60,815 nt of DNA. It comes from Nitrososphaeraceae archaeon (lineage in GTDB: Archaea; Thermoproteota; Nitrososphaeria; Nitrososphaerales; Nitrososphaeraceae). How positions within the stretch are numbered: position 1 is the stretch's first letter; each line of letters opens with the position of its first letter. The translations under genes were made by a program, and so were the position numbers. This document shows, one piece after another, positions 1 through 60,815 of the stretch. Below the pieces are notes generated by a model. The model was given only the letters and a program-made list of their open reading frames with translations. It had not been told where the DNA came from and did no database searches. The stretch covers positions 1-60,815 of the forward strand of contig JAJPHM010000061.1 in NCBI GenBank assembly GCA_021325295.1. The letters are read 5' to 3'.

Positions 1-59
1 ACAAGTACAGTCCATACCTTACTATAGCTGGGTTTGTCCTGGTTCTCATGGCAATGAAC

Positions 60-78
60 AGCTAGGACAATCCTAGCT
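60..78 (-). terminator. Hairpin closing the DISARM-like cluster
   Basis: An 8-bp perfect inverted repeat (AGCTAGGA / TCCTAGCT) with a 3-nt loop lies just after the stop codon at 86 of the leftward Ntn-hydrolase gene. It is placed as an end-of-operon hairpin. There is no strong T-tract after it on the minus strand, so its role as terminator is inferred from position only. Confidence 0.35.
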
Positions 79-85
79 ATACGAA

Positions 86-460
86 TTACCTTAAGTTAAC
101 AGAGCCGCTCTTTTTGAGGAAATGTTTTCCAATGAGTATCTTAAATTTAAAATGCTCCTTATGATCATCAGACATATAGATTCGATATATTCTGTTAAAA
201 TTTCCTACGCTATGGGATAATGTTTCTACGATGTTATAGGGATTGTATTTATCAGTTGCATCTCTTGTCACTATATAATCCCCAACAACATATTTTCTAA
301 ATACATCGAACGACCAAACACGTCCCGTATAAGCAACAACAATGTGCTCAAAATCTCCATGAATTTTCTGAACATATCTTGGTCTTCTACCTCCACTCAA
401 CATTCTATCTGCAATTATCACTATTCCATCTTTACAATGTGCGCCGATAATACAAGTCAA
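86..460 (-). CDS. Short proteasome-like Ntn hydrolase
   Basis: This 124-residue protein begins MTCIIGAHCKDGIVIIADR, which matches the N-terminus of proteasome beta/HslV-type Ntn hydrolases. After Met removal Thr1 would be the nucleophile; Asp17 falls exactly at the conserved place and Lys31 near the Lys33 position. Family members usually have about 180-220 residues, so this one lacks roughly the last third of the fold. It is either a reduced form or a truncated gene; no obvious continuation appears in the other frames before the window ends. It starts 44 nt after the HEPN-like gene in the same direction and is the last gene of the 5932-86 cluster. The family call is reasonably sure; activity is uncertain. 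Confidence 0.6.
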   Translation of the reverse strand: MTCIIGAHCKDGIVIIADRMLSGGRRPRYVQKIHGDFEHIVVAYTGRVWSFDVFRKYVVGDYIVTRDATDKYNPYNIVETLSHSVGNFNRIYRIYMSDDHKEHFKFKILIGKHFLKKSGSVNLR

Positions 461-504
461 TACATGTCATTTTGTACTGGAATATCTAAGCTTTGGCTAG
501 CTTT

Positions 505-963
505 TCATCTTCCCTGAGTTGAGAGCTTAGTCAAAAGTAGTAGCTCTTCAAGCATAGGATGCATTAAAGATGCGGGAGCCCAATAGGTTTTCTGACCGTC
601 ATATAGAGATCCGGCATACCTAAGAGAATGATCCTTATGACGTGCATGTAGACCATTTATTACATTTATTGTAGTCAGTGTTATCGTTACTCCCTTTTTC
701 TGTAATGCTTCCAAAAGTGTGTTTAGATCATGTCGATAATCATATTTCTTTAAGTCGTTTTCTGTAAACCCTCTTTTTAGTAGGGCAGATTTAAGAAATA
801 ACTCCGCAGCATGGGAAACTAGAAAATAAAATGGAATTGCCGTTAGTTTCGCCGGAGAGCCGTCATCTCGTTTTTCCAATGTTGCCTCTAATTTTTTTGC
901 ACTCTCCCAAAAGGCAACGCCCATCAGGCGGTAGCAAGATGCTAGCGCATTGTTGTCTATCAT
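505..963 (-). CDS. HEPN-like domain protein
   Basis: A 152-residue, mostly helical protein. Residues about 44-85 have the pattern of HEPN-type proteins: a hydrophobic helix with HAAELFLKSALLKRG followed by a YRHDLNTLLEAL helix. Such proteins occur as RNases, nucleotidyltransferase partners or abortive-infection factors. The canonical catalytic RX4-6H motif is not clear; the R-H pairs in YRHDL and HARHKDH are candidates. The start is 41 nt downstream of the PLD-like gene and 44 nt upstream of the Ntn hydrolase, so it probably belongs to the same transcript. The specific function is not recognised. Confidence 0.5.
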   Translation of the reverse strand: MIDNNALASCYRLMGVAFWESAKKLEATLEKRDDGSPAKLTAIPFYFLVSHAAELFLKSALLKRGFTENDLKKYDYRHDLNTLLEALQKKGVTITLTTINVINGLHARHKDHSLRYAGSLYDGQKTYWAPASLMHPMLEELLLLTKLSTQGR

Positions 964-1004
964 GCCCCGGCTTTCATTTCCGAACGTATCATGCTCGACT
1001 ATGT

Positions 1005-1754
1005 CTATTCCCCTATTTTCCTAGAATTCTCAAAAACGGTGGTAAAGAATGAAGCCAGCTCGGCACCGATGCGCTCATCAGAGACCAAGACGCCCAACTC
1101 TACATTGTAATACAGCGAACGTTCATTGATGTTTGCCGACATTATCATAGCCGATTTTCTATCGACACAGACAAATTTGGCGTGGACTTGATAGAGCTGG
1201 ACTCCCTTAGAGCGCTCCTTCAGATATCTGACTTCGATGTTTGGATTAAGTCTAACCAGTCTGGTGAAAAAGGGCGAGCTCGCATTCTCTGTTAGCATTC
1301 GGATCCTAACATTGCGATCGATCCTTTCGACTATTGGAACTACTAATTCATCGATAAATGGTGAGCACACTAGCGCCTCGGTTCTTGCGGAACCAAGCAA
1401 ATCGATTAGTGCCTCTGCTATTGAAGATGATGGGAAAGAACTGGTTTGTTTCTTTAAGCTTGGTGGAGCCACAAAAAGTAGCTGGAAGGTCGGTGGAGTA
1501 TGGGCTGGACTAGGATGACTCTCAGTGTATGAAAGATAAGCTCGGCCTGCTTTAGTTAGAGTCCATTTTGCATCGATGACAGGATGTCGGGAATCACCTT
1601 CATGACGCTCAACGAAACCCATCGAATTCATCCACAATAGTGCTGACAAGATTGGCTCATTGATCTTGGCGCGGGTCTTAATTTCATCGACTGTAAGCCC
1701 AGACATTTCTGATAGTTCCTTTAGAATTTGGCTGAGCGCGTACGTTGCAACCAA
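1005..1754 (-). CDS. Phospholipase-D-like protein, DrmC-like
   Basis: This 249-residue protein has an N-terminal winged-helix-like region (about 1-75) and a C-terminal PLD-superfamily domain. The single HKD motif is intact: H191, K193, D198, then S206 and N208, with a conserved Glu at 219 in the NVELGVLVS segment. Single-HKD proteins work as dimers and are often nucleases. The length and domain order match DrmC of DISARM systems. It starts 3 nt after the DUF1998 gene ends, so the two are almost certainly co-transcribed. Other HKD nucleases attached to helicase systems are the alternative. The PLD fold is sure; the DISARM assignment rests on context. Confidence 0.7.
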   Translation of the reverse strand: MVATYALSQILKELSEMSGLTVDEIKTRAKINEPILSALLWMNSMGFVERHEGDSRHPVIDAKWTLTKAGRAYLSYTESHPSPAHTPPTFQLLFVAPPSLKKQTSSFPSSSIAEALIDLLGSARTEALVCSPFIDELVVPIVERIDRNVRIRMLTENASSPFFTRLVRLNPNIEVRYLKERSKGVQLYQVHAKFVCVDRKSAMIMSANINERSLYYNVELGVLVSDERIGAELASFFTTVFENSRKIGE

Positions 1755-1757
1755 GCT

Positions 1758-3233
1758 CTAAAATCCCCACGAGATATCTTGAGCATCTAGGCGCAAGAGT
1801 GGACCTAGCGTGAATCTCGAAAGAGCCTCGTTCCACTCTTGACAACCTCTTGTAGCTATGCAGTATTTGCATCTGTCATCGCAGGTGCACGAGCCAATGT
1901 TTTCTCTCAGTTTTGTGAAAAATTCGAGGATGATCGGTTCCTTCTTCTGCTCGTCAAATCTAGATAATTCTATACAAGCTCCCAATCCTCCAGGTGCTTC
2001 CTCGTACACAAGCACGGCATCATTTATCATGTCGTAAATGTATGAAAAACTATCAAGCGAAACGCCAGAGACCGCCGGCAGTCTAGTAAGGAAAGCGTGC
2101 GCCAGACTGTGAAGAACAAGTTTGTGGAGATCCTTGTCCGTGGCTGTTACGCCTTGGTATTTCTGGTAATACGAAGGATGCTCCTTGAAGACTTCTTTAA
2201 GATATGAGCTTACAGTCTCGAAATAGTGAGATTTGAGTCTGAGATACAAAGCGCCAGTCTTAATGTCTCTTCCGAACTTCTTGGCTTTGATAGTTCTAGT
2301 GATATTTGCGCCGTACAAATAACCCAATACGATCTCTTTGATTCTTGCCTCTGGGGCAAACAGGAATTCCTCCACAAAGGAAGTGTCAAAGCAAGGCGAT
2401 GATTCCAATAGACTTGCAAGATTCGAATTGTTTAGTTTCAAAGAGTTCCTACTGTAGGTTGACACTAGAAACGGCTGGGAAAGATTTTCACTCGCATTGG
2501 TAAGTGAGTAGTTAGCGCTGTACAGTCTAAATTCGTTCTTGCAGTTGCTGCATACAATAGTAGAACTCTCCATGAGTCTTGCTGGATTTTTCGAGTAGTA
2601 TGAATTTAGAACCCCCTTGTTACACTTCGGGCATGCAGCTGACGTGTGATTTTTCCACGCATCCCAGAGGCTACTCAGATTAGCACCGGATATCCACACA
2701 GGTAATGGAGTAGTAGGGCTTTTCTCAGTCTCCACTTTTAACACCCAGATTGGTGTAATCTGCAGAGTCCGTCCATCGTTTGGGCATTTGAAAACATTGT
2801 ACTCCCGCTTTCGTTGGACCTCTTCCTCAAAGAAGAGTCTCTTGCATTTCGAACACCAGAACTGACAAAGGTCGTCTGCAAAACGTACCTCGGCCCTAGT
2901 CATTTTGTGGCAGGCAAACTGATTTGCTATCAGATCTCGTTTAACCTCTGGATCGTCTATGTTATTTAGCAACCCTAGGAGTTCTCTTAGCTCCTCGACT
3001 TCTAGCAACTTAGCCAGTTCCGGATTGTCTCCGTAAATACGATCAAAATTATCGACTAGGATACGAAGTTCGTCCTCATTGAACATCAGAGTAGAACCTG
3101 CGTCAATCGCCTTTGTCTTGTATATTGCGCTCTTGTACTGGTAAAGACCTGTTTGGAATGTCTTTTCATCCATTGGCAGCATGAACTTCCTGATTGCGTC
3201 ATTGCTATCTTCATCAGTTCTAAAATATACCAA
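1758..3233 (-). CDS. DUF1998 protein, DrmB-like
   Basis: A 491-residue protein with a C-terminal DUF1998 domain. The helix LHSLAHAFLTRLPAVSGV, the strand with YEEAPGGLGAC and the terminal cysteine cluster (C449, C451, C455, C458 and C464 approximately) are typical. CxxC pairs in the first half (around 127-155 and 200-235) suggest further zinc sites. DUF1998 proteins act with DEAD/DEAH helicases, either fused (YprA/MrfA, a DNA repair helicase) or as a separate gene (DrmB in DISARM). Here the start codon follows the helicase stop codon with no gap, so the pair should be translated together. Probably a DNA- or nucleic-acid-handling subunit of a helicase complex. Confidence 0.7.
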   Translation of the reverse strand: MVYFRTDEDSNDAIRKFMLPMDEKTFQTGLYQYKSAIYKTKAIDAGSTLMFNEDELRILVDNFDRIYGDNPELAKLLEVEELRELLGLLNNIDDPEVKRDLIANQFACHKMTRAEVRFADDLCQFWCSKCKRLFFEEEVQRKREYNVFKCPNDGRTLQITPIWVLKVETEKSPTTPLPVWISGANLSSLWDAWKNHTSAACPKCNKGVLNSYYSKNPARLMESSTIVCSNCKNEFRLYSANYSLTNASENLSQPFLVSTYSRNSLKLNNSNLASLLESSPCFDTSFVEEFLFAPEARIKEIVLGYLYGANITRTIKAKKFGRDIKTGALYLRLKSHYFETVSSYLKEVFKEHPSYYQKYQGVTATDKDLHKLVLHSLAHAFLTRLPAVSGVSLDSFSYIYDMINDAVLVYEEAPGGLGACIELSRFDEQKKEPIILEFFTKLRENIGSCTCDDRCKYCIATRGCQEWNEALSRFTLGPLLRLDAQDISWGF

Positions 3234-5705
3234 TTAACCACCCTTTAATTTCTTCAAAGTGTCAATATCAGAAGAAGTCAAGCCTGCTGAACGGAGTGCT
3301 TTGTAACGGCCTTTTGCCATTCCAGTCGAGCGCGTAAATCTAGACTTGTAGTCATATGGTTCTTCAAACTCAACCAGAACCGTTTCATCGACCTTTCTCA
3401 TATCAAATAGATTGAACTTCTTTGTAATGAATTCTTGTAACTGGGACTCCGGGACTCCTTGAGCTATACGAAGGAGGTCCGCCGCCCTTCTTATGTTATT
3501 GGCATCCCACATCTCTTCTAGGTATTGCTGTATCAGGGGATTCGAAATACTCTTCTTTAACATCAATTCCTTGAAGAGCAAAGAACTGTCTTCGCCTAGG
3601 ACTGTGGAAATGTCTAGGACAGAGCACAACATATGCTTGTGTTTAAGGACTTCATTTCCTACTGGAAAAGGCGGATATTCAACGAAGGAAGTTGGATCCG
3701 CTGCCAGTTTTATCGCATTCCTAAAATAGGAAAGATCGATTGGATCGTCCGGGTTCAGGAATACAAATACGATCGCATCATTATTCCGTCCCGCCCTTCC
3801 AATACGTTGGAGATAATTATTGAAAGTGTAAGGAGCGCCGTAGAGGGCAAGACCATCTAACCCTTTGAAGTCAACTCCTACCTCTAGAGTACTTGTTGCT
3901 ACAAGAACTCTAATCTTTCCAGCATTGAACTTTTCTTCCGTCTCAGCTCTTTCTTGTCGCGTGTAGTTAGAACTGTGCCCATCAATATTATCCACCAATG
4001 ACTCAGTTCTAGGATCCGCTGATAGGCGTTGTCTCGTTAGATTCAGTAGCATACTGCTCAATGTTAAGGAGTTCACGAATGTTAGTATCCTAAGTTTCGA
4101 AGTTGCGAGCATCTGATATAGTGAATATGAAACTGAGTCAATCATTCTGTAGGCTCGTGGAGATGCAAATACGACAACTTTTGAATAGGTTCTGCTGAAG
4201 TCGTAATCTTCCTCCGTCGTCTGGATGACGCTTACGTCTCGGTCAAAGAAATCTCTTCCGAATCCTATTGGGTTCTTGACGGTTGCTGATGTCGCTATGA
4301 ACTGAATCTTTGGGCGTGTATTTCTCCTGTGGTAATGCTCGATTGCATGTTCTAATCTCCGGAGAAGGTGACCAACATTACCCCCGAATAAACTGCTGAA
4401 CAAGTGCAATTCGTCCAACAGAACGACATCGGGTGGGGTATTGCTCTTCACTAAAACTGTAGACGATTTACCTCCGCAGTTATAGCAAGAAGTATTTCCG
4501 TCATCGAGTATCAATCTGCAATTTTGACAATGCGTTATTTCAGTCTCTGCGCCAAGAAATACATGTCTCCTTCTATCGGCCATCAGAATTCTGTTCATAA
4601 TATCAGCCGTACAAACGAGGATATCTGGCGGATGAAGGGTTGTATTGTATCGATCTGCTATTATGTAAGGATATTCGCTTCCACATTTCGAGCAGCGAAG
4701 TACACCTCTTTCATTAGAGACAAGCCTAATCTCCGCAGGCGTGACATTGCCCTTTTCTAGTTCACCCTCATGTCTGACACACCGCAGCGGAAGTGGAATC
4801 TTCAGCGATATCCGTTCTTCAATATCCCCGTGGTAGACGCCCACAGTAAGTTTGTCGCTACCATCCTTATTGATCCAGTCAGCGAACTCGAAAATTCGTT
4901 GAAGCTGATCGCTTGCTAGCGCTTTCGTTGGATAGAATAGAATTGCCTTTACCCCATTCAGACCGGCCTTCTTCATATCTAGGATCCGAGTAAGTATTGG
5001 AATAGCGAACGCTTCTGTTTTGCCTGCGGCAGTCCTTGCAATTACAATGCAAGGGGCTCTATTGCCATGCATTTGTGTAAAGATTTCGGTAATCGCCCTA
5101 TTCTGGAAATCATATAGCCGTCCGCCGTTGGCTTCAATTTTCGATTCGACAAACTTTTGAACTGATTGATCGATTTGTTTAGCAATACATGACCTTATCC
5201 GCTCTGACAATTCCTTGATGATGGTTTTTCCGGCCTTCGGTCTCGGGAGATTTGTCGGAGCAATGTAATAATCTTGGAATAATATGGAATTCTTGTCATT
5301 CTGTTCGAGTGGCAAGAGACCATACCCTTTTACTTCGCTCGGCTTACACTGAATGGGTCCATCCGTCCGCTCGCTGATCGATAAGTCCAACAAACTACCA
5401 AATTCAAAGGTTCGCTGTCCTTCCTTGATTCTATCGGTTTCAGTCTCGTTTGCTAGCTTGAAGAGCAAGCGGTTTACGTTAGAATTGCGTTTTACGTCCT
5501 TAACCATACGGAGCTTGATGGGACGTGGCTCAGAACCACCTATGATTGGGACTTCTATCGTTGCTTCTCTCCCTGAAAAGGTTTGCTCGGTTGATTCATC
5601 TGCAATTTTTATACTTAATTGGATTCCGGAAGAACCGAAGATACTCCTCACGTTCACTTCGATATCCACGAAGTTTGTCAAAGAGCTCCTAGCCTTGAAA
5701 ACCAT
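3234..5705 (-). CDS. DEAD/DEAH helicase, DrmA/YprA-like
   Basis: An 823-residue superfamily 2 helicase. Visible motifs: motif I ARTAAGKT at 223-230, motif Ia around 258-265 (YPTKALASDQ), motif II DELH at 431-434, motif III SAT at 473-475, and motif VI QRIGRAGR near 660. Between motifs Ia and II lie two zinc-ribbon-like clusters, C338/C341 and C393/C396/C407/C410. The protein lacks a DUF1998 tail, which is instead the next gene. The neighbourhood (helicase, DUF1998, PLD) is that of DrmA-B-C; a split MrfA-type repair helicase is the alternative. About 220 residues precede the helicase core and are not assigned. Confidence 0.75.
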   Translation of the reverse strand: MVFKARSSLTNFVDIEVNVRSIFGSSGIQLSIKIADESTEQTFSGREATIEVPIIGGSEPRPIKLRMVKDVKRNSNVNRLLFKLANETETDRIKEGQRTFEFGSLLDLSISERTDGPIQCKPSEVKGYGLLPLEQNDKNSILFQDYYIAPTNLPRPKAGKTIIKELSERIRSCIAKQIDQSVQKFVESKIEANGGRLYDFQNRAITEIFTQMHGNRAPCIVIARTAAGKTEAFAIPILTRILDMKKAGLNGVKAILFYPTKALASDQLQRIFEFADWINKDGSDKLTVGVYHGDIEERISLKIPLPLRCVRHEGELEKGNVTPAEIRLVSNERGVLRCSKCGSEYPYIIADRYNTTLHPPDILVCTADIMNRILMADRRRHVFLGAETEITHCQNCRLILDDGNTSCYNCGGKSSTVLVKSNTPPDVVLLDELHLFSSLFGGNVGHLLRRLEHAIEHYHRRNTRPKIQFIATSATVKNPIGFGRDFFDRDVSVIQTTEEDYDFSRTYSKVVVFASPRAYRMIDSVSYSLYQMLATSKLRILTFVNSLTLSSMLLNLTRQRLSADPRTESLVDNIDGHSSNYTRQERAETEEKFNAGKIRVLVATSTLEVGVDFKGLDGLALYGAPYTFNNYLQRIGRAGRNNDAIVFVFLNPDDPIDLSYFRNAIKLAADPTSFVEYPPFPVGNEVLKHKHMLCSVLDISTVLGEDSSLLFKELMLKKSISNPLIQQYLEEMWDANNIRRAADLLRIAQGVPESQLQEFITKKFNLFDMRKVDETVLVEFEEPYDYKSRFTRSTGMAKGRYKALRSAGLTSSDIDTLKKLKGG

Positions 5706-5728
5706 TTTAGTTGTGTAAGTCTGGTTCT

Positions 5729-5932
5729 CTATGTTTTTGTCTTCCAGAATGTATCCGACCTCGTTTCGTCCGCCAACCTCCCAGAGTTGGGTTCATCTTG
5801 CTGCTTTCGCGGTGGTAATACCCTGAAATGAGGGCGAGGTTCAAGCTGAATGGCAGAAAGGTCGTCCATTATGGAAGTAGCCAGTTTGCTGACGTCTACC
5901 TGCGCGCCGCTCGCAGAGGCCAATCTCCCCAT
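5729..5932 (-). CDS. Small ORF leading the helicase cluster
   Basis: A 67-residue ORF lies 23 nt upstream of the helicase gene in the same direction. An A/T-rich element resembling a TATA box sits about 25 nt before its ATG, so it would be the first, leaderless gene of the cluster. The sequence is hydrophilic (MGRLASASGAQVDVSKLATS at the start, a basic/acidic tail) and matches nothing I recognise. It could also be untranslated leader of the helicase mRNA. Confidence 0.35.
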   Translation of the reverse strand: MGRLASASGAQVDVSKLATSIMDDLSAIQLEPRPHFRVLPPRKQQDEPNSGRLADETRSDTFWKTKT

Positions 5933-5949
5933 TATACGAGTCTGGATAC

Positions 5950-5963
5950 TAATAAAGGATCAG
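5950..5963 (-). promoter_or_regulatory. Putative TATA box of the DISARM-like cluster
   Basis: On the minus strand the sequence GATCCTTTATTAG is centred about 25 nt upstream of the ATG at 5932. This is the normal archaeal TATA spacing for a leaderless message. It is the only plausible promoter directly before the cluster. Confidence 0.4.
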
Positions 5964-6116
5964 AGATTTCCGTGACTTCGAAAAACATAACATAAGCCGC
6001 ATGCTAACAGATGGATTTGTTGCATATGTTATTACCCCCGGTCGGACTGCCATTTATTATGCAACAAAATTACAGTTTAATTCATTTACTCATTCATTTA
6101 CCCGTCATTCACTAAT

Positions 6117-7130
6117 TCATGTCATGGCCTTCAAGACCAGCATGCAAGCAGCTGCAATGGCCGCGCTTGCTGGTATGGTAATTGCCCATGCATAGATTAT
6201 GCGCCTGCCAAGGCCCCACCTTACTGCAGAGAACCTTTTCGTGGCGCCGGTCCCCATGATGGATCCGGTGATTGCATGCGTGGTGCTAACTGGAATGCCA
6301 AGCCAGGCCATCGCCGTAAGTATTGCTCCTCCGCCTGTCTCGGCACAAAAGCCCTGATACGGCTTGAGGCTTGTCAGTCGAAAAGCCATTGTCTTTACAA
6401 TCCGCCATCCGCCAAAAAATGTGCCTAGTGACATTGCTGTGGCTGCCGCCATGATGACCGGTACCGGCACCGCAAATGCCTTTGAGCCCAGCATCCCGCC
6501 AGCTATCAGAAGGGCTGTAATGACGCCCATTGTCTTCTGGCCGTCGTTTGCCCCGTGGGTCAATGAGAAAAAAGTAGACGATGCAATCTGCAGCTTGCCA
6601 AATGCTTTGTTGACCTTGTCAGGCCTTGCCCTGTAGAGGGCAAACATTAACCCCAGGGTCAGCCCGTAGGCGATCGCCAGACCGATTAGGGGTGAAACAA
6701 CCATGAAGATCAGAGTTTTCTGTATTCCCTGACCCCATATGACAGCGTCTATCCCGCCGACAGCCAGCGCAGACCCGATAAGCCCACCAATCAGGGCATG
6801 GCTGCTAGAAGACGGCAGGCCAAAATACCATGTCAGCAGATCCCATATCAGCCCGCCCACCAGCCCTGCTGCGATAACATAGACGGTAGAAAACTCTGGC
6901 TGTATTATTCCCTTGCCAACAGTTGAAGCAACAGCCGTGCCAAAAATAAAAGGGCCAGCCAGATTGGCGGCTCCGGCAATTGCCACCGCCTGGATTGGCC
7001 TCAGCACCTTGGTCCCTACTATTGTGGCAATCGAGTTGGCTGCATCGTGGAACCCATTGAGAAAATCAAACGCTAAAGCTATGGCTATGGCGCCATAGAC
7101 AGCCATCACAGGAACTCCAGCTTCTGGCAT
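6117..7130 (-). CDS. pit: PiT-family inorganic phosphate permease
   Basis: A 337-residue polytopic membrane protein. Both PiT signature repeats are visible: the N-terminal DFLNGFHDAANSIATIV (about 22-38) and the C-terminal repeat ending in PVSTTHAITGSIMGTG (about 280-295). About nine to ten hydrophobic segments are present. It would import phosphate with H+ or Na+. It lies 46 nt downstream of a DUF47/PhoU-like gene in the same direction, a standard two-gene phosphate uptake unit. The length is on the short side for PiT but fits archaeal members. Confidence 0.92.
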   Translation of the reverse strand: MPEAGVPVMAVYGAIAIALAFDFLNGFHDAANSIATIVGTKVLRPIQAVAIAGAANLAGPFIFGTAVASTVGKGIIQPEFSTVYVIAAGLVGGLIWDLLTWYFGLPSSSSHALIGGLIGSALAVGGIDAVIWGQGIQKTLIFMVVSPLIGLAIAYGLTLGLMFALYRARPDKVNKAFGKLQIASSTFFSLTHGANDGQKTMGVITALLIAGGMLGSKAFAVPVPVIMAAATAMSLGTFFGGWRIVKTMAFRLTSLKPYQGFCAETGGGAILTAMAWLGIPVSTTHAITGSIMGTGATKRFSAVRWGLGRRIIYAWAITIPASAAIAAACMLVLKAMT

Positions 7131-7176
7131 AGCAACCTTACCCCAAATAACACGAAAGCATTCGATCTTTACTTGC

Positions 7177-7812
7177 TCAGCCGTACTTCAGGGCAATATC
7201 TTCAACCACGTCTGCCACGTCCGCGCACCTGTCTAGAGCCCCTTCAAGATTCTCATAGATCTCCTTTAGCTTTATTATCTCGATTGCATCGTTTGTTTCG
7301 AAAAGCTGGGCTATTGCTGTCCTGTAAATCCTGTCTGCTTCATGTTCATAGTTGTTGATGTTGCGGCAATGCTCTACCATGTCCTTTGCATTTTTGAGCT
7401 TTTTGAGCCTCGTTACAAGCAGGTTCACCTCCTGCGAAGCAGAGTGCAAAACCCTTGCAAGCTCTAGCATGTAGGGGGTTGCTGATTTTATCTTGAAAAG
7501 CACAAACCTGTCTGCAGTGCCGTCAGTGTAATCAAGCACCTCGTCAATGGCGCTTGTGAGCCTTGAAATATCCTCTCTGTCTATAGGGGTCACAAAAGTC
7601 TGGTCGACAGCATTGAAGAGGCTGTGGGCGATCTCGTCTCCCTGGTGTTCCAGGTCTTTGATCTTCTCCCTCTGGGTCGCAAAATTGCCCGTACTGGTCA
7701 GCATGTCAACAAGTGCGCCGGTAGCCTCTACCAGATTGGCTCCCTGGCTCTCCAGTTCGGAAAGTATTGTCTTGTCGTTTGATCGCATCCATGAAAGAAA
7801 GCTAGCTGGCAT
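7177..7812 (-). CDS. DUF47 PhoU-like protein paired with PiT
   Basis: A 211-residue all-helical protein of the DUF47 (TIGR00153-type) family. It has the acidic metal-binding helices of the PhoU fold, for example HQGDEIAHSLFNAVDQTF near residue 50 and NNYEHEADRIYRTAIAQLF near 150. DUF47 genes accompany PiT permeases and are thought to control phosphate flux. A TATA-like ATATATAG sequence lies about 35 nt upstream of the start, and the operon order is DUF47 then pit. Confidence 0.9.
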   Translation of the reverse strand: MPASFLSWMRSNDKTILSELESQGANLVEATGALVDMLTSTGNFATQREKIKDLEHQGDEIAHSLFNAVDQTFVTPIDREDISRLTSAIDEVLDYTDGTADRFVLFKIKSATPYMLELARVLHSASQEVNLLVTRLKKLKNAKDMVEHCRNINNYEHEADRIYRTAIAQLFETNDAIEIIKLKEIYENLEGALDRCADVADVVEDIALKYG

Positions 7813-7949
7813 CTTATTCTACGTGGCAGTATGGGAGCTTGGGAGATATATAGCCATTCGACTTTAACTATATAGCATATATAGATACATAGATAGACAG
7901 ACAGGCAGACTGTGCCAAGCCAGCTGCGATTTGGCCCAGTCCAGTCCAG

Positions 7950-8399
7950 CTAGAGCCACATTGTGTTGACGTTTCTCAAGATTGCTATATGCGAGAACTT
8001 GCCCTTGCCTTTTATCCCGCCATGCCAGTGGATTCTGCCTGCTGGAATCAGAACTGCTTCCCCGTTGCTAAAATGCGCAGATTCTGCAATAACAAGTTCG
8101 TACTTGCCGTCTTTTGTCTGTTCTACCTTTTCCAGAATCTCTACCATGCCCTCACCTTCCATGGCTATCAGCATCTGATCGGATTCGTGGTAGTGCAGCC
8201 TTGTTCTTGCTCCGTCATGGAAGGTGACGTTGTATACCTTGAGCTCTCTTTTCTGATCCTTTGAACTGAACATATCAGATACTTTGTTCATGGTAACCTT
8301 GCCGATGTAGTAACCCTTCTCTATCTGCCCTTCGGCAAAAAATTGAATTTTTTCCAAGCTAATTATTATCTGGTCAACCCGTAGAGCGTTATAAAACAT
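7950..8399 (-). CDS. Cupin-domain protein
   Basis: A small single-domain cupin. The motif RTRLHYHESDQMLIAMEGEG gives the first metal-site histidines and IPAGRIHWHGG the second. Substrate unknown; such proteins range from isomerases to sensors. The ORF can open at 8399, but a TATA-like TTTATAAC lies within its first codons, so a TTG near 8357 or the ATG at 8291 may be the true start. It sits alone between the phosphate genes and a small membrane protein. Confidence 0.75.
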   Translation of the reverse strand: MFYNALRVDQIIISLEKIQFFAEGQIEKGYYIGKVTMNKVSDMFSSKDQKRELKVYNVTFHDGARTRLHYHESDQMLIAMEGEGMVEILEKVEQTKDGKYELVIAESAHFSNGEAVLIPAGRIHWHGGIKGKGKFSHIAILRNVNTMWL

Positions 8400-8474
8400 T
8401 CTATCGTGATCCCGCTGCAGGCTAGTTATCTTATCTCTGCTGCATGCTATCTGCGAAGACTAGCTAGAGAACAA

Positions 8475-8858
8475 CTAGTGCACTGCAGACCTCCAGTACC
8501 TGTCATGATCTGCAGTGACCTGCTTTTTGTCTGCCAGCTTTTTGGCTGCAGGAAGTGTATCCCTTACAAGTCTGGCAATAACTACAAAGCCAGAAATGCC
8601 CGGGACCAGAGCAATTGCATTTAGCGTCCTGTCGTCTGTAAGGCTCTTCTTGATTGGCTGCTTTCTCTCGGCAGCTTCTGACAGTGCTATAATTACGCCG
8701 GCTATTACGGCCACAGTGGTGATAGGCATTCCTCCCGGAAGCGTAACCCTGATCCCAAATGGAAGCGAGTTTAGGGCCATGGCTGAGGATGTGAGCAAGC
8801 TTATTGGAAGCGCCATCTTTTTTGAAATGTTATGATCGGCAAGGCACATGTTGGCCAC
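8475..8858 (-). CDS. Small membrane protein, unknown
   Basis: A 127-residue protein with two likely membrane segments, around residues 48-66 (ITTVAVIAGVIIALSE) and 80-98 (AIALVPGISGFVVIARLV), and a basic C-terminus. The start may be the internal Met at about 8816. No family is recognised. Confidence 0.5.
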   Translation of the reverse strand: MANMCLADHNISKKMALPISLLTSSAMALNSLPFGIRVTLPGGMPITTVAVIAGVIIALSEAAERKQPIKKSLTDDRTLNAIALVPGISGFVVIARLVRDTLPAAKKLADKKQVTADHDRYWRSAVH

Positions 8859-8946
8859 CTCTAGCCGGTGCGATCTTTGCAGTACGTCCCAATAAGCTCT
8901 TACCTTTTAGCTGAAAGATAAACCAGAAAAGAGTTACAGTACAAGC

Positions 8947-9672
8947 CTACTTTTTTGCAAAAACCGGGTCTGTCAGCCCAAGTGAGCTGAACGCCTCGAT
9001 CCTTTGCGCGCATGCATAGCATTTGCCGCAATGCATTGGTTGTTTGTCGTGGCAGCTCCACGTAAGCTCGATTGGCACATGCAGCTCCATCGCCAGCTTT
9101 ATGACCTGTTTTCGGTTCATTTCAGCCAGAGGCAGGACTATCTGGTACGGCCTGCCGTCACAGAACAGGCAGCCTTCTTTTAGCAGCGAGTTTATCTTTT
9201 GTATATAGTCCTTGGAAGCATCATTGAAAAACATGACATCATGGCTATTGTGGCCACCTACTATCCACTTTGCACCAAGGAACTCTGCATAGTGTGCCGC
9301 TATAGAATAGAATATCAGATTTCTCGCCGGTACATATGACGACAGCACTGCAGCATTGCCGGCTTTGGGATTCTCTGGATCTCTGCCATAATAGTCAGAG
9401 GCTTCTTTCAGAAACGGCAGCTCCACAACTATCGGGTCTGTCAGCCCGGCGTGCATTACCAGCTTCTCTGCAGCCATTTTTTCATTTTCAAGCCTGCCAA
9501 AATAATTGAACGTAATTGCCCTGACGTGGCCAAACTTTTTCTTGGCCCAGTACAGGCACGTTGCAGAGTCAAGCCCGCCTGAGAGCATAACCAGAGCATC
9601 TGGTGCCTTTTCCCTTTCCTTTCCTTTTTCCCTTTTCTTTCGGTTTGCTGTGATTGTTGGTGTAGCTGGCAT
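8947..9672 (-). CDS. queC: 7-cyano-7-deazaguanine synthase QueC
   Basis: A 241-residue PP-loop ATPase that converts CDG to preQ0, the precursor of archaeosine in tRNA. The PP-loop SGGLDSA is at 31-37 and the C-terminal zinc site WSCHDKQPMHCGKCYAC is complete. The first 25 residues are a Lys/Glu/Arg-rich extension not usual in QueC, encoded by a polypurine tract, so a later start is possible. A fused queD homolog lies upstream in the same direction and tgtA, which inserts preQ0 in tRNA, is at 50009-51685. Confidence 0.93.
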   Translation of the reverse strand: MPATPTITANRKKREKGKEREKAPDALVMLSGGLDSATCLYWAKKKFGHVRAITFNYFGRLENEKMAAEKLVMHAGLTDPIVVELPFLKEASDYYGRDPENPKAGNAAVLSSYVPARNLIFYSIAAHYAEFLGAKWIVGGHNSHDVMFFNDASKDYIQKINSLLKEGCLFCDGRPYQIVLPLAEMNRKQVIKLAMELHVPIELTWSCHDKQPMHCGKCYACAQRIEAFSSLGLTDPVFAKK

Positions 9673-9790
9673 TTGCCTGCTCGCTCCGCTCTGCTCTGCC
9701 TTTGTTATTTGTTATTTTGTATCTTGTTGTTCTGAAGCAGGCGCCATTGCATTACTTTTTTCCTATCTGTTACTTTCAACCTGCAATCCA

Positions 9791-10648
9791 TCATTTAGCT
9801 GGTCTTTCCTCTTCACTCTGATCTTTCTCCTTCTTTACCCCTGCAATGATATGGGCACCTTTGTTGACTCCTTCGTAAATGTAAACTCCGAGTGCTTCCA
9901 CGTTCGGGGGCATCCTTGGCGCAAGAAGCCGGATTATCTCTGTCGAGAGGTTCTCTACAGTGGCCTCTCCTGACATCATGTAGGTTGTAGACTTTGGCAG
10001 CTGCAGGTTAAAGTAGCCCCTCGGGCCTTCGAATGCAACGTAATAGTGCACCGGGTCTTCTTTTTGCAGGTACTCTTTGTTGATAAAGAACTTGTGGTCT
10101 ATTGCCCCAAGTGTATCTTTGATTATCCTCTTGGCTTCACCAAAATCAATGACCAGATTGTTCTTCATGCTGCCGATTATCTCGACCATCACAGTTGAAG
10201 TGTGGCCGTGGAGCACAGAGCATTTTTCCACAAGTGGGAGGATGTGGGCATAGTCAAACGCAAGGGATGGGTCTTCTATAAAGATAGAGCCTGTCTGCAT
10301 CTGGCCAGAGCTGTCGTACATAAACAGAGAATCAAGCTCTTTTATCTTGCTTGCATATTTTGAATGGCCCAGTGAGATTATGTCTGCCCCGAGCGACTTT
10401 TTTGCTCGCACAAATTTGTCAGCGTCAGCCTCCGAGTCAATCACTTCGATGTACTTGCCGCCAGATGTCATAAAATCGATATTTGCAAAGGTGCCATCCT
10501 TGAGGGCTACTTTGACATCATAATTATAGTCCAGCCCCAGAAAAGATAGTGTCTTTGCTACAGAAAGCTCGGTGCGGGTGCGTAACAAATTCCCTTTGTT
10601 GTCAATATAGCGCAGGTCACTGTCAAGCACGACCCTCTCTCTAGGCAT
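9791..10648 (-). CDS. queD: QueD-like domain fused to an N-terminal unknown domain
   Basis: A 285-residue protein. Residues about 120-275 are a 6-pyruvoyl-tetrahydropterin synthase/QueD domain: zinc ligands H135, H147 and H149 and the catalytic Cys143 in CSVLHGHT. QueD makes carboxy-tetrahydropterin for preQ0. The first 115 residues form an additional alpha/beta domain with an NIDF strand and a KYIEVI strand reminiscent of restriction-endonuclease-like folds, but the ExK signature is not complete. Ordinary QueD has 120-150 residues, so the fusion is unusual. It precedes queC in the same orientation and is divergent from the AsnB-like gene. Confidence 0.82.
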   Translation of the reverse strand: MPRERVVLDSDLRYIDNKGNLLRTRTELSVAKTLSFLGLDYNYDVKVALKDGTFANIDFMTSGGKYIEVIDSEADADKFVRAKKSLGADIISLGHSKYASKIKELDSLFMYDSSGQMQTGSIFIEDPSLAFDYAHILPLVEKCSVLHGHTSTVMVEIIGSMKNNLVIDFGEAKRIIKDTLGAIDHKFFINKEYLQKEDPVHYYVAFEGPRGYFNLQLPKSTTYMMSGEATVENLSTEIIRLLAPRMPPNVEALGVYIYEGVNKGAHIIAGVKKEKDQSEEERPAK

Positions 10649-10680
10649 CTATATGGATAACCTGCCAAAAATTGGGGACG

Positions 10681-10691
10681 AGTATATATAA
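10681..10691 (+). promoter_or_regulatory. TATA box of the AsnB-like gene
   Basis: The sequence AGTATATATAAAC is a near-ideal archaeal TATA box. It lies about 60 nt upstream of the ATG at 10744 and downstream of the ATG at 10672. This decides the start: the ORF cannot begin at 10672 if this promoter is used. Confidence 0.6.
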
Positions 10692-10743
10692 ACGGTTAAT
10701 TTGGGTTCCTCAAGGCATTCAGGCAGTGCACAGTACCCGTGTT

Positions 10744-11508
10744 ATGCAGCAAGATCTGGAAAAGGCCCTGCTCAGCGCAGTAGACACGACTATTCAGGAA
10801 GCCAAGGTCGCCGTAGCTTTCTCCGGAGGTATTGACAGCTCGCTTCTCGCAAAGGTGTGCCAGAAACTTGGCAAAGATGTTACGTTGCTGACAATTGGCT
10901 TTCCCCGTTCCCATGACATCGAGTTTTCAAAAAAGATCTCTGCCTTGATGGAGTTGCCTCACAAAATCTCTTTACTTGATAGCTTGAATTTTCAAAAGAC
11001 TCTGGCAGATATCAGGGAAAAAATTGGCTGCAGCAACACCTCCCACATCGAAAATTGTGTTGCATTCTCGTTCATAGCAGGGCTTGCCAAAGAGAGCGGC
11101 CTGGACAATGTTTTGACTGCAAATGGATGCGACGAGCTATTCTGCGGATACAACGGGTACAGGCTCGTATTTGATCTGGGAAAAGAGGCTATTGAAAAGT
11201 TCATGGATGAAAAAATAGCAAATGAATTTGACCTGATGGCAGAGATATCTAGAATAACAGAGCAGGTGGGCGTGAGGGTAAGGCAGCCGTTTCTATCCTC
11301 TGCATTTATAGATTTTGCAAAGACAATTCCAATCGAGCACAAGATAAACGGAAAAGACGATCTGCTCCGAAAACACATCCTGAGGCAGGTTGCCCTTTCA
11401 ATCGGGGTTCCGGAAGAAGCCGCCATGAAGCCAAAAAAGGCAATACAGTACGGGTCACTTATCCACAAGCATTTCAAAGCTCAACAAAAGCAGCGGCGGC
11501 GAATGTGA
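10744..11508 (+). CDS. Asparagine-synthetase-like ATP pyrophosphatase
   Basis: This protein corresponds to the C-terminal synthetase domain of AsnB without the glutaminase domain. The PP-loop VAFSGGIDSS is near residue 28, and the second ATP motif ANGCDELFCGYNGY is close to residue 125. It activates an unknown carboxylate or similar group by adenylation; ammonia must come from elsewhere. The start is set at 10744 because the TATA box is at 10681. It is divergent from queD/queC, so a link to deazapurine modification is possible, though not shown by sequence. Confidence 0.75.
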   Translation: MQQDLEKALLSAVDTTIQEAKVAVAFSGGIDSSLLAKVCQKLGKDVTLLTIGFPRSHDIEFSKKISALMELPHKISLLDSLNFQKTLADIREKIGCSNTSHIENCVAFSFIAGLAKESGLDNVLTANGCDELFCGYNGYRLVFDLGKEAIEKFMDEKIANEFDLMAEISRITEQVGVRVRQPFLSSAFIDFAKTIPIEHKINGKDDLLRKHILRQVALSIGVPEEAAMKPKKAIQYGSLIHKHFKAQQKQRRRM

Positions 11509-11588
11509 TTATTATTGATATGAATGTAGATAGACAAACAAACTGATTGATCAGTTGATTGCAGTTAATGAAACGCGCCATCATTTGC

Positions 11589-12950
11589 CTAGGCCATGTT
11601 CTTGGTAGACCTTCTTACCATTTCTGCGACTCTATCTATGATCTTTGAAGAGGCGCCAAGATGCTCTTCTGGTGTAAAGATTCTGCCAAGTTCTTTAGCA
11701 GTCAATTTGCCTGCAAGTTTTTTGTCCTGTTTTATCGCATCAAGAAAGTGCTTGCCTTTATCGTGTGCTTCAAACGCTATTCTCTGTATGTCACGGTATG
11801 CCTCGAATCTCGGCATGCCTTTTTTTACCAAAGCCTCCAGCACAAACTCGGCATAGATCTGGCCCTTGGTTGCTTCTAGGTTGGCCGTTATCCTGTCTGT
11901 ATTTACAGCAAGGTCGGAGACTACCCTGATCATGGCGTTTAGCATCTCGTCGAGGAGTATTGTGGCCATGGGTATCGTGAACCTCTCGTTTGCCGAGTTT
12001 GAAAGGTCGCGCTCATGCCACAGCCCGACATTTTCAAGGGAAACTCCGACAAAGGAACGCAGCAGCCTGGCAAGGGAAGAAACCCTTTCGCTCTTGATCG
12101 GGTTTCGTTTGACCGGCACGGCGCTGCTTCCCATCTGGCCTTTTCTGAATGGCTCTGCCACCTCTCCTATCTCTGTTCTCTGCAGGTTCCTTACCTCTAT
12201 TGCGACCTTGTCAAGCGTAGAGCCCACCAGAGATATCAGGAAAATCATCTCGGCATAGCGTTCCCGGGGTACAACCTGAGTCGCAGCATCGACCGGGTAA
12301 AGCCCAAGCGACTGGGCTGCGATTTTTTGCACCTCGATTGCTTTTTCTCCCATCAGCGACCCTGTCCCCACCACTCCCAAGGCCTTGCAAACAAGGAACC
12401 TCTTTTTTGCCTCCTGAATCCTCTGCAAATGCTGGGCCAGTTCTGATGCCCAGACTGCAAACTTCAACCCAAACGAGATTATGCTTGCATGCTGCCCGTG
12501 CGTTCTGCCTACTGCCGGAAGGCTCCTGTACTTTACTGCCTTGTCCACAAAAAGGCCTGCCAGCCTGGCAATCTTGGGCTCCATTATGGAAAAAGCATCC
12601 TTCATCTGCATCGAAGTGCAGGTATCTACCACGTCATTGCTTGTAAGGCCGTAGTGTATCCACGGCTTTGATGATGCGCTGCATTGCTCGGCAAGTGCCT
12701 CGACAATAGCTGCAGTGTCATGCTCGCTGACAGATTCCAGCTCTCTGACTCTGGCTAATGTCACCTTGCCTGACTTGGCTTGTCTGGCAATTTCTTTTGC
12801 TGCAGGCTCTGGGATCATGCCAATGCTTGACTGGGCCTGGGCAACTGCCGCTTCAAAACTAAGCTCGTATCTGAGCCTTGTTTCTTCTTCAAATATCTCT
12901 CTGATTTCCTTGCTTCCATACCGTCCAGAGTCTATTGGCAGGATAGGCAT
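11589..12950 (-). CDS. purB: Adenylosuccinate lyase
   Basis: A 453-residue enzyme of the fumarase/aspartase superfamily. The signature loop GSSAVPVKRNPIKSE (about 268-282) and the THGQHAS segment (about 140) with the catalytic His are intact. It cleaves SAICAR and adenylosuccinate in purine synthesis. Full length for the archaeal family and stands alone, convergent with the AsnB-like gene. Confidence 0.95.
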   Translation of the reverse strand: MPILPIDSGRYGSKEIREIFEEETRLRYELSFEAAVAQAQSSIGMIPEPAAKEIARQAKSGKVTLARVRELESVSEHDTAAIVEALAEQCSASSKPWIHYGLTSNDVVDTCTSMQMKDAFSIMEPKIARLAGLFVDKAVKYRSLPAVGRTHGQHASIISFGLKFAVWASELAQHLQRIQEAKKRFLVCKALGVVGTGSLMGEKAIEVQKIAAQSLGLYPVDAATQVVPRERYAEMIFLISLVGSTLDKVAIEVRNLQRTEIGEVAEPFRKGQMGSSAVPVKRNPIKSERVSSLARLLRSFVGVSLENVGLWHERDLSNSANERFTIPMATILLDEMLNAMIRVVSDLAVNTDRITANLEATKGQIYAEFVLEALVKKGMPRFEAYRDIQRIAFEAHDKGKHFLDAIKQDKKLAGKLTAKELGRIFTPEEHLGASSKIIDRVAEMVRRSTKNMA

Positions 12951-13210
12951 TTGTAGCGAAGAAAGAGCAAACTGCTAGGAAAATAAACCTTGCCAACTGC
13001 GGGACCTGTTATGGTGTTTACAGGTTATTATTGACAGGTGATCAGCGCTATCTTTTGGCAAAAGAACTTTACAAGAATCTAGGCAAGTTATGTTGCGAAA
13101 TAAAAATCCACCATTGAACAATCGACTGTCCGGTTGCAGGCATACGTCGCTTCATACCATTTAGATTTAAAATCCAAGTGCTTATATATTTCCTTTCACC
13201 AAGAACTGGC

Positions 13211-13726
13211 ATGAGCAGAATGGCAGAGTTGCTTGGAGGAAAAATCCGCTTTGCTATACTGGAAGAATTGGCAGAATCAAAGCAGCCCATGACTGCATAT
13301 AGCATTGCTGTTGCCAGAGGTCTTGACCCTGCCGCAACGTATCGTTATCTAAAGGAATTCCTTGAATTTGGAATAGTCGAATCTGAAGCAAATAACAAGA
13401 ACCAGATGCTCTACAAACTATCGGGGGGAGCAGGAAGAGCCGCGGATGACTTCTTGCACTCGTTAAAACAATCTACAGCTGGCGTCGTGGATTTGGAAAA
13501 GTGGATTTCTTCTGAGGCGCAGGCTGAAAGAATGGCAAAAATCATTCTTCTTGATAAAAGCATCAAATCCAATGAGCCTCTTGGCAAATCACTTAAAACA
13601 ACAAGCTTTAACAAAATTGTGTCTAAGAGAGTACGTGGAGAGCTGGCTGCGCTTGTCAAGTCATCACAGATAGCTTTCAAGGAAAAATTCATAGAAGATA
13701 ATGGTATCTTTGTTCTGAAAATGTAG
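13211..13726 (+). CDS. Winged-helix regulator of a nucleotidyltransferase pair
   Basis: The N-terminal half (residues about 1-75) is a winged helix (ILEELAESKQPMTAYSIAV and ATYRYLKEFLEFGIV). The C-terminal half is helical and unassigned. The ATG at 13211 fits a TATA box (CTTATATATTTC) about 25 nt upstream; the ATG at 13178 lies before that box. Its TAG stop overlaps the GTG of the next gene by one base, so the two are translationally coupled. The pairing recalls AbiEi/AbiEii-type toxin-antitoxin modules, with this protein as the regulator or antitoxin. Confidence 0.65.
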   Translation: MSRMAELLGGKIRFAILEELAESKQPMTAYSIAVARGLDPAATYRYLKEFLEFGIVESEANNKNQMLYKLSGGAGRAADDFLHSLKQSTAGVVDLEKWISSEAQAERMAKIILLDKSIKSNEPLGKSLKTTSFNKIVSKRVRGELAALVKSSQIAFKEKFIEDNGIFVLKM

Positions 13727-14322
13727 TGATAAGCTTGAAATCAAAATCAGGCCGCCTGAGGTCATCGGCAGAATATAGGGAGCTGAAGCAAGAAAAGGAT
13801 CTATTCAGGCGAAGGCTGTATTTCCTTGCATTTTTTGCAGACAAGCTAAAGGCGGCTGGTGTTGATGCTATCCTAGTTGGTGGTGAGGCAATAGACCTCT
13901 ATACGGGTGGTACGTTTGCTACATCTGACTGCGACCTTCTTGTCAGCAATAAAATGGAAACCGAAAAATTGCTTAACAAGCTTGGATTTGGTAAGGAGGA
14001 TAACCAGCTATGGTTCAATCAGGAGCTGAATATAGTAATCCAAGTCATTACCGCGATGTATAGCGGAGAAACACCCAAGCTGAGAACATTCAAAGTAAAG
14101 GGGTTTGAGCTGAAAGTCGCAGCCCCGGAGGACCTCATAGCAAGCAGATTATATTCTGCAAAATTCTGGAAGAGCAGTCCACAACGCGACTTTGAGCAGG
14201 CAGTAGCACTTCTAAAGATATTCTCAGATTCACTTGACAATAAATATCTGAGCCGCCTGGCAAAGAGGAGCGACATAGTAGATTTTCTTGCAAAAGCCAG
14301 GTCTTATGCTTCAAAGCTATGA
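13726..14322 (+). CDS. Nucleotidyltransferase-like protein (toxin-like)
   Basis: A 198-residue protein with the MNT-fold signature AILVGGEAIDLYTGG followed by TSDCDLLV, giving the GG...DxD metal-binding site near residues 47 and 67. This is the arrangement of DUF6036/AbiEii-like nucleotidyltransferases, which act as type IV toxins or as DNA/RNA modifying enzymes. The start is a GTG overlapping the stop of the HTH gene. Function inferred from fold and gene pairing. Confidence 0.65.
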   Translation: MISLKSKSGRLRSSAEYRELKQEKDLFRRRLYFLAFFADKLKAAGVDAILVGGEAIDLYTGGTFATSDCDLLVSNKMETEKLLNKLGFGKEDNQLWFNQELNIVIQVITAMYSGETPKLRTFKVKGFELKVAAPEDLIASRLYSAKFWKSSPQRDFEQAVALLKIFSDSLDNKYLSRLAKRSDIVDFLAKARSYASKL

Positions 14323-14382
14323 TAATGGAAAAGCCCCAAAATTTCTCTGGCCTGAGCTAACAGATTCATTTGACCTGACTGG

Positions 14383-14781
14383 TCAATCTTTTGCCTGCTT
14401 TTTGATTGCATCTTCAATCATTTTTGCCGCCGAGTCCTTGTCTTCTACTTCAAAGACAATTTTCTTGTATACTTCGTCTGACAAAGATACGGTAATGCAC
14501 TTGTCCGGGTCGTGCATTTCAAAAAATACCAATCCTTCAGATGTAAGGAACCTGCCATCTTTTACTACGCCAGGAATGGCTGTCCCTGCTACTCTCAGGT
14601 GCTTGAAAAGATTCCAGTCAACCCTTTCTGTCGATACTGAAACAACGTGTTTGAGCGGCACAGAAATAGTCCTCTTGACGGCAAGAATTCTATCAATGCC
14701 ATGAAGCTCAAAAACTAGCCTATCTTTGTCCATTATTACCTTTCCTGACATCCTGCCTTGTCTTTCCTTGTCTAATTGCAT
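14383..14781 (-). CDS. PH-domain-like small protein
   Basis: A 132-residue, beta-rich protein with a bacterial PH-like pattern: strands KVIMDKDRLVFELH and TISVPLKHVVSVSTER, and a closing helix DSAAKMIEDAIKKQ. A second Met at 14751 is a possible start. Convergent with the nucleotidyltransferase gene. Function unknown. Confidence 0.5.
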   Translation of the reverse strand: MQLDKERQGRMSGKVIMDKDRLVFELHGIDRILAVKRTISVPLKHVVSVSTERVDWNLFKHLRVAGTAIPGVVKDGRFLTSEGLVFFEMHDPDKCITVSLSDEVYKKIVFEVEDKDSAAKMIEDAIKKQAKD

Positions 14782-14827
14782 CAGTTCGCTATATGAATAA
14801 TTAAAATGTGTCCTTTCACAATATTCG

Positions 14828-15439
14828 CTAATCCCTTAATATCCTGATTGCTGTGTTCCGGTCTAGCCTTACTCCATAATCAATATTATCTGGCACTGTC
14901 TTGATAACTTTGTACAGTGAGCCTTTCGGCTCGGCCGTTGAAGAATAAAATGGCTCCAGCGTATGGTACAAAATCAGGTCTCCTTTTATTATTGGCAAAC
15001 TCTGCATCCACTTTGCCAGTGTACTGCTATCAAGTCTGATCTCTTCGATAAGCGGGATTACTTCAATAGTGCTAGCAATTGACATGAAGGGAAAAATGAC
15101 GCTCTTTACCTTCACATAGTCGCCCACTTTAACCTGTGCATTTGTCCTCACTACGGCATCTAGCCATATCAGTTTTCTAGAATCCAATTCGTAGGGGCCC
15201 TGCTCTTTTTCCGGCTTGTATTGAGCTAGCATTGCAGCAGACATAAAAGGAGAGTAATTTGTCGAATAGCATGTTGCGAGTGTCTTTCTCCTGCCTGTTA
15301 CCGATATTATATCGCCCTCTGATATTCCCGATTCCCACATTACATTTTCATACATTGGTGCTATGCCACATCCAACAAGAAAGAGGCTATCTGAAACACG
15401 AAGCAGTGAACTGGTATCGTTGCTGTATCCAGTATACAC
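14828..15439 (-). CDS. Stand-alone Cdc48 N-domain-like protein
   Basis: A 203-residue protein without ATPase domain. The segment GISEGDIISVTGRRKT, then LDAVVRTNAQVKVGDYVKVK, has the double-psi barrel pattern of the Cdc48/VAT N-terminal domain. The rest (110-200) resembles the second part of that domain. Cdc48 N-domains bind substrates and adaptors; a free copy might compete for or supply substrates to a Cdc48 ATPase encoded elsewhere. The match is by eye. Confidence 0.5.
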   Translation of the reverse strand: MYTGYSNDTSSLLRVSDSLFLVGCGIAPMYENVMWESGISEGDIISVTGRRKTLATCYSTNYSPFMSAAMLAQYKPEKEQGPYELDSRKLIWLDAVVRTNAQVKVGDYVKVKSVIFPFMSIASTIEVIPLIEEIRLDSSTLAKWMQSLPIIKGDLILYHTLEPFYSSTAEPKGSLYKVIKTVPDNIDYGVRLDRNTAIRILRD

Positions 15440-15531
15440 TGTCTATATTATTTGAAGGAATCACAAATATATCATGATTGAATCAGGTTTTATTTTCATT
15501 TCTTCAATTGATTGCTGAATGGCGCAATTAG

Positions 15532-15696
15532 CTATACATTCATGCGAAGATAGTTGAGCTAGCTAGCCTGCAGATAATTCCTAATCGGAAAGCAATTCTT
15601 GGCCTGTCGCCAACAGAGATGCAAAAGAGATTTAGAATTCAAGAGTATGGTGTGCCAAATAGAGCAATAGAAATAGAGCCCAAAATAACCATTTAA
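15532..15696 (+). pseudogene. Possible 3' relic of a coding gene
   Basis: Within the 489-nt gap 15440-15928 one frame stays open for 54 codons after a TAG and before the TAA at 15694. It reads like the C-terminus of a normal protein, for example NRKAILGLSPTEMQKRF and PNRAIEIEPK. No start codon with a promoter is evident. It may be the remains of a deleted gene or a small gene starting at an internal ATG. The rest of the gap (15700-15928) shows only A/T-rich sequence and the rtcB promoter region. Confidence 0.25.
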
Positions 15697-15928
15697 TACC
15701 TGACTGTCAAGCGGCCGTACATATCTATACTATACTTGAATTCACAAGGTTCATCGCGACTCTTATCTCAGCTAATAAAACAATCGCTATTTTCATTTTT
15801 TGTTCCAATCTAACTGATCAACCTGTCATTGCAATACTTTTTTCCATGTCGCTATTTTCTTTCAAGGAATCTGCGTTATGAAGCAAGGCTTATAATAACT
15901 GGATCAAAGATAAATCACTCAGTCGATC

Positions 15929-17407
15929 ATGAGCAATGAACTTTTAACAAAAAGCGGAAGCCATCGGGTCAAAAAAATAAGCGATCTTGAGTTCCGCATA
16001 GAAAAAGATGAATCAAAAGGCATGAAGGTGCCTGTCACAATTTACGCTAATCAAGCCCTTGTCACAAAAATGGTCACAGACAGGACCATCGACCAGGCAG
16101 CAAATGTCGCAACCCTTCCGGGCGTAAGAAAGCACGTGGTAGTCCTGCCTGATGGACATGAGGGCTACGGGTTCCCTGTCGGAGGGGTGGCTGCAACTGA
16201 TATAGAGGAAGGTGTGATAAGCCCCGGTGGGGTCGGCTATGATATCAACTGCGGCGTCAGGCTGATCAAGACCAACCTGACTGAAAGCGACCTGAGGCCC
16301 AGGCTAAAAGATCTTGTTAACGACCTTTTCAAATCTGTGCCTTCTGGAGTGGGAAGCGAAGGGGCAGTCAAGCTGACCAAGTCAGAGCTTGACGACCTGC
16401 TGGTGCAGGGTGTTGGATGGGCCGTCGAGCGGGGATATGGCTCAAGAGACGACGCCGAAGTATGCGAGGAAGGAGGCAACATGGCCGGAGCAGATCCTGC
16501 CTGCGTGTCGGATACTGCCAGAAAGCGTGGAACTCCTCAACTTGGCAGCCTGGGGTCCGGAAACCATTTCCTTGAGGTCCAGAAGGTGGACAGGATATTT
16601 GACGAGCGTGCCGCAAAGGCAATGGGGATAGAAAAGCCGGGACAGCTGACAGTCCTTATCCATTGCGGCTCGAGGGGCTTTGGCCACCAGATATGTACAG
16701 ACTACCTGCGAGCTTCTGAGAGCGCTCTGCGCAGATACGGGCTCAAGCTGGCAGACAGGGAGCTTGCGTGCGTCCCGAATAACTCAAAGGAAGGGCAGGA
16801 TTACCGCAAGGCAATGTATGCTGCGCTGAATTTTGCATGGGCCAACAGGCAGATGATAACTCACTGGACAAGAAAGACCTTTGAGCGGGTCTTCAGGCAA
16901 AGCGAGCAGGACCTGGATATGAAACTTGTATATGATGTTGCGCATAATATAGCCAAGGTGGAGCGCCACAGCATTGACGGCGAAGGCACCAGAGAGGTTG
17001 TTGTCCACAGAAAAGGCGCTACCCGAGCTTTTCCTGCAGGCATGCAAGAGATCCCGGGCAGGTACAGGGATATCGGCCAGCCTGTTATCATACCCGGTTC
17101 CATGGGCACAGCCAGCTGGATATTGCTTGGCAACAGAAAATCCCTTGACCTGAGCTTTGGCTCTACTGCACATGGCGCTGGCAGAACTATGTCAAGGTCT
17201 GCTGCAAAGCGCAGCTACACAGCGGAAGGCGTAAGGGGCGGGCTTGAATCAAAGGGGATCTATCTGAAGGCACTAACAAGAGAAGGAGTTGTAGAAGAGA
17301 CGCCGGAGGCCTACAAGGACGTGGATGCAGTTGCGGACGTATCTCATTCGCTAGGTATAGCCACCAAGGTGGTAAGGCTTGTCCCGATCGGGGTGATAAA
17401 AGGCTAG
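15929..17407 (+). CDS. rtcB: tRNA-splicing ligase RtcB
   Basis: A 492-residue RNA ligase joining 2',3'-cyclic phosphate and 5'-OH ends, needed for archaeal tRNA splicing. Key segments are intact: SPGGVGYDINCGVRL (about 97-111, Mn-binding Cys and Asp), LGSLGSGNHFLEV (about 206-217), HCGSRGFGHQ (about 245-254) and the Gly-rich end around the nucleotidylated His in TAHGAGRTMSR. No intein is present, although RtcB is a frequent intein site. Its TAG stop overlaps the GTG start of the next gene. Confidence 0.96.
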   Translation: MSNELLTKSGSHRVKKISDLEFRIEKDESKGMKVPVTIYANQALVTKMVTDRTIDQAANVATLPGVRKHVVVLPDGHEGYGFPVGGVAATDIEEGVISPGGVGYDINCGVRLIKTNLTESDLRPRLKDLVNDLFKSVPSGVGSEGAVKLTKSELDDLLVQGVGWAVERGYGSRDDAEVCEEGGNMAGADPACVSDTARKRGTPQLGSLGSGNHFLEVQKVDRIFDERAAKAMGIEKPGQLTVLIHCGSRGFGHQICTDYLRASESALRRYGLKLADRELACVPNNSKEGQDYRKAMYAALNFAWANRQMITHWTRKTFERVFRQSEQDLDMKLVYDVAHNIAKVERHSIDGEGTREVVVHRKGATRAFPAGMQEIPGRYRDIGQPVIIPGSMGTASWILLGNRKSLDLSFGSTAHGAGRTMSRSAAKRSYTAEGVRGGLESKGIYLKALTREGVVEETPEAYKDVDAVADVSHSLGIATKVVRLVPIGVIKG

Positions 17408-17853
17408 TGTCGGTGCCTTCCAGTAGCCCGGAGCCAGAAGATCCTGATATCGCCATCATCAAGGCAAGAAAGCTAAAAGAGCTCCAAGAAAAAGCTGCGC
17501 TGGAAAAGGCAAGAGAAACGAAGGATAGAGCAAAGGAAGCAAAGAAAGAAAGCTCCCAGTTATCTGACCGGCAGATCCTTGCGCCTTATCTCTATGACAG
17601 GGCTGATGAGGTGCTGCGGCTGGCAGAATCACAATACCCTGTGCAGACAAGGGCAATAGTCGGCAGAATTGCCGAGCTTGTCAGGTCTGGCGAGATTCAG
17701 CAGAGAATATCAGGAGGCGAGCTTCTGGCGCTTTTCAGGTCAGTCGGTCTCCGCGTGCGCGTCAACACAACAATAAAAGTCGAAGATCACGGCAAGCTCA
17801 TATCATTTTCTGACAAGCTGAAGCAGCAAAGTACTGACCAGAATACAGAGTAG
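17407..17853 (+). CDS. PDCD5-like DNA-binding protein
   Basis: A 148-residue protein. The N-terminal helix EDPDIAIIKARKLKELQEKA resembles the PDCD5/TFAR19 N-terminus, followed by a charged coiled helix and a three-helix core (about 58-110). The C-terminus departs from the usual archaeal PDCD5 pattern, so the assignment is tentative. The GTG start overlaps the rtcB stop by one base, which suggests coupling and a role with RNA or translation. Confidence 0.5.
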   Translation: MSVPSSSPEPEDPDIAIIKARKLKELQEKAALEKARETKDRAKEAKKESSQLSDRQILAPYLYDRADEVLRLAESQYPVQTRAIVGRIAELVRSGEIQQRISGGELLALFRSVGLRVRVNTTIKVEDHGKLISFSDKLKQQSTDQNTE

Positions 17854-17889
17854 AGTAGAATAGAGTAGAATAGAGTAGAGTAGGTAGAT
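17846..17889. repeat. Short tandem repeat
   Basis: About four imperfect copies of a 10-nt unit TAGAGTAGAA follow the stop codon of the PDCD5-like gene. It runs into a purine-rich stretch up to the next gene. Simple-sequence repeat; could vary in length between strains. Confidence 0.7.
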
Positions 17890-17986
17890 AGCAGAAAATA
17901 AGAAGAAAAGAACGGAGAAGAGAAAAACAATATCTATCTGTCAGGCTGACCAGCTACAAGATAGCTGGAGGAGAAAAAGGAAAGAA

Positions 17987-18319
17987 ATGGAGTTTGGCAC
18001 CTTTATACTTGACTTTCAAACAATAAACTTTGAATCAGATTCCGAAATCGCCAGAAACCTGTTGAACGAATATCAGAGCTCGTTGAAGCTTCAGAATGCA
18101 TTTGCTCTGGACGAGCCTATAACTACCGCCGGCTGGTCCTTTGCAAAGCTTTTCCTTTCTGCCGAGTTTGTAGAAAAGCTGTACGAAAGAAATGGCAGGG
18201 AAATTGACAGATTGAAGGGCAAGAGGCTTGTCGATAAAATAGTCTCCTGGCTGGCAGGCAACCTGCAAAGCAAGAACTGCGGTGCACAACTGAAAATAGC
18301 CAGAGAAATGGTGCCTTGA
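17987..18319 (+). CDS. Small unknown protein
   Basis: A 110-residue acidic, soluble protein beginning MEFGTFILDFQTINFESDSE. A purine-rich Shine-Dalgarno-like stretch (GGAGAAAAAGGAAAG) precedes the ATG. No motif recognised. Confidence 0.55.
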   Translation: MEFGTFILDFQTINFESDSEIARNLLNEYQSSLKLQNAFALDEPITTAGWSFAKLFLSAEFVEKLYERNGREIDRLKGKRLVDKIVSWLAGNLQSKNCGAQLKIAREMVP

Positions 18320-18372
18320 TGTTATGCCCTAGTATGACAATGTGAACAAATAAGTTTTAGAATTGTAGTGCA

Positions 18373-18411
18373 GTGTTAAGAATTTTTAATAAGTGTTAAT
18401 AATTACTTAAC
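18373..18411 (+). promoter_or_regulatory. Operator/promoter of the MNT-HEPN module
   Basis: Directly before the ATG at 18412 are two GTGTTAA direct repeats 20 bp apart (18373 and 18393), and an outer inverted pair GTTAAG (18375) / CTTAAC (18406). A TATA-like TTTTTAATAA lies between at about 18383-18392. The two-turn spacing suits autoregulation by the encoded winged-helix protein. Confidence 0.45.
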
Positions 18412-19020
18412 ATGCTAGAAAGCCTGTTCACTTCCAAAGCCAGAGTAAAGATACTGGAAACATTTCTCTTCAACAGAGACAGTGAATTTCATATACGGGA
18501 GTTGGCAAGAAGGACTGGCATATCTCCACCTTATGTAATGAAAGAACTTCACAATCTCAAGGATCTTGGTATATTGATAGAAAAAAGGCAAGGAAACATG
18601 GTATTCTATCGCATCAACAAGTCTGCTTCCATAGTGGAAGAACTCAGAAAGATATTTCTCAAGACTGAGGGAGTGGCACCGGAACTGTTTGAATTACTAA
18701 AGAAAGAAAGAAACAGGATAAGATATGCTCTGGTCTATGGCTCCTTTGCTAAGGGTACCGAAGTGGCGAGCAGCGATATTGATCTACTGATTGTGGGGGA
18801 AATAGATGAAGACAAAGCTGCACATTTGATGATGAAAGCACAAAGTAGAATAGGTCGCGAAATCAACTACGTTATATGGAGCGAAAGGGCATTTGCAGAA
18901 AAGTCAGAGCAGAAGATACCGCTCCTAAGGGAGATTTCAAAAAACCCAGTTATAATGATAATCGGTGATACTGATGACTTTAAGCGATCTATTAAAGAAC
19001 AGGCTGATAGAAAAATTTGA
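18412..19020 (+). CDS. Winged-helix/MNT nucleotidyltransferase protein
   Basis: A 202-residue two-domain protein. Residues 1-80 are an ArsR-like winged helix (FHIRELARRTGISPPYVMKE); residues 100-180 are a minimal nucleotidyltransferase with GS at 110-111 and the pair D122/D124 in SSDIDLLIVG. MNT proteins inactivate HEPN RNase toxins by adenylylation, and the fused HTH usually autoregulates the operon. The intact MNT gene overlaps the 5' end of a broken HEPN gene, so the partner appears lost. Confidence 0.8.
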   Translation: MLESLFTSKARVKILETFLFNRDSEFHIRELARRTGISPPYVMKELHNLKDLGILIEKRQGNMVFYRINKSASIVEELRKIFLKTEGVAPELFELLKKERNRIRYALVYGSFAKGTEVASSDIDLLIVGEIDEDKAAHLMMKAQSRIGREINYVIWSERAFAEKSEQKIPLLREISKNPVIMIIGDTDDFKRSIKEQADRKI

Positions 19021-19405
19021 GTCTGATTCTGAATAGATCAAGAATGTCATGGAGATAGCAAAAAGCAATATCAAATCTGCCAGAAATATTCTGGCAATCT
19101 GAGAATGGGAGGTTGCCCATAATATAGCATACAATGCCATGCTTCAGGCTTCAAGGGCATTGATGTTTGCGAAAGGCTATCGCCCGCTGAGCCGTGAGCA
19201 CCATGTCGCGGTGGTTTCATTCATGCAAGCAGTATATTCTGCCAAAATAGGAAGTAATTTGATCAGGGCTTTTGATAATGCCCGAAAGCGTAGAAATCAA
19301 TCCTGGTGCGACCAAGCCGGCTCTATTTCTTCGGATCAAGCTGAAAATCTGGTCAAGGTTGCTGAGATTTTTGTTTCAAGGGCAGGCGAGCTACTTAAGG
19401 CATGA
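18974..19405 (+). pseudogene. HEPN partner gene with two in-frame stops
   Basis: From the ATG at 18974, inside the end of the MNT gene, a single frame runs to the TGA or stop after 19402 and reads as a HEPN protein: NIAYNAMLQASRALMFAKGY and GYRPLSREHHVAVVSF are typical. It is broken by a TAG at 19034-19036 and a TGA at 19100-19102. The usual RN-x3-Y end of the HEPN motif is also altered (RNQSWC). Both lesions are in the same frame, so the simplest view is two nonsense mutations in a former MNT-HEPN toxin-antitoxin. The intact 3' part (from the ATG at 19139, 88 codons) could still be expressed. Confidence 0.7.
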
Positions 19406-19546
19406 GTACTTTACATTTCTAAATGCGTAGCAGCAAATATAGCCGAATTCCGTCATGTACCGAATTGATTTCACAGGCTATTGTTGGACTGGTATCTGTA
19501 CTGTTTCTCAGCTTGGCATGATAGGCAGAGTAGCCTAATGCTATGC

Positions 19547-19966
19547 TTACACTCTTCTTCCTCTTCTGCCGCCGGGCTTTCTTGTCGTGTCGTGTGGAAT
19601 TGGCGTGACATCGTCAATCCTGCCAATCCTAAAGCCTGCCCTTGCAAGGGCCCTGATTGCAGCCTGTGCGCCGGGACCTGGAATTCTCGGCCCGACTCCA
19701 CCCACTGCCCTGACACGTATATGCAGTGCATTTATGCCCTTTGTCTTGGCCACCTCGGCTGCCGCTACGGCTGATTTCATTGCAGCATAGGGGGAAGATT
19801 CGTACCTGTCTGCCGTTACGTGCCTTCCGCCGGAGCTGAAGGATATAGTCTCGCTTCCGCTCAGGTCGGTTATGTGGACAAGGGTGTTATTGTAACTGCT
19901 AAAGATGTGGGCTACACCCCACTTGTTCTGGGTAACGGTATTATCTGCACCTGTTGCTTCTGACAT
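19547..19966 (-). CDS. rps11: Ribosomal protein uS11
   Basis: A 139-residue small-subunit protein binding 16S rRNA at the platform. Typical segments: [20 protein letters not shown] near 16-35, [23 protein letters not shown], and the basic end [11 protein letters not shown]. It stands apart from other ribosomal protein genes here, with thiL upstream in the same direction. Confidence 0.97.
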
Positions 19967-20011
19967 ATAGTATGCAGACTAGACTAGAAAAAGGCGGAGT
20001 TAAAAACCTTG

Positions 20012-20983
20012 TCAGCCAAGATGGATGTAGCCTCTGTCCTCAAGCTGGCGCCTTGTACTGCCAGTCTTTACAACTACTGTTCCCCTGCCTCTCTTCACCA
20101 CCCTGCCTATTGCGTAAAGGTCCAGGTTCATCTTTTTGGCATACCTTCTAGCCTCTTCCATTCTGGTCTCTGGAATTGTAGCAACTATTTCAAATTCCTC
20201 TCCTCCGTGAAAGACCAGAGTGCCAGTATCAAGACCATTTTCTCTGGCAAACTCCTCAAGGCCTGCAGGAACAGGTACCTTTTCGCTATCAATCAAGATC
20301 TCTACCTTACTTGCTCTTGCCAGCTCGTACAGGCAGGTCGATAGGCCGTCACTAGAGTCCATGGACGAGGAAAAATATTTCGCCATGGCAATCCCAAATT
20401 TTTGCCTGGGAGCAGGCATCAGGACAGATTCCACAGCCTTTTTCCTGAACTGTTCCCCTGCCTTTGCTCCATTAATCAGGATCTTGAGGCCACTGGAAGC
20501 ATAGCCAAATGCCCCGGAAACAACAACAATATCTCCGGGCCTGGCGCCTTGCCTTGAAGGTATTTTTCTATCCCTCATGCCCGCCCTTCCTATCATGCTG
20601 CAGTCGATCACAAGCTCGCTGCACTCGTTTGTATCTCCGCCTACTATTCTGACTCCAAATTCTCCAGATGCAGCCTTGAATCCATCTGCAAGACCTTCAA
20701 TGTGCGAGCTTGGGTAACCTTTCGGAATTCCCAGAGATACAAGAGCGACGTAGGGAGCGATGCCTTTTGAAGCAAGATCGCTTGCGCATGACACTATGCT
20801 CTTTCTTGCAACCTGCCAGGGCTCCATGCCTTTTGGCACGTCTGTGCTCTCGACCAGCATATCGCATTTGAAGGCCAGAATTTCAGAGCCGGCATTGACT
20901 ATGGCAATATCGTCAAGGCCCATCCTTTTTCGCTGCAGGCCAAGCCTGGCAGCAAACAGCTCAATGATCTCTTTTTCGTTCAT
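20012..20983 (-). CDS. thiL: Thiamine-monophosphate kinase
   Basis: A 323-residue AIR-synthase/ThiL-fold kinase that forms thiamine diphosphate. Typical features: DDIAIVN near 24 binding Mg-ATP, CDMLVESTD, GGDTNECSEL around 122 and the SMDSSDGLSTCLYELA segment near 210. Its start overlaps the stop of the upstream mutase by 4 bases (ATGA), indicating co-transcription. Confidence 0.9.
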   Translation of the reverse strand: MNEKEIIELFAARLGLQRKRMGLDDIAIVNAGSEILAFKCDMLVESTDVPKGMEPWQVARKSIVSCASDLASKGIAPYVALVSLGIPKGYPSSHIEGLADGFKAASGEFGVRIVGGDTNECSELVIDCSMIGRAGMRDRKIPSRQGARPGDIVVVSGAFGYASSGLKILINGAKAGEQFRKKAVESVLMPAPRQKFGIAMAKYFSSSMDSSDGLSTCLYELARASKVEILIDSEKVPVPAGLEEFARENGLDTGTLVFHGGEEFEIVATIPETRMEEARRYAKKMNLDLYAIGRVVKRGRGTVVVKTGSTRRQLEDRGYIHLG

Positions 20984-22344
20984 CGCAGATTCTCGCAGAT
21001 GCCGAGTATCTCTTTGCTGACTCTGTCATAAAGTGGCCGGGCTTTCTGTCGGGTTGATTCAACCGAGATCCTGATTGCGTGCTCTGTATTTGATGGCCTC
21101 ACAAGCACCCATGAATTTTCGTCTATTATAGCCTTGATGCCGTCAATTTCCAGTATATCAGATGACTCTCTGGCAAGCAGTTCAGGAAGCCTGCTCATTA
21201 TCCTGGAATGGAGCGCCGACTCTGCAGGGATTTTTGTCCTTATCTGTGCAAATTGCGATGCAAACTCGACACATTCGCTGACTATTTTTCTGTCAAGGGT
21301 GGCAATTATTGCACTTGCCAAAAACCCATCCCTGCACATGTTAAAGCCGGGCATGATAAAGCCGGCACTGCTGCCTTCGCCGCCTGCGTCAGCTCCTACC
21401 TGTAGCATCTTGTTTACAACGTTTGCCTCGCCGACTTTGGAATAATCTACCCTTGCGCCATGCTCTTTTGCATATTTTTCGATGGCCACACTTGTATCGA
21501 TGCTTGTAACAAACTTGGTCATGCCCATCTGTATAACCCGAGCCAGGCAGACAAGCAGGGTAGCGTCAGCTCCAAGTTTCTCTACTCTTGCCTGTGGATT
21601 TGGGTTGCCTGCGTCTTTGCTCAAGACTACTACAAGTCTGTCCCCGTCCAGGTCGAGCGCAAATCCATAATCAAGACCGCCTGACCTTACAAGGCCCTGC
21701 AGGTCGCCAAGCTCGTCAGCAGTGGGGTCAGGCCCTCTTGAAGAAACTCCGGGCACATCGTTTATGCTGCTAAATGCAAAGCCAAGCCGCTTGAAAAGCC
21801 TGCCGGCATATCCGCAGGCAGCCCCGCCTCCGGGGTCCAGACCGATCTTTACTCTGCTATCCTGGCTCTTTCTGCCCACAAGGTCTGCCACCTCTTCCAG
21901 GTAGGTCGGATGACCCTCAAACTCAGAGCCGGGGTTTGAAGCTGGAGCTGCATGGGATTCGTTGTGCGAGTAGATTTCCATCATGTCGCGCAGCTCGTCT
22001 TCAAATAGACCCCTGCCATTGATTATGAACTTCAAGCCGTTCCATTCCAGAGGGTTATGAGAAGAAGTCACAACAAGACCTGCACCTACCTTTCGGGATT
22101 CCCTGAAGACCAGAGGAGTCGGAGCTATACCAAAATTGTAGACATCAATCCCGTTTGCCATAAGACCGGCTGCAACAGCTTGGGAAATTATCCTGCCAGA
22201 AGGGCGCGTATCCCTTGCAAGGGCACACGATGTCAGGTCTTTTGATCTCAATAGAGACGAAAAGGCGCCTGCAAACCTGACAGCCTGATGCAGATCAAGG
22301 TCCTGACCGTATATCCCTCTGAGGCCGGATATGGATATCTTCAC
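20980..22344 (-). CDS. Phosphoglucosamine/phosphomannomutase family protein
   Basis: A 454-residue alpha-D-phosphohexomutase. The phosphoserine loop VVTSSHNPLEWNG is near residue 90-103, the metal loop LDLDGDRLVVV near 235, and the phosphate-binding end RPSNTEHAIRISVES near 425. Substrate (glucosamine, mannose or glucose phosphate) cannot be fixed by eye; archaeal GlmM-type is favoured. It overlaps thiL by 4 bases. Confidence 0.9.
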   Translation of the reverse strand: MKISISGLRGIYGQDLDLHQAVRFAGAFSSLLRSKDLTSCALARDTRPSGRIISQAVAAGLMANGIDVYNFGIAPTPLVFRESRKVGAGLVVTSSHNPLEWNGLKFIINGRGLFEDELRDMMEIYSHNESHAAPASNPGSEFEGHPTYLEEVADLVGRKSQDSRVKIGLDPGGGAACGYAGRLFKRLGFAFSSINDVPGVSSRGPDPTADELGDLQGLVRSGGLDYGFALDLDGDRLVVVLSKDAGNPNPQARVEKLGADATLLVCLARVIQMGMTKFVTSIDTSVAIEKYAKEHGARVDYSKVGEANVVNKMLQVGADAGGEGSSAGFIMPGFNMCRDGFLASAIIATLDRKIVSECVEFASQFAQIRTKIPAESALHSRIMSRLPELLARESSDILEIDGIKAIIDENSWVLVRPSNTEHAIRISVESTRQKARPLYDRVSKEILGICENLR

Positions 22345-22444
22345 GGCGGGAAAAAGGTTAGAGCGATATTTAATCCAAACATGCTGCGGCTTTTTCCATG
22401 AGTCACATCTGTTGGTTGGATTGTTTGTGAAAAAATGACTTCAT

Positions 22445-22452
22445 CTATAAAT
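22445..22452 (+). promoter_or_regulatory. TATA box of tRNA-Thr
   Basis: CTATAAAT lies about 30-38 nt upstream of the tRNA 5' end, the normal distance for an archaeal tRNA promoter with a short 5' leader. The intN reading frame runs through it, as expected if the integrase part there is only accidental. Confidence 0.5.
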
Positions 22453-22482
22453 TAGCGTGTGCATTTGTCCATTTCGCATTTC

Positions 22483-22556
22483 GCCCTAGTAGCTCAGCCT
22501 GGCAGAGCGAAGGTTTCGTAAACCTTAGGTCATGGGTCCGAATCCCATCTAGGGCT
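22483..22556 (+). tRNA. tRNA-Thr (anticodon CGT)
   Basis: A 74-nt tRNA folds well: acceptor stem GCCCTAG/CTAGGGC, D-arm GCTC...GAGC, anticodon stem AAGGT/ACCTT with loop TTCGTAA (anticodon CGT, reading ACG), and T-arm ATGGG/CCCAT with loop TCCGAAT. No intron; CCA is not encoded. Its 3' 43 nt are the attachment core of the element at 22557-36633, and the tRNA is kept intact by the copy carried on the element. Confidence 0.96.
22514..22556 (+). repeat. attL: 43-bp core in tRNA-Thr
   Basis: The 3' part of tRNA-Thr from the anticodon loop to the discriminator base is repeated exactly at 36591-36633 (43 of 43 bases). This is the standard attachment site type of SSV-like integrases. The intN frame is read on the opposite strand through this core. 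Confidence 0.93.
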
Positions 22557-22959
22557 CTCATATTATTATCTATCTCATGGTTTACTCTCCCTTCGCTCTG
22601 ACTAGGCTGAGCTATTGTGGTGTGACAATTAGCTGTCACATTGTGACTACTGGCTGTCACAGCAGAGTTTTGTACAAGTGGCAATTCTAGCTCAAAGAAT
22701 GTCTTGATTTTCCTGTTTACCCTGCTCTTTATCTGTCTGGCATAGTCTGGACTTACCTGTATTTTACCCAACAAGAAATCCAATTCTCCCTGTGTTAGGA
22801 GTGCTGGCTTGATATCGTCAACCATAGTTTACTTATGGTAAAAGCAAGCTATAAAGCTGCCTCTTCACTTGCCCAATTCAAATTATGACGAGTCAAAGGG
22901 AGTAATATTGAAATTATTAATATGATGATTCATGTTAGAAACATCCCATGAGAATGAAA

Positions 22960-23937
22960 TTAAATAAATTTTCTCATACTACGAACTATATCATTTACAT
23001 GAAGTTCAAGTCTTTGAAGTTGTTCTTTTGATATATTCCTGCTGTGAGCTATAGCATTCCGTATTGGGTCGAGCTCTTTCAATTTTGCTGAAATTAATTC
23101 TTCATCTATGAATACCTCTTTGAAAGTATTCTTCCAGTTGTCTGCACGTTTTATGATTTTAATATAGTCATTAAACTCCACATATTGTAACAAATCTGTG
23201 TCTAGAGCACTATCACCCTTTAGGGAATTAACTGTCCCTGTCCACAGAGATGGTTTTTCATTCCTTTGCTTCTTTAGCTCCGCTCCTTGCCTAATGTCAC
23301 TTGGTATGCACTCCATCCACCAGTTCTTTGAAATCTTGTAAAGACGTGTTTGTATCAGGAGCCGCATTTGTGTCTCTAGTTTGACCAATAAGCTATATGC
23401 TGTCTTCTGCCTATCTTCATCTTTTTCCTTGAGCTCTGCTAGAAACTGTGGGATGTCACTATTATAGATAAGCTGTTCAGCCTGAATAGAGAGTAAAATA
23501 TAATTTAATCTTCGCAGTCTTGCTGGTAGAGTTGAAAAGTTATGAACTGATGCTAATCTCTTAATCAGCAGATAACTATTACCAGCTATTGTCAAGTCTT
23601 TTCTTTTGACAGAAATGGAATTGAGAAAGCTGATTAAGTCACTCATAATGCTGTTGAATCTATTTTCATAACCATTTAGCTTTGCTTGATATTGAAGTTT
23701 TTCTTGTTCCTTGAGATACTTTAGAGTTGACTTTCTTGCGGCACCATTTAGCCTGACATTTGTCCCAAGCAAATCTCTTGCAATATCCTGAATAACCTCG
23801 CCTGCACCATACGCAATCAGGTTCTTTCCCAATTCTTGGTTGATATTTTGTCTTGGTTTTGCAGCACTGAATAGTTGTAACAACGAGGTAGATTGGTCAA
23901 TATACTGTTGCAATCTAACCTTGATTTCGATGTTCAT
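22960..23937 (-). CDS. Swt1-like HEPN protein
   Basis: A 325-residue helical protein. The C-terminus has the segment LDPIRNAIAHSRNIS with an RX4H motif (R293, H298), the catalytic signature of HEPN ribonucleases, in the form seen in Swt1-like HEPN domains. A conserved-looking WWMECIPSDIRQGAEL precedes it. The first 200 residues are unassigned helices. It is inside the element between intN and the secreted-protein genes; a defence or dormancy role through RNA cleavage is inferred. Confidence 0.6.
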   Translation of the reverse strand: MNIEIKVRLQQYIDQSTSLLQLFSAAKPRQNINQELGKNLIAYGAGEVIQDIARDLLGTNVRLNGAARKSTLKYLKEQEKLQYQAKLNGYENRFNSIMSDLISFLNSISVKRKDLTIAGNSYLLIKRLASVHNFSTLPARLRRLNYILLSIQAEQLIYNSDIPQFLAELKEKDEDRQKTAYSLLVKLETQMRLLIQTRLYKISKNWWMECIPSDIRQGAELKKQRNEKPSLWTGTVNSLKGDSALDTDLLQYVEFNDYIKIIKRADNWKNTFKEVFIDEELISAKLKELDPIRNAIAHSRNISKEQLQRLELHVNDIVRSMRKFI

Positions 23938-24260
23938 TAGTATGGCAGAATATCAAAAGACTGGGGTGACTAAAATAATTATGGGAAGCTATGAATTCCT
24001 AATTCTTTGATTCTTTTGCCTGCGTAAACGCCCTTCCAGCCAATAATGTTGGCTAGACTAATTACTCCTTGATACTAGATGTGGACTTCATCCGAAGCCA
24101 AAAGTAAAATCCAACTCCAAATATTGTGCTTGGGAGAAGGCAGGAAATGCAAAACCCAGAGATTTAGTGAATATAAGTATAATGTTGATTATAATATAAT
24201 TTACACTGAAGTGTTGGATGTGCTAATAAAAAAGGTTTGAAATTCTCCAATACTAGATTC

Positions 24261-25412
24261 CTACTTTGGAATTGCATTCTTCACCTGTTCTATCCAGGAA
24301 ACTAAATCATGAGTAGGCTTAGCTACAAAGGCCATTATGGTCGCGCTCACCATAACATCAATCACTTGAGTCAAAGTACTGGTCTCATGCGGCAGAAGAA
24401 GTCCCAGTAATCCTAGTTGAAAGTATGCTATAAGTGGAATGGCAATGAGTAGAGCAATGACAAATGACCAAGCATATGTGAATAGTTTCACCCTGTTTTG
24501 CAGTCTTGAAATTTTAAGCTGTATATTGCCCGTCTTAAGTCCAGACTCTGATAGCTCAAGCGGGTCAGTTTCCTTTTGCTCATTCTTCTTTGAATCACCA
24601 CCGCCATTTCTGCTCTGCGTTGGAGTGCCAATCGAAGTTACCATTATTGTCTTTTGAGCGATTGTTGGAGGCTGAGTGTGAGATTGTGTCTCATGTCCAT
24701 TCTGTATTTGGCTGTTTGAACTTGAACCTTTCACTCGGTCCAAATCGGATTGATATGCTGCTATAACCGCATCGTTATTGACAAGGTTCCATCCTAGAGT
24801 CTTATACTTAAATCTCGAGCTTCCATTTCCGTCAGTCGCCCATTTGAGCAGCTCTACAATTCTTTCTATTGCTGCTCCAGGTACAGCATAGACTAGAAAT
24901 AAAATCCATACTGCATTCCAATTTACGTCACGTAGAATTTCAGGGGGAGCATTGTTTGCAGATACTTGGAAAGATGTAGTTGCAAATAGTTCAGTTTGAT
25001 TTTGGGGAGAGAAATTTTTTGTAGCATTGATTTGTGTAAAGATAGTAAAGTTGCCGCTAGCTTTTGCATCACTTGGTATGTTTACATCGAATTGGGATAG
25101 CATAGTACTGTTTGGTGGAATAGTCTGACCTATGATGGTGGGGTCGAATTGAATATTTGAGGGATTGCTGCTCCTCCAAACATTAGGCAGAAAAATTGTA
25201 ACGTTCTTGATTGTAACATTGTTAGTGGGTTCATTATTTGTTACAGTTAATGTCATCTTGAAAGTATGGCCAGTCAGAATAGAATTAGTATCTGGTGATA
25301 AACTCGAAGTAATGGAATTCTGCTCATCAGCCTTGGCTGAAAAAAAGGGAATTGATAAAAAGATTATCACAAGTAAGCATAACAGTGACAGGTGTCCCAT
25401 TTTTTGTAGCAA
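24261..25412 (-). CDS. Secreted/membrane protein with three membrane segments
   Basis: A 383-residue protein with a signal peptide (residues 1-28, LLVIIFLSIPFFSAKA), an extracellular beta-rich domain with many N-glycosylation sites (about 35-150), a membrane segment near 165-180, a cytoplasmic linker rich in Gln/Ser, and two segments near 315-335 and 350-366. The ectodomain resembles CARDB/COG1361-type folds. It could be a surface or entry-exclusion protein of the element. No specific family recognised. Confidence 0.6.
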   Translation of the reverse strand: MLQKMGHLSLLCLLVIIFLSIPFFSAKADEQNSITSSLSPDTNSILTGHTFKMTLTVTNNEPTNNVTIKNVTIFLPNVWRSSNPSNIQFDPTIIGQTIPPNSTMLSQFDVNIPSDAKASGNFTIFTQINATKNFSPQNQTELFATTSFQVSANNAPPEILRDVNWNAVWILFLVYAVPGAAIERIVELLKWATDGNGSSRFKYKTLGWNLVNNDAVIAAYQSDLDRVKGSSSNSQIQNGHETQSHTQPPTIAQKTIMVTSIGTPTQSRNGGGDSKKNEQKETDPLELSESGLKTGNIQLKISRLQNRVKLFTYAWSFVIALLIAIPLIAYFQLGLLGLLLPHETSTLTQVIDVMVSATIMAFVAKPTHDLVSWIEQVKNAIPK

Positions 25413-25589
25413 ACTACGACACTTTCATGAAGAGGAATTATATTAATAATATGAAAATACACCGAGATTCCATTAGGAGATGCGTCTATTACATATTAGC
25501 TCCCTATGCTATTAAGTGACTTAACGATAGTATCAGAAAGTCAAATGAGGGCTACCAATGAAGTTTGACTTTGGGAAAATGAACTAATA

Positions 25590-25793
25590 TCACTCTTTTT
25601 CCCTTCGCTTACATCTCCATTCCGAATGTTCATCAAGGAGCTGCCTCGCTTCAGGAGTAAGTTTGCTGCTAGGCGCTCCCCATTGTAATGCCATAATCAA
25701 AGTTCTGGCTCCCATCAGACCATTTCTATCTCCATTGACTGAGCATAGGTCAGGCCAAGGGTTAGGGACTTTTCTTGATGGGTAGTCTGTCAT
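25590..25793 (-). CDS. Small unknown protein
   Basis: A 67-residue hydrophilic ORF within the element: it has Trp-containing segments (NPWPDL, HSEWRCKRREKE) and a Lys/Arg/Glu-rich tail. No promoter or partner is evident and the family is unknown. Gaps on both sides (25413-25589, 25794-25912) show nothing else. Confidence 0.35.
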   Translation of the reverse strand: MTDYPSRKVPNPWPDLCSVNGDRNGLMGARTLIMALQWGAPSSKLTPEARQLLDEHSEWRCKRREKE

Positions 25794-25912
25794 ATCTATA
25801 GTGAATAAATCGTTGAAATTATGGGTTGCTGGACAGAAATTTAGTTAGACTAAATAAATTAGAGACCTGACAACCAACCTGCTTCAACTCTTTATTTTGG
25901 ATTTTCAGTACT

Positions 25913-26775
25913 TTAGATTGGTGGTTTGCTTGAGAAGGATTTTCTTCTAGACAGAAAGACTATGGCTCCAAATACACTTGCCATCAATAGATATACTCCA
26001 CTGGAAATTCAGGAGTTGTTGTGGGTTGTGAGTTTGTAGGTGCGGTCTGTATTGCTGGATTGATTGTAGATTGCGCTGCTGGCAAACTTGGGTCAATCAT
26101 GGCATATTGTTCGCTCTGCACGTTGACCGAATATGAAGCAATCTGTGAGCCAACTTTGTTATCTAATATAACCAATTCAAAAGGTGCTGTTTGGTCCGCA
26201 CTCAATTGTTCTGGTTGAGTGTATGCAAATGAAGTAGCAACTATCTTGCCTGATTTGTCAAAGAATGCACCAGCTACCTTGACATAGTTTGCTGTTTTAT
26301 CAGCTTGGTTTGTAACTTCGCCTGCAAGGTGATAGTAGCCAATACTATCCACATAGCTATAACCAATATTGAGCTTTAACATTGCTTGCTCATCGGATGT
26401 AGTTTGTGAGCTTGTAGCCAGACTGTATTTTGAAACTACGGCAGATTGCTGCGCATCTAACAAGACTATATCAAATGGTGATTTTTCTCCACTTCATAGA
26501 GTTCCAATATCAGTATAAGTAAAGCTTGTCGAAACCACTTTTCCAGCTGAATCATAAAAGGTAGCTATTACTTGGACATAGGTGACACTTGTCGGTGAAT
26601 TATTCTGCACTTGTCCTATCACATGAAAGTAGCCAACATCATCCGTATATGCTGATGAGCTAAGTATAGAAATTTGATTATCTGACTGTGCATAGACGCT
26701 GCTAGTCATGACAGTAGTGAAAGCACTCAAAGTTAACACTGCTAATGCCAGTTTGAGGAATTTCTTTTGTGCCAT
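25913..26775 (-). pseudogene. Broken tandem FxLYD-like surface protein
   Basis: Read from the ATG at 26775, this gene codes for a signal peptide (ending ASSVYA-like, MTSSVYAQS) and two tandem beta repeats with the pattern GYFHVIGQVQNNSPTSVTYV. A TGA at 26494-26496 interrupts the first repeat in frame; the second repeat has Ser at that place, so TCA to TGA is the likely change. A net loss of one base near 26003 shifts the frame just after PEFP; in the other frame a membrane anchor follows (GVYLLMASVFGAIVFLSRRK) and ends at 25913. Two independent lesions make this a pseudogene. The two fragments lie at 26494-26775 and 25984-26463. Confidence 0.75.
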
Positions 26776-26840
26776 AAACTAACGTTTACATCTTCAGAAA
26801 ATCTTCTAGGTAAATATTCCCGTTTTTGGTTTGCCCGTAA

Positions 26841-27035
26841 AATCAAAAGCCAGCAACCGAAGCTACGAAGGAAAGCAACTTTGAGCTGTATGTTATCAAC
26901 CAGCTAGGAAAGAGGTTTGAGAAATTGACCATCGACAATGAAAAGCACTGTTTAAATTTCGGGCAAAGGTGCTTGCTATTGCTTGCATGCAGTTCAAGGC
27001 TTAGTAGGGCCAACCCCAGCAGATATAGGAATTAA
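26841..27035 (+). pseudogene. Possible coding relic in the element
   Basis: A plus-strand frame stays open for 64 codons with no good start. The first half looks protein-like (ESNFELYVINQLGKRFEKL) and the end is low quality. Likely remains of a lost gene between the pseudogene and the 264-residue gene. Low certainty. Confidence 0.2.
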
Positions 27036-27830
27036 TTATTGGAGGTTTGGATACAGGGCTTCATCAGCTTCATCATAGTAGTAGAGCGGTTTACCATTTA
27101 TCCACTGAGATGGAGTTGGTTTGGCTACAGCATGTTCTTTTGGCCTGCTTAACTGGTCAAGGGAATCTACGACATGAATCTTGTTGGTTCTCTTAAACTT
27201 CGATGTGCCTTCAATTCTTTCCAAGTATCCCTCTATCACCAAATATTCCGTAACTGCTTTTATTGGCTGTCTGTTGCGAACCAGACATCTTGGGAGTTTA
27301 TGCGCTAGCTCAGATTTGGCAAATACTCTACCTTGGAATATTCTATCGATTTCTTCAAGGTATTTGGAAACCAACGAATTGGCATCAGCCAGTCTTCCTA
27401 TTGCTATTGAACTCCTAGTTCCATCTGCATTAAAAATAAAGCATCCCACAAAGTCCTTGTCCTTCTTCTTATGACAAAGCCAATATTCTGATACTGCTTT
27501 GTGGATTTCTTTTTCACCATAGAACTTGTGAAATGGTTCTGCCACGTAATCACGGGGTATCAACTCTCCTCTTGGAGTATTTGCATTCTGGATTTTGAAG
27601 TCTGGTTCTACTATTCGAAGCGCTTCCTCTTCCATAATTTTTGGAAGGACAACAATGCACTTCTCGCCAACGTACTTGAGTGTAACGTATCGCAACTGGA
27701 TGAGACGCAGCAAAGCATCATAAGCTTGGCTGAGCTTATCGTTAGGGAAACTTTCGACTAGCTTATCTTTTTCCATCTCGTTTCCATTCTTTAGCAGTAT
27801 TCTAAGATGAGCCTTTTCGAACCTATCCAA
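27036..27830 (-). CDS. Unknown protein with winged-helix-like ends
   Basis: A 264-residue protein. Its N-terminus (about 1-60) looks like a winged helix (LVESFPNDKLSQAYDALLRL then LRYVTLKYVGEKC), and residues 180-225 form a second such unit (ELAHKLPRCLVRNRQPIKAV, LVIEGYLERIEG). It is divergent from the HTH gene at 27958 with TATA-like sequences for both directions between them. Possibly a transcription or replication control protein of the element; not recognised. Confidence 0.5.
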   Translation of the reverse strand: MDRFEKAHLRILLKNGNEMEKDKLVESFPNDKLSQAYDALLRLIQLRYVTLKYVGEKCIVVLPKIMEEEALRIVEPDFKIQNANTPRGELIPRDYVAEPFHKFYGEKEIHKAVSEYWLCHKKKDKDFVGCFIFNADGTRSSIAIGRLADANSLVSKYLEEIDRIFQGRVFAKSELAHKLPRCLVRNRQPIKAVTEYLVIEGYLERIEGTSKFKRTNKIHVVDSLDQLSRPKEHAVAKPTPSQWINGKPLYYYDEADEALYPNLQ

Positions 27831-27890
27831 TTACCTTTCAAAGGGTAGCCTTATATATAAAGTGTATCTTTATGTCTGTAACAGCGTAGT

Positions 27891-27913
27891 GGATGTCTGC
27901 TCAAATGACATCC
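27891..27913. promoter_or_regulatory. Inverted repeat between divergent element genes
   Basis: GGATGTC and GACATCC form 7-bp arms around a 9-nt spacer. It lies between the TATA-like element of the leftward gene (TTATATATAA at 27851) and that of the rightward regulator (CTTATATAG at about 27922). The position suits an operator for the winged-helix protein at 27958. Confidence 0.4.
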
Positions 27914-27957
27914 ATGTCACACTTATATAGTGCTTCTTATCTAGAAGTATAGATACT

Positions 27958-28368
27958 ATGTCCAGAAATGGTTCAGCTGAATATGAAGGAGTTCTATCAA
28001 AGTTATTTGAAAGCCCCTCCAGAGCAAAGATATTGGATTTTTTCCTAGACCACAAGGAATTTGACTATCCTGCATCAGAAATTGCAGAAAAAGCTGGACT
28101 ATCCTTTAGGCACGTATTAAGAGAGCTTCCGAAACTAGAGAAAATGGGATTAATAATAAGAAGCAGAAAAGTCGGGAAGGCTAGCATGTTCCGTGTAGAT
28201 ACAAATCTTGCAGCAATCACGTTACTTGAAAAGATGTGCATGGAGCTGGCAAGAATGCCTTCATTCAACAATCTAAACTATAAAGTTGAAGTTCAGATTC
28301 CCTTAGATGAAGTAGAAAATGAACATGGAGAAAACAAATTGAATGTTAGTGAATTAGTTAGTGATTAG
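27958..28368 (+). CDS. Winged-helix transcription regulator
   Basis: A 136-residue protein with an ArsR-like winged helix at about 10-80 (SRAKILDFFLDHKEF, ASEIAEKAGLSFRHVLRELP, KMGLIIRSRKVGKASMF). The C-terminus is acidic. The sequence is close in style to the winged helix of the chromosomal MNT protein at 18412. It ends 19 nt from the convergent end of hsdM and may control the restriction-modification genes or the divergent gene. Confidence 0.7.
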   Translation: MSRNGSAEYEGVLSKLFESPSRAKILDFFLDHKEFDYPASEIAEKAGLSFRHVLRELPKLEKMGLIIRSRKVGKASMFRVDTNLAAITLLEKMCMELARMPSFNNLNYKVEVQIPLDEVENEHGENKLNVSELVSD

Positions 28369-28387
28369 TTTTCGATTATTCTTTGCG

Positions 28388-29860
28388 TTAATCTAACTTA
28401 ATCTCTTTCAGCGTTTCTATAATCTGGTTCTCTAGCTCTAGTATCTTTTTCTTTATCAATTCTGGCTTTTCATACTGCACTTCTTCGTAGACAATCTCAC
28501 GATATCTTGATATGCTGAGGTCATAGTTGTTGTCTTTGACCTCCTTCAAGGGAACAAAGAAGTATTTCTTCTTCCTGTCTGTTTGCTTTTCCTTATGTCT
28601 GTTTTTGAATTTTTCAATTATGTCAGGAATGTCATTTTGCTCAATCTCGACTCTCTTGTCATCTAGGCTATAGCCATCGGCTTCCATGTCATAGAACCAT
28701 ACCTCCTTTGTTGGTTCTCCTTTTGTAAAGAACAGGACAGCAGTAGATACTCCAGCGTATGGTTTGAAGACACCTGAAGGCATCGAGACAACGGCGTCTA
28801 GCCTGCATCTTTCTAGCAACATTTCCCTAATCTTTTTGTGAGCATTGGAGTTGCCAAAGAGTACGCCATCAGGAACAATTACAGCACATCTTCCACCGTT
28901 TGTTAGCAGGTTGAACATAAGCTCCAGAAAGAGAAGCTCTGTCTTCTTTGTACTAGTCCTAAAGTTCTCTCCAATGTCAGACTCATCAATGCTTCCCTTG
29001 AATGGCGGATTAGCCAACACCACATCGTAGCTATTGGATTCTTTGTATCTCTTTGATAGAGTGTTTACCTGCTCTATGTTTGGATTTGAAATGCCATGCA
29101 TCATCAGGTTCATTAGCGAAATTCTGACCATTGTCTGGTCAAAGTCATAGCCAAATAGGCTCTCTTCCCTTAGCTGCTTCCACTGCTTGTCATTCATCTT
29201 GTCTCCTGCATAGTTGCCTTCCTTGACAAGTTCTTTTGAGGTGTTGCTTTTTAGAATATATTCATAGGCAGATACCAAGAAGCCTGCTGTCCCGCAAGCT
29301 GGGTCGCAAATCCTATCTCCAAACTTAGGCTCCAGAATCTCTATCATCATCTTGATTATGTGCCTTGGTGTCCTGAACTGACCATTCTTGCCTGCTGTTT
29401 GCAACTGGCTTAGAAGGTACTCATAGATGTCGCCCTGGGTGTCCCTGTTTCTTTCCTTGATGTGCATATCGTTGATTATCTTGACTGCTTCTGCAAGCAA
29501 TGAAGGCGTTGGAATTGTAAAGCTGGCATCTTTCATGTATTTGCTATAAATTGATTTTTCTCTACCATTTAGCTTTCGCAAGAATGGAAATACTTTATCG
29601 CGTACATGCTCTAGCATCTTTTCAGCAGGCATCTCTGTCCATCTTGACCATTTGCAATCTTCATTTCCTTTGAAAATTGAAACATACTTGCTACCTATCA
29701 ACCTAGAATTCTGTTCAGCCTTGACATCCTCATCTTCAAGTCGTTTCATGAAGATAAGGTAAGACATTTGCTCTATTGCTTGCAATGGATTTGATATTCC
29801 ACCGCTCCAGAATTTGTCCCAGAGCAGGTTTATCTTTGATTTGAGCTCTGCATCTAGCAT
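28388..29860 (-). CDS. hsdM: Type I restriction-modification methyltransferase
   Basis: A 490-residue N6-adenine methyltransferase. The HsdM N-terminal helical domain (about 5-125) precedes motif I DPACGTAGFL at 186-195 and motif IV NPPF at 284-287. Forms M2S with HsdS to methylate the recognition site. Its start overlaps the end of hsdS by 7 bases and it is the last gene of hsdR-hsdS-hsdM. Confidence 0.95.
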   Translation of the reverse strand: MLDAELKSKINLLWDKFWSGGISNPLQAIEQMSYLIFMKRLEDEDVKAEQNSRLIGSKYVSIFKGNEDCKWSRWTEMPAEKMLEHVRDKVFPFLRKLNGREKSIYSKYMKDASFTIPTPSLLAEAVKIINDMHIKERNRDTQGDIYEYLLSQLQTAGKNGQFRTPRHIIKMMIEILEPKFGDRICDPACGTAGFLVSAYEYILKSNTSKELVKEGNYAGDKMNDKQWKQLREESLFGYDFDQTMVRISLMNLMMHGISNPNIEQVNTLSKRYKESNSYDVVLANPPFKGSIDESDIGENFRTSTKKTELLFLELMFNLLTNGGRCAVIVPDGVLFGNSNAHKKIREMLLERCRLDAVVSMPSGVFKPYAGVSTAVLFFTKGEPTKEVWFYDMEADGYSLDDKRVEIEQNDIPDIIEKFKNRHKEKQTDRKKKYFFVPLKEVKDNNYDLSISRYREIVYEEVQYEKPELIKKKILELENQIIETLKEIKLD

Positions 29861-31008
29861 ACCAGTTCACCATTGAATGCTCTTTGAATTGAACTATCGA
29901 AGAAATTATCGATATGCTTCCCTAAGTCTCTTTGACTGTCTCTTATCTCTTCAACACGATTTGCTATATCCACAAATTTATTCATCATTGATTTATCTGG
30001 ATAGGGTATAAGTAAATTTGCAATCGATTCTCGACTTAAATTTATGAAAGTACTGCCCTGACCTATATTCTGAAAGTAATCGTATTTTGTTCTCAAAAAT
30101 TCAAAAATAAACCTATTCGATAAATCTGTTTTGCTGTTTATTGCTGCAAGACCTCGACCAATGCAGTATTCTTTTTCCGCCCAATTCATCCTACCAGCTG
30201 TTGCCCCTCTGACACAAAACAAAATAGAACCCTTTGGTGCTATTTTCATAGGTGAGGTAGTCCATTGTTTTTCTGTCGGATGTTTAATCCCAAATTCAGT
30301 AGGTCCATTAAGAAGTGGCATTCCTTTTGCTAAATTGTTATAACTTTCACCATTTGGAGACTGACCCATTAGAATGTCGGCCACATCTCCGAGCTTCGCG
30401 TTTTTGGATTGTCGAGTGCTCTTATTTGAACTACTAATAATTTCGGAAAAGGCTGCCTTTAGCAATTCATTTGTCAATTCATCAGCTTTCTTTCTGAGTT
30501 CTTTTGCTTGCTCTGCTTTTTCTAGAATTAATGCTATCTTTTGCTGTTGTTCTCTTGGCGGGATTGGAACTGAAAATTTCTTAATTAATTTAATCCCCAA
30601 ATCAGGCACGCTAATGCTTTGTACTCCCTTGTGTGCTTGACGGAGAAGAGTAGGGGATTTCAAGTAATAGTAAAGATATTTCGGCTCTATCTGGTCTCTA
30701 TATGGTTTAATGAGAACCAAACTGTGTAGAGGGAGGAATTTTCCAGGAGGCGCCCACCTAGTTTCACCTATTGTGCCTATTCTTGAAAATAAAATATCTC
30801 CATCCTCGGGGTTACATCGCTCACTCTCATTTTTGAAATCCTCTTCTGATATTTTTTTGCACGAAGATAGGTCAATTCCAGATTCTGTGAAATTCGCAGT
30901 AGAAACACATGGTATGCCATCGTTTTGATATTTAGGGGTATAGTGTGTCCTATCGATAACAAAAGCTACTTCTTCCAAAGATTTCATAGTTACAGCTTCG
31001 GTTTGCAT
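29854..31008 (-). CDS. hsdS: Type I restriction-modification specificity subunit
   Basis: A 384-residue protein with two target-recognition domains (about 5-150 and 205-345), each ending in a conserved coiled helix: IPPREQQQKIALILEKAEQA and the C-terminal FVDIANRVEEIRDSQRD. It determines the bipartite DNA target. The slightly short second half is within the family's range. It starts 16 nt after hsdR and overlaps hsdM. Confidence 0.9.
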   Translation of the reverse strand: MQTEAVTMKSLEEVAFVIDRTHYTPKYQNDGIPCVSTANFTESGIDLSSCKKISEEDFKNESERCNPEDGDILFSRIGTIGETRWAPPGKFLPLHSLVLIKPYRDQIEPKYLYYYLKSPTLLRQAHKGVQSISVPDLGIKLIKKFSVPIPPREQQQKIALILEKAEQAKELRKKADELTNELLKAAFSEIISSSNKSTRQSKNAKLGDVADILMGQSPNGESYNNLAKGMPLLNGPTEFGIKHPTEKQWTTSPMKIAPKGSILFCVRGATAGRMNWAEKEYCIGRGLAAINSKTDLSNRFIFEFLRTKYDYFQNIGQGSTFINLSRESIANLLIPYPDKSMMNKFVDIANRVEEIRDSQRDLGKHIDNFFDSSIQRAFNGELVC

Positions 31009-31024
31009 TTCTTTTCCTCGTTAA

Positions 31025-33763
31025 CTATCTCATCCTTATCTTATTGCATTCAACCACAATAGTCTCTAGCTCTGAAACAGGAAACTTGTCTAATGGACTT
31101 TCGTTTGACAATGGTGGTACTGCAAAGTCCCTAAGCTCAATACGCTTTGTCCTAGCAAATACCTTCTTTAGAACATGCAAGAATTTAATCTGCTCTGAAT
31201 TGTAGTTGTGGTTTGAGTCAATGATATGCTTGTCAAACTCCTTTTCAATTGCTTCTTGAGGGTCATAATCCTGTGATAATCCGATTATCTTTCTCAAGAA
31301 CAGGATAAAGTCCATCTCCTGTATTCTTTGCACATTGTCTATGGTAATCTCTGGTCTGATAGCCCTCAGTTGTTCTTCAATCTGCGCAAGCTCTGCTGCT
31401 GTCACTCCTTCACCATCCTTTATCTTTCTGATAAGCGGGCTTGATTCAACAAACTTCTTCAAATCTTCATCTTCCTTTACTATATGTCGAAATCGCTCTA
31501 CCGAGAGAACCTTGTCAGGAGCATCTATCTTTATCAGCTTCTTTGGGTCTGGCTCATAGTAAATCATCAAAGGAGCCAGTTCCTTTATGATAAACTCTAC
31601 ATCATCAAAAGTGATACCATCCCAGAACCTGTCTTCAAGAACCTTTACAATTTCATCCTTCTTTTCGTGAACTGCTTCTAGGTTCTCTTTCTTTAGTATG
31701 TTCTCCATCTTCTCAGAAACGTAATCTTTGACTTCCAGTATTTTCTCGCCCTTACCATCCAGTATGTAGCCAAACAGCTTCTCCACCTGCAAGATAAAAG
31801 CAGAGACTAGTGCATCATCACCTGGGTTTAGCGATATTAGAGGAGCAATCTCTTTCTTCAATTCTTCAATGTGGCTTTTTAGGTCAAACTTTCGAGAAAC
31901 TACCTTTTTGATTACTGGAAGCTTTTCCCTTACGATGAAGGATTCTTTGTTCAAGGCTTCAATGTCTTTGAGAATCTTGCTTTCAATCTGCTCTTTTTGC
32001 TTCGGGTCTAGCCCTTTCTTTAACAGGTCAACTCTGTTTAGGAATATCTTTGTCAGAACATCGGTTCCAGCCTTTGTGTCCTTGTGCTCTTTTAGATTGT
32101 GGTACTTGATGTTTGAGTGCTTGCCGATGGCAAAGTCTAGTATCAGAAAGTCAAACTTTTCTCTGTTTGGCAGCCATTCTCTATGCGTGCAGGCATCTAG
32201 GTTCCTTGTCCCCCTTCCAAGCATCTGCCAGAACTTAATCTTTGAAAATACAGGCTTGACAAAGACCAAGTTGCATACTTCTGGTATGTCCACACCTGTG
32301 TCTAATACGCCTACAGACAGGGCAATTCTTGGCTCAGAATCCAGCTTGAACCTCTGAATCTCATCTGTATATCTGTAGATTTCTGAAACGATAATCTGAA
32401 CGTCTTTGCTCAGCTTCGGGTCTAGCCTGTTGAATATCTTTTTGATGTGCTTTGCATGAGCAACATTGGCGCAAAAGAAGATTGTCTTTGCTGGCTTGCC
32501 TTCGTCTGATTTGTAACATCTGTTAAGAAACTCCCTCACAACAAGCTCGTTTGTCTTGTCGTCCATAAACACCCTGGCAAACGCAGAGCCAGGAAGCATC
32601 GTAAATCTTGGGTCTTCCTCTTGCTTTCTAAGCTGGTCTTGCAGTTCTGGCGTCAACTTTGCTCCTTCTATGCCCGAATACAATACTTCAGTATCGATAG
32701 ATTCAGCTTTGTATGGCACAAGTATTCCGTCTCTTATCGCTTCGTCATAGGTGTATTCTACTGTCGCCTTCTCACCATCGCAGTTGAACAGCTCAAAAGT
32801 GTTCTTGTTCTCTGCTGTTGATGGTGTGGCTGTTAATCCAATCCTGATAGCATCAAAATACCTGTGCACTTCCCTGTTTGGGTCATAAATAGACCTGTGG
32901 GCTTCGTCAAATATTATCAAATCAAAGAATCCAGGGCTGAACTTCTCATAGAACTTGTTGTTCTTGCCACTTCTCAAAGTTTGGACAGTTGTAACGTAAA
33001 GACCGTTTGGAAAGCTCTTTTGCTCTTCTCTCAAATCTACAAGGGGTTCGGAAAAAAACTCTTTGAAGCCTGCTGACTTTGCTTGGTTAGCCAAAGGTAT
33101 CCTGTCAGCAACAAACAAAACATTCCTTACTATGCTAGCCTTTATCAGCACGTCAATTACAGACATGGCAACCCTTGTCTTGCCTGTTCCTGTTGCCATA
33201 GAAATCAAAGCAGCTCTGTGCCCTTTCTGGATATGTTCCATCATCTGCTTGACTATCATTATGCTTCTCGGTCTTGTCACAATCCTGTTGATGTTGACTT
33301 TTGTAGGGTCTTTCCTGTTTCTGTAAAGCTCGCTTCTTCTCATAAGGTCAGATTGAGAGAATACACCGCTGACAGGTCTTTCAATTCCATCCTGGTCTAT
33401 GAAGACCCATTTGTGTCCATTAGTCAGAAAATAGGGTAGTGTTTCGTTAGTTTGCTTTCTGATATCATCAAGATATGTTCTTGCCTGAGCTCTTCCTTCA
33501 TCTTCAGACCTAGAGAACTTTTTTGCTTCAATAAAGGCTAAGGGACTATTATCTTCAGCCAATAACAGATAATCAATAAACCTGCCAGAATCGTCTCCTT
33601 TACCTTCAGAATAGACATACTCTTTGCCCTTGAAGTTTGACCTTACTGAATTGACCTCTTCCTTTACATAGGTCTTGAGCCAGCCAACATTTTTCAGTTG
33701 CTTGTCGATTAGCTCTTCTCTGGTCTCTTTTTCGGTCATTTCTCTCTGGTTGGCTTCTTTCAT
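31025..33763 (-). CDS. hsdR: Type I restriction endonuclease/translocase subunit
   Basis: A 912-residue protein. The N-terminal PD-(D/E)xK nuclease has D64, E79 and K81 (FIEAKK). The translocase follows with Walker A ATGTGKT at 190-196 and DEAH at 286-289, then LTATPS and a helicase C domain (GRGTRN near 490). The C-terminal helical domain binds the M2S complex. All catalytic residues are present, so the system looks functional. First gene of the R-S-M operon. Confidence 0.95.
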   Translation of the reverse strand: MKEANQREMTEKETREELIDKQLKNVGWLKTYVKEEVNSVRSNFKGKEYVYSEGKGDDSGRFIDYLLLAEDNSPLAFIEAKKFSRSEDEGRAQARTYLDDIRKQTNETLPYFLTNGHKWVFIDQDGIERPVSGVFSQSDLMRRSELYRNRKDPTKVNINRIVTRPRSIMIVKQMMEHIQKGHRAALISMATGTGKTRVAMSVIDVLIKASIVRNVLFVADRIPLANQAKSAGFKEFFSEPLVDLREEQKSFPNGLYVTTVQTLRSGKNNKFYEKFSPGFFDLIIFDEAHRSIYDPNREVHRYFDAIRIGLTATPSTAENKNTFELFNCDGEKATVEYTYDEAIRDGILVPYKAESIDTEVLYSGIEGAKLTPELQDQLRKQEEDPRFTMLPGSAFARVFMDDKTNELVVREFLNRCYKSDEGKPAKTIFFCANVAHAKHIKKIFNRLDPKLSKDVQIIVSEIYRYTDEIQRFKLDSEPRIALSVGVLDTGVDIPEVCNLVFVKPVFSKIKFWQMLGRGTRNLDACTHREWLPNREKFDFLILDFAIGKHSNIKYHNLKEHKDTKAGTDVLTKIFLNRVDLLKKGLDPKQKEQIESKILKDIEALNKESFIVREKLPVIKKVVSRKFDLKSHIEELKKEIAPLISLNPGDDALVSAFILQVEKLFGYILDGKGEKILEVKDYVSEKMENILKKENLEAVHEKKDEIVKVLEDRFWDGITFDDVEFIIKELAPLMIYYEPDPKKLIKIDAPDKVLSVERFRHIVKEDEDLKKFVESSPLIRKIKDGEGVTAAELAQIEEQLRAIRPEITIDNVQRIQEMDFILFLRKIIGLSQDYDPQEAIEKEFDKHIIDSNHNYNSEQIKFLHVLKKVFARTKRIELRDFAVPPLSNESPLDKFPVSELETIVVECNKIRMR

Positions 33764-33859
33764 GGAACTGCCCTTCAGCTATTACTTTGGTATTAGAATA
33801 CCATTTTAAAAAATTACTGTTTGGGAGTACATCAAACCTAAAGCACTGCCTTTAGCTTT

Positions 33860-34189
33860 CTAGGTATTAGGGTTGATAACTATTCCTGCGCCTTTTCTGT
33901 AAAGTTCAGAAGAGGTCTGGTTTTGCCTAGGAGGCAGATGTGCATATCTGCCTCCTAGCTTATCCAGATACCTGTTTACTGACCGTCTGGAGACTTTTAG
34001 AATCCTGCTTATCTCGCTAATGCTGATTCCATGTTGTCTGAGTTCTAATGCCTTTAGCCTTCTATCTTCAGCACCAGCAAAGAAGGCTCTAATTCGCTCA
34101 CTTCTTCGTCTTATGTGCCACATTATCTCTGGGTCTGGTTCATCGTCACCCAAGCGCTTACCCAGTGTAAGAATCTCTTCGCAGGACAC
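33860..34189 (-). CDS. Helix-turn-helix protein
   Basis: A 109-residue protein with a resolvase/homeodomain-like HTH: LKALELRQHGISISEISRIL and VSRRSVNRYLDKL (about 46-78). The N-terminus is charged. It is upstream of hsdR on the same strand, 97 nt away, and may regulate the restriction genes or assist excision. Confidence 0.6.
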   Translation of the reverse strand: MSCEEILTLGKRLGDDEPDPEIMWHIRRRSERIRAFFAGAEDRRLKALELRQHGISISEISRILKVSRRSVNRYLDKLGGRYAHLPPRQNQTSSELYRKGAGIVINPNT

Positions 34190-34354
34190 TTGTCTTTCAC
34201 CTATTCATAGTTGATTGCAACCCCTGCTGCCTGCTTTTCGTTTCTGATAGATTAGTCTCAAAAGTCTCATATGCACATGTGCCACTTGCTGGTCTTGTAT
34301 GGCTATTGTGTCCTTGCTTTCTTGCTTTACCAAGTGTAAGGTTGGTCTCTTCGC

Positions 34355-35329
34355 TCAATTTGCCATCACCCTATTCTGAAGCTCCAATTGGAGTTGGCTC
34401 ACTTTTTGCTCCAGTTGGTCTACCCTGTTTTGCACTTTACTGACTGTAAACAAACCTTCGATAACCTCTGTAACTGGAAGCTTTGGAGAGCGAGCTTCCT
34501 CAACCCTGCAAACGGTCTCATTGCCAAGTGATTTGATGTAAATCCTAAAGATTCTGTCAATATGCTTCCACTGAATTCTCAGGCCACTGACATGCATGTC
34601 ATGTGAAACTGGTATGTCCTTGTTGATATCCATAGAAAGCCATAGCCAGTTGTTGAGTGGAGGGACTATCCGCTCAGATGGGTCATTTAGAATAGCAATC
34701 AACTCCTGCCTAATCTGCCCTAGAAATGAATTGAGCTGGCTTCTATCGTCATCTGTCATTATCCTGTGTGGCTTATTTGATGTCTGGGCAAACACCATGA
34801 TTTTTCCATGAGGATAAAATGTGAACCTGACCATGTATCCACTTATTCTGCAATCCCGAGTTTTGCCACCGTTTGAAGGGAGTGGTGGAGTATTTAGTGA
34901 AGAATAGTAACCAGCATACAGCGAAGGGTCATTAACATCAAAAGCCAGCTCAAGCCTGTGAATATGGATGGGAGCTGAGGGAAGCAATGGTAAGACATAG
35001 CTCTGAAGTGATTGGTCAATTAATGCATCTAATGGGTATAGATTAGAAGCAACCCCTGACACCCGATTGTATTCCCTTTTTGCTAGTTCCTGCTCTATGT
35101 CAGCCTGTATCTCTGACAGATAGTAAGTCTGGGGCTTTGTCCTTTCCCTTCTGGTATACAAAAACCCTGAATGTTTGGCCTTTCTTAGTGCATTTTGAGC
35201 ATGTTTTTTCGTAATGTTGAGTATGGTCAGGTCAGTTATGGTAATACCCCTTGCAGCTCCTTTTTTCGCTGCGATATCTCGGAGGAGCTTTTTGGTAACT
35301 CTGGTGTATACATTGGTCAAAGCATTCAC
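34355..35329 (-). CDS. Unknown 324-residue protein, replication-initiator-like context
   Basis: Residues 1-70 look like a winged helix (DLTILNITKKHAQNALRKAK then SGFLYTRRER). The middle has HRLELAFDVND, an arrangement like the strand seen in some replication initiators, but no His-hydrophobe-His or Tyr motif was identified. The C-terminus (about 290-324) is a short coiled coil (VDQLEQKVSQLQLELQ). It is next to the palindromic region at 35470-35701 and the integrase, where element replication genes are often found. The role is inference only. Confidence 0.4.
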   Translation of the reverse strand: MNALTNVYTRVTKKLLRDIAAKKGAARGITITDLTILNITKKHAQNALRKAKHSGFLYTRRERTKPQTYYLSEIQADIEQELAKREYNRVSGVASNLYPLDALIDQSLQSYVLPLLPSAPIHIHRLELAFDVNDPSLYAGYYSSLNTPPLPSNGGKTRDCRISGYMVRFTFYPHGKIMVFAQTSNKPHRIMTDDDRSQLNSFLGQIRQELIAILNDPSERIVPPLNNWLWLSMDINKDIPVSHDMHVSGLRIQWKHIDRIFRIYIKSLGNETVCRVEEARSPKLPVTEVIEGLFTVSKVQNRVDQLEQKVSQLQLELQNRVMAN

Positions 35330-35469
35330 TTTTTTTCACCCATGATATTTAAGCGAGATGAAATGGTGCAAATTTTCGGCACCGTGCATCTGTTGCCCTC
35401 CCTTTTACTATGTGTAAAGGGTCTGTCTGCTGTAAGTATTCGCAACAAAAATTTAGAATCGTTTAACAT

Positions 35470-35491
35470 TCTGCTGCAAAATTGCAGCAGA
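35470..35491. repeat. Palindrome copy 1
   Basis: TCTGCTGCAA and TTGCAGCAGA arms with an AA spacer (10-bp arms). It repeats the core of the palindrome at 35676-35701, 208 bp away. Both are in the 448-nt non-coding gap 35330-35777 between the 324-residue gene and intC. The gap also has two TTTAAG-type TATA-like sites after similar ATGATAT sequences. Confidence 0.75.
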
Positions 35492-35675
35492 CTTGTGTTC
35501 TTATGCTCTGTAGATTTCAGTCGAATCAGAAGTATCACATTGATTCACTTTCATTTTAAATCATATTAAATGTTGGATAGTTTGCACATTCATCACTTTG
35601 CGGATTTTACTCTTGTTTGCCTATGTCATCAAAAAACACCATGATATGACATTACTATATTTAAGTGAAAAGACA

Positions 35676-35701
35676 TTTCTGCTGCAAATTTGCAGCAGAA
35701 A
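35676..35701. repeat. Palindrome copy 2, perfect 26 bp
   Basis: A perfect 26-bp palindrome (TTTCTGCTGCAAA and its complement, no spacer). Its inner 22 bp match copy 1 at 35470 except for two central bases. A pair of such sites on a small element suggests binding by a dimeric element protein at an origin, a partition site or the promoters of the flanking genes. Confidence 0.8.
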
Positions 35702-35777
35702 GTTAGTCAATTGTCAAAGCCTTTTTGGCAGTCATCTATAGCAGGGCAAAAGCCTCTCAGAAAAAGTGATGGAGGAA

Positions 35778-36671
35778 TCATCTCCTAGCTATTATAGTCT
35801 GTAAGGAATTCACAGCAGCCATAACCCTTGCTTTATCATGCTCAAAGTCTGGTCTGAAATAGTGCTTTGCAAACACACTCTTTGGAATTCTTCCCTGGAG
35901 CATGTCAATCAACTCTGGTTCAATTCCTGCTTTCCTCAGATGTGTGGAGTAAATTGCTCTGCAATATTTTGCATGCATGTCCAACAATGCCCGCCGAATG
36001 GCTAGCCTTAATGCATTATAGCCAGTAGAGTGAGACTGCTCTGCGATATCAATTAGACTATCATTCACCACGCTAATGAATGCCTTCTTTGTCCTTCTAA
36101 TGAACAGCTCTGGTTTCTTGTAATGTTCAAGAATCATCTTGTCTCTATTCAGATAACCATCTTCCTGTGACTGGAGAAGTTGAATACTCAGACAAGCCTC
36201 AGATGGCCTTAGTCCAGTCAACACATTATACTTTATAGAGTTGGCATAATTGGCAGGTAGCTTATCAGTGGCGTCTTTTACCCAACCGAGCATCTGAGTG
36301 ATATTACTTTGTTCATTAATCATCTGCTCAAAATAGCCTAAACTGTCACCAGTTGACCATTTGAGACGATACTTGGTTTTGATTTGGAGCCACCTATCAT
36401 AACAACCAGAATACTTTGCTAGAGCAGATATCGCTCGCATTGTATGCTGCCTATTCTTCGGAGAAATCTTGAGCAGTTCGCTAGCATCTCCAGAATCAAG
36501 GACATAACCATACCTCTTTACATACTGTAGAATCTGGTCTGCTGTGATTTTCCTCCTCTCTTTAAGAAGCCAATCTTTAAAGCCGTCAGTTTTCGTAAAC
36601 CTTAGGTCATGGGTCCGAATCCCATCTAGGGCTTGAACATAAAAAAACACCAAAAAATATTTCAATTCCAC
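35778..36671 (-). CDS. int: IntC: catalytic part of the split SSV-type integrase
   Basis: The catalytic domain of a tyrosine recombinase. In the open frame R155 (TGLRPSEA), K235-x-x-R238, R261 (LQGRIPKS) and the nucleophile Y271 (KHYFRP) make up the active site of the archaeal SSV-type family. The first 13 residues are chromosomal and the next 14 are read from the tRNA core, so the real integrase part begins at about 36590. In the circular element it would follow intN. In the integrated state this half has no natural start and is presumably not made intact. Catalytic residues all look preserved, so the element may still excise if integrase is supplied. Confidence 0.88.
   Translation of the reverse strand: MELKYFLVFFYVQALDGIRTHDLRFTKTDGFKDWLLKERRKITADQILQYVKRYGYVLDSGDASELLKISPKNRQHTMRAISALAKYSGCYDRWLQIKTKYRLKWSTGDSLGYFEQMINEQSNITQMLGWVKDATDKLPANYANSIKYNVLTGLRPSEACLSIQLLQSQEDGYLNRDKMILEHYKKPELFIRRTKKAFISVVNDSLIDIAEQSHSTGYNALRLAIRRALLDMHAKYCRAIYSTHLRKAGIEPELIDMLQGRIPKSVFAKHYFRPDFEHDKARVMAAVNSLQTIIARR
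36591..36633 (+). repeat. attR: 43-bp core
   Basis: An exact copy of the 3' 43 nt of tRNA-Thr at 22514-22556. The sequence upstream of it is not tRNA-like, so there is no second tRNA gene. Marks the right end of the element. Confidence 0.93.
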
Positions 36672-36728
36672 TTGATCTATCTACTCTCCACTGTTCTTCT
36701 TTATTAGTTCCTTCATCCTACCTCGACC

Positions 36729-37196
36729 ATGGTAGAATTTGGATTTGCTGACCTTCTCAGCATAGTTCAGACAAGCGCTATTGTAGTGACACTGGGCCTG
36801 ACATTTTATTTTTCCAAACGACAGATCCAGAGCCTATCAATAGACGTAGAGACAAGGGTGCTAAACGACCTTGACGAAAAGCTGCACAGAATGGGCGAAG
36901 TGCTGATAGAGCGACCGCAGATGCTCAAGGTAATCTATAACATTCCTGCCAACTGGAATGAAGATGTGGTCTTCTCGTATTACATTCTCTTTATGTGTGC
37001 CCATGCGTTTCATATGCGAGAAAGAAAAGTGCTCAGCGACAATGAATGGGCAGGATGGCTGCAGTGGATCAAAAATACATTCAGGCACGGAACGATAACA
37101 CAGGACTGGAAGGACAGGGAAATAGGAAGCTGGTTCGATCCTTCTTTCCGTAATTTTATTGACAATGAAATTATCCCTTCAGTTAGAGGGAAATGA
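36729..37196 (+). CDS. Membrane-anchored unknown protein
   Basis: A 155-residue protein with one N-terminal membrane helix (about 8-28, LSIVQTSAIVVTLGLTFYFS) and a helical cytoplasmic part rich in Trp and charged residues. First chromosomal gene right of attR; its stop overlaps the region before msrB. No family recognised. Confidence 0.6.
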   Translation: MVEFGFADLLSIVQTSAIVVTLGLTFYFSKRQIQSLSIDVETRVLNDLDEKLHRMGEVLIERPQMLKVIYNIPANWNEDVVFSYYILFMCAHAFHMRERKVLSDNEWAGWLQWIKNTFRHGTITQDWKDREIGSWFDPSFRNFIDNEIIPSVRGK

Positions 37197-37297
37197 GGGC
37201 AAGCAAAGAGCCATTGAGCCAGCTGGCTAAAGGCAAGAATACAATGCTGATGCAATGGCCAAAAAATAAAAATAAAAATAAAAAATATAGGCAACAA

Positions 37298-37690
37298 ATG
37301 AGCAAAGAGGCTTGTACAATGAATTACAACAAATTGACTCCAGAAGAGGAGAGGGTCATAGTATACAAAGGGACCGAGCCACCTTTTAGCGGAGAGTATG
37401 ATGACTTTTATGAGGACGGCATGTACGTCTGCCGCAGGTGCAACCAGCCTTTATTTTCATCAAAAAGCAAGTTTGACGCCGGATGCGGATGGCCTGCGTT
37501 TGATGACAGCCTGCCAAATGCGTTAAGGAGATTGCCTGACCCTGACGGCGAGAGAATAGAAATAGAGTGCGCCAAGTGCGGCGCCCATCTGGGACACGAG
37601 TTTGTCGGAGAGCAGCTGACAGCCAAGAACACGAGGGAGTGTGTCAACTCGCTTTCCATACGCTTTATCCCGTCAAAGAAGCAGGCATGA
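37298..37690 (+). CDS. msrB: Methionine-R-sulfoxide reductase
   Basis: About 130 residues. Two zinc CxxC pairs (CRRC, CAKC) and the catalytic Cys in RECVNSLSIRF are present. It reduces the R epimer of methionine sulfoxide. The open frame reaches back to 37193, but an A-rich TATA-like stretch ending at 37289 makes the ATG at 37298 (or 37319) the likely start. Its TGA overlaps the msrA ATG. Confidence 0.93.
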   Translation: MSKEACTMNYNKLTPEEERVIVYKGTEPPFSGEYDDFYEDGMYVCRRCNQPLFSSKSKFDAGCGWPAFDDSLPNALRRLPDPDGERIEIECAKCGAHLGHEFVGEQLTAKNTRECVNSLSIRFIPSKKQA

Positions 37691-38289
37691 CAACTACCAG
37701 TACCGCTACTAACAACAATAACAATAACAGGAACAAGAACAATAATACTGGCAGGACAGAGACTGCTACTCTTGCCAGCGGCTGCTTCTGGTGCTCAGAA
37801 GCTGTCTTTGCTCGCCTTGCCGGTGTCAAGTCAGTCCTTCCTGGATACTCTGGAGGACACGTGGAAAACCCGTCCTATGATGACGTATGCACAGGCAGGA
37901 CAGGACATGCAGAGGCCGCCCAGATAGAATTCGACCCCGATATCATATCATACGAAAAACTGCTGGATGTTTTCTGGCATACTCACGACCCGACCACTCT
38001 GAACAGGCAGGGCAATGATGTCGGCACACAGTACAGGTCTGCAATTTTCTACCATAACGAGAGGCAAAAGGAAATCGCAGAAAGATCAAAAATGGAACTT
38101 GAAAAGAAAGGTGTTTACAAAGACCCTATCGTGACAGAGATTGTGCCTTTCAAAAAGTTCTATGTGGCTGAGGACTATCACAAGAACTATTACGAGGATC
38201 ACCAGAACGCTCCCTACTGCAGGTTTGTTATCGCTCCAAAAATCCAGAAGCTTGTCAGCAAGTACAGAAGTGACCTGAAAGACAGTTGA
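37687..38289 (+). CDS. msrA: Methionine-S-sulfoxide reductase
   Basis: A 200-residue enzyme with the active site GCFWCSEAVF near residue 32 and the HTHDPTTLNRQGNDVGTQYR signature. It reduces the S epimer of methionine sulfoxide. The start at 37687 overlaps the msrB stop (ATGA). An unusual N-terminal linker of Asn repeats (residues about 8-20) precedes the enzyme domain. Forms a complete msrBA repair unit. Confidence 0.95.
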   Translation: MTTTSTATNNNNNNRNKNNNTGRTETATLASGCFWCSEAVFARLAGVKSVLPGYSGGHVENPSYDDVCTGRTGHAEAAQIEFDPDIISYEKLLDVFWHTHDPTTLNRQGNDVGTQYRSAIFYHNERQKEIAERSKMELEKKGVYKDPIVTEIVPFKKFYVAEDYHKNYYEDHQNAPYCRFVIAPKIQKLVSKYRSDLKDS

Positions 38290-38432
38290 CCTTTTAGGTG
38301 TCGCACCTTATTCTTTCCTTTCATTCCGTTCCATTCCATTCCAGAATGCAGCAATCAAATTGTACGTACAGGGCCGGTAGAGCTTTGCTTTTACCAGCAA
38401 AGTAATTAAAGCTAAATTCTGAATACTTCAAT

Positions 38433-39035
38433 GTGGTAAAAAAGCCCATAAGGGAACACGCCGACCCTAACATGACAACACGTGTCCTTGTGAGGGACAT
38501 TATGAACAGCCCTGTCGTTTCTGCGTCTCCAACTGATACCGTAAAAGACATTGCAAAAAAAATGAAGGAAGAAAAGATAGGCAGCATAGTAATCATTGGC
38601 AAAGATGGGCCAGCTGGCATTGTCACCGACTGGGATATCGTTGCAAACGGAGTAGTCAAAGATGCCAGGCCAAGCATGCTCAAGGCATCAGATGTGATGC
38701 AAAAGCTCCATACAATCGAAGGAGAGGAGAGCATCACAGAGGCTGCCAGGCTCTTGAGAAAGCACAATATCAAGCGGCTGGGCGTGGTCTACAAAAACAG
38801 GCTTGTGGGCATAATATCAGCCTCTGACGTTATAGCAGTTACACCTGATCTGGTAGATGTGGTCTCTGAAAAGGCCGCCATTGTACGCGGCGAGCTGGGC
38901 AGGCCGGCAAAAAATGTCTCTGGCTACTGTGACGAATGCGGCGAGTGGTCAGACCTCTTGCAGTACAGCGAAGGCACGTTTATTTGCGAACTGTGCAGAG
39001 GTGAAACGTCAGCCGGTGCAGGCAGCGCGCAGTAG
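38433..39035 (+). CDS. Two-CBS protein with C-terminal zinc ribbon
   Basis: A 200-residue protein: CBS domain 1 at about 20-75 (VRDIMNSPVVSASPTDTV), CBS domain 2 at about 85-140 (LRKHNIKRLGVVYKNRLVGIIS), then a zinc ribbon with CDEC and CELC (about 168-190). CBS pairs bind adenine nucleotides. The start is a GTG; an ATG at 38472 is an alternative. Its end overlaps the next gene. Confidence 0.85.
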   Translation: MVKKPIREHADPNMTTRVLVRDIMNSPVVSASPTDTVKDIAKKMKEEKIGSIVIIGKDGPAGIVTDWDIVANGVVKDARPSMLKASDVMQKLHTIEGEESITEAARLLRKHNIKRLGVVYKNRLVGIISASDVIAVTPDLVDVVSEKAAIVRGELGRPAKNVSGYCDECGEWSDLLQYSEGTFICELCRGETSAGAGSAQ

Positions 39036-39639
39036 CAGCAGCGGGACTGCCTTTCTGGCCGATGCGATGCTTGGCAGCGTAGCCCGCAAACTGCGCATTT
39101 TTGGCTTTGACACTCTATATACTGCTCACATTCCGGACAGCGAGATACTAAAGATTGGAGCAGAGCTTGACAGAATAGTCCTGACCTGCGACAGGGAGCT
39201 TTTCAAGCGGGTGGTAAAAGCAGGAATCCGCGGTGTGCTTCTGAATGGCTCAGGCGATTACGAAGATCTTTTGCACATATTTTCTAAATGCGGCATTGCC
39301 TCAGTCAACTTTGACGCGGTCAAATCACGCTGCTCGGCCTGCAACGGCTCGCTGATTGAAAAAAAGCCCTTTGAAGTGAAAGACAGGGTGCCGGATAATG
39401 TTGCCATGCAGTACAAGGAATTCTTTGAATGCACCAAATGCAGCAAAGTTTACTGGGAAGGCGGGCACCTGAAGCGCATACGGGCGCTGGCAAGAAAAAT
39501 CGATGCAGGCCTAAAATACAAGACGCCGGAAGAAGATAAAGAAAAAAATGAAAGAGAAATGGATAAAGAAAAAGAAAGAGAAGGAGAAAAGAAGAGGGGA
39601 AGAAAAGCAACGATGGGTAAGGGCGCGCTGGCAGCCTAA
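39016..39639 (+). CDS. Mut7-C/DUF82 RNase-like protein
   Basis: The protein begins TAFLADAMLGSVARKLRIFGFDT, the PIN-like Mut7-C (DUF82) start, with acid residues at the N-terminal Asp and in LTCDRELF. A zinc ribbon follows (CSACNG and CTKCSK). The tail is Lys/Glu-rich, encoded by a polypurine run. The start is taken as GTG 39016, with GAGGTGA as a Shine-Dalgarno-like site before it; the frame is open to 38857 but that part is shadow of the CBS gene. Probably an RNase acting on RNA. Confidence 0.75.
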   Translation: MQAARSSSSGTAFLADAMLGSVARKLRIFGFDTLYTAHIPDSEILKIGAELDRIVLTCDRELFKRVVKAGIRGVLLNGSGDYEDLLHIFSKCGIASVNFDAVKSRCSACNGSLIEKKPFEVKDRVPDNVAMQYKEFFECTKCSKVYWEGGHLKRIRALARKIDAGLKYKTPEEDKEKNEREMDKEKEREGEKKRGRKATMGKGALAA

Positions 39640-39690
39640 GCCTAGCCCTACCCCAAGCCTTGAACTCTGTGTGCCTTCTCTTTCTTGATC

Positions 39691-40152
39691 TCAAAAGATA
39701 AGTTCGTCTGTGGATAGCGTCCTTGTGCAGTACCTGCACTTTAGCACCAGTTTCTCCTTGTCAATGATATCGATGCTTGACCTTATCTCCTCGCCGCTGT
39801 TTGAAATGCATTTCAAGTTGGGGCATTTGAATATGCCTACAATAGAGTCAGGGAGCAGGATCTTGCGCTTTTCCACGAGCCTGTAGTCTTTGATGATATT
39901 GATTGTGGCATGCGGAGCGATAAGTGCCAGCTTGTTGGTCTCGTCTGTCTCAAGAAACCTGTTTTCCACTTTGATAATGTCTTTTTTGCCGTGCTTGCTG
40001 CTGGGCACATTCAAGGCAACTGTAATGACGTTGCCTTCTCTGCCAGTTATGTTGAGGGCGCGCAGGACAACTAGGGCCTTGCCGGGCTCTATGTGGTCTA
40101 TGACAGTGCCGTCCCTGATCCTGCGTACCAGAAGCTGGCTAGTATCGGACAT
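39691..40152 (-). CDS. pyrI: Aspartate carbamoyltransferase regulatory chain
   Basis: A 153-residue protein. The allosteric domain starts LLVRRIRDGTVIDHIEPGKAL and the zinc domain has CPNLKC and CRYC. It binds nucleotides and controls PyrB. pyrB is not next to it here, which is unusual. A TATA box (TTATTTATATG) lies about 25 nt upstream, so the mRNA is probably leaderless. Confidence 0.93.
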   Translation of the reverse strand: MSDTSQLLVRRIRDGTVIDHIEPGKALVVLRALNITGREGNVITVALNVPSSKHGKKDIIKVENRFLETDETNKLALIAPHATINIIKDYRLVEKRKILLPDSIVGIFKCPNLKCISNSGEEIRSSIDIIDKEKLVLKCRYCTRTLSTDELIF

Positions 40153-40213
40153 TAACTGTGGTTGCGGCCTTTGGCATATAAATAATATCTTGGCAGTTCA
40201 GGTTCGCTTGATA

Positions 40214-40305
40214 GAAAAAGCCGGCATCCTGATGGATGCCGGCTGGGAGCATGGGATGCTCGGGAGAACTTTTCCCTCGTTGGATAGCGACAAGCCCCAT
40301 TCCAA
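40214..40305 (-). ncRNA. Candidate structured small RNA
   Basis: In the 361-nt gap 40153-40513 the minus strand carries a row of hairpins: TTCC/GGAA near 40315-40302, GGGA/TCCC at 40276-40262, GAGCAT/ATGCTC at 40261-40247, then an 11-bp stem AGCCGGCATCC with loop ATCA at 40244-40219 followed directly by T5. This looks like an RNA with a terminator. A TATA-like AAGATAAAAGG lies at about 40322-40332. The pyrI promoter begins further downstream, so this is not the pyrI leader. Family not recognised. Confidence 0.45.
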
Positions 40306-40349
40306 ATAAGGAACGCGGCACCTTTTATCTTTCATTGCCATTATCAGGT

Positions 40350-40376
40350 ATTTAATGGGATTGTATGCCATTAAAT
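40350..40376. promoter_or_regulatory. Inverted repeat upstream of the candidate small RNA
   Basis: ATTTAATGG and CCATTAAAT form 9-bp arms around a 9-nt spacer. It is about 20 bp upstream of the TATA-like element of the candidate RNA and about 140 bp upstream of the DUF4443 gene. A candidate operator. Confidence 0.4.
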
Positions 40377-40513
40377 GGCTATAATGCTAAGTTTAGATCT
40401 ACAGGCGGGTGGAGCTTTCAGCTTAAGCTTTTTTTGTATTTGCAGAATGATCTTCTTTCTACCTGCCTGCGCACAGCACATCTTAATAATGCCGTCTCTA
40501 TTTTTAGCAGCCA

Positions 40514-41164
40514 ATGCACATGCACATCAAGGCGCTCCTGAAAGTCTCAAGCAGATATGCGCCAAGCAGGGTTCTGTCCTTTGACCTGGTACATGTCTTT
40601 AAGGCACTTCAGCTTATCGAAGGTAACGGCCATGTAAGCAGAGCATCGCTGTGCAGCGACCTCGCACTGGGCGAAGGGGTCGTCAAGACGCTGATAAAAC
40701 ATCTGAAAATGGAGGGGCTGATAACGACATCAAACAGGGGCACGCAAATGACGCCTAAAGGCAGAGCCATATCCTCTGAGCTTTTATCATGCATTCCTGA
40801 AGAAACGACCATTCCAAATTGCTCCATTGCACTGGGCAAGTTCAACCATGCAGTGCTGCTCAGAGACCTCGGTTATTCAGTCAGGTCGGGAATAGAGCAG
40901 AGAGACGCCGCAATAAAGGTGGGCGCTATCGGTGCAACTACCCTGATATTTAAAGATGACAAGTTCGTCATGCCCGGAACAAGCCACAATCCTCTCAAAA
41001 AAGAGCCTGAAATATACAGCATGCTGCTTGAAAAGCTCAAGCCTCAGGCAGGAGATGTTGTGATAATCGGAAGTGCCGACACAGGCAAGAGGATAGCCGA
41101 GCTTGCAGCAAAAAATGCGGCCCTTATGACTGTAATGGCCCACGAAAAGCACGATTACCGATAA
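40514..41164 (+). CDS. DUF4443 protein with winged helix
   Basis: A 216-residue protein. N-terminal winged helix at about 20-80 (SRASLCSDLALGEGVVKTLI, GLITTSNRGTQMTPKG), and a C-terminal alpha/beta domain (about 100-216) with LLRDLGYSVRSGIEQRDAAI. This is the DUF4443 organisation of archaeal regulators that may sense a small ligand. Start at 40514 or 40520; a TATA-like site lies about 30 nt before. Confidence 0.7.
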   Translation: MHMHIKALLKVSSRYAPSRVLSFDLVHVFKALQLIEGNGHVSRASLCSDLALGEGVVKTLIKHLKMEGLITTSNRGTQMTPKGRAISSELLSCIPEETTIPNCSIALGKFNHAVLLRDLGYSVRSGIEQRDAAIKVGAIGATTLIFKDDKFVMPGTSHNPLKKEPEIYSMLLEKLKPQAGDVVIIGSADTGKRIAELAAKNAALMTVMAHEKHDYR

Positions 41165-41201
41165 CCGGTAATGCGGTATCTTTTTATCTCATGCTCGCGG
41201 C

Positions 41202-41354
41202 ATGACGTACATGTTCAAGGATCCTGTCTGCAACATGATGGTCGACGAAAAGACTGCTAGGCATGTGTCTGAATCAGGAGGCAGAAAAGTCTACCTCTGC
41301 TCGGCAAGCTGCAAAACGCAATTTGACAAGAATCCCAAAAAGTATGGTTACTAG
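41202..41354 (+). CDS. YHS-domain metal-binding miniprotein
   Basis: A 50-residue protein made up of one YHS domain: FKDPVCNMMVDEKTA near the start and YLCSASCKTQFDKNPKKYG at the end, giving Cys ligands at 10, 35 and 39. It closely resembles the YHS unit at the start of the copper ATPase at 41992. TCTTTTTATCTC about 25 nt before the ATG suits a leaderless message. Probably a copper-binding chaperone or buffer in the copper cassette. Confidence 0.7.
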   Translation: MTYMFKDPVCNMMVDEKTARHVSESGGRKVYLCSASCKTQFDKNPKKYGY

Positions 41355-41417
41355 ACAAGGATCAAATGGCAAGCTAGCTAGCTTGGGCTATTGTCAGCGG
41401 CGCCGGCCACATCTAGC

Positions 41418-41891
41418 TTATATTTTTCCGATTGCACTCTGGCGGGCGTGCTTCTCCCTGATTGCATCGATCCTGCCGCCGTACTTTTCCCTGTAACCTG
41501 CTCTGCATGCAGAGCAGCAAAAGAAGCGCTCCTGATCTGCAAATTTGAATACATGGGGCCTGCCAGATATATCGCCATAGCAAAAGTCGCATTCCAGCAT
41601 GACTGCCAGCCCTTTTTTTATCAGTGGCTGCTTGCCACCTGCCGCGTAGCGGGATACTCCGCGTTGGATCTCCGCAATTTTCCACCGGCTTGCCGGATTG
41701 ACTACCTTTTCAAAGTCAAAGACCGGCGTTACCGACCTGATAAAGCCAACCCTTACCAGCCTTTCGTACCTCGCCTTTACTGTCGGAGTCGTGATCCCTG
41801 TTTCCCGTGAGATCTGGCGAAATGACTTGCGGCCATCGTCCAGCAGAGACTTGATGATAGATACGTCATGTTCATCAAGCTGAAATGGCAT
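41418..41891 (-). CDS. Lrp-type HTH/TRASH copper regulator, CopT-like
   Basis: A 157-residue protein. Residues 1-60 are an AsnC/Lrp-type HTH (DVSIIKSLLDDGRKSFRQIS). Residues about 100-140 are a TRASH domain with CDFCYGDI and FCCSACRAGYREKYGG. This is the architecture of archaeal CopT/CopR, copper-responsive regulators of copA. It is divergent from copA and convergent with the YHS gene, so it likely controls both. Confidence 0.85.
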   Translation of the reverse strand: MPFQLDEHDVSIIKSLLDDGRKSFRQISRETGITTPTVKARYERLVRVGFIRSVTPVFDFEKVVNPASRWKIAEIQRGVSRYAAGGKQPLIKKGLAVMLECDFCYGDISGRPHVFKFADQERFFCCSACRAGYREKYGGRIDAIREKHARQSAIGKI

Positions 41892-41936
41892 GCTGTGGAT
41901 GTTGTAGAATAAACAACCAGACTAGATAAACTGTCC

Positions 41937-41950
41937 TTTACATTTGTAAA
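41937..41950. promoter_or_regulatory. Inverted repeat in the copA control region
   Basis: TTTAC-ATTT-GTAAA lies between the regulator (start 41891) and copA (start 41992), a few bases upstream of the copA TATA box (TTTTTATATGG at about 41957). The position fits an operator for the Lrp-TRASH regulator. Confidence 0.5.
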
Positions 41951-41991
41951 GCTTCCATTTTTTATATGGTTTTACACAACTATCTTCAGGC

Positions 41992-44193
41992 ATGGCCAAA
42001 GATCCTGTCTGCGGGATGTTTGTTGAGGAGAGCCCTGACTCTATAAGGCACATGGTGGACGGCAAAGAGTATTTCTTTTGCGCCACCAGCTGCATGGAGG
42101 AATTTACCGCCCCGCAGCGCGAGCTTGCAAGACTGAAGAGGCAAACAATAACAAGCATAGCCCTGACAGTTCCAATAATTCTACTCACCTATGCTTCTCT
42201 GCTTCCAAGAGAGGTTAATTCACTGGTGCTACTTGTACTGGCATCACCTGTACAGTTCTGGGCGGGCTGGCGCTTTTACAGGGGGTTTGCAGATGCAGTC
42301 AGAGCCAGGGCCTCTAACATGGACACGCTGATTGCAGTGGGCACCACAGTGGCTTACCTTTACAGCGCTGCAGTTACTCTGCTTCCAAGCTACTTTCCCT
42401 TTGGCAACGTCTACTTTGACACTTCTGCAGTAATTATAACACTGATACTCGTAGGCAGGCTTTTGGAGTTTCGGACCAAAGAAAAGGCTTCGATGGCAAC
42501 AAGGAGACTTCTCGACCTGCAGCCCACAATGGCCACTGTTCTGGTCGAGGGAGGAAGAGGAAAAGAAGGAGAAGGAGAAGAGATCCAGGTGCCTGTAGAG
42601 CAAGTGCAGGAAGGACAGGTGCTTGTCGTAAGGCCCGGAGAAAGAGTGCCAGTAGACGGCAGAGTAATAGACGGCTTCTCATCGGTAGACGAATCTGCAA
42701 TAACTGGAGAGAGCCTGCCTGTAGACAAAGCTGAAGGACAGGATGTGATAGGTGGGACGATAAACAAGACCGGGCTGCTCAAAGTGAGGGCGACAAAAGT
42801 AGGCCAAGACACTGTCCTGTCGCAGGTGATTGCGCTGGTACAGGAGGCAAGAACCGGCAGGGCGCCTATACAGAGAATGGCCGACCGGGTGGCAAAATAT
42901 TTTGTTCCTGCTGTTGTGATAATAGCAGTCTCTGCAGGCTTGGCATGGTATTTTGCGGGTCAGATAGGCCTCACTTTTTCTCTGCTGGCCTTTGTCTCTG
43001 TTGTGATTATTGCCTGCCCGTGCGCATTGGGGATTGCGACCCCTGCTGCGCTAATGGTGGGCGCAAGCAAGGGCGCAGAGAATGGCATACTCTTCAAAGG
43101 AGGCGAGCATCTTGAAATTGCGCGAAAAATAAACACTGTAGTGTTTGACAAGACCGGCACGCTGACAGCCGGCAGGCCTGATGTGACTGATGTCATAACG
43201 ACTGCAACCGGCATTGATGCACAGGAGCTGCTCAGGCTGGCTGCAGCCGCCGAGTCAGGGTCGGAGCACCCAATTGGACAGGCAATTGTAAGAAAAGCAC
43301 AAGGGTGGGATCTGCCTCAGCTGGAATCTTTTCAGGCAGCACCCGGAATGGGCGTGCGCGCAACTTGCGCAGGACGCCAGCTTCTTGTAGGCAACCGCAG
43401 GCTGATGGACGATAACCATGTCGCAATGAGTGAAAGCGCCGAGTCAGCTCTGCGGAGTTTCGAGTCCGAAGGCAAGACGGCAGTCCTAGTTTCGGTTGAT
43501 GGAAAGCTGGCAGGCATAATTGCTCTGGCAGACACTGTAAAGGAAGGCGCTAGAGAAGCTGTCGGGTCACTCAAGTCGCTAGGAATCAAGGTAATGATGC
43601 TCACCGGCGACAATGAAAGGACTGCGCGGGCAATTGCGTCAACCCTTGGAATAGATGATGTGGTCGCCGGGTTATTGCCGCAGCAAAAAGAACAAGTCAT
43701 CTTGGAGCTAAAAGAAAAGCAAAGAAGGGTTGTTGCAATGGTCGGCGATGGTATCAACGACGCTCCAGCACTGGCAAGGGCAGACCTTGGGATCGCAATA
43801 GGCTCAGGTACAGATGTGGCCAAGGAGACTGGTGGCATAATCCTGATAAAAAACGACCCAAGGGACGTTGTCACTGCTCTTGAGCTGGGGAGCAAGACTG
43901 TATCAAAGATAAGGCAGAACCTGTTCTGGGCCTTTGCCTACAATACAGGATTGATACCGGTGGCGGCAGGCCTGCTTGTACCTTTCTTTGGGCCGCTGGT
44001 TTATGGCTGGCTTCCTTTTCTGGCATCTGGCGCCATGGCTCTCAGCTCTGTAACAGTAGTGGCCAATTCGCTGTTGCTTGGCAGGTATGTACCCAAGCTT
44101 GCTTCAAATGATGGTAAGAGTAAGAGAAATGGAAAAGGAAAACTTGGTGATTTGGCCAGCGCAGAGATTATGGCTAAAACTCGAAATGGATGA
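41992..44193 (+). CDS. copA: Copper-transporting P1B-type ATPase with YHS domain
   Basis: A 733-residue heavy-metal ATPase. The N-terminus is a YHS domain (C7, C30, C34) in place of the usual HMA domain. About eight membrane segments follow, with CPC at 342-344, actuator TGE at 238-240, phosphorylation site DKTGT at 386-390, SEHPIGQ, and [10 protein letters not shown] near 585. CPC fits Cu+ export. Adjacent to a copper-type regulator. A Gly/Glu-rich insertion (about 188-198) sits in the actuator domain. Confidence 0.93.
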
Positions 44194-44327
44194 AGAAGCA
44201 AAAGTCAGAATTAATTATATTTCGATTTTGTTGCATAAGACCAAACTGCGGTGCTCGTAGTGTTAGAAAGTCTATAATATAAGCCATAACTTGACACTGC
44301 TTTCCAGTTTCTGCAACTGGGCTACCC

Positions 44328-45248
44328 TTACTTGTATTCTACTTGGATCTTTATTCCATCCGCATCACACACAAAATGCGATTTTTCTGATAATTTCGTT
44401 TGCTGGCTGTATTTTGACATTTGATTTCCCAGTCGCTCAAATTCCGCTTTGCTTAGCAATAGTATACTAAAATGGTTCAATCCAATACTTTGAGGTGCAG
44501 CCGGCAAAATATCAGTTCCAAGCCAAGTATTTGTCGCAATGTGGTGATGGTATTTGTCTGCTGCAAAGAATGCGGCACCGGGAATAGTCGCTGTCATATT
44601 CAATCCAAGAACGTCGCGGTAGAAACTTTGCGCCTTGGATATATTGCGAACGTGCAAGTGAACATGACCAATTGTTGTCTTGGGTGGCATTTCCTCCCAT
44701 CCTTTGTCAGTTGCTTCCATTACCAAGTCTTCAGTATTCAGAGCTAGAGTTGCCATTTCTACTTTGTCGCCATGCCAGTTCCATTCCGATGCTGGCCTGT
44801 CTCTGTAAAGCTCGATCCCATTGAAGTCCGGATCACGTATATAGATAGACTCTGATACAAGATGGTCTGCAAAGCCGTCGAAATGCACCTTATCACGATT
44901 GTCAACTAGATTTAGAAGCATGTCTGCAAGGTGCTTTCTCTCAGGCAGCAGTATGGCAAAGTGATATAATCCTGCTCTCTTGCGCAAAGTCGAAGAGCTG
45001 GGCATATCGCGGTTATTGTTCGCATTAACTTGTAGTAATTCCACCAGATATGATGATGAAGAATCTTCTCCAGACGTAGCAAGTAATGCTTTATCGGCTG
45101 ATTTTGTTACCACTTTGAAGCCTAATATTTTATGATAGAATTCTAGAGAGCGTTCAAGGTTAAACACATTGAGACTAACGTGTCCTATTCTCATAGATGG
45201 AGCAATCTTGAATGGGTGTGAGGATGCAGGCTGGCTTATTTTGCTCAT
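44328..45248 (-). CDS. VOC-family dioxygenase/glyoxalase-like protein
   Basis: Two VOC units: one beginning MRIGHVSLNVFNLERSLEFY, the second TTIGHVHLHVRNISKAQSFY, with the metal ligands in each half. This is the arrangement of extradiol ring-cleavage dioxygenases (CatE-like). The frame is open from 45284, but a TATA-like TTAATAGG suggests the ATG at 45248. Substrate unknown. Confidence 0.75.
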   Translation of the reverse strand: MSKISQPASSHPFKIAPSMRIGHVSLNVFNLERSLEFYHKILGFKVVTKSADKALLATSGEDSSSSYLVELLQVNANNNRDMPSSSTLRKRAGLYHFAILLPERKHLADMLLNLVDNRDKVHFDGFADHLVSESIYIRDPDFNGIELYRDRPASEWNWHGDKVEMATLALNTEDLVMEATDKGWEEMPPKTTIGHVHLHVRNISKAQSFYRDVLGLNMTATIPGAAFFAADKYHHHIATNTWLGTDILPAAPQSIGLNHFSILLLSKAEFERLGNQMSKYSQQTKLSEKSHFVCDADGIKIQVEYK

Positions 45249-45317
45249 AATACTGAAATATTGACAAGACTGCCTATTAAGCACTGTAGTAATTCCACAC
45301 CAAGTAAGTAGGTCTGA

Positions 45318-45398
45318 CCTTATTTGCTTGACCTTTCAAAATACAAAGGCATAGAAGTTGTGACAGTTAATGATATGCTAAAGAAGTTTGGTTATTGA
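45318..45398 (+). pseudogene. Relic of a PIN-domain-like C-terminus
   Basis: A 26-codon frame between a TGA and a TGA reads LDLSKYKGIEVVTVNDML, which is like the C-terminal strand and helix of VapC-type PIN proteins. No upstream part is present. A small remnant in the 45285-45455 gap. Confidence 0.3.
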
Positions 45399-45455
45399 AT
45401 CTCATTATCGCCTAAAAGTCCTAGAGCAGTGAAAACTAATCGAACAAACAATCCA

Positions 45456-45674
45456 CTATGCAATCCTGACAAATTTGTACCCTGACCTTTCCAGTTTTTG
45501 CTTTATCGTCTCTCTGCTTATTATCCGCGGATCAAACTCTACTATCACAGAATCAGTCATATAGTCAATATCCACTCTAGATACACCGCTTTCCTGATTC
45601 AGCTGCTTTTCAACTACTGGTTTGCAGGATGTGCAGTACATGCCGACTATTTTGAAGAATGCTTTCTGGATCAT
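45456..45674 (-). CDS. HMA-domain metal chaperone, CopZ-like
   Basis: A 72-residue protein with one HMA domain. The metal motif is GMYCTSC rather than GMTCxxC, and the rest (SRVDIDYMTDSVIVEFDP) is standard. It would bind Cu+ and hand it to CopA, which lacks an HMA domain of its own. About 1.3 kb from copA. Confidence 0.82.
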   Translation of the reverse strand: MIQKAFFKIVGMYCTSCKPVVEKQLNQESGVSRVDIDYMTDSVIVEFDPRIISRETIKQKLERSGYKFVRIA

Positions 45675-45754
45675 GGCCTGCTTTAGTTAGTTTAGATGCC
45701 TGACTTTCTTTTTATTAGTTATTACTTTTTAAACAAAGCTCCTATCCGGGTTAA

Positions 45755-45887
45755 CCTTATATCCCTGTAACCCCTAGCAATCCTAGACAAGAGTTTTACG
45801 GCGGATTTGTCATATAGAAAATAGAGTCATATCTTCCGTAGCTTTTGTAGCTACACAAACAATTCAGAAGAGAAGAGTAGAAAAAGA
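45755..45887 (+). promoter_or_regulatory. Promoter and long 5' leader of the DEAD-box helicase gene
   Basis: A TATA-like CCTTATATCCC is at about 45751-45761, 130 nt before the ATG at 45888. The leader would contain a GTAGC/GCTAC hairpin at about 45838-45854 and a purine-rich end. DEAD-box helicase mRNAs often have long regulated leaders, but no named element is recognised. A nearer promoter (CATATAG at about 45812) is possible. Confidence 0.3.
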
Positions 45888-47234
45888 ATGACAAAAACAT
45901 TCGAAGAGTTAGGATTGAGTGCAGAACTAACAAGAGCACTCAAAGAAAATGGATTTGAGGCGCCTTTCCCTATTCAAGAGGCAGCTATACCTTTTGTTTT
46001 AGCAGGTAAAGATGTCGTGGGGCAGGCGCATACAGGAACCGGCAAGACGGCGGCTTTTTCGCTGCCCATATTGCAAAAGATAAAGAGAAACGGCTCCATA
46101 CAGGCACTCATTCTGGTGCCTACCAGGGAGCTTGCAGTACAGGTAACAACTGAGATAAACAAGCTCGCAAAATATACCGGAATCAGGACAGCTTCAATTT
46201 ATGGCGGGCAGAGTATCAACATCCAGCACGACAGGTTGAGAAGAGGAGTTCAGATAGTGGTCGCGACGCCCGGCAGGCTGATCGACCATGTAAAGCAGGG
46301 CTCCATAGTTCTGGATGATGTAAAATTCGTTGTTCTGGACGAAGCAGACAGGATGCTTGACATGGGATTTATCGACGACATCAAGTTCATTCTGTTTTAT
46401 GTCAACGACGACAGGCAGACTTGCCTGTTCTCTGCAACCATGCCACCTGAAATCTTGAGACTTGCAGAAGAATATATGAAAGACATCAAGCAGGTCAGGC
46501 TCAACGAAGAGGAAATAGGCCTTGATAGCATCGACCAGTCGTACCTTGTTGTCGACGAGCGGGAAAAATTCAAGCACCTCTGCAACTTTATCAGGTCTGC
46601 CGGCAAGCAGACGATTGTATTTGCCGCAACCAAGCAGAGGGCAGACAGGCTTGCAATGAAGCTAAAAGACGAAGGCCTCAGAGCAGTAACAATCCACGGT
46701 GATCTCTCACAGAGGCAGAGAGATAACGCAATGTACCGGTTCAGAAAGGGAGCAGAAGATATCCTGGTCGCAACAGATATCGCAGCAAGGGGGATTGATG
46801 TGCCGGCTGTAGGCCATGTAATCAACTTTGATGTTCCCGAAGACCCGATGGTTTACTTCCACAGGATTGGAAGAACGGCAAGGGCAGGCATGAGCGGAAG
46901 GGCAATCTCACTTGTGTCCCAAGACCGCGTTGGCGACTTTGACCGCATTCTGAGGGAGACCAAGCTACCAATCCGCAAGCTAAATGACGAGATGGGCATT
47001 GAAGTACCTGTAGTGCGGCAGCGCGTGCCGTATACAGGAGGCTTCCGTGGTCATGGTCAGGGCGGTCACCAGAGAAGGTATGGCGGTGGCAGATTTGGCG
47101 GAGGCGGTTACCGGCAGCACAATTCAGGAGGTCAAGGTTACGGCAGGCGGAGCTATGGCGACAGATACAGAGACAGAGACAGAGATAGAGGTTCTCAGGG
47201 CCGGTATGAAACCCGGCGCTACAGCGGATACTAG
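45888..47234 (+). CDS. DEAD-box RNA helicase with Gly/Arg-rich tail
   Basis: A 448-residue RNA helicase. Motifs: Q-motif, AHTGTGKT near 46-53, PTREL near 80, DEAD near 152, SAT near 182, HRIGRTARAG near 325. The last 70 residues are Gly/Arg/Tyr-rich (RGG-type), giving RNA binding or condensate-forming properties. Homologous to DeaD/CshA-type proteins used in ribosome and mRNA remodelling, often cold-induced. Confidence 0.95.
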   Translation: MTKTFEELGLSAELTRALKENGFEAPFPIQEAAIPFVLAGKDVVGQAHTGTGKTAAFSLPILQKIKRNGSIQALILVPTRELAVQVTTEINKLAKYTGIRTASIYGGQSINIQHDRLRRGVQIVVATPGRLIDHVKQGSIVLDDVKFVVLDEADRMLDMGFIDDIKFILFYVNDDRQTCLFSATMPPEILRLAEEYMKDIKQVRLNEEEIGLDSIDQSYLVVDEREKFKHLCNFIRSAGKQTIVFAATKQRADRLAMKLKDEGLRAVTIHGDLSQRQRDNAMYRFRKGAEDILVATDIAARGIDVPAVGHVINFDVPEDPMVYFHRIGRTARAGMSGRAISLVSQDRVGDFDRILRETKLPIRKLNDEMGIEVPVVRQRVPYTGGFRGHGQGGHQRRYGGGRFGGGGYRQHNSGGQGYGRRSYGDRYRDRDRDRGSQGRYETRRYSGY

Positions 47235-47235
47235 C

Positions 47236-47300
47236 CGGACAGGCTAGCAAGCAACCGGGCCTCTCGGGCTCTGCCATTTTTTATTCTCTTTTTGTTTTAA
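47236..47300 (+). terminator. Terminator region after the DEAD-box gene
   Basis: A short AGCC/GGCT hairpin and a CCGGGC...CTCGGG region are followed by T-rich runs (CATTTTTTATTC, CTTTTTGTTTTAA). T-rich tracts are the archaeal termination signal. Confidence 0.45.
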
Positions 47301-47454
47301 TTAATTAATGAATGAATGACTTGATACTGGTATTGATAGCACGCAACCTAACAAATACAATCAAACTCGACTTTAGATATTAAATTACCTACCTGTCATT
47401 CTCCGCTCAATCCTTTTAAGACCCGCGGGTAAACAGATCAGAGCAGAGCATAGT

Positions 47455-48024
47455 ATGGCCTTTGGCGTCGATACCTTGGAAGCGCTTACAGAGAAACTAA
47501 AACAGCTTGTCAATGATACCCAGAACCTGTACGAATCGTTTATCGATGCAAATGAGCTTTACAAGCAGCACAAGATGCAGGACAGAGAGTTCTTTGCCAG
47601 AATAGGCCAGTATCTTGTGGCAAGCTCTGCTTTGAATTTTCTTGCCGTCAGGGTAATACTTGAAATAAAGTCTGCTATGGACAAGGGGACAAGCATAAAG
47701 AGCCCGACTGGCAGCGCTGCAGCCGGCCCGCAGGCAGGATTTGGTATAGGCGGATTTATCGGGGGAGCAGGGACGGCAGGACCAACACCTACGCCGACAT
47801 CAGCAGCTGGACAGACGCCATCTCAGGCCGGCGGGTCATCATATATAATGCCCTCGCCACAGGAGCCAACTTTCAAGCCTGTCGACATCGAAATCAGCCG
47901 CTCTGCACGAATGCAAAATTCCAGTCCATCCTCATCTTCGGGAGCAACCAAAAGCTGCATAGTCTGCGGTGCATCAATTCCAAAGCAGGCAAAATTCTGC
48001 AGCAAATGCGGAAAATCTCAGTAG
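47455..48024 (+). CDS. Zinc-ribbon protein with helical N-terminus
   Basis: A 189-residue protein: helical N-terminal region (1-80), low-complexity Gly/Ala/Pro/Thr linker (about 85-150), and a C-terminal zinc ribbon with CIVCG and CSKCG. Function unknown. The downstream protein at 48255 has the same type of C-terminus. Confidence 0.65.
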   Translation: MAFGVDTLEALTEKLKQLVNDTQNLYESFIDANELYKQHKMQDREFFARIGQYLVASSALNFLAVRVILEIKSAMDKGTSIKSPTGSAAAGPQAGFGIGGFIGGAGTAGPTPTPTSAAGQTPSQAGGSSYIMPSPQEPTFKPVDIEISRSARMQNSSPSSSSGATKSCIVCGASIPKQAKFCSKCGKSQ

Positions 48025-48254
48025 CATGGCCATTTGAGCTGCCATATGCTTGACCTGTCCGATGTCTATGCGTCGTGCCTGAATATACTTGATCTGCATA
48101 TCCGAAAACCTCCGCCGCATTTATGACGGCAATAACAGATGCAGGCAAGCGAGTAAATATCTCAAGGAAAAATAAATAAATCAACAAAACAAAGCAACGC
48201 AAAGCAAACAACTAAAATCCACCTAGCGCTTTACCTGTATTGGATTAAAGGAAA

Positions 48255-48668
48255 ATGAAGATATTCAACGGCAGAGCTGCAACAGAAGAATACATGTCCA
48301 CACATTCACTTACCTTTTCAACTCCCGAGATGACACTCAAGAAATTTGCACTCTGGCTTGGGGAGTCTGTCTCACAACCTGGCGGCAGAGAGCCCATTCC
48401 ACGACTTCTTACCTATATTGAAGAAAAGGGCGAAAAAAGGGATTCAGACGTTATTCCAGATACTGACGACTCTTTCAAACCAAGCGGCGCAGTTACAGAA
48501 ATGTATGAAGGTATTACAATGCCCGGTGCCTCTACCGACGAAATGGAGCCTCCGCAGATAAAGCCTCTTGGCAATGAGGACGATGCCAGCAAATTTTGCA
48601 TAGAATGTGGCGGCAAGCTCAGAGCAGAGGTCAAGTTCTGCACAAAGTGCGGGAGCAGGCAGGAATGA
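48255..48668 (+). CDS. Zinc-ribbon protein
   Basis: A 137-residue protein with an acidic middle and a C-terminal zinc ribbon (CIECGGK, CTKCGSR). The N-terminal 55 residues look folded (MTLKKFALWLGESVS). The 230-nt gap before it shows nothing beyond A/T-rich sequence. Function unknown. Confidence 0.55.
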   Translation: MKIFNGRAATEEYMSTHSLTFSTPEMTLKKFALWLGESVSQPGGREPIPRLLTYIEEKGEKRDSDVIPDTDDSFKPSGAVTEMYEGITMPGASTDEMEPPQIKPLGNEDDASKFCIECGGKLRAEVKFCTKCGSRQE

Positions 48669-48797
48669 GCTGTATGTATCTATCTATCTATGTATGTCAC
48701 GACGCACATTCATATCCAGATCCATATCCGTGCATCAAGCAAGCAAAGCCCGAACAGACGTGAAATGAATAGAATAATTGAACAGTAGTAGAATCTA

Positions 48798-49457
48798 ATG
48801 AATCCAAAGCAAAAAAAGGAAAAAAAGAAAACGCTTGCAATAACAGGAAACCCCGGCGTTGGCAAACATACTGTGGCAAAGTTGGTCGCTGACAGGCTCG
48901 GTCCGCAAACCGTAACAATCGACCTGAACAAGCTTGCTATAGAGCATGGAGCCATTTTGAAAAAAACCCCACGAGGCTTGGATGTTGATGTGAAAAAGCT
49001 TGCCCGCCTGGTGAGGGAAAGAGTTAGGGTTTCTGCAGGCAATAATAATGATGTGCTCATAGTCGGTCACCTGGTGCCCTATGTCGTCAGGCCCGTTGAT
49101 GTCGATCTTGTAGCGGTCTTGAGGCGCTCGCCGTACGAGCTTGTCAAGACATTTGCGGCAAGGAGGTATTCTGCAGAAAAGAGCAGGGAAAATGCCGCCA
49201 GCGAGATCCTCGGCGTTGTGTTCTCTGACGCCTTCAAAGCTTTTGGCAGAAGAAAGGTGGCCGAGTTTGACACTACCGGACGGACGCCAGACAAGACTGC
49301 AGATGAAATAATCCAGATGCTGAACAAGTTACTGCAAAAGCGTGCCGGGGTTGTTGACTGGCTTGCTATGGTAGCGGAAAAGGGGGATATGCAAAAGTTT
49401 TTCGACCTTGGGTTGAAGAAAGGAAGGAAAGAAAGAATGAACGACAAGGGCAAATAA
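48798..49457 (+). CDS. Fap7/hCINAP-type adenylate kinase
   Basis: A 219-residue NTPase with P-loop GNPGVGKH at 17-24, a preceding basic tail, and LRRSPYELVKTFAARRY, typical of the Fap7/AK6 family. Fap7 binds uS11 and drives late small-subunit maturation; uS11 is also in this window. Ends 138 nt before the Lsm gene. Confidence 0.85.
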   Translation: MNPKQKKEKKKTLAITGNPGVGKHTVAKLVADRLGPQTVTIDLNKLAIEHGAILKKTPRGLDVDVKKLARLVRERVRVSAGNNNDVLIVGHLVPYVVRPVDVDLVAVLRRSPYELVKTFAARRYSAEKSRENAASEILGVVFSDAFKAFGRRKVAEFDTTGRTPDKTADEIIQMLNKLLQKRAGVVDWLAMVAEKGDMQKFFDLGLKKGRKERMNDKGK

Positions 49458-49554
49458 CCTGAATTGAGAAAAAGGAGTCACCTGCATCCTCACATCGCCT
49501 TTCAGGACTGGGGGAGAAAAAATTGCGCCAGAAAACCGGCAAAATGATGAAATT

Positions 49555-49564
49555 CGTATATATA
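49555..49564 (+). promoter_or_regulatory. TATA box of the Lsm-tgtA unit
   Basis: CGTATATATAT lies about 32-41 nt before the ATG at 49596, leaving a leader of about 8-10 nt. It suggests lsm and tgtA have their own promoter separate from the Fap7-type gene. Confidence 0.55.
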
Positions 49565-49595
49565 TTGCTCAAAAGCATAGGTGTAAGGAAAAATA

Positions 49596-50009
49596 ATGGC
49601 AGCGGTTGTTACTCGAAAATTTGGCGAAGAGACGCTACAATTTCTTGGCAAAAAGGTCTCGATAGAAACTTCTGATCAAAGGGTTTACAATGGAACTTTG
49701 ACAGGCATAGACGAGCGGCTGGATATTGTGCTTGACAATGTCGAGGGACACGGTATACTGAAAATGATCCTGAACGGCACATTTGTCAAGGAAATCAGGC
49801 TGATGGAAAAGCCTTTTGACTTCAAGGCACTGGCAGACAGGCTATCGCGGGTCTTTCCCGGCCTTGTCAAGATACGTGAAGACGTCGGAGCAATTATAGT
49901 GATGGACAAGATCAAAGTCACGCAGGCCGGAATCGAAGAAGGCTCTGGACTTGCAGCCGACAGAGTCAGAGCCGTCTATGATGAATTCATACGGGAGACA
50001 AAGAAGTAG
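49596..50009 (+). CDS. Lsm-domain RNA-binding protein
   Basis: A 137-residue protein. Residues about 10-70 are an Sm fold (LGKKVSIETSDQRVYNGTLT, RLDIVLDNV). The remaining half is an extra helical domain not present in the short archaeal Lsm1/2 (Lsm3-like form). Its stop overlaps the GTG of tgtA by one base. Confidence 0.8.
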   Translation: MAAVVTRKFGEETLQFLGKKVSIETSDQRVYNGTLTGIDERLDIVLDNVEGHGILKMILNGTFVKEIRLMEKPFDFKALADRLSRVFPGLVKIREDVGAIIVMDKIKVTQAGIEEGSGLAADRVRAVYDEFIRETKK

Positions 50010-51685
50010 TGGCATTTGATGTCCGGTACACAGACCTTGCAGGTCGGATAGGACGGCTTGATACTCCACACGGAATTCTAGAGACGCCAGCATTTATCCC
50101 AGTCGTCCATCCAGTAAAGCAATCTGTCAGTACGCAATTTCTAAAGGATATGGGATTTGCAGGCGTTATAACCAACGCGTACATCACTTTGAGGCATTAC
50201 GGCGACGATGCCCGCAAAAGAGGCATACATGACATAATTCACTATGACGGCGTAGTTATGACAGATTCTGGAGGCTACCAGGTGCTAGAGTACGGCTCAG
50301 TTGAAGTAGAACCGGAAGATATGGCCAGATTTGAAGTGGATATTGGAACCGATATAGCCGTCCCGCTTGACAAGCCAACAGGCTATGGGCTGCAATACTC
50401 GAAGGCAAAAGAATATGTCGAAATTACGCTAAGAAATGCCAGTCGAACGCTTGAAGTTGTACGGCAGGAAAGAAGGAAAGAGCAAGAATGGAAGGAAGAA
50501 GGAAAAGCAACTACGACAACTACATCTATGTCTACATCTTCTGGTGAAAAACTAAACAACAACTCCAACGGGCTATCAGATGTAGACACACTCTGGGCAG
50601 GTCCTATCCAGGGTGCAGAACATCTTGATCTTGTAGACTATTCTGCCAACGCCTTGAGGGAGATGGACTTTGAGGTCATGGCCTTGGGAAGCCCGGTAGA
50701 GGTAATGGAATCATATGAATTTGCAACCCTTGCACAGATGATCGCAGCCGCAAAGCGCGCAGTGCCGGCGAAGCCTCTGCACCTGTTTGGAGCTGGTCAC
50801 CCGCTGACAATTCCTCTTGCAATAGCACTTGGATGCGATACATTTGATTCTGCATCGTACATGCTTTATGCCAAGGATGGGAGATACATGCACGCAAACG
50901 GCACGGCAAGGCTTCAGGACATTGCATATCTACCCTGCTGCTGCCCCGTATGTTCTTCAACTACTGCCAAGGATCTGAAAGACATGGAGCCGGAGAGGCG
51001 GATAGTACAGGTTGCAAAACATAACCTCTATGTGCTCAAGGCCGAGGTAGATTCGGCAAAGCAGGCTATAATGGACGGCAGGCTGTGGGAGCATGTTATG
51101 CAAAAAGCCCGGGCGCATCCAAAGCTCATGGAAGCTGTCGAGTTTTTCAAGGACCTGAAGATGCTCGAGAGTGGAACTTGTGTCTTTAAGGACAAGGCAC
51201 TTTTCTTGTACCATCCAGTTGACCAGCACAGGCCCGAGGCCAGAAGATTCAGAAGCATGCTGTCAGGCTTCAAGACAGCAAAAAAGAAATTAATCCTTTA
51301 TCCGGACACACAAATACATCCATTTTATTCTACAAAGGATTTTGCCAGCATGAGAGCCAAGTTTGCCGACGCCCAGATCTGCAGCTACAACCCTTTTCTT
51401 GGAATAATCCCTGCAGAGGTATCCGATATCTTTCCGGCTGCTCACAACCTGATTCCAAGAACAAGCCGCAACGGCAGAGACTATCCCACTTTTGCAGAAT
51501 CGCTCAACGGATTTCTGTCACAGAACCACTTTGAAGAGATAACTATTGTAGCAGATGATTTTATGCGCCAGATTATCGATTCAGGTGCAGAAATGAAAGC
51601 CGAGGGAGCAGAAAGGATTGAAAATAATTCCATGGCCAAGATCAGGGTAATAGATTATGAAGATGGCGTTTTTTTGAGGCTCTAG
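50009..51685 (+). CDS. tgtA: Archaeosine tRNA-guanine transglycosylase
   Basis: A 558-residue enzyme that inserts preQ0 at position 15 of tRNA. Nucleophile region MTDSGGYQ at 84-91, LWAGPIQG near 195, and zinc site CCCPVC near 310. C1/C2 domains follow; a clear PUA end is not seen. A low-complexity segment of about 40 residues (153-194, Lys/Glu then Thr/Ser/Asn) is inserted in the catalytic barrel. The GTG start overlaps the Lsm stop. Uses the product of queC at 8947. Confidence 0.9.
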   Translation: MAFDVRYTDLAGRIGRLDTPHGILETPAFIPVVHPVKQSVSTQFLKDMGFAGVITNAYITLRHYGDDARKRGIHDIIHYDGVVMTDSGGYQVLEYGSVEVEPEDMARFEVDIGTDIAVPLDKPTGYGLQYSKAKEYVEITLRNASRTLEVVRQERRKEQEWKEEGKATTTTTSMSTSSGEKLNNNSNGLSDVDTLWAGPIQGAEHLDLVDYSANALREMDFEVMALGSPVEVMESYEFATLAQMIAAAKRAVPAKPLHLFGAGHPLTIPLAIALGCDTFDSASYMLYAKDGRYMHANGTARLQDIAYLPCCCPVCSSTTAKDLKDMEPERRIVQVAKHNLYVLKAEVDSAKQAIMDGRLWEHVMQKARAHPKLMEAVEFFKDLKMLESGTCVFKDKALFLYHPVDQHRPEARRFRSMLSGFKTAKKKLILYPDTQIHPFYSTKDFASMRAKFADAQICSYNPFLGIIPAEVSDIFPAAHNLIPRTSRNGRDYPTFAESLNGFLSQNHFEEITIVADDFMRQIIDSGAEMKAEGAERIENNSMAKIRVIDYEDGVFLRL

Positions 51686-51764
51686 ATAACTTGTTTAGCT
51701 TGCCGGCAGGTCAACCTACTACTATTACTATCTGATCATTGCTCGCTAACAAGCCGGGGTTAGC

Positions 51765-51836
51765 CGCAAAGAATAGGAAAAGGAAAAGATAAGTAAAGAA
51801 AAGAAAGAAAAGGAAAGGAAAGGAAAGAAAAAAAGA
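51765..51836. repeat. Polypurine tract
   Basis: About 70 nt almost all A or G on the plus strand, built of GGAAA and GAAA units. Similar tracts are at 52556-52615, 53936-53965, 9601-9640, 17880-17985, 39540-39610 and 55560-55615. Confidence 0.7.
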
Positions 51837-51858
51837 TGCGGCCTATTTTCTTTACTCA

Positions 51859-52554
51859 ATGTTGGTTCCAATGACTCTGCCCCAGCCAACAGATCCAGAT
51901 TATTACTCCCGTGCCATAGAGCTACAAAAAGCAATTGCAAAAAGGGTAATAGCTGCAGACCAGTACGGAAAGATAAATTACGTATGTGGCGTTGACGTAT
52001 CATACAGGGACAACATTGCTTATTGTTGTGCGGCAGTAGTAAGGCGGTCAGACCTGAGCTTCGTAGAGTCAGCGTATGCCAAAATGGCGGTCAGGCAGCC
52101 ATACATTCCGGGTCTTTTTATGCTGCGAGAGTCAGGGCCTATAATGCACACTTTGACATTGCTGAAAAGTGATTTTGATCTTTTGATGGTCGATGGGCAC
52201 GGGCAGCTTCATCCGAGAAAATGTGGTCTTGCATGCTATATCGGTGTGACAATCAACAAACCCGCGATGGGGGTAGCCAAAAAACTGCTCTGTGGTAAGG
52301 TGCGCAAGAACGGGAAGGTGGCTGGAGGTGGATCCGTAGAGCTTGACGGACAAGTATTTGGCAGAGTAATTTCAAAAAGAAAAAGGCGAAAGAACGGTTA
52401 CACCATAAACAAGACCTACGTAAGTGTTGGGCACAGGATCAGTCTAGAATCTGCTGTCAGATTTGCAAAAGAGCTAACGCGCAGGAGTGAGTGGATTCCG
52501 GAACCACTCCGGATTGCAGACGCGGGCTCAAAAAATAGAGCAAATTTTGTCTAG
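51859..52554 (+). CDS. nfi: Endonuclease V
   Basis: A 231-residue deoxyinosine repair nuclease. GVDVSY gives the first Asp, YIPGLFMLRE the Tyr-Ile-Pro-Gly wedge and Glu, and VDGHGQLHPRKCG the second Asp. All active-site residues are present. A second ATG at 51871 is a possible start. Confidence 0.92.
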   Translation: MLVPMTLPQPTDPDYYSRAIELQKAIAKRVIAADQYGKINYVCGVDVSYRDNIAYCCAAVVRRSDLSFVESAYAKMAVRQPYIPGLFMLRESGPIMHTLTLLKSDFDLLMVDGHGQLHPRKCGLACYIGVTINKPAMGVAKKLLCGKVRKNGKVAGGGSVELDGQVFGRVISKRKRRKNGYTINKTYVSVGHRISLESAVRFAKELTRRSEWIPEPLRIADAGSKNRANFV

Positions 52555-52628
52555 CAAAGATAAGGAAGAAAGGAAAGGAAAAGGAAGAGAGGGAAGGGAT
52601 TGGAAAAGAAAGTGCATAGAAGAACTAA

Positions 52629-52680
52629 TTTGGCCGCTGGCCAAAAGCCTAGTGGTTTGCCACTAGAGGCGTAGCCTCTA
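52629..52680. repeat. Three successive hairpins
   Basis: In the 380-nt gap 52555-52934: TTTGGCC-GCT-GGCCAAA (52629-52645), CTAGTGG-TTTG-CCACTAG (52649-52666) and TAGAGGC-GTA-GCCTCTA (52664-52680), each with 7-bp stems. The last two overlap by TAG, so they are alternative pairings. Part also codes for the small ORF at 52649. Confidence 0.6.
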
Positions 52681-52798
52681 CCTTTTCCAGCTCTGGTTCA
52701 TGCTCTTCTATGTTAATTCTATTTTTCAGTTTTCCCCTCTGCTTGTTTTCGTAGTACATGTAGTCGCACATTTTTTCTCGTGTACTTTTTGCAATCAT
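52649..52798 (-). CDS. Possible 49-residue protein
   Basis: A short minus-strand ORF starts MIAKSTREKMCDYMYYENKQ and ends in an acidic segment and VANH. It has a normal charged composition and a CTATATACG TATA-like site about 55 nt upstream. The 3' end is within the hairpin array. Unknown family; could be chance. Confidence 0.3.
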   Translation of the reverse strand: MIAKSTREKMCDYMYYENKQRGKLKNRINIEEHEPELEKVEATPLVANH

Positions 52799-52934
52799 GA
52801 GAGATAAGTCTTTTCGTCCAGTTCAGACGAATCTCCAAGCCTCTATGCACGTATATAGGTGGGTATGCCAGCCCGAATCGCCATGACAGCGTTGCAGGTT
52901 GCGCGCAGCAGCCAGCAGATGCCAATACCTGCCT

Positions 52935-53777
52935 TTATTTCCAGCTCATTTTCAGCCTTGCCAAAGCCAAAGCTGCTGCAGTTCCTCCTACCAGAGCAAA
53001 GATTGCAAATGGAAACTCGGGTGCAACTACGGTAGTAAACTTGACCGAATCTACCGTGTTTGAAGTGCTTGCAGTCTCTGTGCCATTTGCACTGACATCC
53101 CCTCTGATATTGGTTATATCAATAGTGATAGGCCCGGTATAGTTACTGTTAAATGCAATCCTTTCGGCCTGGGCTCCAGCATGCACAGGCTGGTTTACCT
53201 TCTTCCAAAGCTCCTTGCCATCATTTGAATAAATGATCATATCAAAGCTCTTTACCGGCATCAATGGCTGAAGCGTACCGGGCTCTACATAAGGTCCGGC
53301 AATTCTTGGAGTCACGCTTCTCTGGTCTGTAGAGTTTTGTATAAAGGTCTGATTTGCCGGCGTAATTGCAGCACTTGCATTCAAAAAGGTCACCTCGACA
53401 TCCGATCCTCTGGGATCGATAGGTAGCTGGGTGAACCTCAGCTGCACTCTGTAGATCTTTTTGTCAGACAGCTTGTCAAGCGTCGGCACATTTGGCGTTA
53501 TGGACGAAGAATTGGTTGAGCTTGAGTTCTGTCCGCTGCTCTGGCCCGACAATGAGGCTGAGCTACTCTGCTGGCCTGACGCTGAAGACTGCGCATAAGC
53601 CGCCTGGTGGTAACTTGACAGAGTTGCAAAAATGCCAAGGAGAATAACTCCTGACAGGGCAAGGATTGACAGGCCCGGCAAGTGCTTTTTCCGATTAATG
53701 GCCTTCACGCCCGCATTGTAAAGAAGGTTGAAATGGAACGATTTGTGCGTATAATGATTGGACCGAGCTTCTGGCAT
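52935..53777 (-). CDS. Secreted protein with PEF-type membrane anchor
   Basis: A 280-residue protein. Signal segment at about 34-62 (LSILALSGVILLGIFATLSS), Ser/Gln-rich linker (65-95), beta-rich ectodomain with N-glycosylation sites, and a C-terminal anchor APEFPFAIFALVGGTAAAL near 255-275. This PEF anchor is common in thaumarchaeal surface proteins and also occurs in the pseudogene at 25913. Function unknown. Confidence 0.7.
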   Translation of the reverse strand: MPEARSNHYTHKSFHFNLLYNAGVKAINRKKHLPGLSILALSGVILLGIFATLSSYHQAAYAQSSASGQQSSSASLSGQSSGQNSSSTNSSSITPNVPTLDKLSDKKIYRVQLRFTQLPIDPRGSDVEVTFLNASAAITPANQTFIQNSTDQRSVTPRIAGPYVEPGTLQPLMPVKSFDMIIYSNDGKELWKKVNQPVHAGAQAERIAFNSNYTGPITIDITNIRGDVSANGTETASTSNTVDSVKFTTVVAPEFPFAIFALVGGTAAALALARLKMSWK

Positions 53778-54010
53778 GCAAACTGTCGCCCAAAATAAGA
53801 TATAAACAAACCAGATGCTTTTTTCTGATGCATTCTAGCGACTATTTATCTTGAAAAAGCCTGGTATAGCAAATCGTCATGTGCTTTCAGCCTGAAAAAT
53901 ATCAAAGCTGATTTTGGTCACGATAAATCAGGCTGGAAGGAAAGAAGAAAAGAAGGAAAGAACGAAATGGTACCAAATTTATAGCGTTTGGGCAGACCTT
54001 CTCATAAGGA

Positions 54011-55072
54011 ATGGACGTTACAGAAAAGCTGGATCTAATCATGAGAGAGCCTGTAGAAGAGGTCATTACCAAAGACGAGCTCAAAACACTTCTGGAGACC
54101 AATCCTCACCCAAAGCATTACATCGGCCTGGAAATATCCGGAATCCTCCACCTTGGAAGTCTCGTTCTGACCGGGTTTAAAATAAACGACTTTATCAAAG
54201 CTGGCGTCCATGCCACCGTTTTTCTGGCAGACTGGCATACTTATATAAACGACAAGCTTGGCGGCGACTGGGACAGAATAAGAGAAGTATCACGCTACTA
54301 TTCTGATGCATTCAAGTTCTTCTGCCCCGGCGTCAACATTGTACTTGGAAGCGATCTTTACGACAGAACTGACGACTACTGGGAGAACTTTGTGCGCTTT
54401 AGCAAGCACATGACGGTGGCACGTACAATGCGCTCAATGACCATTATGGGCAGAAGCGAAAAGGAAGGCAACATAGACCTATCGCAGCTGATGTATCCGC
54501 CTATGCAATCTGTCGACATCAAGGCACTTGATCTGGATATTGCCCACGCTGGCATGGATCAGAGAAAGATCCACGTACTGGTAAGGGAGATATTTCCCAA
54601 GATGGGATGGAAGGTGCCTGTATGTATACACCACCACCTTTTACCAGGACTTTCCGAGCCAGAGCCGCTTGGGCAAGCAGCCAGGACGGAAGAGGGAGAA
54701 AGTGAAGAGATCAGAGTTTCAAGCAAGATGAGCAAAAGCAAGCCTGCAAGCGGGATCACAATCCATGACGACGAGCAGGTCATCAGAGACAAACTGGCAA
54801 AGGCATTCTGCCCAGTAGGAGTTGCCCAGAACAACCCTGTGCTGGAGCTCGTAAGGTATGTTGTATTTCACCAGTTTAGCGATTTTGTGATTGAAAGGCC
54901 TGCGAAATATGGTGGCAGCATTTCCTATTCAAGTTACAAGGAAGTTGAGAGGGATTTTATTGACAAAAAGATACATCCGATGGATTTGAAAAATGCAGCT
55001 GCAAAATATGTTAATAAAGTAGTAGAGCCGGTGCGCACTCACTTTAAGGGCAGGGAGCCAAAAATCAATTGA
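54011..55072 (+). CDS. tyrS: Tyrosyl-tRNA synthetase
   Basis: A 353-residue class I enzyme of archaeal type. HIGH-like GILHLGS at 44-50 and KMSKS at 239-243. It charges tRNA-Tyr. A short acidic insertion (about 222-233) precedes the KMSKS loop. A polypurine tract is found upstream at 53936-53965. Confidence 0.94.
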   Translation: MDVTEKLDLIMREPVEEVITKDELKTLLETNPHPKHYIGLEISGILHLGSLVLTGFKINDFIKAGVHATVFLADWHTYINDKLGGDWDRIREVSRYYSDAFKFFCPGVNIVLGSDLYDRTDDYWENFVRFSKHMTVARTMRSMTIMGRSEKEGNIDLSQLMYPPMQSVDIKALDLDIAHAGMDQRKIHVLVREIFPKMGWKVPVCIHHHLLPGLSEPEPLGQAARTEEGESEEIRVSSKMSKSKPASGITIHDDEQVIRDKLAKAFCPVGVAQNNPVLELVRYVVFHQFSDFVIERPAKYGGSISYSSYKEVERDFIDKKIHPMDLKNAAAKYVNKVVEPVRTHFKGREPKIN

Positions 55073-55224
55073 TGGCAGGCTTGTATTGTGGATAGCATAT
55101 TACGCAGTATGGTGTGGTAGCATGCTAATTAATGCTAATAGAGCACAGCATTTAATGCTGCCTAGCTGGCTGCAAAAATCCACATTACATGCTTGGTTTG
55201 GCCTGCTAGCCAGTAAAGTATCTG

Positions 55225-55512
55225 TTAGATCAGAGTGATCTTGAAGAGGATAGATATGCCTGCAAGTTCGGCTACGCTTATTCCAAAAAAGTACGGCATC
55301 AAGTCCTCCGCATACAGCGGAGCCATTGCAAAGTAGCCATAAACAGTAATTGTGTTATGCACAACCAACATGGCAGCAAAGAACATCAGGCCTGCAGTGA
55401 AGGTGGCTCTGGTCCTGCTGTAAATCTTGCCGTAAATGAAAAGCAAGCCTGCAAGCAGCCCAATATTTGCTAGGCTCACTGCAGCACTCATTTCCATCAA
55501 CATTAAGCTCAA
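55225..55512 (-). CDS. Small membrane protein
   Basis: A 95-residue protein with three likely membrane helices (about 8-28, 35-58 and 72-93). Its genes are often beside HTH regulators; here an ArsR-like gene lies 154 nt upstream. No family assigned. Confidence 0.6.
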   Translation of the reverse strand: MSLMLMEMSAAVSLANIGLLAGLLFIYGKIYSRTRATFTAGLMFFAAMLVVHNTITVYGYFAMAPLYAEDLMPYFFGISVAELAGISILFKITLI

Positions 55513-55666
55513 GGTGGCAGCCGGTAGGCTTATTTACTTTTTTCCAATTTATTACAACTCTGCAGGAGAGCAAGAAAGGGCAAGACAAGGCAAGGTCGCA
55601 AGGGAAAAGGAGGGAGAAAGACTATCTTATTGTATCGATCAAACCTGTCTCTTCAGCCACTCCAAG

Positions 55667-55969
55667 TTAACTCTTCTTCAATTTTATCTTGCTTCTCACT
55701 TCATTGAATGCATCGATATTAGCTTCAAGGTAATTAGAGAGAAAATAGAGCACACCATATTTTTCGCCGGCTTTAGTGATGATATTGTTCTTTTCGAGCA
55801 CATTGATGTGGTGCTGCACTGCCTTGTAGTCCAGCCCAAGCTCATGCGCCAGCTGGTTTATGTTATACGGCTTGGCCTTTAGCAGGTCGATTATCCTGAT
55901 TCTATTCTCGCCTCCCCTAGAACCAGCAAAAAGATACCACAGCAGGCGCTTGGCATAGGGGTCTGGCAT
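55667..55969 (-). CDS. ArsR-like winged-helix regulator
   Basis: A 100-residue protein. Winged helix with RIRIIDLLKAKPYNINQLAH, LGLDYKAVQHHINVLEKNN and the wing AGEKYGVLYFLS. Probably represses itself and the membrane protein gene downstream (55225-55512). Confidence 0.75.
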   Translation of the reverse strand: MPDPYAKRLLWYLFAGSRGGENRIRIIDLLKAKPYNINQLAHELGLDYKAVQHHINVLEKNNIITKAGEKYGVLYFLSNYLEANIDAFNEVRSKIKLKKS

Positions 55970-56118
55970 TGATGTCTGAAATCAAGAGTAATAATTTAAA
56001 TCTGATTATGGCGTCAATGCCAAGCTTGATGGACATTGCCAGCCGTCAGCAGAAAGAAAGAAAAAAGAAAAAGAAGACTGAATAAAAAATTGGTTCCCAC
56101 AGGTTAATCTGGCCTAGT

Positions 56119-56331
56119 TTAGTTTATGCCAAGCTGTGGGAATGAAGCTACGCTGATTCCAAGTTCTCCCTGGATCTTTCTTATCTTGTTGGCGTACTCG
56201 ATCATTCTTCCGTTGTCATCCTGTACCTTGGCTATTCTGTACCCTTTCCATGCCTTTCTGAGTGCGCCCCAGCTCTGTGCTACGGTGAACGTGCTTTTCG
56301 TACCCAAATTCGTAGTTGTCAAGACTGCCAT
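56119..56331 (-). CDS. Small conserved-looking protein
   Basis: A 70-residue basic protein (SWGALRKAWKGYRIAKVQ; ANKIRKIQGELGI) with amphipathic helices. Good start with sequence spacing. Looks like a genuine small thaumarchaeal gene, function unknown. Confidence 0.5.
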   Translation of the reverse strand: MAVLTTTNLGTKSTFTVAQSWGALRKAWKGYRIAKVQDDNGRMIEYANKIRKIQGELGISVASFPQLGIN

Positions 56332-56471
56332 ACTATGAGGTAGTAGAAAGCCTAACTAGATACGACCCAGAGTCAACTTTTTGTTATCTCAGAGTAAATA
56401 CTTTAATACAAATTACAACAGCGCCATAAACTATCTCAAGTGAATAATAAAACATTATTGTTATCATTACA

Positions 56472-56687
56472 ATGTCTTCATGTCCTCAGGCAAAAGTAAG
56501 AACTAAACTTATTGTGCTGCGCAGGTATGAGATGATTCCTGAATGGCTACCTGTTTGCCTACATTCATTAAAAAAGCATCGAGTTTCCCTGCTTCAATCG
56601 GTTTATCAGGCTGTAGCATATGAGAGAATGGCTTTGAAGAATAGATCAGCAGGTCAGGGTAGTCTGACACTATTTGATAATCCCTAG
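56472..56687 (+). CDS. Doubtful small ORF
   Basis: A 71-codon ORF; the part EMIPEWLPVCLHSLKKHRVS has a natural look, but there is no clear promoter and it is convergent with the zinc protein. May be spurious or a relic. Confidence 0.25.
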   Translation: MSSCPQAKVRTKLIVLRRYEMIPEWLPVCLHSLKKHRVSLLQSVYQAVAYERMALKNRSAGQGSLTLFDNP

Positions 56688-56689
56688 TT

Positions 56690-56935
56690 TCATGATTGTC
56701 CGATATTGCGATGCAGGTGCGCCGTTTTTCTAATGTGGTTCTTTTCTCTAAATCTTCCCTTGTATTTCATGTTACGTGGTCTGGTTCTCAGCCGGTATTT
56801 ACAGCAGGGACATACAAGGCCACTGCATTTGATAAATAGCTCGCATACTTGGCATCTTTTCTGACCGTCATCGTATCTTCCCTTCCGAGCTGGCTTGCTT
56901 GCCCTGTATCTGATGCATATACCCTTGCACACCAT
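56690..56935 (-). CDS. Thaumarchaeal CxxC small zinc protein
   Basis: About 81 residues from the ATG at 56935 (MVCKGICIRYRASKPARKG). CQVC and CPCC pairs suggest one zinc site; the rest is strongly basic (YRLRTRPRNMKYKGRF). Proteins of this type occur in several copies in Nitrososphaera-group genomes. Nucleic-acid binding is likely. The frame is open to 56959 but the internal Met matches the family start. Confidence 0.7.
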   Translation of the reverse strand: MVCKGICIRYRASKPARKGRYDDGQKRCQVCELFIKCSGLVCPCCKYRLRTRPRNMKYKGRFREKNHIRKTAHLHRNIGQS

Positions 56936-57110
56936 AGAGATTATCTTCCTGAGATACAATCATGAGAATCAGCAGCATGCATTTGGCAATCAGCCAGTCC
57001 TGTCTCGCCCGGTACTATTATTCATTCTATTCAATTTCTCTCGCTCTCGATCATGTACTGTTCGACTCCTGTCTTGGTCTATACTAACTAATCCAATCTA
57101 CTACTCTACT

Positions 57111-58379
57111 CTATTCCCTTCTCAATGCCACCAGAGGCGATAGCCTAGACGCCTTCCAAGCTGGATAAACTCCTGCAAGTATCGAAAGACCAACAGACAG
57201 CAGCCAGACATTGATTATGTCACTAGGCACAAACACAGGGCTAAACGAGGCCCCTCCCGGTCCACCAAATCCACCTCTTCCTCCCCCTGGACCAGCACCA
57301 GAACCAGTTAGCAGATATCCTCCTACAATCCCTGTTGCTATTCCCGCTGAAGCACCCAGTATTCCGATAATGACAGCTTCCATGAGAAATAGAGACAGGA
57401 TAAATCTGCCCTGCGCGCCTATTGCTTTCATTGTACCTATTTCTCTTATCCTTTCAGTGACAGACGTATAGAGAGTTGTGACGATGCCAACCGCACCCAC
57501 TAATAGGGCTATCAGAGCAACATCCAAAACAAATGATTGATTGCCAGATAGAAAGTTCTGTCTTGCTGCAAGTATTGCTGATGGAGTAGTTACTCCAATA
57601 TTATTACCATAATAGGTGGTTATCAATTGCTGAGTTGCATTGTCATAGTCAGGGGATGTTGTGACTACTGCCAGTGCGTCATAATTGCCGGCTTTTCGTA
57701 ATAGTGATTGACCTACTCCTTGGTTGATTATTACTGCTCTGTCAATCTGATTGTTCCCAGTTGGTTCAACTATTCCTGTAATAACAAAAGATTTGATATT
57801 CTGCTGCTGCTTTCCTGTTGTAGGATCAACATAGTTGTAAACTGCCCTAACTGTCTGGCCAAGTGTCACAAACGCACTTGGTTTACCTGGAGGATTTGCA
57901 ATATTATAACCAACTAACATCGAAGACGGGTCTCCTGGCGATATAACTGAACCTGGTGTCAATTGTAGAGACGGGTCTATATCATAAATTTTGGAAGGGT
58001 CTATGGCCATAACATTTGCATTTAGGGCGTTGCCTGCTGCCTGTAGTTGTACAGAGCCGGTATATTCAGGTATTACATCAGAAACATACTGGATTGAATG
58101 GATCCTGCTAACTACTACGCTGTTCAGGTTAATAGATGGCGTTGCTGATTCAGCGGCCCCAAATCCCCTTTGACCCGGACTTACAAAAAGGACGTTTGGT
58201 GCCAAGCTATTCAACTGTTGTTGGACAAATGCGGATTGACCAGCACTCAGGCCATCAAGTGCAATCATTAAACCACTTCCTACCATGACCATAACTATGG
58301 TAAGGATAGAACGCATCTTGCGCTCCCAGAGGGCATCTCTGGCAAGCCTGAGGATTTCCTTGAAAGTTAGGGAAACCAT
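57111..58379 (-). CDS. MacB/FtsX-type ABC transporter permease
   Basis: A 422-residue permease: N-terminal membrane helix (about 22-42), a large extracellular domain (about 50-275), and three C-terminal helices with a Gly-rich loop (about 368-385). VTERIREIGTMKAIGAQGR near 310 is the FtsX signature. Third gene of the operon with the secreted protein and the ATPase. Confidence 0.9.
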   Translation of the reverse strand: MVSLTFKEILRLARDALWERKMRSILTIVMVMVGSGLMIALDGLSAGQSAFVQQQLNSLAPNVLFVSPGQRGFGAAESATPSINLNSVVVSRIHSIQYVSDVIPEYTGSVQLQAAGNALNANVMAIDPSKIYDIDPSLQLTPGSVISPGDPSSMLVGYNIANPPGKPSAFVTLGQTVRAVYNYVDPTTGKQQQNIKSFVITGIVEPTGNNQIDRAVIINQGVGQSLLRKAGNYDALAVVTTSPDYDNATQQLITTYYGNNIGVTTPSAILAARQNFLSGNQSFVLDVALIALLVGAVGIVTTLYTSVTERIREIGTMKAIGAQGRFILSLFLMEAVIIGILGASAGIATGIVGGYLLTGSGAGPGGGRGGFGGPGGASFSPVFVPSDIINVWLLSVGLSILAGVYPAWKASRLSPLVALRRE

Positions 58380-58472
58380 GTCTTGGTCACCTTGGTATAG
58401 TATAGTGATTGTGCGCAGATCGCTTCATGTCCACACAACTATATTTTCCCTCAATAGACAGTGCTGTGTTGC

Positions 58473-60632
58473 TTATTTCCGCTTGCCTCCAGCCCTTTCC
58501 TTGCTCTCGTCCAGTAGCGATTCAATATCGCCATCTGTAGACCTCTGGACAGCTATTGATCTGCTCTTGCGCCTTCTCAGTGCTACTGCCACGCCTATTC
58601 CGACTGCAATTGCAGCAATTATAATTGCCAGAATCATGATGGGGATGCCAAAGAAGGCGCCGTTATCGCCCCCTCCTCTGCCTCCAAACCCAAATCCTCC
58701 GCTCCCTTGGCCTCTCGTACCCTGATCGCTTCGCACGAATACATTTTGTGCCATGATAATGGTGTGCGGGTTTTTCAGGTCATCAGTATATGTTATACGC
58801 AATGTCACCGGGTAGACTCCGGAAGTGATACCTGCTTCTGTGTTGCCAGAGGTGCCGGTGCTATTGTCACTGGTTCTAGAAACTGCAAGTGGTATGCTAA
58901 ACGGCAATGGCGAATCTGCATCCAAATCTCCCAAATACTGTGGTTGATAGGACTGAGGACGTAGTATATTGTTAGTTGAATTGGTACTAGCGCCATTAGT
59001 GTTGGCTCCAAAATTGCTAGAGCCACCGATGAAGGAGCTTGTATTATTTCCGCGGTGTCTGCCAAATCCTCCAAATCCAAAGCCAAAGGGATTTTGACTA
59101 GTGCTACCACTGCTGCTACTATTGCCTGTTGCTCCCGAGTTCGCAAATTCTGGTGGTACCATTCCAACGGTGGTATAGAGGGCAACGGTATTGCCCATAT
59201 TCAGCAGGTTGCCTGATAGATTAGGGATACCATTGACATAAGTGATGGTCAACCCCTGGATTGCGATGTTTATTTCACCAGTAATATACGCCCCTAGCGA
59301 AATGGAATCTGTACTTGCTTGGCCTCCTGAAATATACTGTGAGGTAATGGGAAATGATACTGGTGTACCGATCACGCTTGTTGCTGCAAAGACTTTTGTG
59401 GATAGCTGCTGCGAACTACCTGCGTCAAGCGTGTCAAATGTCCACTTGGATTGGCCCAGAATCTTGACCGATGAAGAGTCAGATGCAATAGACAATATGA
59501 CATTGTTGAGCGGCGTCTTGCCTGTGTTTGTTACAGTAAAGTTAAGGTCGGTGACTTTACCGGCAGTCAGTACAGAGTCGCTGTTGTCTGGAACAATCTG
59601 CAGGACTGACTTGGCAGCGTTTGGAGATACAACCAGACCGACAGGCAAGCTGGTCGTCTGTCTGTTGCCGTAGGCATCGACATATGAAATCTGAAGTAAC
59701 ATAGTCTGCACTGATGTGCCTGCTGAATAGCTTGGGAACAGAACAGGAGTTATCTTGCCGCTTCCTCCAACAGGAATTGTGCCCAGAGAGAATACCCTAG
59801 AGCCAACGTTGACAGTAGATGAAGAGCCGCCGCTAGCAGATGATTGAGACGAACTTGGAGCAGAGGCATTAGTTGTATTGCTTCCGGCTGCAGCTGCAGA
59901 TGCAGATAATACGCTGGTAATGCCACCTCCGCTGCCGGAGGCATCAGCTACCGTAACCGTAACACCAGCTGCAGGAGCAGAACCTTTGTTCACTATCTCT
60001 ATTGTAACATTGTTTGCAGTACCTGGAGTAAGTTGTTGAGTCTGGGCCACTGCATCAAGTACAACCCTCCCAGTCAGTGTAAATGGCACGTCAATTGTGT
60101 TGCTGTGGCTTCCACCTGTCTCCAAGACTCTGTTATAGGTAAGGTTAAGCGTTGATAGGTATTGTCCTACATTGACAGTATTTGGCACATTAACGTTAAA
60201 GTACATCGTAAAGGTCTGCCCTGCAGACACGGGCAGATTATACGAGGACACTGCCACGTTGGGGCCGTTATTTCTCCCGCTGGCAGTAAAGTCGGATGGT
60301 AATGTAAGAGAGCCAACTACATCTACCAGCTGATAGGTTCCGCGGTTGACAAGCACAACTGCCAATACGGAAGGCCCGTCTCCTGGAGCTACCTCCTGTT
60401 TCACTGGATTGGCGGTTGTAGTGGTAGAGGATGTAGCCTGGTTGTTGGTCCAGTAGCTGTCAAGGTATACCACTTCATTTAGGTTCAGGCCAAACTGCGT
60501 GCTGGGCTCAGTCTGGGCATATGCTCCTGTCCCAAGGGAGCCTAGCGATAGAGACGACAGAACAGTCAAAAATGCTAGGGACAGAGAGAGAATGACTCTT
60601 GGTCCATTGCTGCCGGTTATCTTGGAACTCAT
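58473..60632 (-). CDS. Large secreted COG1361-like protein of the ABC operon
   Basis: A 719-residue surface protein: signal peptide (1-39), repeated beta-sandwich domains with NEW3/CARDB pattern (VPNTVNVGQYLSTLNLTYNR, VEIVNKGSAPAAGVTVTV-like, DLNFTVTNTGKTPLNNVIL), low-complexity Ser/Gly/Asn tracts, and a C-terminal membrane helix (about 660-682) with a basic tail. ATG directly follows the ATPase stop at 60633. In such operons it acts as the extracellular partner of a MacB-like transporter. Confidence 0.75.
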   Translation of the reverse strand: MSSKITGSNGPRVILSLSLAFLTVLSSLSLGSLGTGAYAQTEPSTQFGLNLNEVVYLDSYWTNNQATSSTTTTANPVKQEVAPGDGPSVLAVVLVNRGTYQLVDVVGSLTLPSDFTASGRNNGPNVAVSSYNLPVSAGQTFTMYFNVNVPNTVNVGQYLSTLNLTYNRVLETGGSHSNTIDVPFTLTGRVVLDAVAQTQQLTPGTANNVTIEIVNKGSAPAAGVTVTVADASGSGGGITSVLSASAAAAGSNTTNASAPSSSQSSASGGSSSTVNVGSRVFSLGTIPVGGSGKITPVLFPSYSAGTSVQTMLLQISYVDAYGNRQTTSLPVGLVVSPNAAKSVLQIVPDNSDSVLTAGKVTDLNFTVTNTGKTPLNNVILSIASDSSSVKILGQSKWTFDTLDAGSSQQLSTKVFAATSVIGTPVSFPITSQYISGGQASTDSISLGAYITGEINIAIQGLTITYVNGIPNLSGNLLNMGNTVALYTTVGMVPPEFANSGATGNSSSSGSTSQNPFGFGFGGFGRHRGNNTSSFIGGSSNFGANTNGASTNSTNNILRPQSYQPQYLGDLDADSPLPFSIPLAVSRTSDNSTGTSGNTEAGITSGVYPVTLRITYTDDLKNPHTIIMAQNVFVRSDQGTRGQGSGGFGFGGRGGGDNGAFFGIPIMILAIIIAAIAVGIGVAVALRRRKSRSIAVQRSTDGDIESLLDESKERAGGKRK

Positions 60633-60815
60633 CTATCTATTGTACACATCCCTTTCAATCTGGCCATCCCTGATGAAGATGGCTCTATCAGTTTCAAGAG
60701 CAAGCTCTGGATTGTGTGTCACCATCACTATCGTCCTTCTATACTTGGCTGACAGCATCTTTAGCAAATCAAATACTTCCTGTCCTGTCTTTGTATCTAG
60801 GTTGCCCGTTGGCTC
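60633..60815 (-). CDS. ABC transporter ATP-binding protein, C-terminal part
   Basis: The last 60 residues of an ABC ATPase, cut by the window edge. EPTGNLDTKTG is the D-loop after Walker B and MVTHNPELALETDR carries the switch His; typical of the MacB/LolD family. Its stop is directly followed by the start of the 719-residue gene. Confidence 0.9.
   Translation of the reverse strand, partial: EPTGNLDTKTGQEVFDLLKMLSAKYRRTIVMVTHNPELALETDRAIFIRDGQIERDVYNR

Follow-up and report, generated by a model that had tools for sequence, protein, structure and literature searches.

Among the described systems, the closest to the locus analysed here are the class 2-like DISARM loci of archaea (Pyrobaculum oguniense, Zestosphaera and archaeon S141), in which a DrmA helicase of 1095-1144 aa with zinc modules in RecA1 is accompanied, in A-B-C order, by separate adjacent genes for a DUF1998 protein (DrmB) and a phospholipase-D (PLD) nuclease (DrmC). 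The methylases paired with DISARM normally adjoin it. A split between helicase and DUF1998 protein also typifies DISARM class 1 (Serratia DrmAB, 7s9v/7s9w); Dpd joins an unsplit DpdJ helicase, likewise with a RecA1 zinc insert, to a PLD nuclease, and MrfA/YprA carries its SF2 core and DUF1998 domain in one fused protein. The large fused YprA helicases of ARMADA, BRIGADE and Druantia belong to the same superfamily. The window (i.e. the whole 60,815-nt stretch of DNA that was analysed) shares with the archaeal DISARM loci the gene order, the split DUF1998 gene, the PLD nuclease and the RecA1 zinc modules, but departs from them in its shorter helicase (823 aa; 27-30% identity to the nearest known DrmA), in the lack of a C5 methylase adjoining the trio, and in having HEPN-like and Ntn hydrolase genes in place of a ~389-aa gene behind DrmC (two full archaeal loci have it, and a third has a partial frame of it). 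We argue, with a probability of roughly 0.68, that it represents a divergent, short-helicase and methylase-less DrmA-DrmB-DrmC core of the DISARM branch in an archaeon of the ammonia-oxidiser type, with the HEPN-like and Ntn genes as variable cargo. The core was probably acquired horizontally in this lineage. Six minus-strand ORFs with spacings of 23, 0, 3, 41 and 44 nt make up the row, in agreement with the sequence-only reading of a leftward series with gaps of 0 to 44 nt; its features are, from right to left:

5950..5956, minus strand: TATA-box-like TTTATTA, putative operon promoter (from reading the sequence alone)
5729..5932, minus strand: 67-aa ORF, possible first gene (no family match, relatives not found)
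3234..5705, minus strand: DrmA-like SF2 helicase, 823 aa, RecA1 carrying zinc-binding inserts (PADLOC DrmA and tree)
1758..3233, minus strand: DrmB-like DUF1998/MZB protein, 491 aa (PADLOC DrmB 2.3e-10, Pfam MZB 3.8e-5)
1005..1754, minus strand: DrmC-like single-HKD phospholipase-D nuclease, 249 aa (DrmC and PLDc_2 profile matches)
505..963, minus strand: HEPN-fold-like small protein, 152 aa (AlphaFold model and weak Foldseek matches)
107..460, minus strand: proteasome-like Ntn hydrolase gene, 5' half, TTG start (Pfam Proteasome)
107..114, no strand: 8-bp target-site duplication GCTCTTTT (same 8 bp at the C35 contig end, 85841-85848)
1..106, no strand: end of an IS6/IS240-like insertion sequence (repeats at other contig ends, relative on contig C25)

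In profile searches the helicase ranked PADLOC DrmA first (3.9e-59 and 1.1e-40), with DpdJ as the runner-up family (8e-33) and an NCBIfam DrmA score far under the cut-off; a fused archaeal control of the YprA type (~744 aa), by contrast, ranked BrxH/DruE first and DrmA twelfth. In a tree that was built without bacterial DISARM and without canonical Dpd helicases, and in which the window branch is long, it clustered with the helicases of three archaeal DISARM trios (support 97), while 11 fused YprA-type helicases formed a separate group (support 99). The helicase motifs are intact (AGKT 227, DELH 431, SAT 473, QRIGRAGR 633), three CxxC pairs (338, 393 and 407) constitute zinc-binding modules within RecA1 between motifs I and II, and, set against the archaeal relatives, the N-terminal part preceding RecA1 is shorter by ~200 residues. 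The DUF1998 module is a separate gene adjoining the helicase (not fused to it) and possesses a C4 cluster (C451/455/458/464); it was not called as DrmB in the NCBIfam search, and the first fold match of its model is DrmB of Serratia (7s9v_B, E 1.3e-6), which we take as supporting evidence since the model is of low confidence (pLDDT 44). In comparison with Serratia, the window helicase is ~500 aa shorter and both DrmD and methylases are lacking (the neighbouring genes matched no PADLOC family, DrmD and DrmE included). The PLD nuclease gene sits behind DrmB, as DrmC does in DISARM, and its product matches NCBIfam DISARM_DrmC_I (3.7e-17, under NCBI's curated cut-off), PADLOC DrmC (7e-14) and Pfam PLDc_2 (1e-15), contains one HxKx4D motif (H191-D198) and aligns in its N-terminal region to other archaeal DrmC proteins. 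The zinc-inserted helicase, DUF1998 protein and HKD nuclease-like protein that the sequence-only reading had named, and had equated with the DISARM core, are thus borne out by motifs, profiles and the helicase tree. Upstream, the TATA-like TTTATTA lies ~20 nt from the ATG of the 67-aa ORF, for which searches of Pfam, PADLOC and NCBIfam yielded no family match.

By analogy with the solved DrmAB, DrmA and DrmB may form a heterodimeric ATP-driven ssDNA translocase, which would load onto foreign DNA bearing exposed single-stranded ends; the engaged DNA would then be cut by the DrmC-like PLD nuclease, or by another nuclease. As the operon has no methylase of its own, self-protection would have to come from DNA structure and/or from the unlinked methylases of the genome, and the HEPN-like and Ntn genes would be variable cargo rather than parts of the core. 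The locus would in this case add to the DISARM branch a shortened DrmA with no linked methylase, in an archaeal family whose other sampled genomes lack it, and such a natural minimal DrmABC would let one ask whether DNA structure alone separates self from foreign in DISARM.

No methyltransferase gene, whether DrmMI or DrmMII, was found beside the row, as had already been noted from the sequence. The closest methylase detected, an HsdM of type I, lies at 28.4 kb of the window (22 kb from the trio); profile searches of the genome recovered no C5 methylase (PF00145) and nine strong matches to N4/N6 methylases (PF01555, E below 1e-33), and the nearest PF01555 match lies about 70 kb into C35. These unlinked N4/N6 enzymes, or the type I one, might mark self in trans for a functionally complete DISARM, a reading which we regard as unlikely (and which can overlap with the one preferred here): it departs from the usual adjacency of system and methylase, and of the three archaeal trio loci whose flanks are complete, two are adjoined by a C5 methylase, the type absent from this genome. 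The third, that of Zestosphaera, likewise has no methylase within ~7 kb, which speaks for marking in trans, as does a reported archaeal provirus with DrmA and DrmC only (PMC11705971).

The distribution of the trio is sparse: DrmA had no match among the genomes of the 60 nearest relatives and two more among about 400 genomes of the phylum, and a Thermoprotei contig carries a partial DrmA followed by DrmB-DrmC. This absence from close relatives, together with the missing dedicated methylase and the insertion in the Ntn gene, would suit a decaying, non-functional DISARM remnant on a relic island; we hold that to be rather improbable, however, as DrmA, DrmB and DrmC are open and full-length with intact catalytic motifs, their codon use is background-like, and only the last gene was struck by the insertion. 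Single-protein scans of viral contigs detected no relatives of DrmA, DrmB or the HEPN-like protein, and searches of plasmids for DrmB, HEPN and Ntn were negative. Neither a syntenic empty site (in five relatives the C35 flank does not lie beside the phosphate-transporter pair, which is itself conserved) nor an attachment-site repeat between C35 and the window was detected.

The gene described from the sequence as a short Ntn hydrolase proved to be an artefact, i.e. the front half of a ~240-aa gene that is split and inactivated here by an IS6/IS240-like element. Bases 1-106, the end of this element (16-bp terminal inverted repeat), recur exactly at four other contig ends and match at 82-83% on C25, where a complete relative of ~711 bp (G000:C25:43413-44123) carries a gene, identified by eye, for a DDE-type transposase. 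Contig C35 carries the 3' half of the Ntn gene (~85475-85848) and shares the 8-bp duplication; three other contig-end pairs of the element also match in duplication. The final residues and stop codon of the window ORF fall within the element, whereas the frame of the empty site is unbroken and matches Pfam Proteasome at 1.1e-9 (4e-4 for the window part alone). The protein starts with MTCIIG and has Thr1, Asp17 and Lys31 as in beta-type subunits (cf. Lys33). Its Pfam match and N-terminal Thr liken it to the proteasome-like Ntn hydrolases, of which 22 novel families have been described (PMC8665760), but the window gene is a lone and interrupted one, and its relatives in other genomes of the family are orphans with no trio. 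One such genome, L064, has an Ntn gene next to one for an AbiV-HEPN protein, but the two are convergent.

The neighbouring HEPN-like protein found no sequence-family support in profile searches and no confident sequence relative (matches in the phylum are unconvincing, E 0.005 and above), and what stands of the original assignment is a weak structural resemblance: the best Foldseek matches of its single-sequence AlphaFold model (pLDDT 75) are HEPN structures (4nqf, HepT), all weak, none with E <0.4 (4nqf: prob 0.87, TM 0.51, E 0.44). The canonical Rx4-6H is absent, RHKDH (Rx3H) being the only such motif. The best of the weak phylum matches is situated opposite other genes.

Both genes are co-directional with the trio and separated by short gaps, which is compatible with a single transcript, yet they look loosely attached to it. 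Four archaeal DrmABC loci were read, and none has an HEPN or Ntn gene beside the trio; the conservation test set in the sequence-only reading went against the proposed system. The third-position GC of the two genes (0.32 for HEPN and 0.27 for Ntn, against 0.45 for the trio; Fisher p 0.0016 and 0.0001, respectively) falls below the value of any trio segment of equal length. A distinct defence system with protease-like and RNase-like effectors, as advanced in the sequence-only reading, consequently finds no support, its partners being unconserved and the Ntn gene interrupted. In its elaborated form, a five- or six-gene system (with DrmABC in the role of sensor and DNA effector, an HEPN RNase and an Ntn protease, recently broken by the insertion) could call on the 41- and 44-nt spacings, on the Thr1/Asp17 and near-Lys33 pattern kept in the read-through frame, and on the HEPN-Ntn neighbourhood in L064, convergent though it is; given the divergent base composition, the orphan Ntn relatives and the missing Rx4-6H, we judge it quite improbable. 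That DrmABC, HEPN and a proteasome-family protease together form the methylase-free immune system of this archaeal family, with its protease arm broken here by a transposon, appears very unlikely. Under the preferred reading of a DISARM-branch core with variable cargo, two conspicuous 'effector' genes can be neighbours and yet differ in origin.

An MrfA/YprA-type DNA repair helicase with its DUF1998 domain split off, for which the presence of a DUF1998/MZB domain and the closest solved helicase by sequence (MrfA, 6znp, 2e-19) could be adduced, is exceedingly improbable and was rejected: the grouping with MrfA-type proteins for which the earlier reading had asked us to look did not appear, the helicase ranking DrmA first and falling with the archaeal DISARM helicases in another clade, its RecA1 carries zinc inserts, DrmB is a gene of its own, and the partner is a PLD nuclease, not MrfB. 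Large fused proteins of the ARMADA/BRIGADE/Druantia kind (taken by size, not by system name) likewise form other clades in the trees built here.

The presence of queC/queD at 3-5 kb from the row raised the possibility of a Dpd origin, which was dismissed: the window helicase is split, no DpdA was found in the window, and queC/queD, together with TgtA, are archaeosine tRNA genes (NCBIfam), the TGT of the window being TgtA at 7.6e-143, with a DpdA score of 21 against a cut-off of 200.

The six minus-strand ORFs that the sequence-only reading had placed at 86-5932 are present as described (gaps of 23, 0, 3, 41 and 44 nt), among them a helicase with a complete set of SF2 motifs and a RecA1 domain into which three CxxC pairs are inserted, a DUF1998 protein with its four-cysteine cluster, an HKD protein with a single HxKx4D, and a 67-aa ORF without relatives in the profile libraries searched; the ‘short’ Ntn hydrolase of that description is, instead, a gene interrupted by a transposon. 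Judged by sequence comparison, the helicase, DUF1998 and HKD genes (hereafter the trio) are of DISARM type, as the sequence-only reading had proposed, and this is borne out by PADLOC ranking, by phylogeny and by the separate DUF1998 gene. The helicase was ranked by PADLOC as DrmA (3.9e-59) ahead of DpdJ (8e-33), while a 744-aa archaeal helicase of the fused YprA type, scored as a control, had BrxH/DruE at the top and DrmA at just 3.5e-24. In a tree of 31 helicases (built without bacterial DISARM and canonical Dpd helicases, and in which the window branch is long) it grouped with three archaeal DISARM helicases (SH-aLRT 97), away from a separate group of 11 fused YprA-type helicases (99) and apart from both the large proteins of ~2100 aa and those of ~1840 aa from haloarchaea. 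The DUF1998 protein was identified as DrmB by PADLOC (2.3e-10; Pfam MZB 3.8e-5), and its structure model (derived from five sequences, low confidence) had as top solved match 7s9v_B, the DrmB of DrmAB (E 1.3e-6), with the repair helicase MrfA second; a separate DUF1998 gene is consistent in DISARM only (Bell et al., PMC12458937). The HKD protein is DrmC by both PADLOC and NCBIfam, the NCBIfam score lying under the curated cut-off.

Genome kinship (the phylum group includes Pyrobaculum oguniense) and gene content suggest a Nitrososphaeraceae-type archaeon as host. A search of its 60 nearest genomes gave no DrmA relative, and a phylum scan (~400 genomes) yielded only two more. Among 84,980 species genomes (scanned with two usable peptide patterns only, so that closer relatives may be missed) the best matches, at 27-30% identity, came from archaeon S141, Zestosphaera and Pyrobaculum oguniense, all of which share the DrmA-DrmB-DrmC order; a short Thermoprotei contig carries a partial DrmA followed by DrmB-DrmC. 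Directly behind DrmC, two of these loci encode a ~389-aa protein (31% identity between copies) that has no Pfam family and, for the S141 copy, no PADLOC family either:

Zestosphaera (L070), 12381-13550: ~389-aa gene
Archaeon S141 (L073), 11073-12242: ~389-aa gene

A partial frame resembling it lies behind DrmC on the Thermoprotei contig, and Pyrobaculum has an unrelated 328-aa gene there; the gene in that position therefore varies between lineages, and the ~389-aa protein is possibly an uncharacterised archaeal DISARM component. Pyrobaculum and S141 each have a C5 methylase close to the trio; Zestosphaera has none within ~7 kb of its own. This methylase is paired with an HhH-GPD/endonuclease III-type gene in S141 (12254-14587, Pfam-confirmed glycosylase) and Pyrobaculum (L024, 3567-5493, glycosylase recognised by eye), perhaps for repair of deaminated 5-methylcytosine.

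The methyltransferase noted earlier as missing is indeed absent from the trio operon, and since a linked methylase was tested for and not found, we consider the locus a DISARM-like core rather than a full DISARM system. Genome-wide (99.7% complete) no C5 methylase was detected; for N4/N6 methylases, nine matches are strong (E below 1e-33) and further ones are fragments, and the window holds a type I R-M system (28.4-33.8 kb). Self-marking could occur in trans. As the solved DrmAB also tells DNA apart by its single-stranded 5' end and DrmC is reported to be non-essential (PMC9142583), a linked methylase is not strictly required for a working model. The trio has the homology, gene order and motifs of its family, by analogy with which it would serve in defence: most likely, DrmAB would load on exposed single-stranded foreign DNA and translocate, and DrmC or another nuclease would cleave it. 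The R-M system lies in a ~14-kb integrated element (22511-36633) between 46-bp direct repeats (45/46), the repeat being the 3' half of tRNA-Thr(CGT) (22483-22557):

22960-23937: Swt1-type HEPN protein
28388-33763: type I R-M system
35778-36671: archaeal phage-type integrase, 5' end overlapping the distal repeat

The HEPN-like and Ntn genes, which the sequence-only reading had proposed as parts of the system, are best read as cargo. Neither stands beside DrmABC at the four archaeal loci, in disagreement with the expectation that they stay with the trio. Their third-position GC (0.32 and 0.27, respectively) is below that of the trio (0.45) and of every same-length block of it, which favours separate origins. 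A possible counter-hint comes from another genome of the family (L064, 1131-3556), where an AbiV-HEPN gene (1.6e-8) adjoins a proteasome-family one (3.2e-20), though convergently. The HEPN-like protein gave no confident relative in sequence searches; its fold model most closely resembles HEPN domains (weak matches), and it carries RHKDH in place of the Rx4-6H of HEPN RNases. Ntn relatives occur in 10 of the 61 nearest genomes (the window's own included) as lone genes with no trio alongside, one of those in other genomes being a true proteasome beta subunit; aligned members retain a Met-Thr start, and complete ones also the Asp17 and Lys33 pattern. Around one orphan Ntn gene (L059, 1076-7691) lie genes whose products, judged by eye, resemble SIR2-like, TIR-like and integrase-like proteins, suggesting a mobile or defence island.

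Exact copies of window bases 1-106 stand at four other contig ends; a copy with 82-83% identity lies on contig C25, which carries a complete element whose assignment to IS6/IS240 is our reading of transposase and duplication length:

C25 of the window's genome (G000), 43413-44123: complete IS6-like element (~711 bp), 16-bp terminal inverted repeats, IS6/IS240-type transposase frame, between 8-bp duplications
C6, C17, C31, C35, C37, C56, C60, C63 and C69 (the window contig): contig ends with IS6-like element

The first base past the element in the window opens the 8-bp sequence GCTCTTTT; the C35 terminus has the identical 8 bp, then the opposite end of the element. Three further contig-end pairs match likewise (target-site duplications pair C6-C17, C56-C60, C63-C31 and C35-C69), and the element breaks the assembly. 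Joined as an empty site, the C35 and window flanks restore a single ~240-aa frame (Pfam Proteasome 1.1e-9), and the terminal residues of the 124-aa Ntn ORF described previously are encoded by the transposon. The insertion shows that either the intact Ntn protein is dispensable in this strain or the system is starting to decay. Just past the Ntn gene, C35 carries a convergent tyrosine-recombinase-like gene (Phage_integrase weak, 0.015). At the Ntn start (450-475), 10 bp are duplicated in tandem near-perfectly (TGACATGTAT/TGACTTGTAT), which places the TTG start and an ATG upstream of it in different frames; this may reflect earlier decay.
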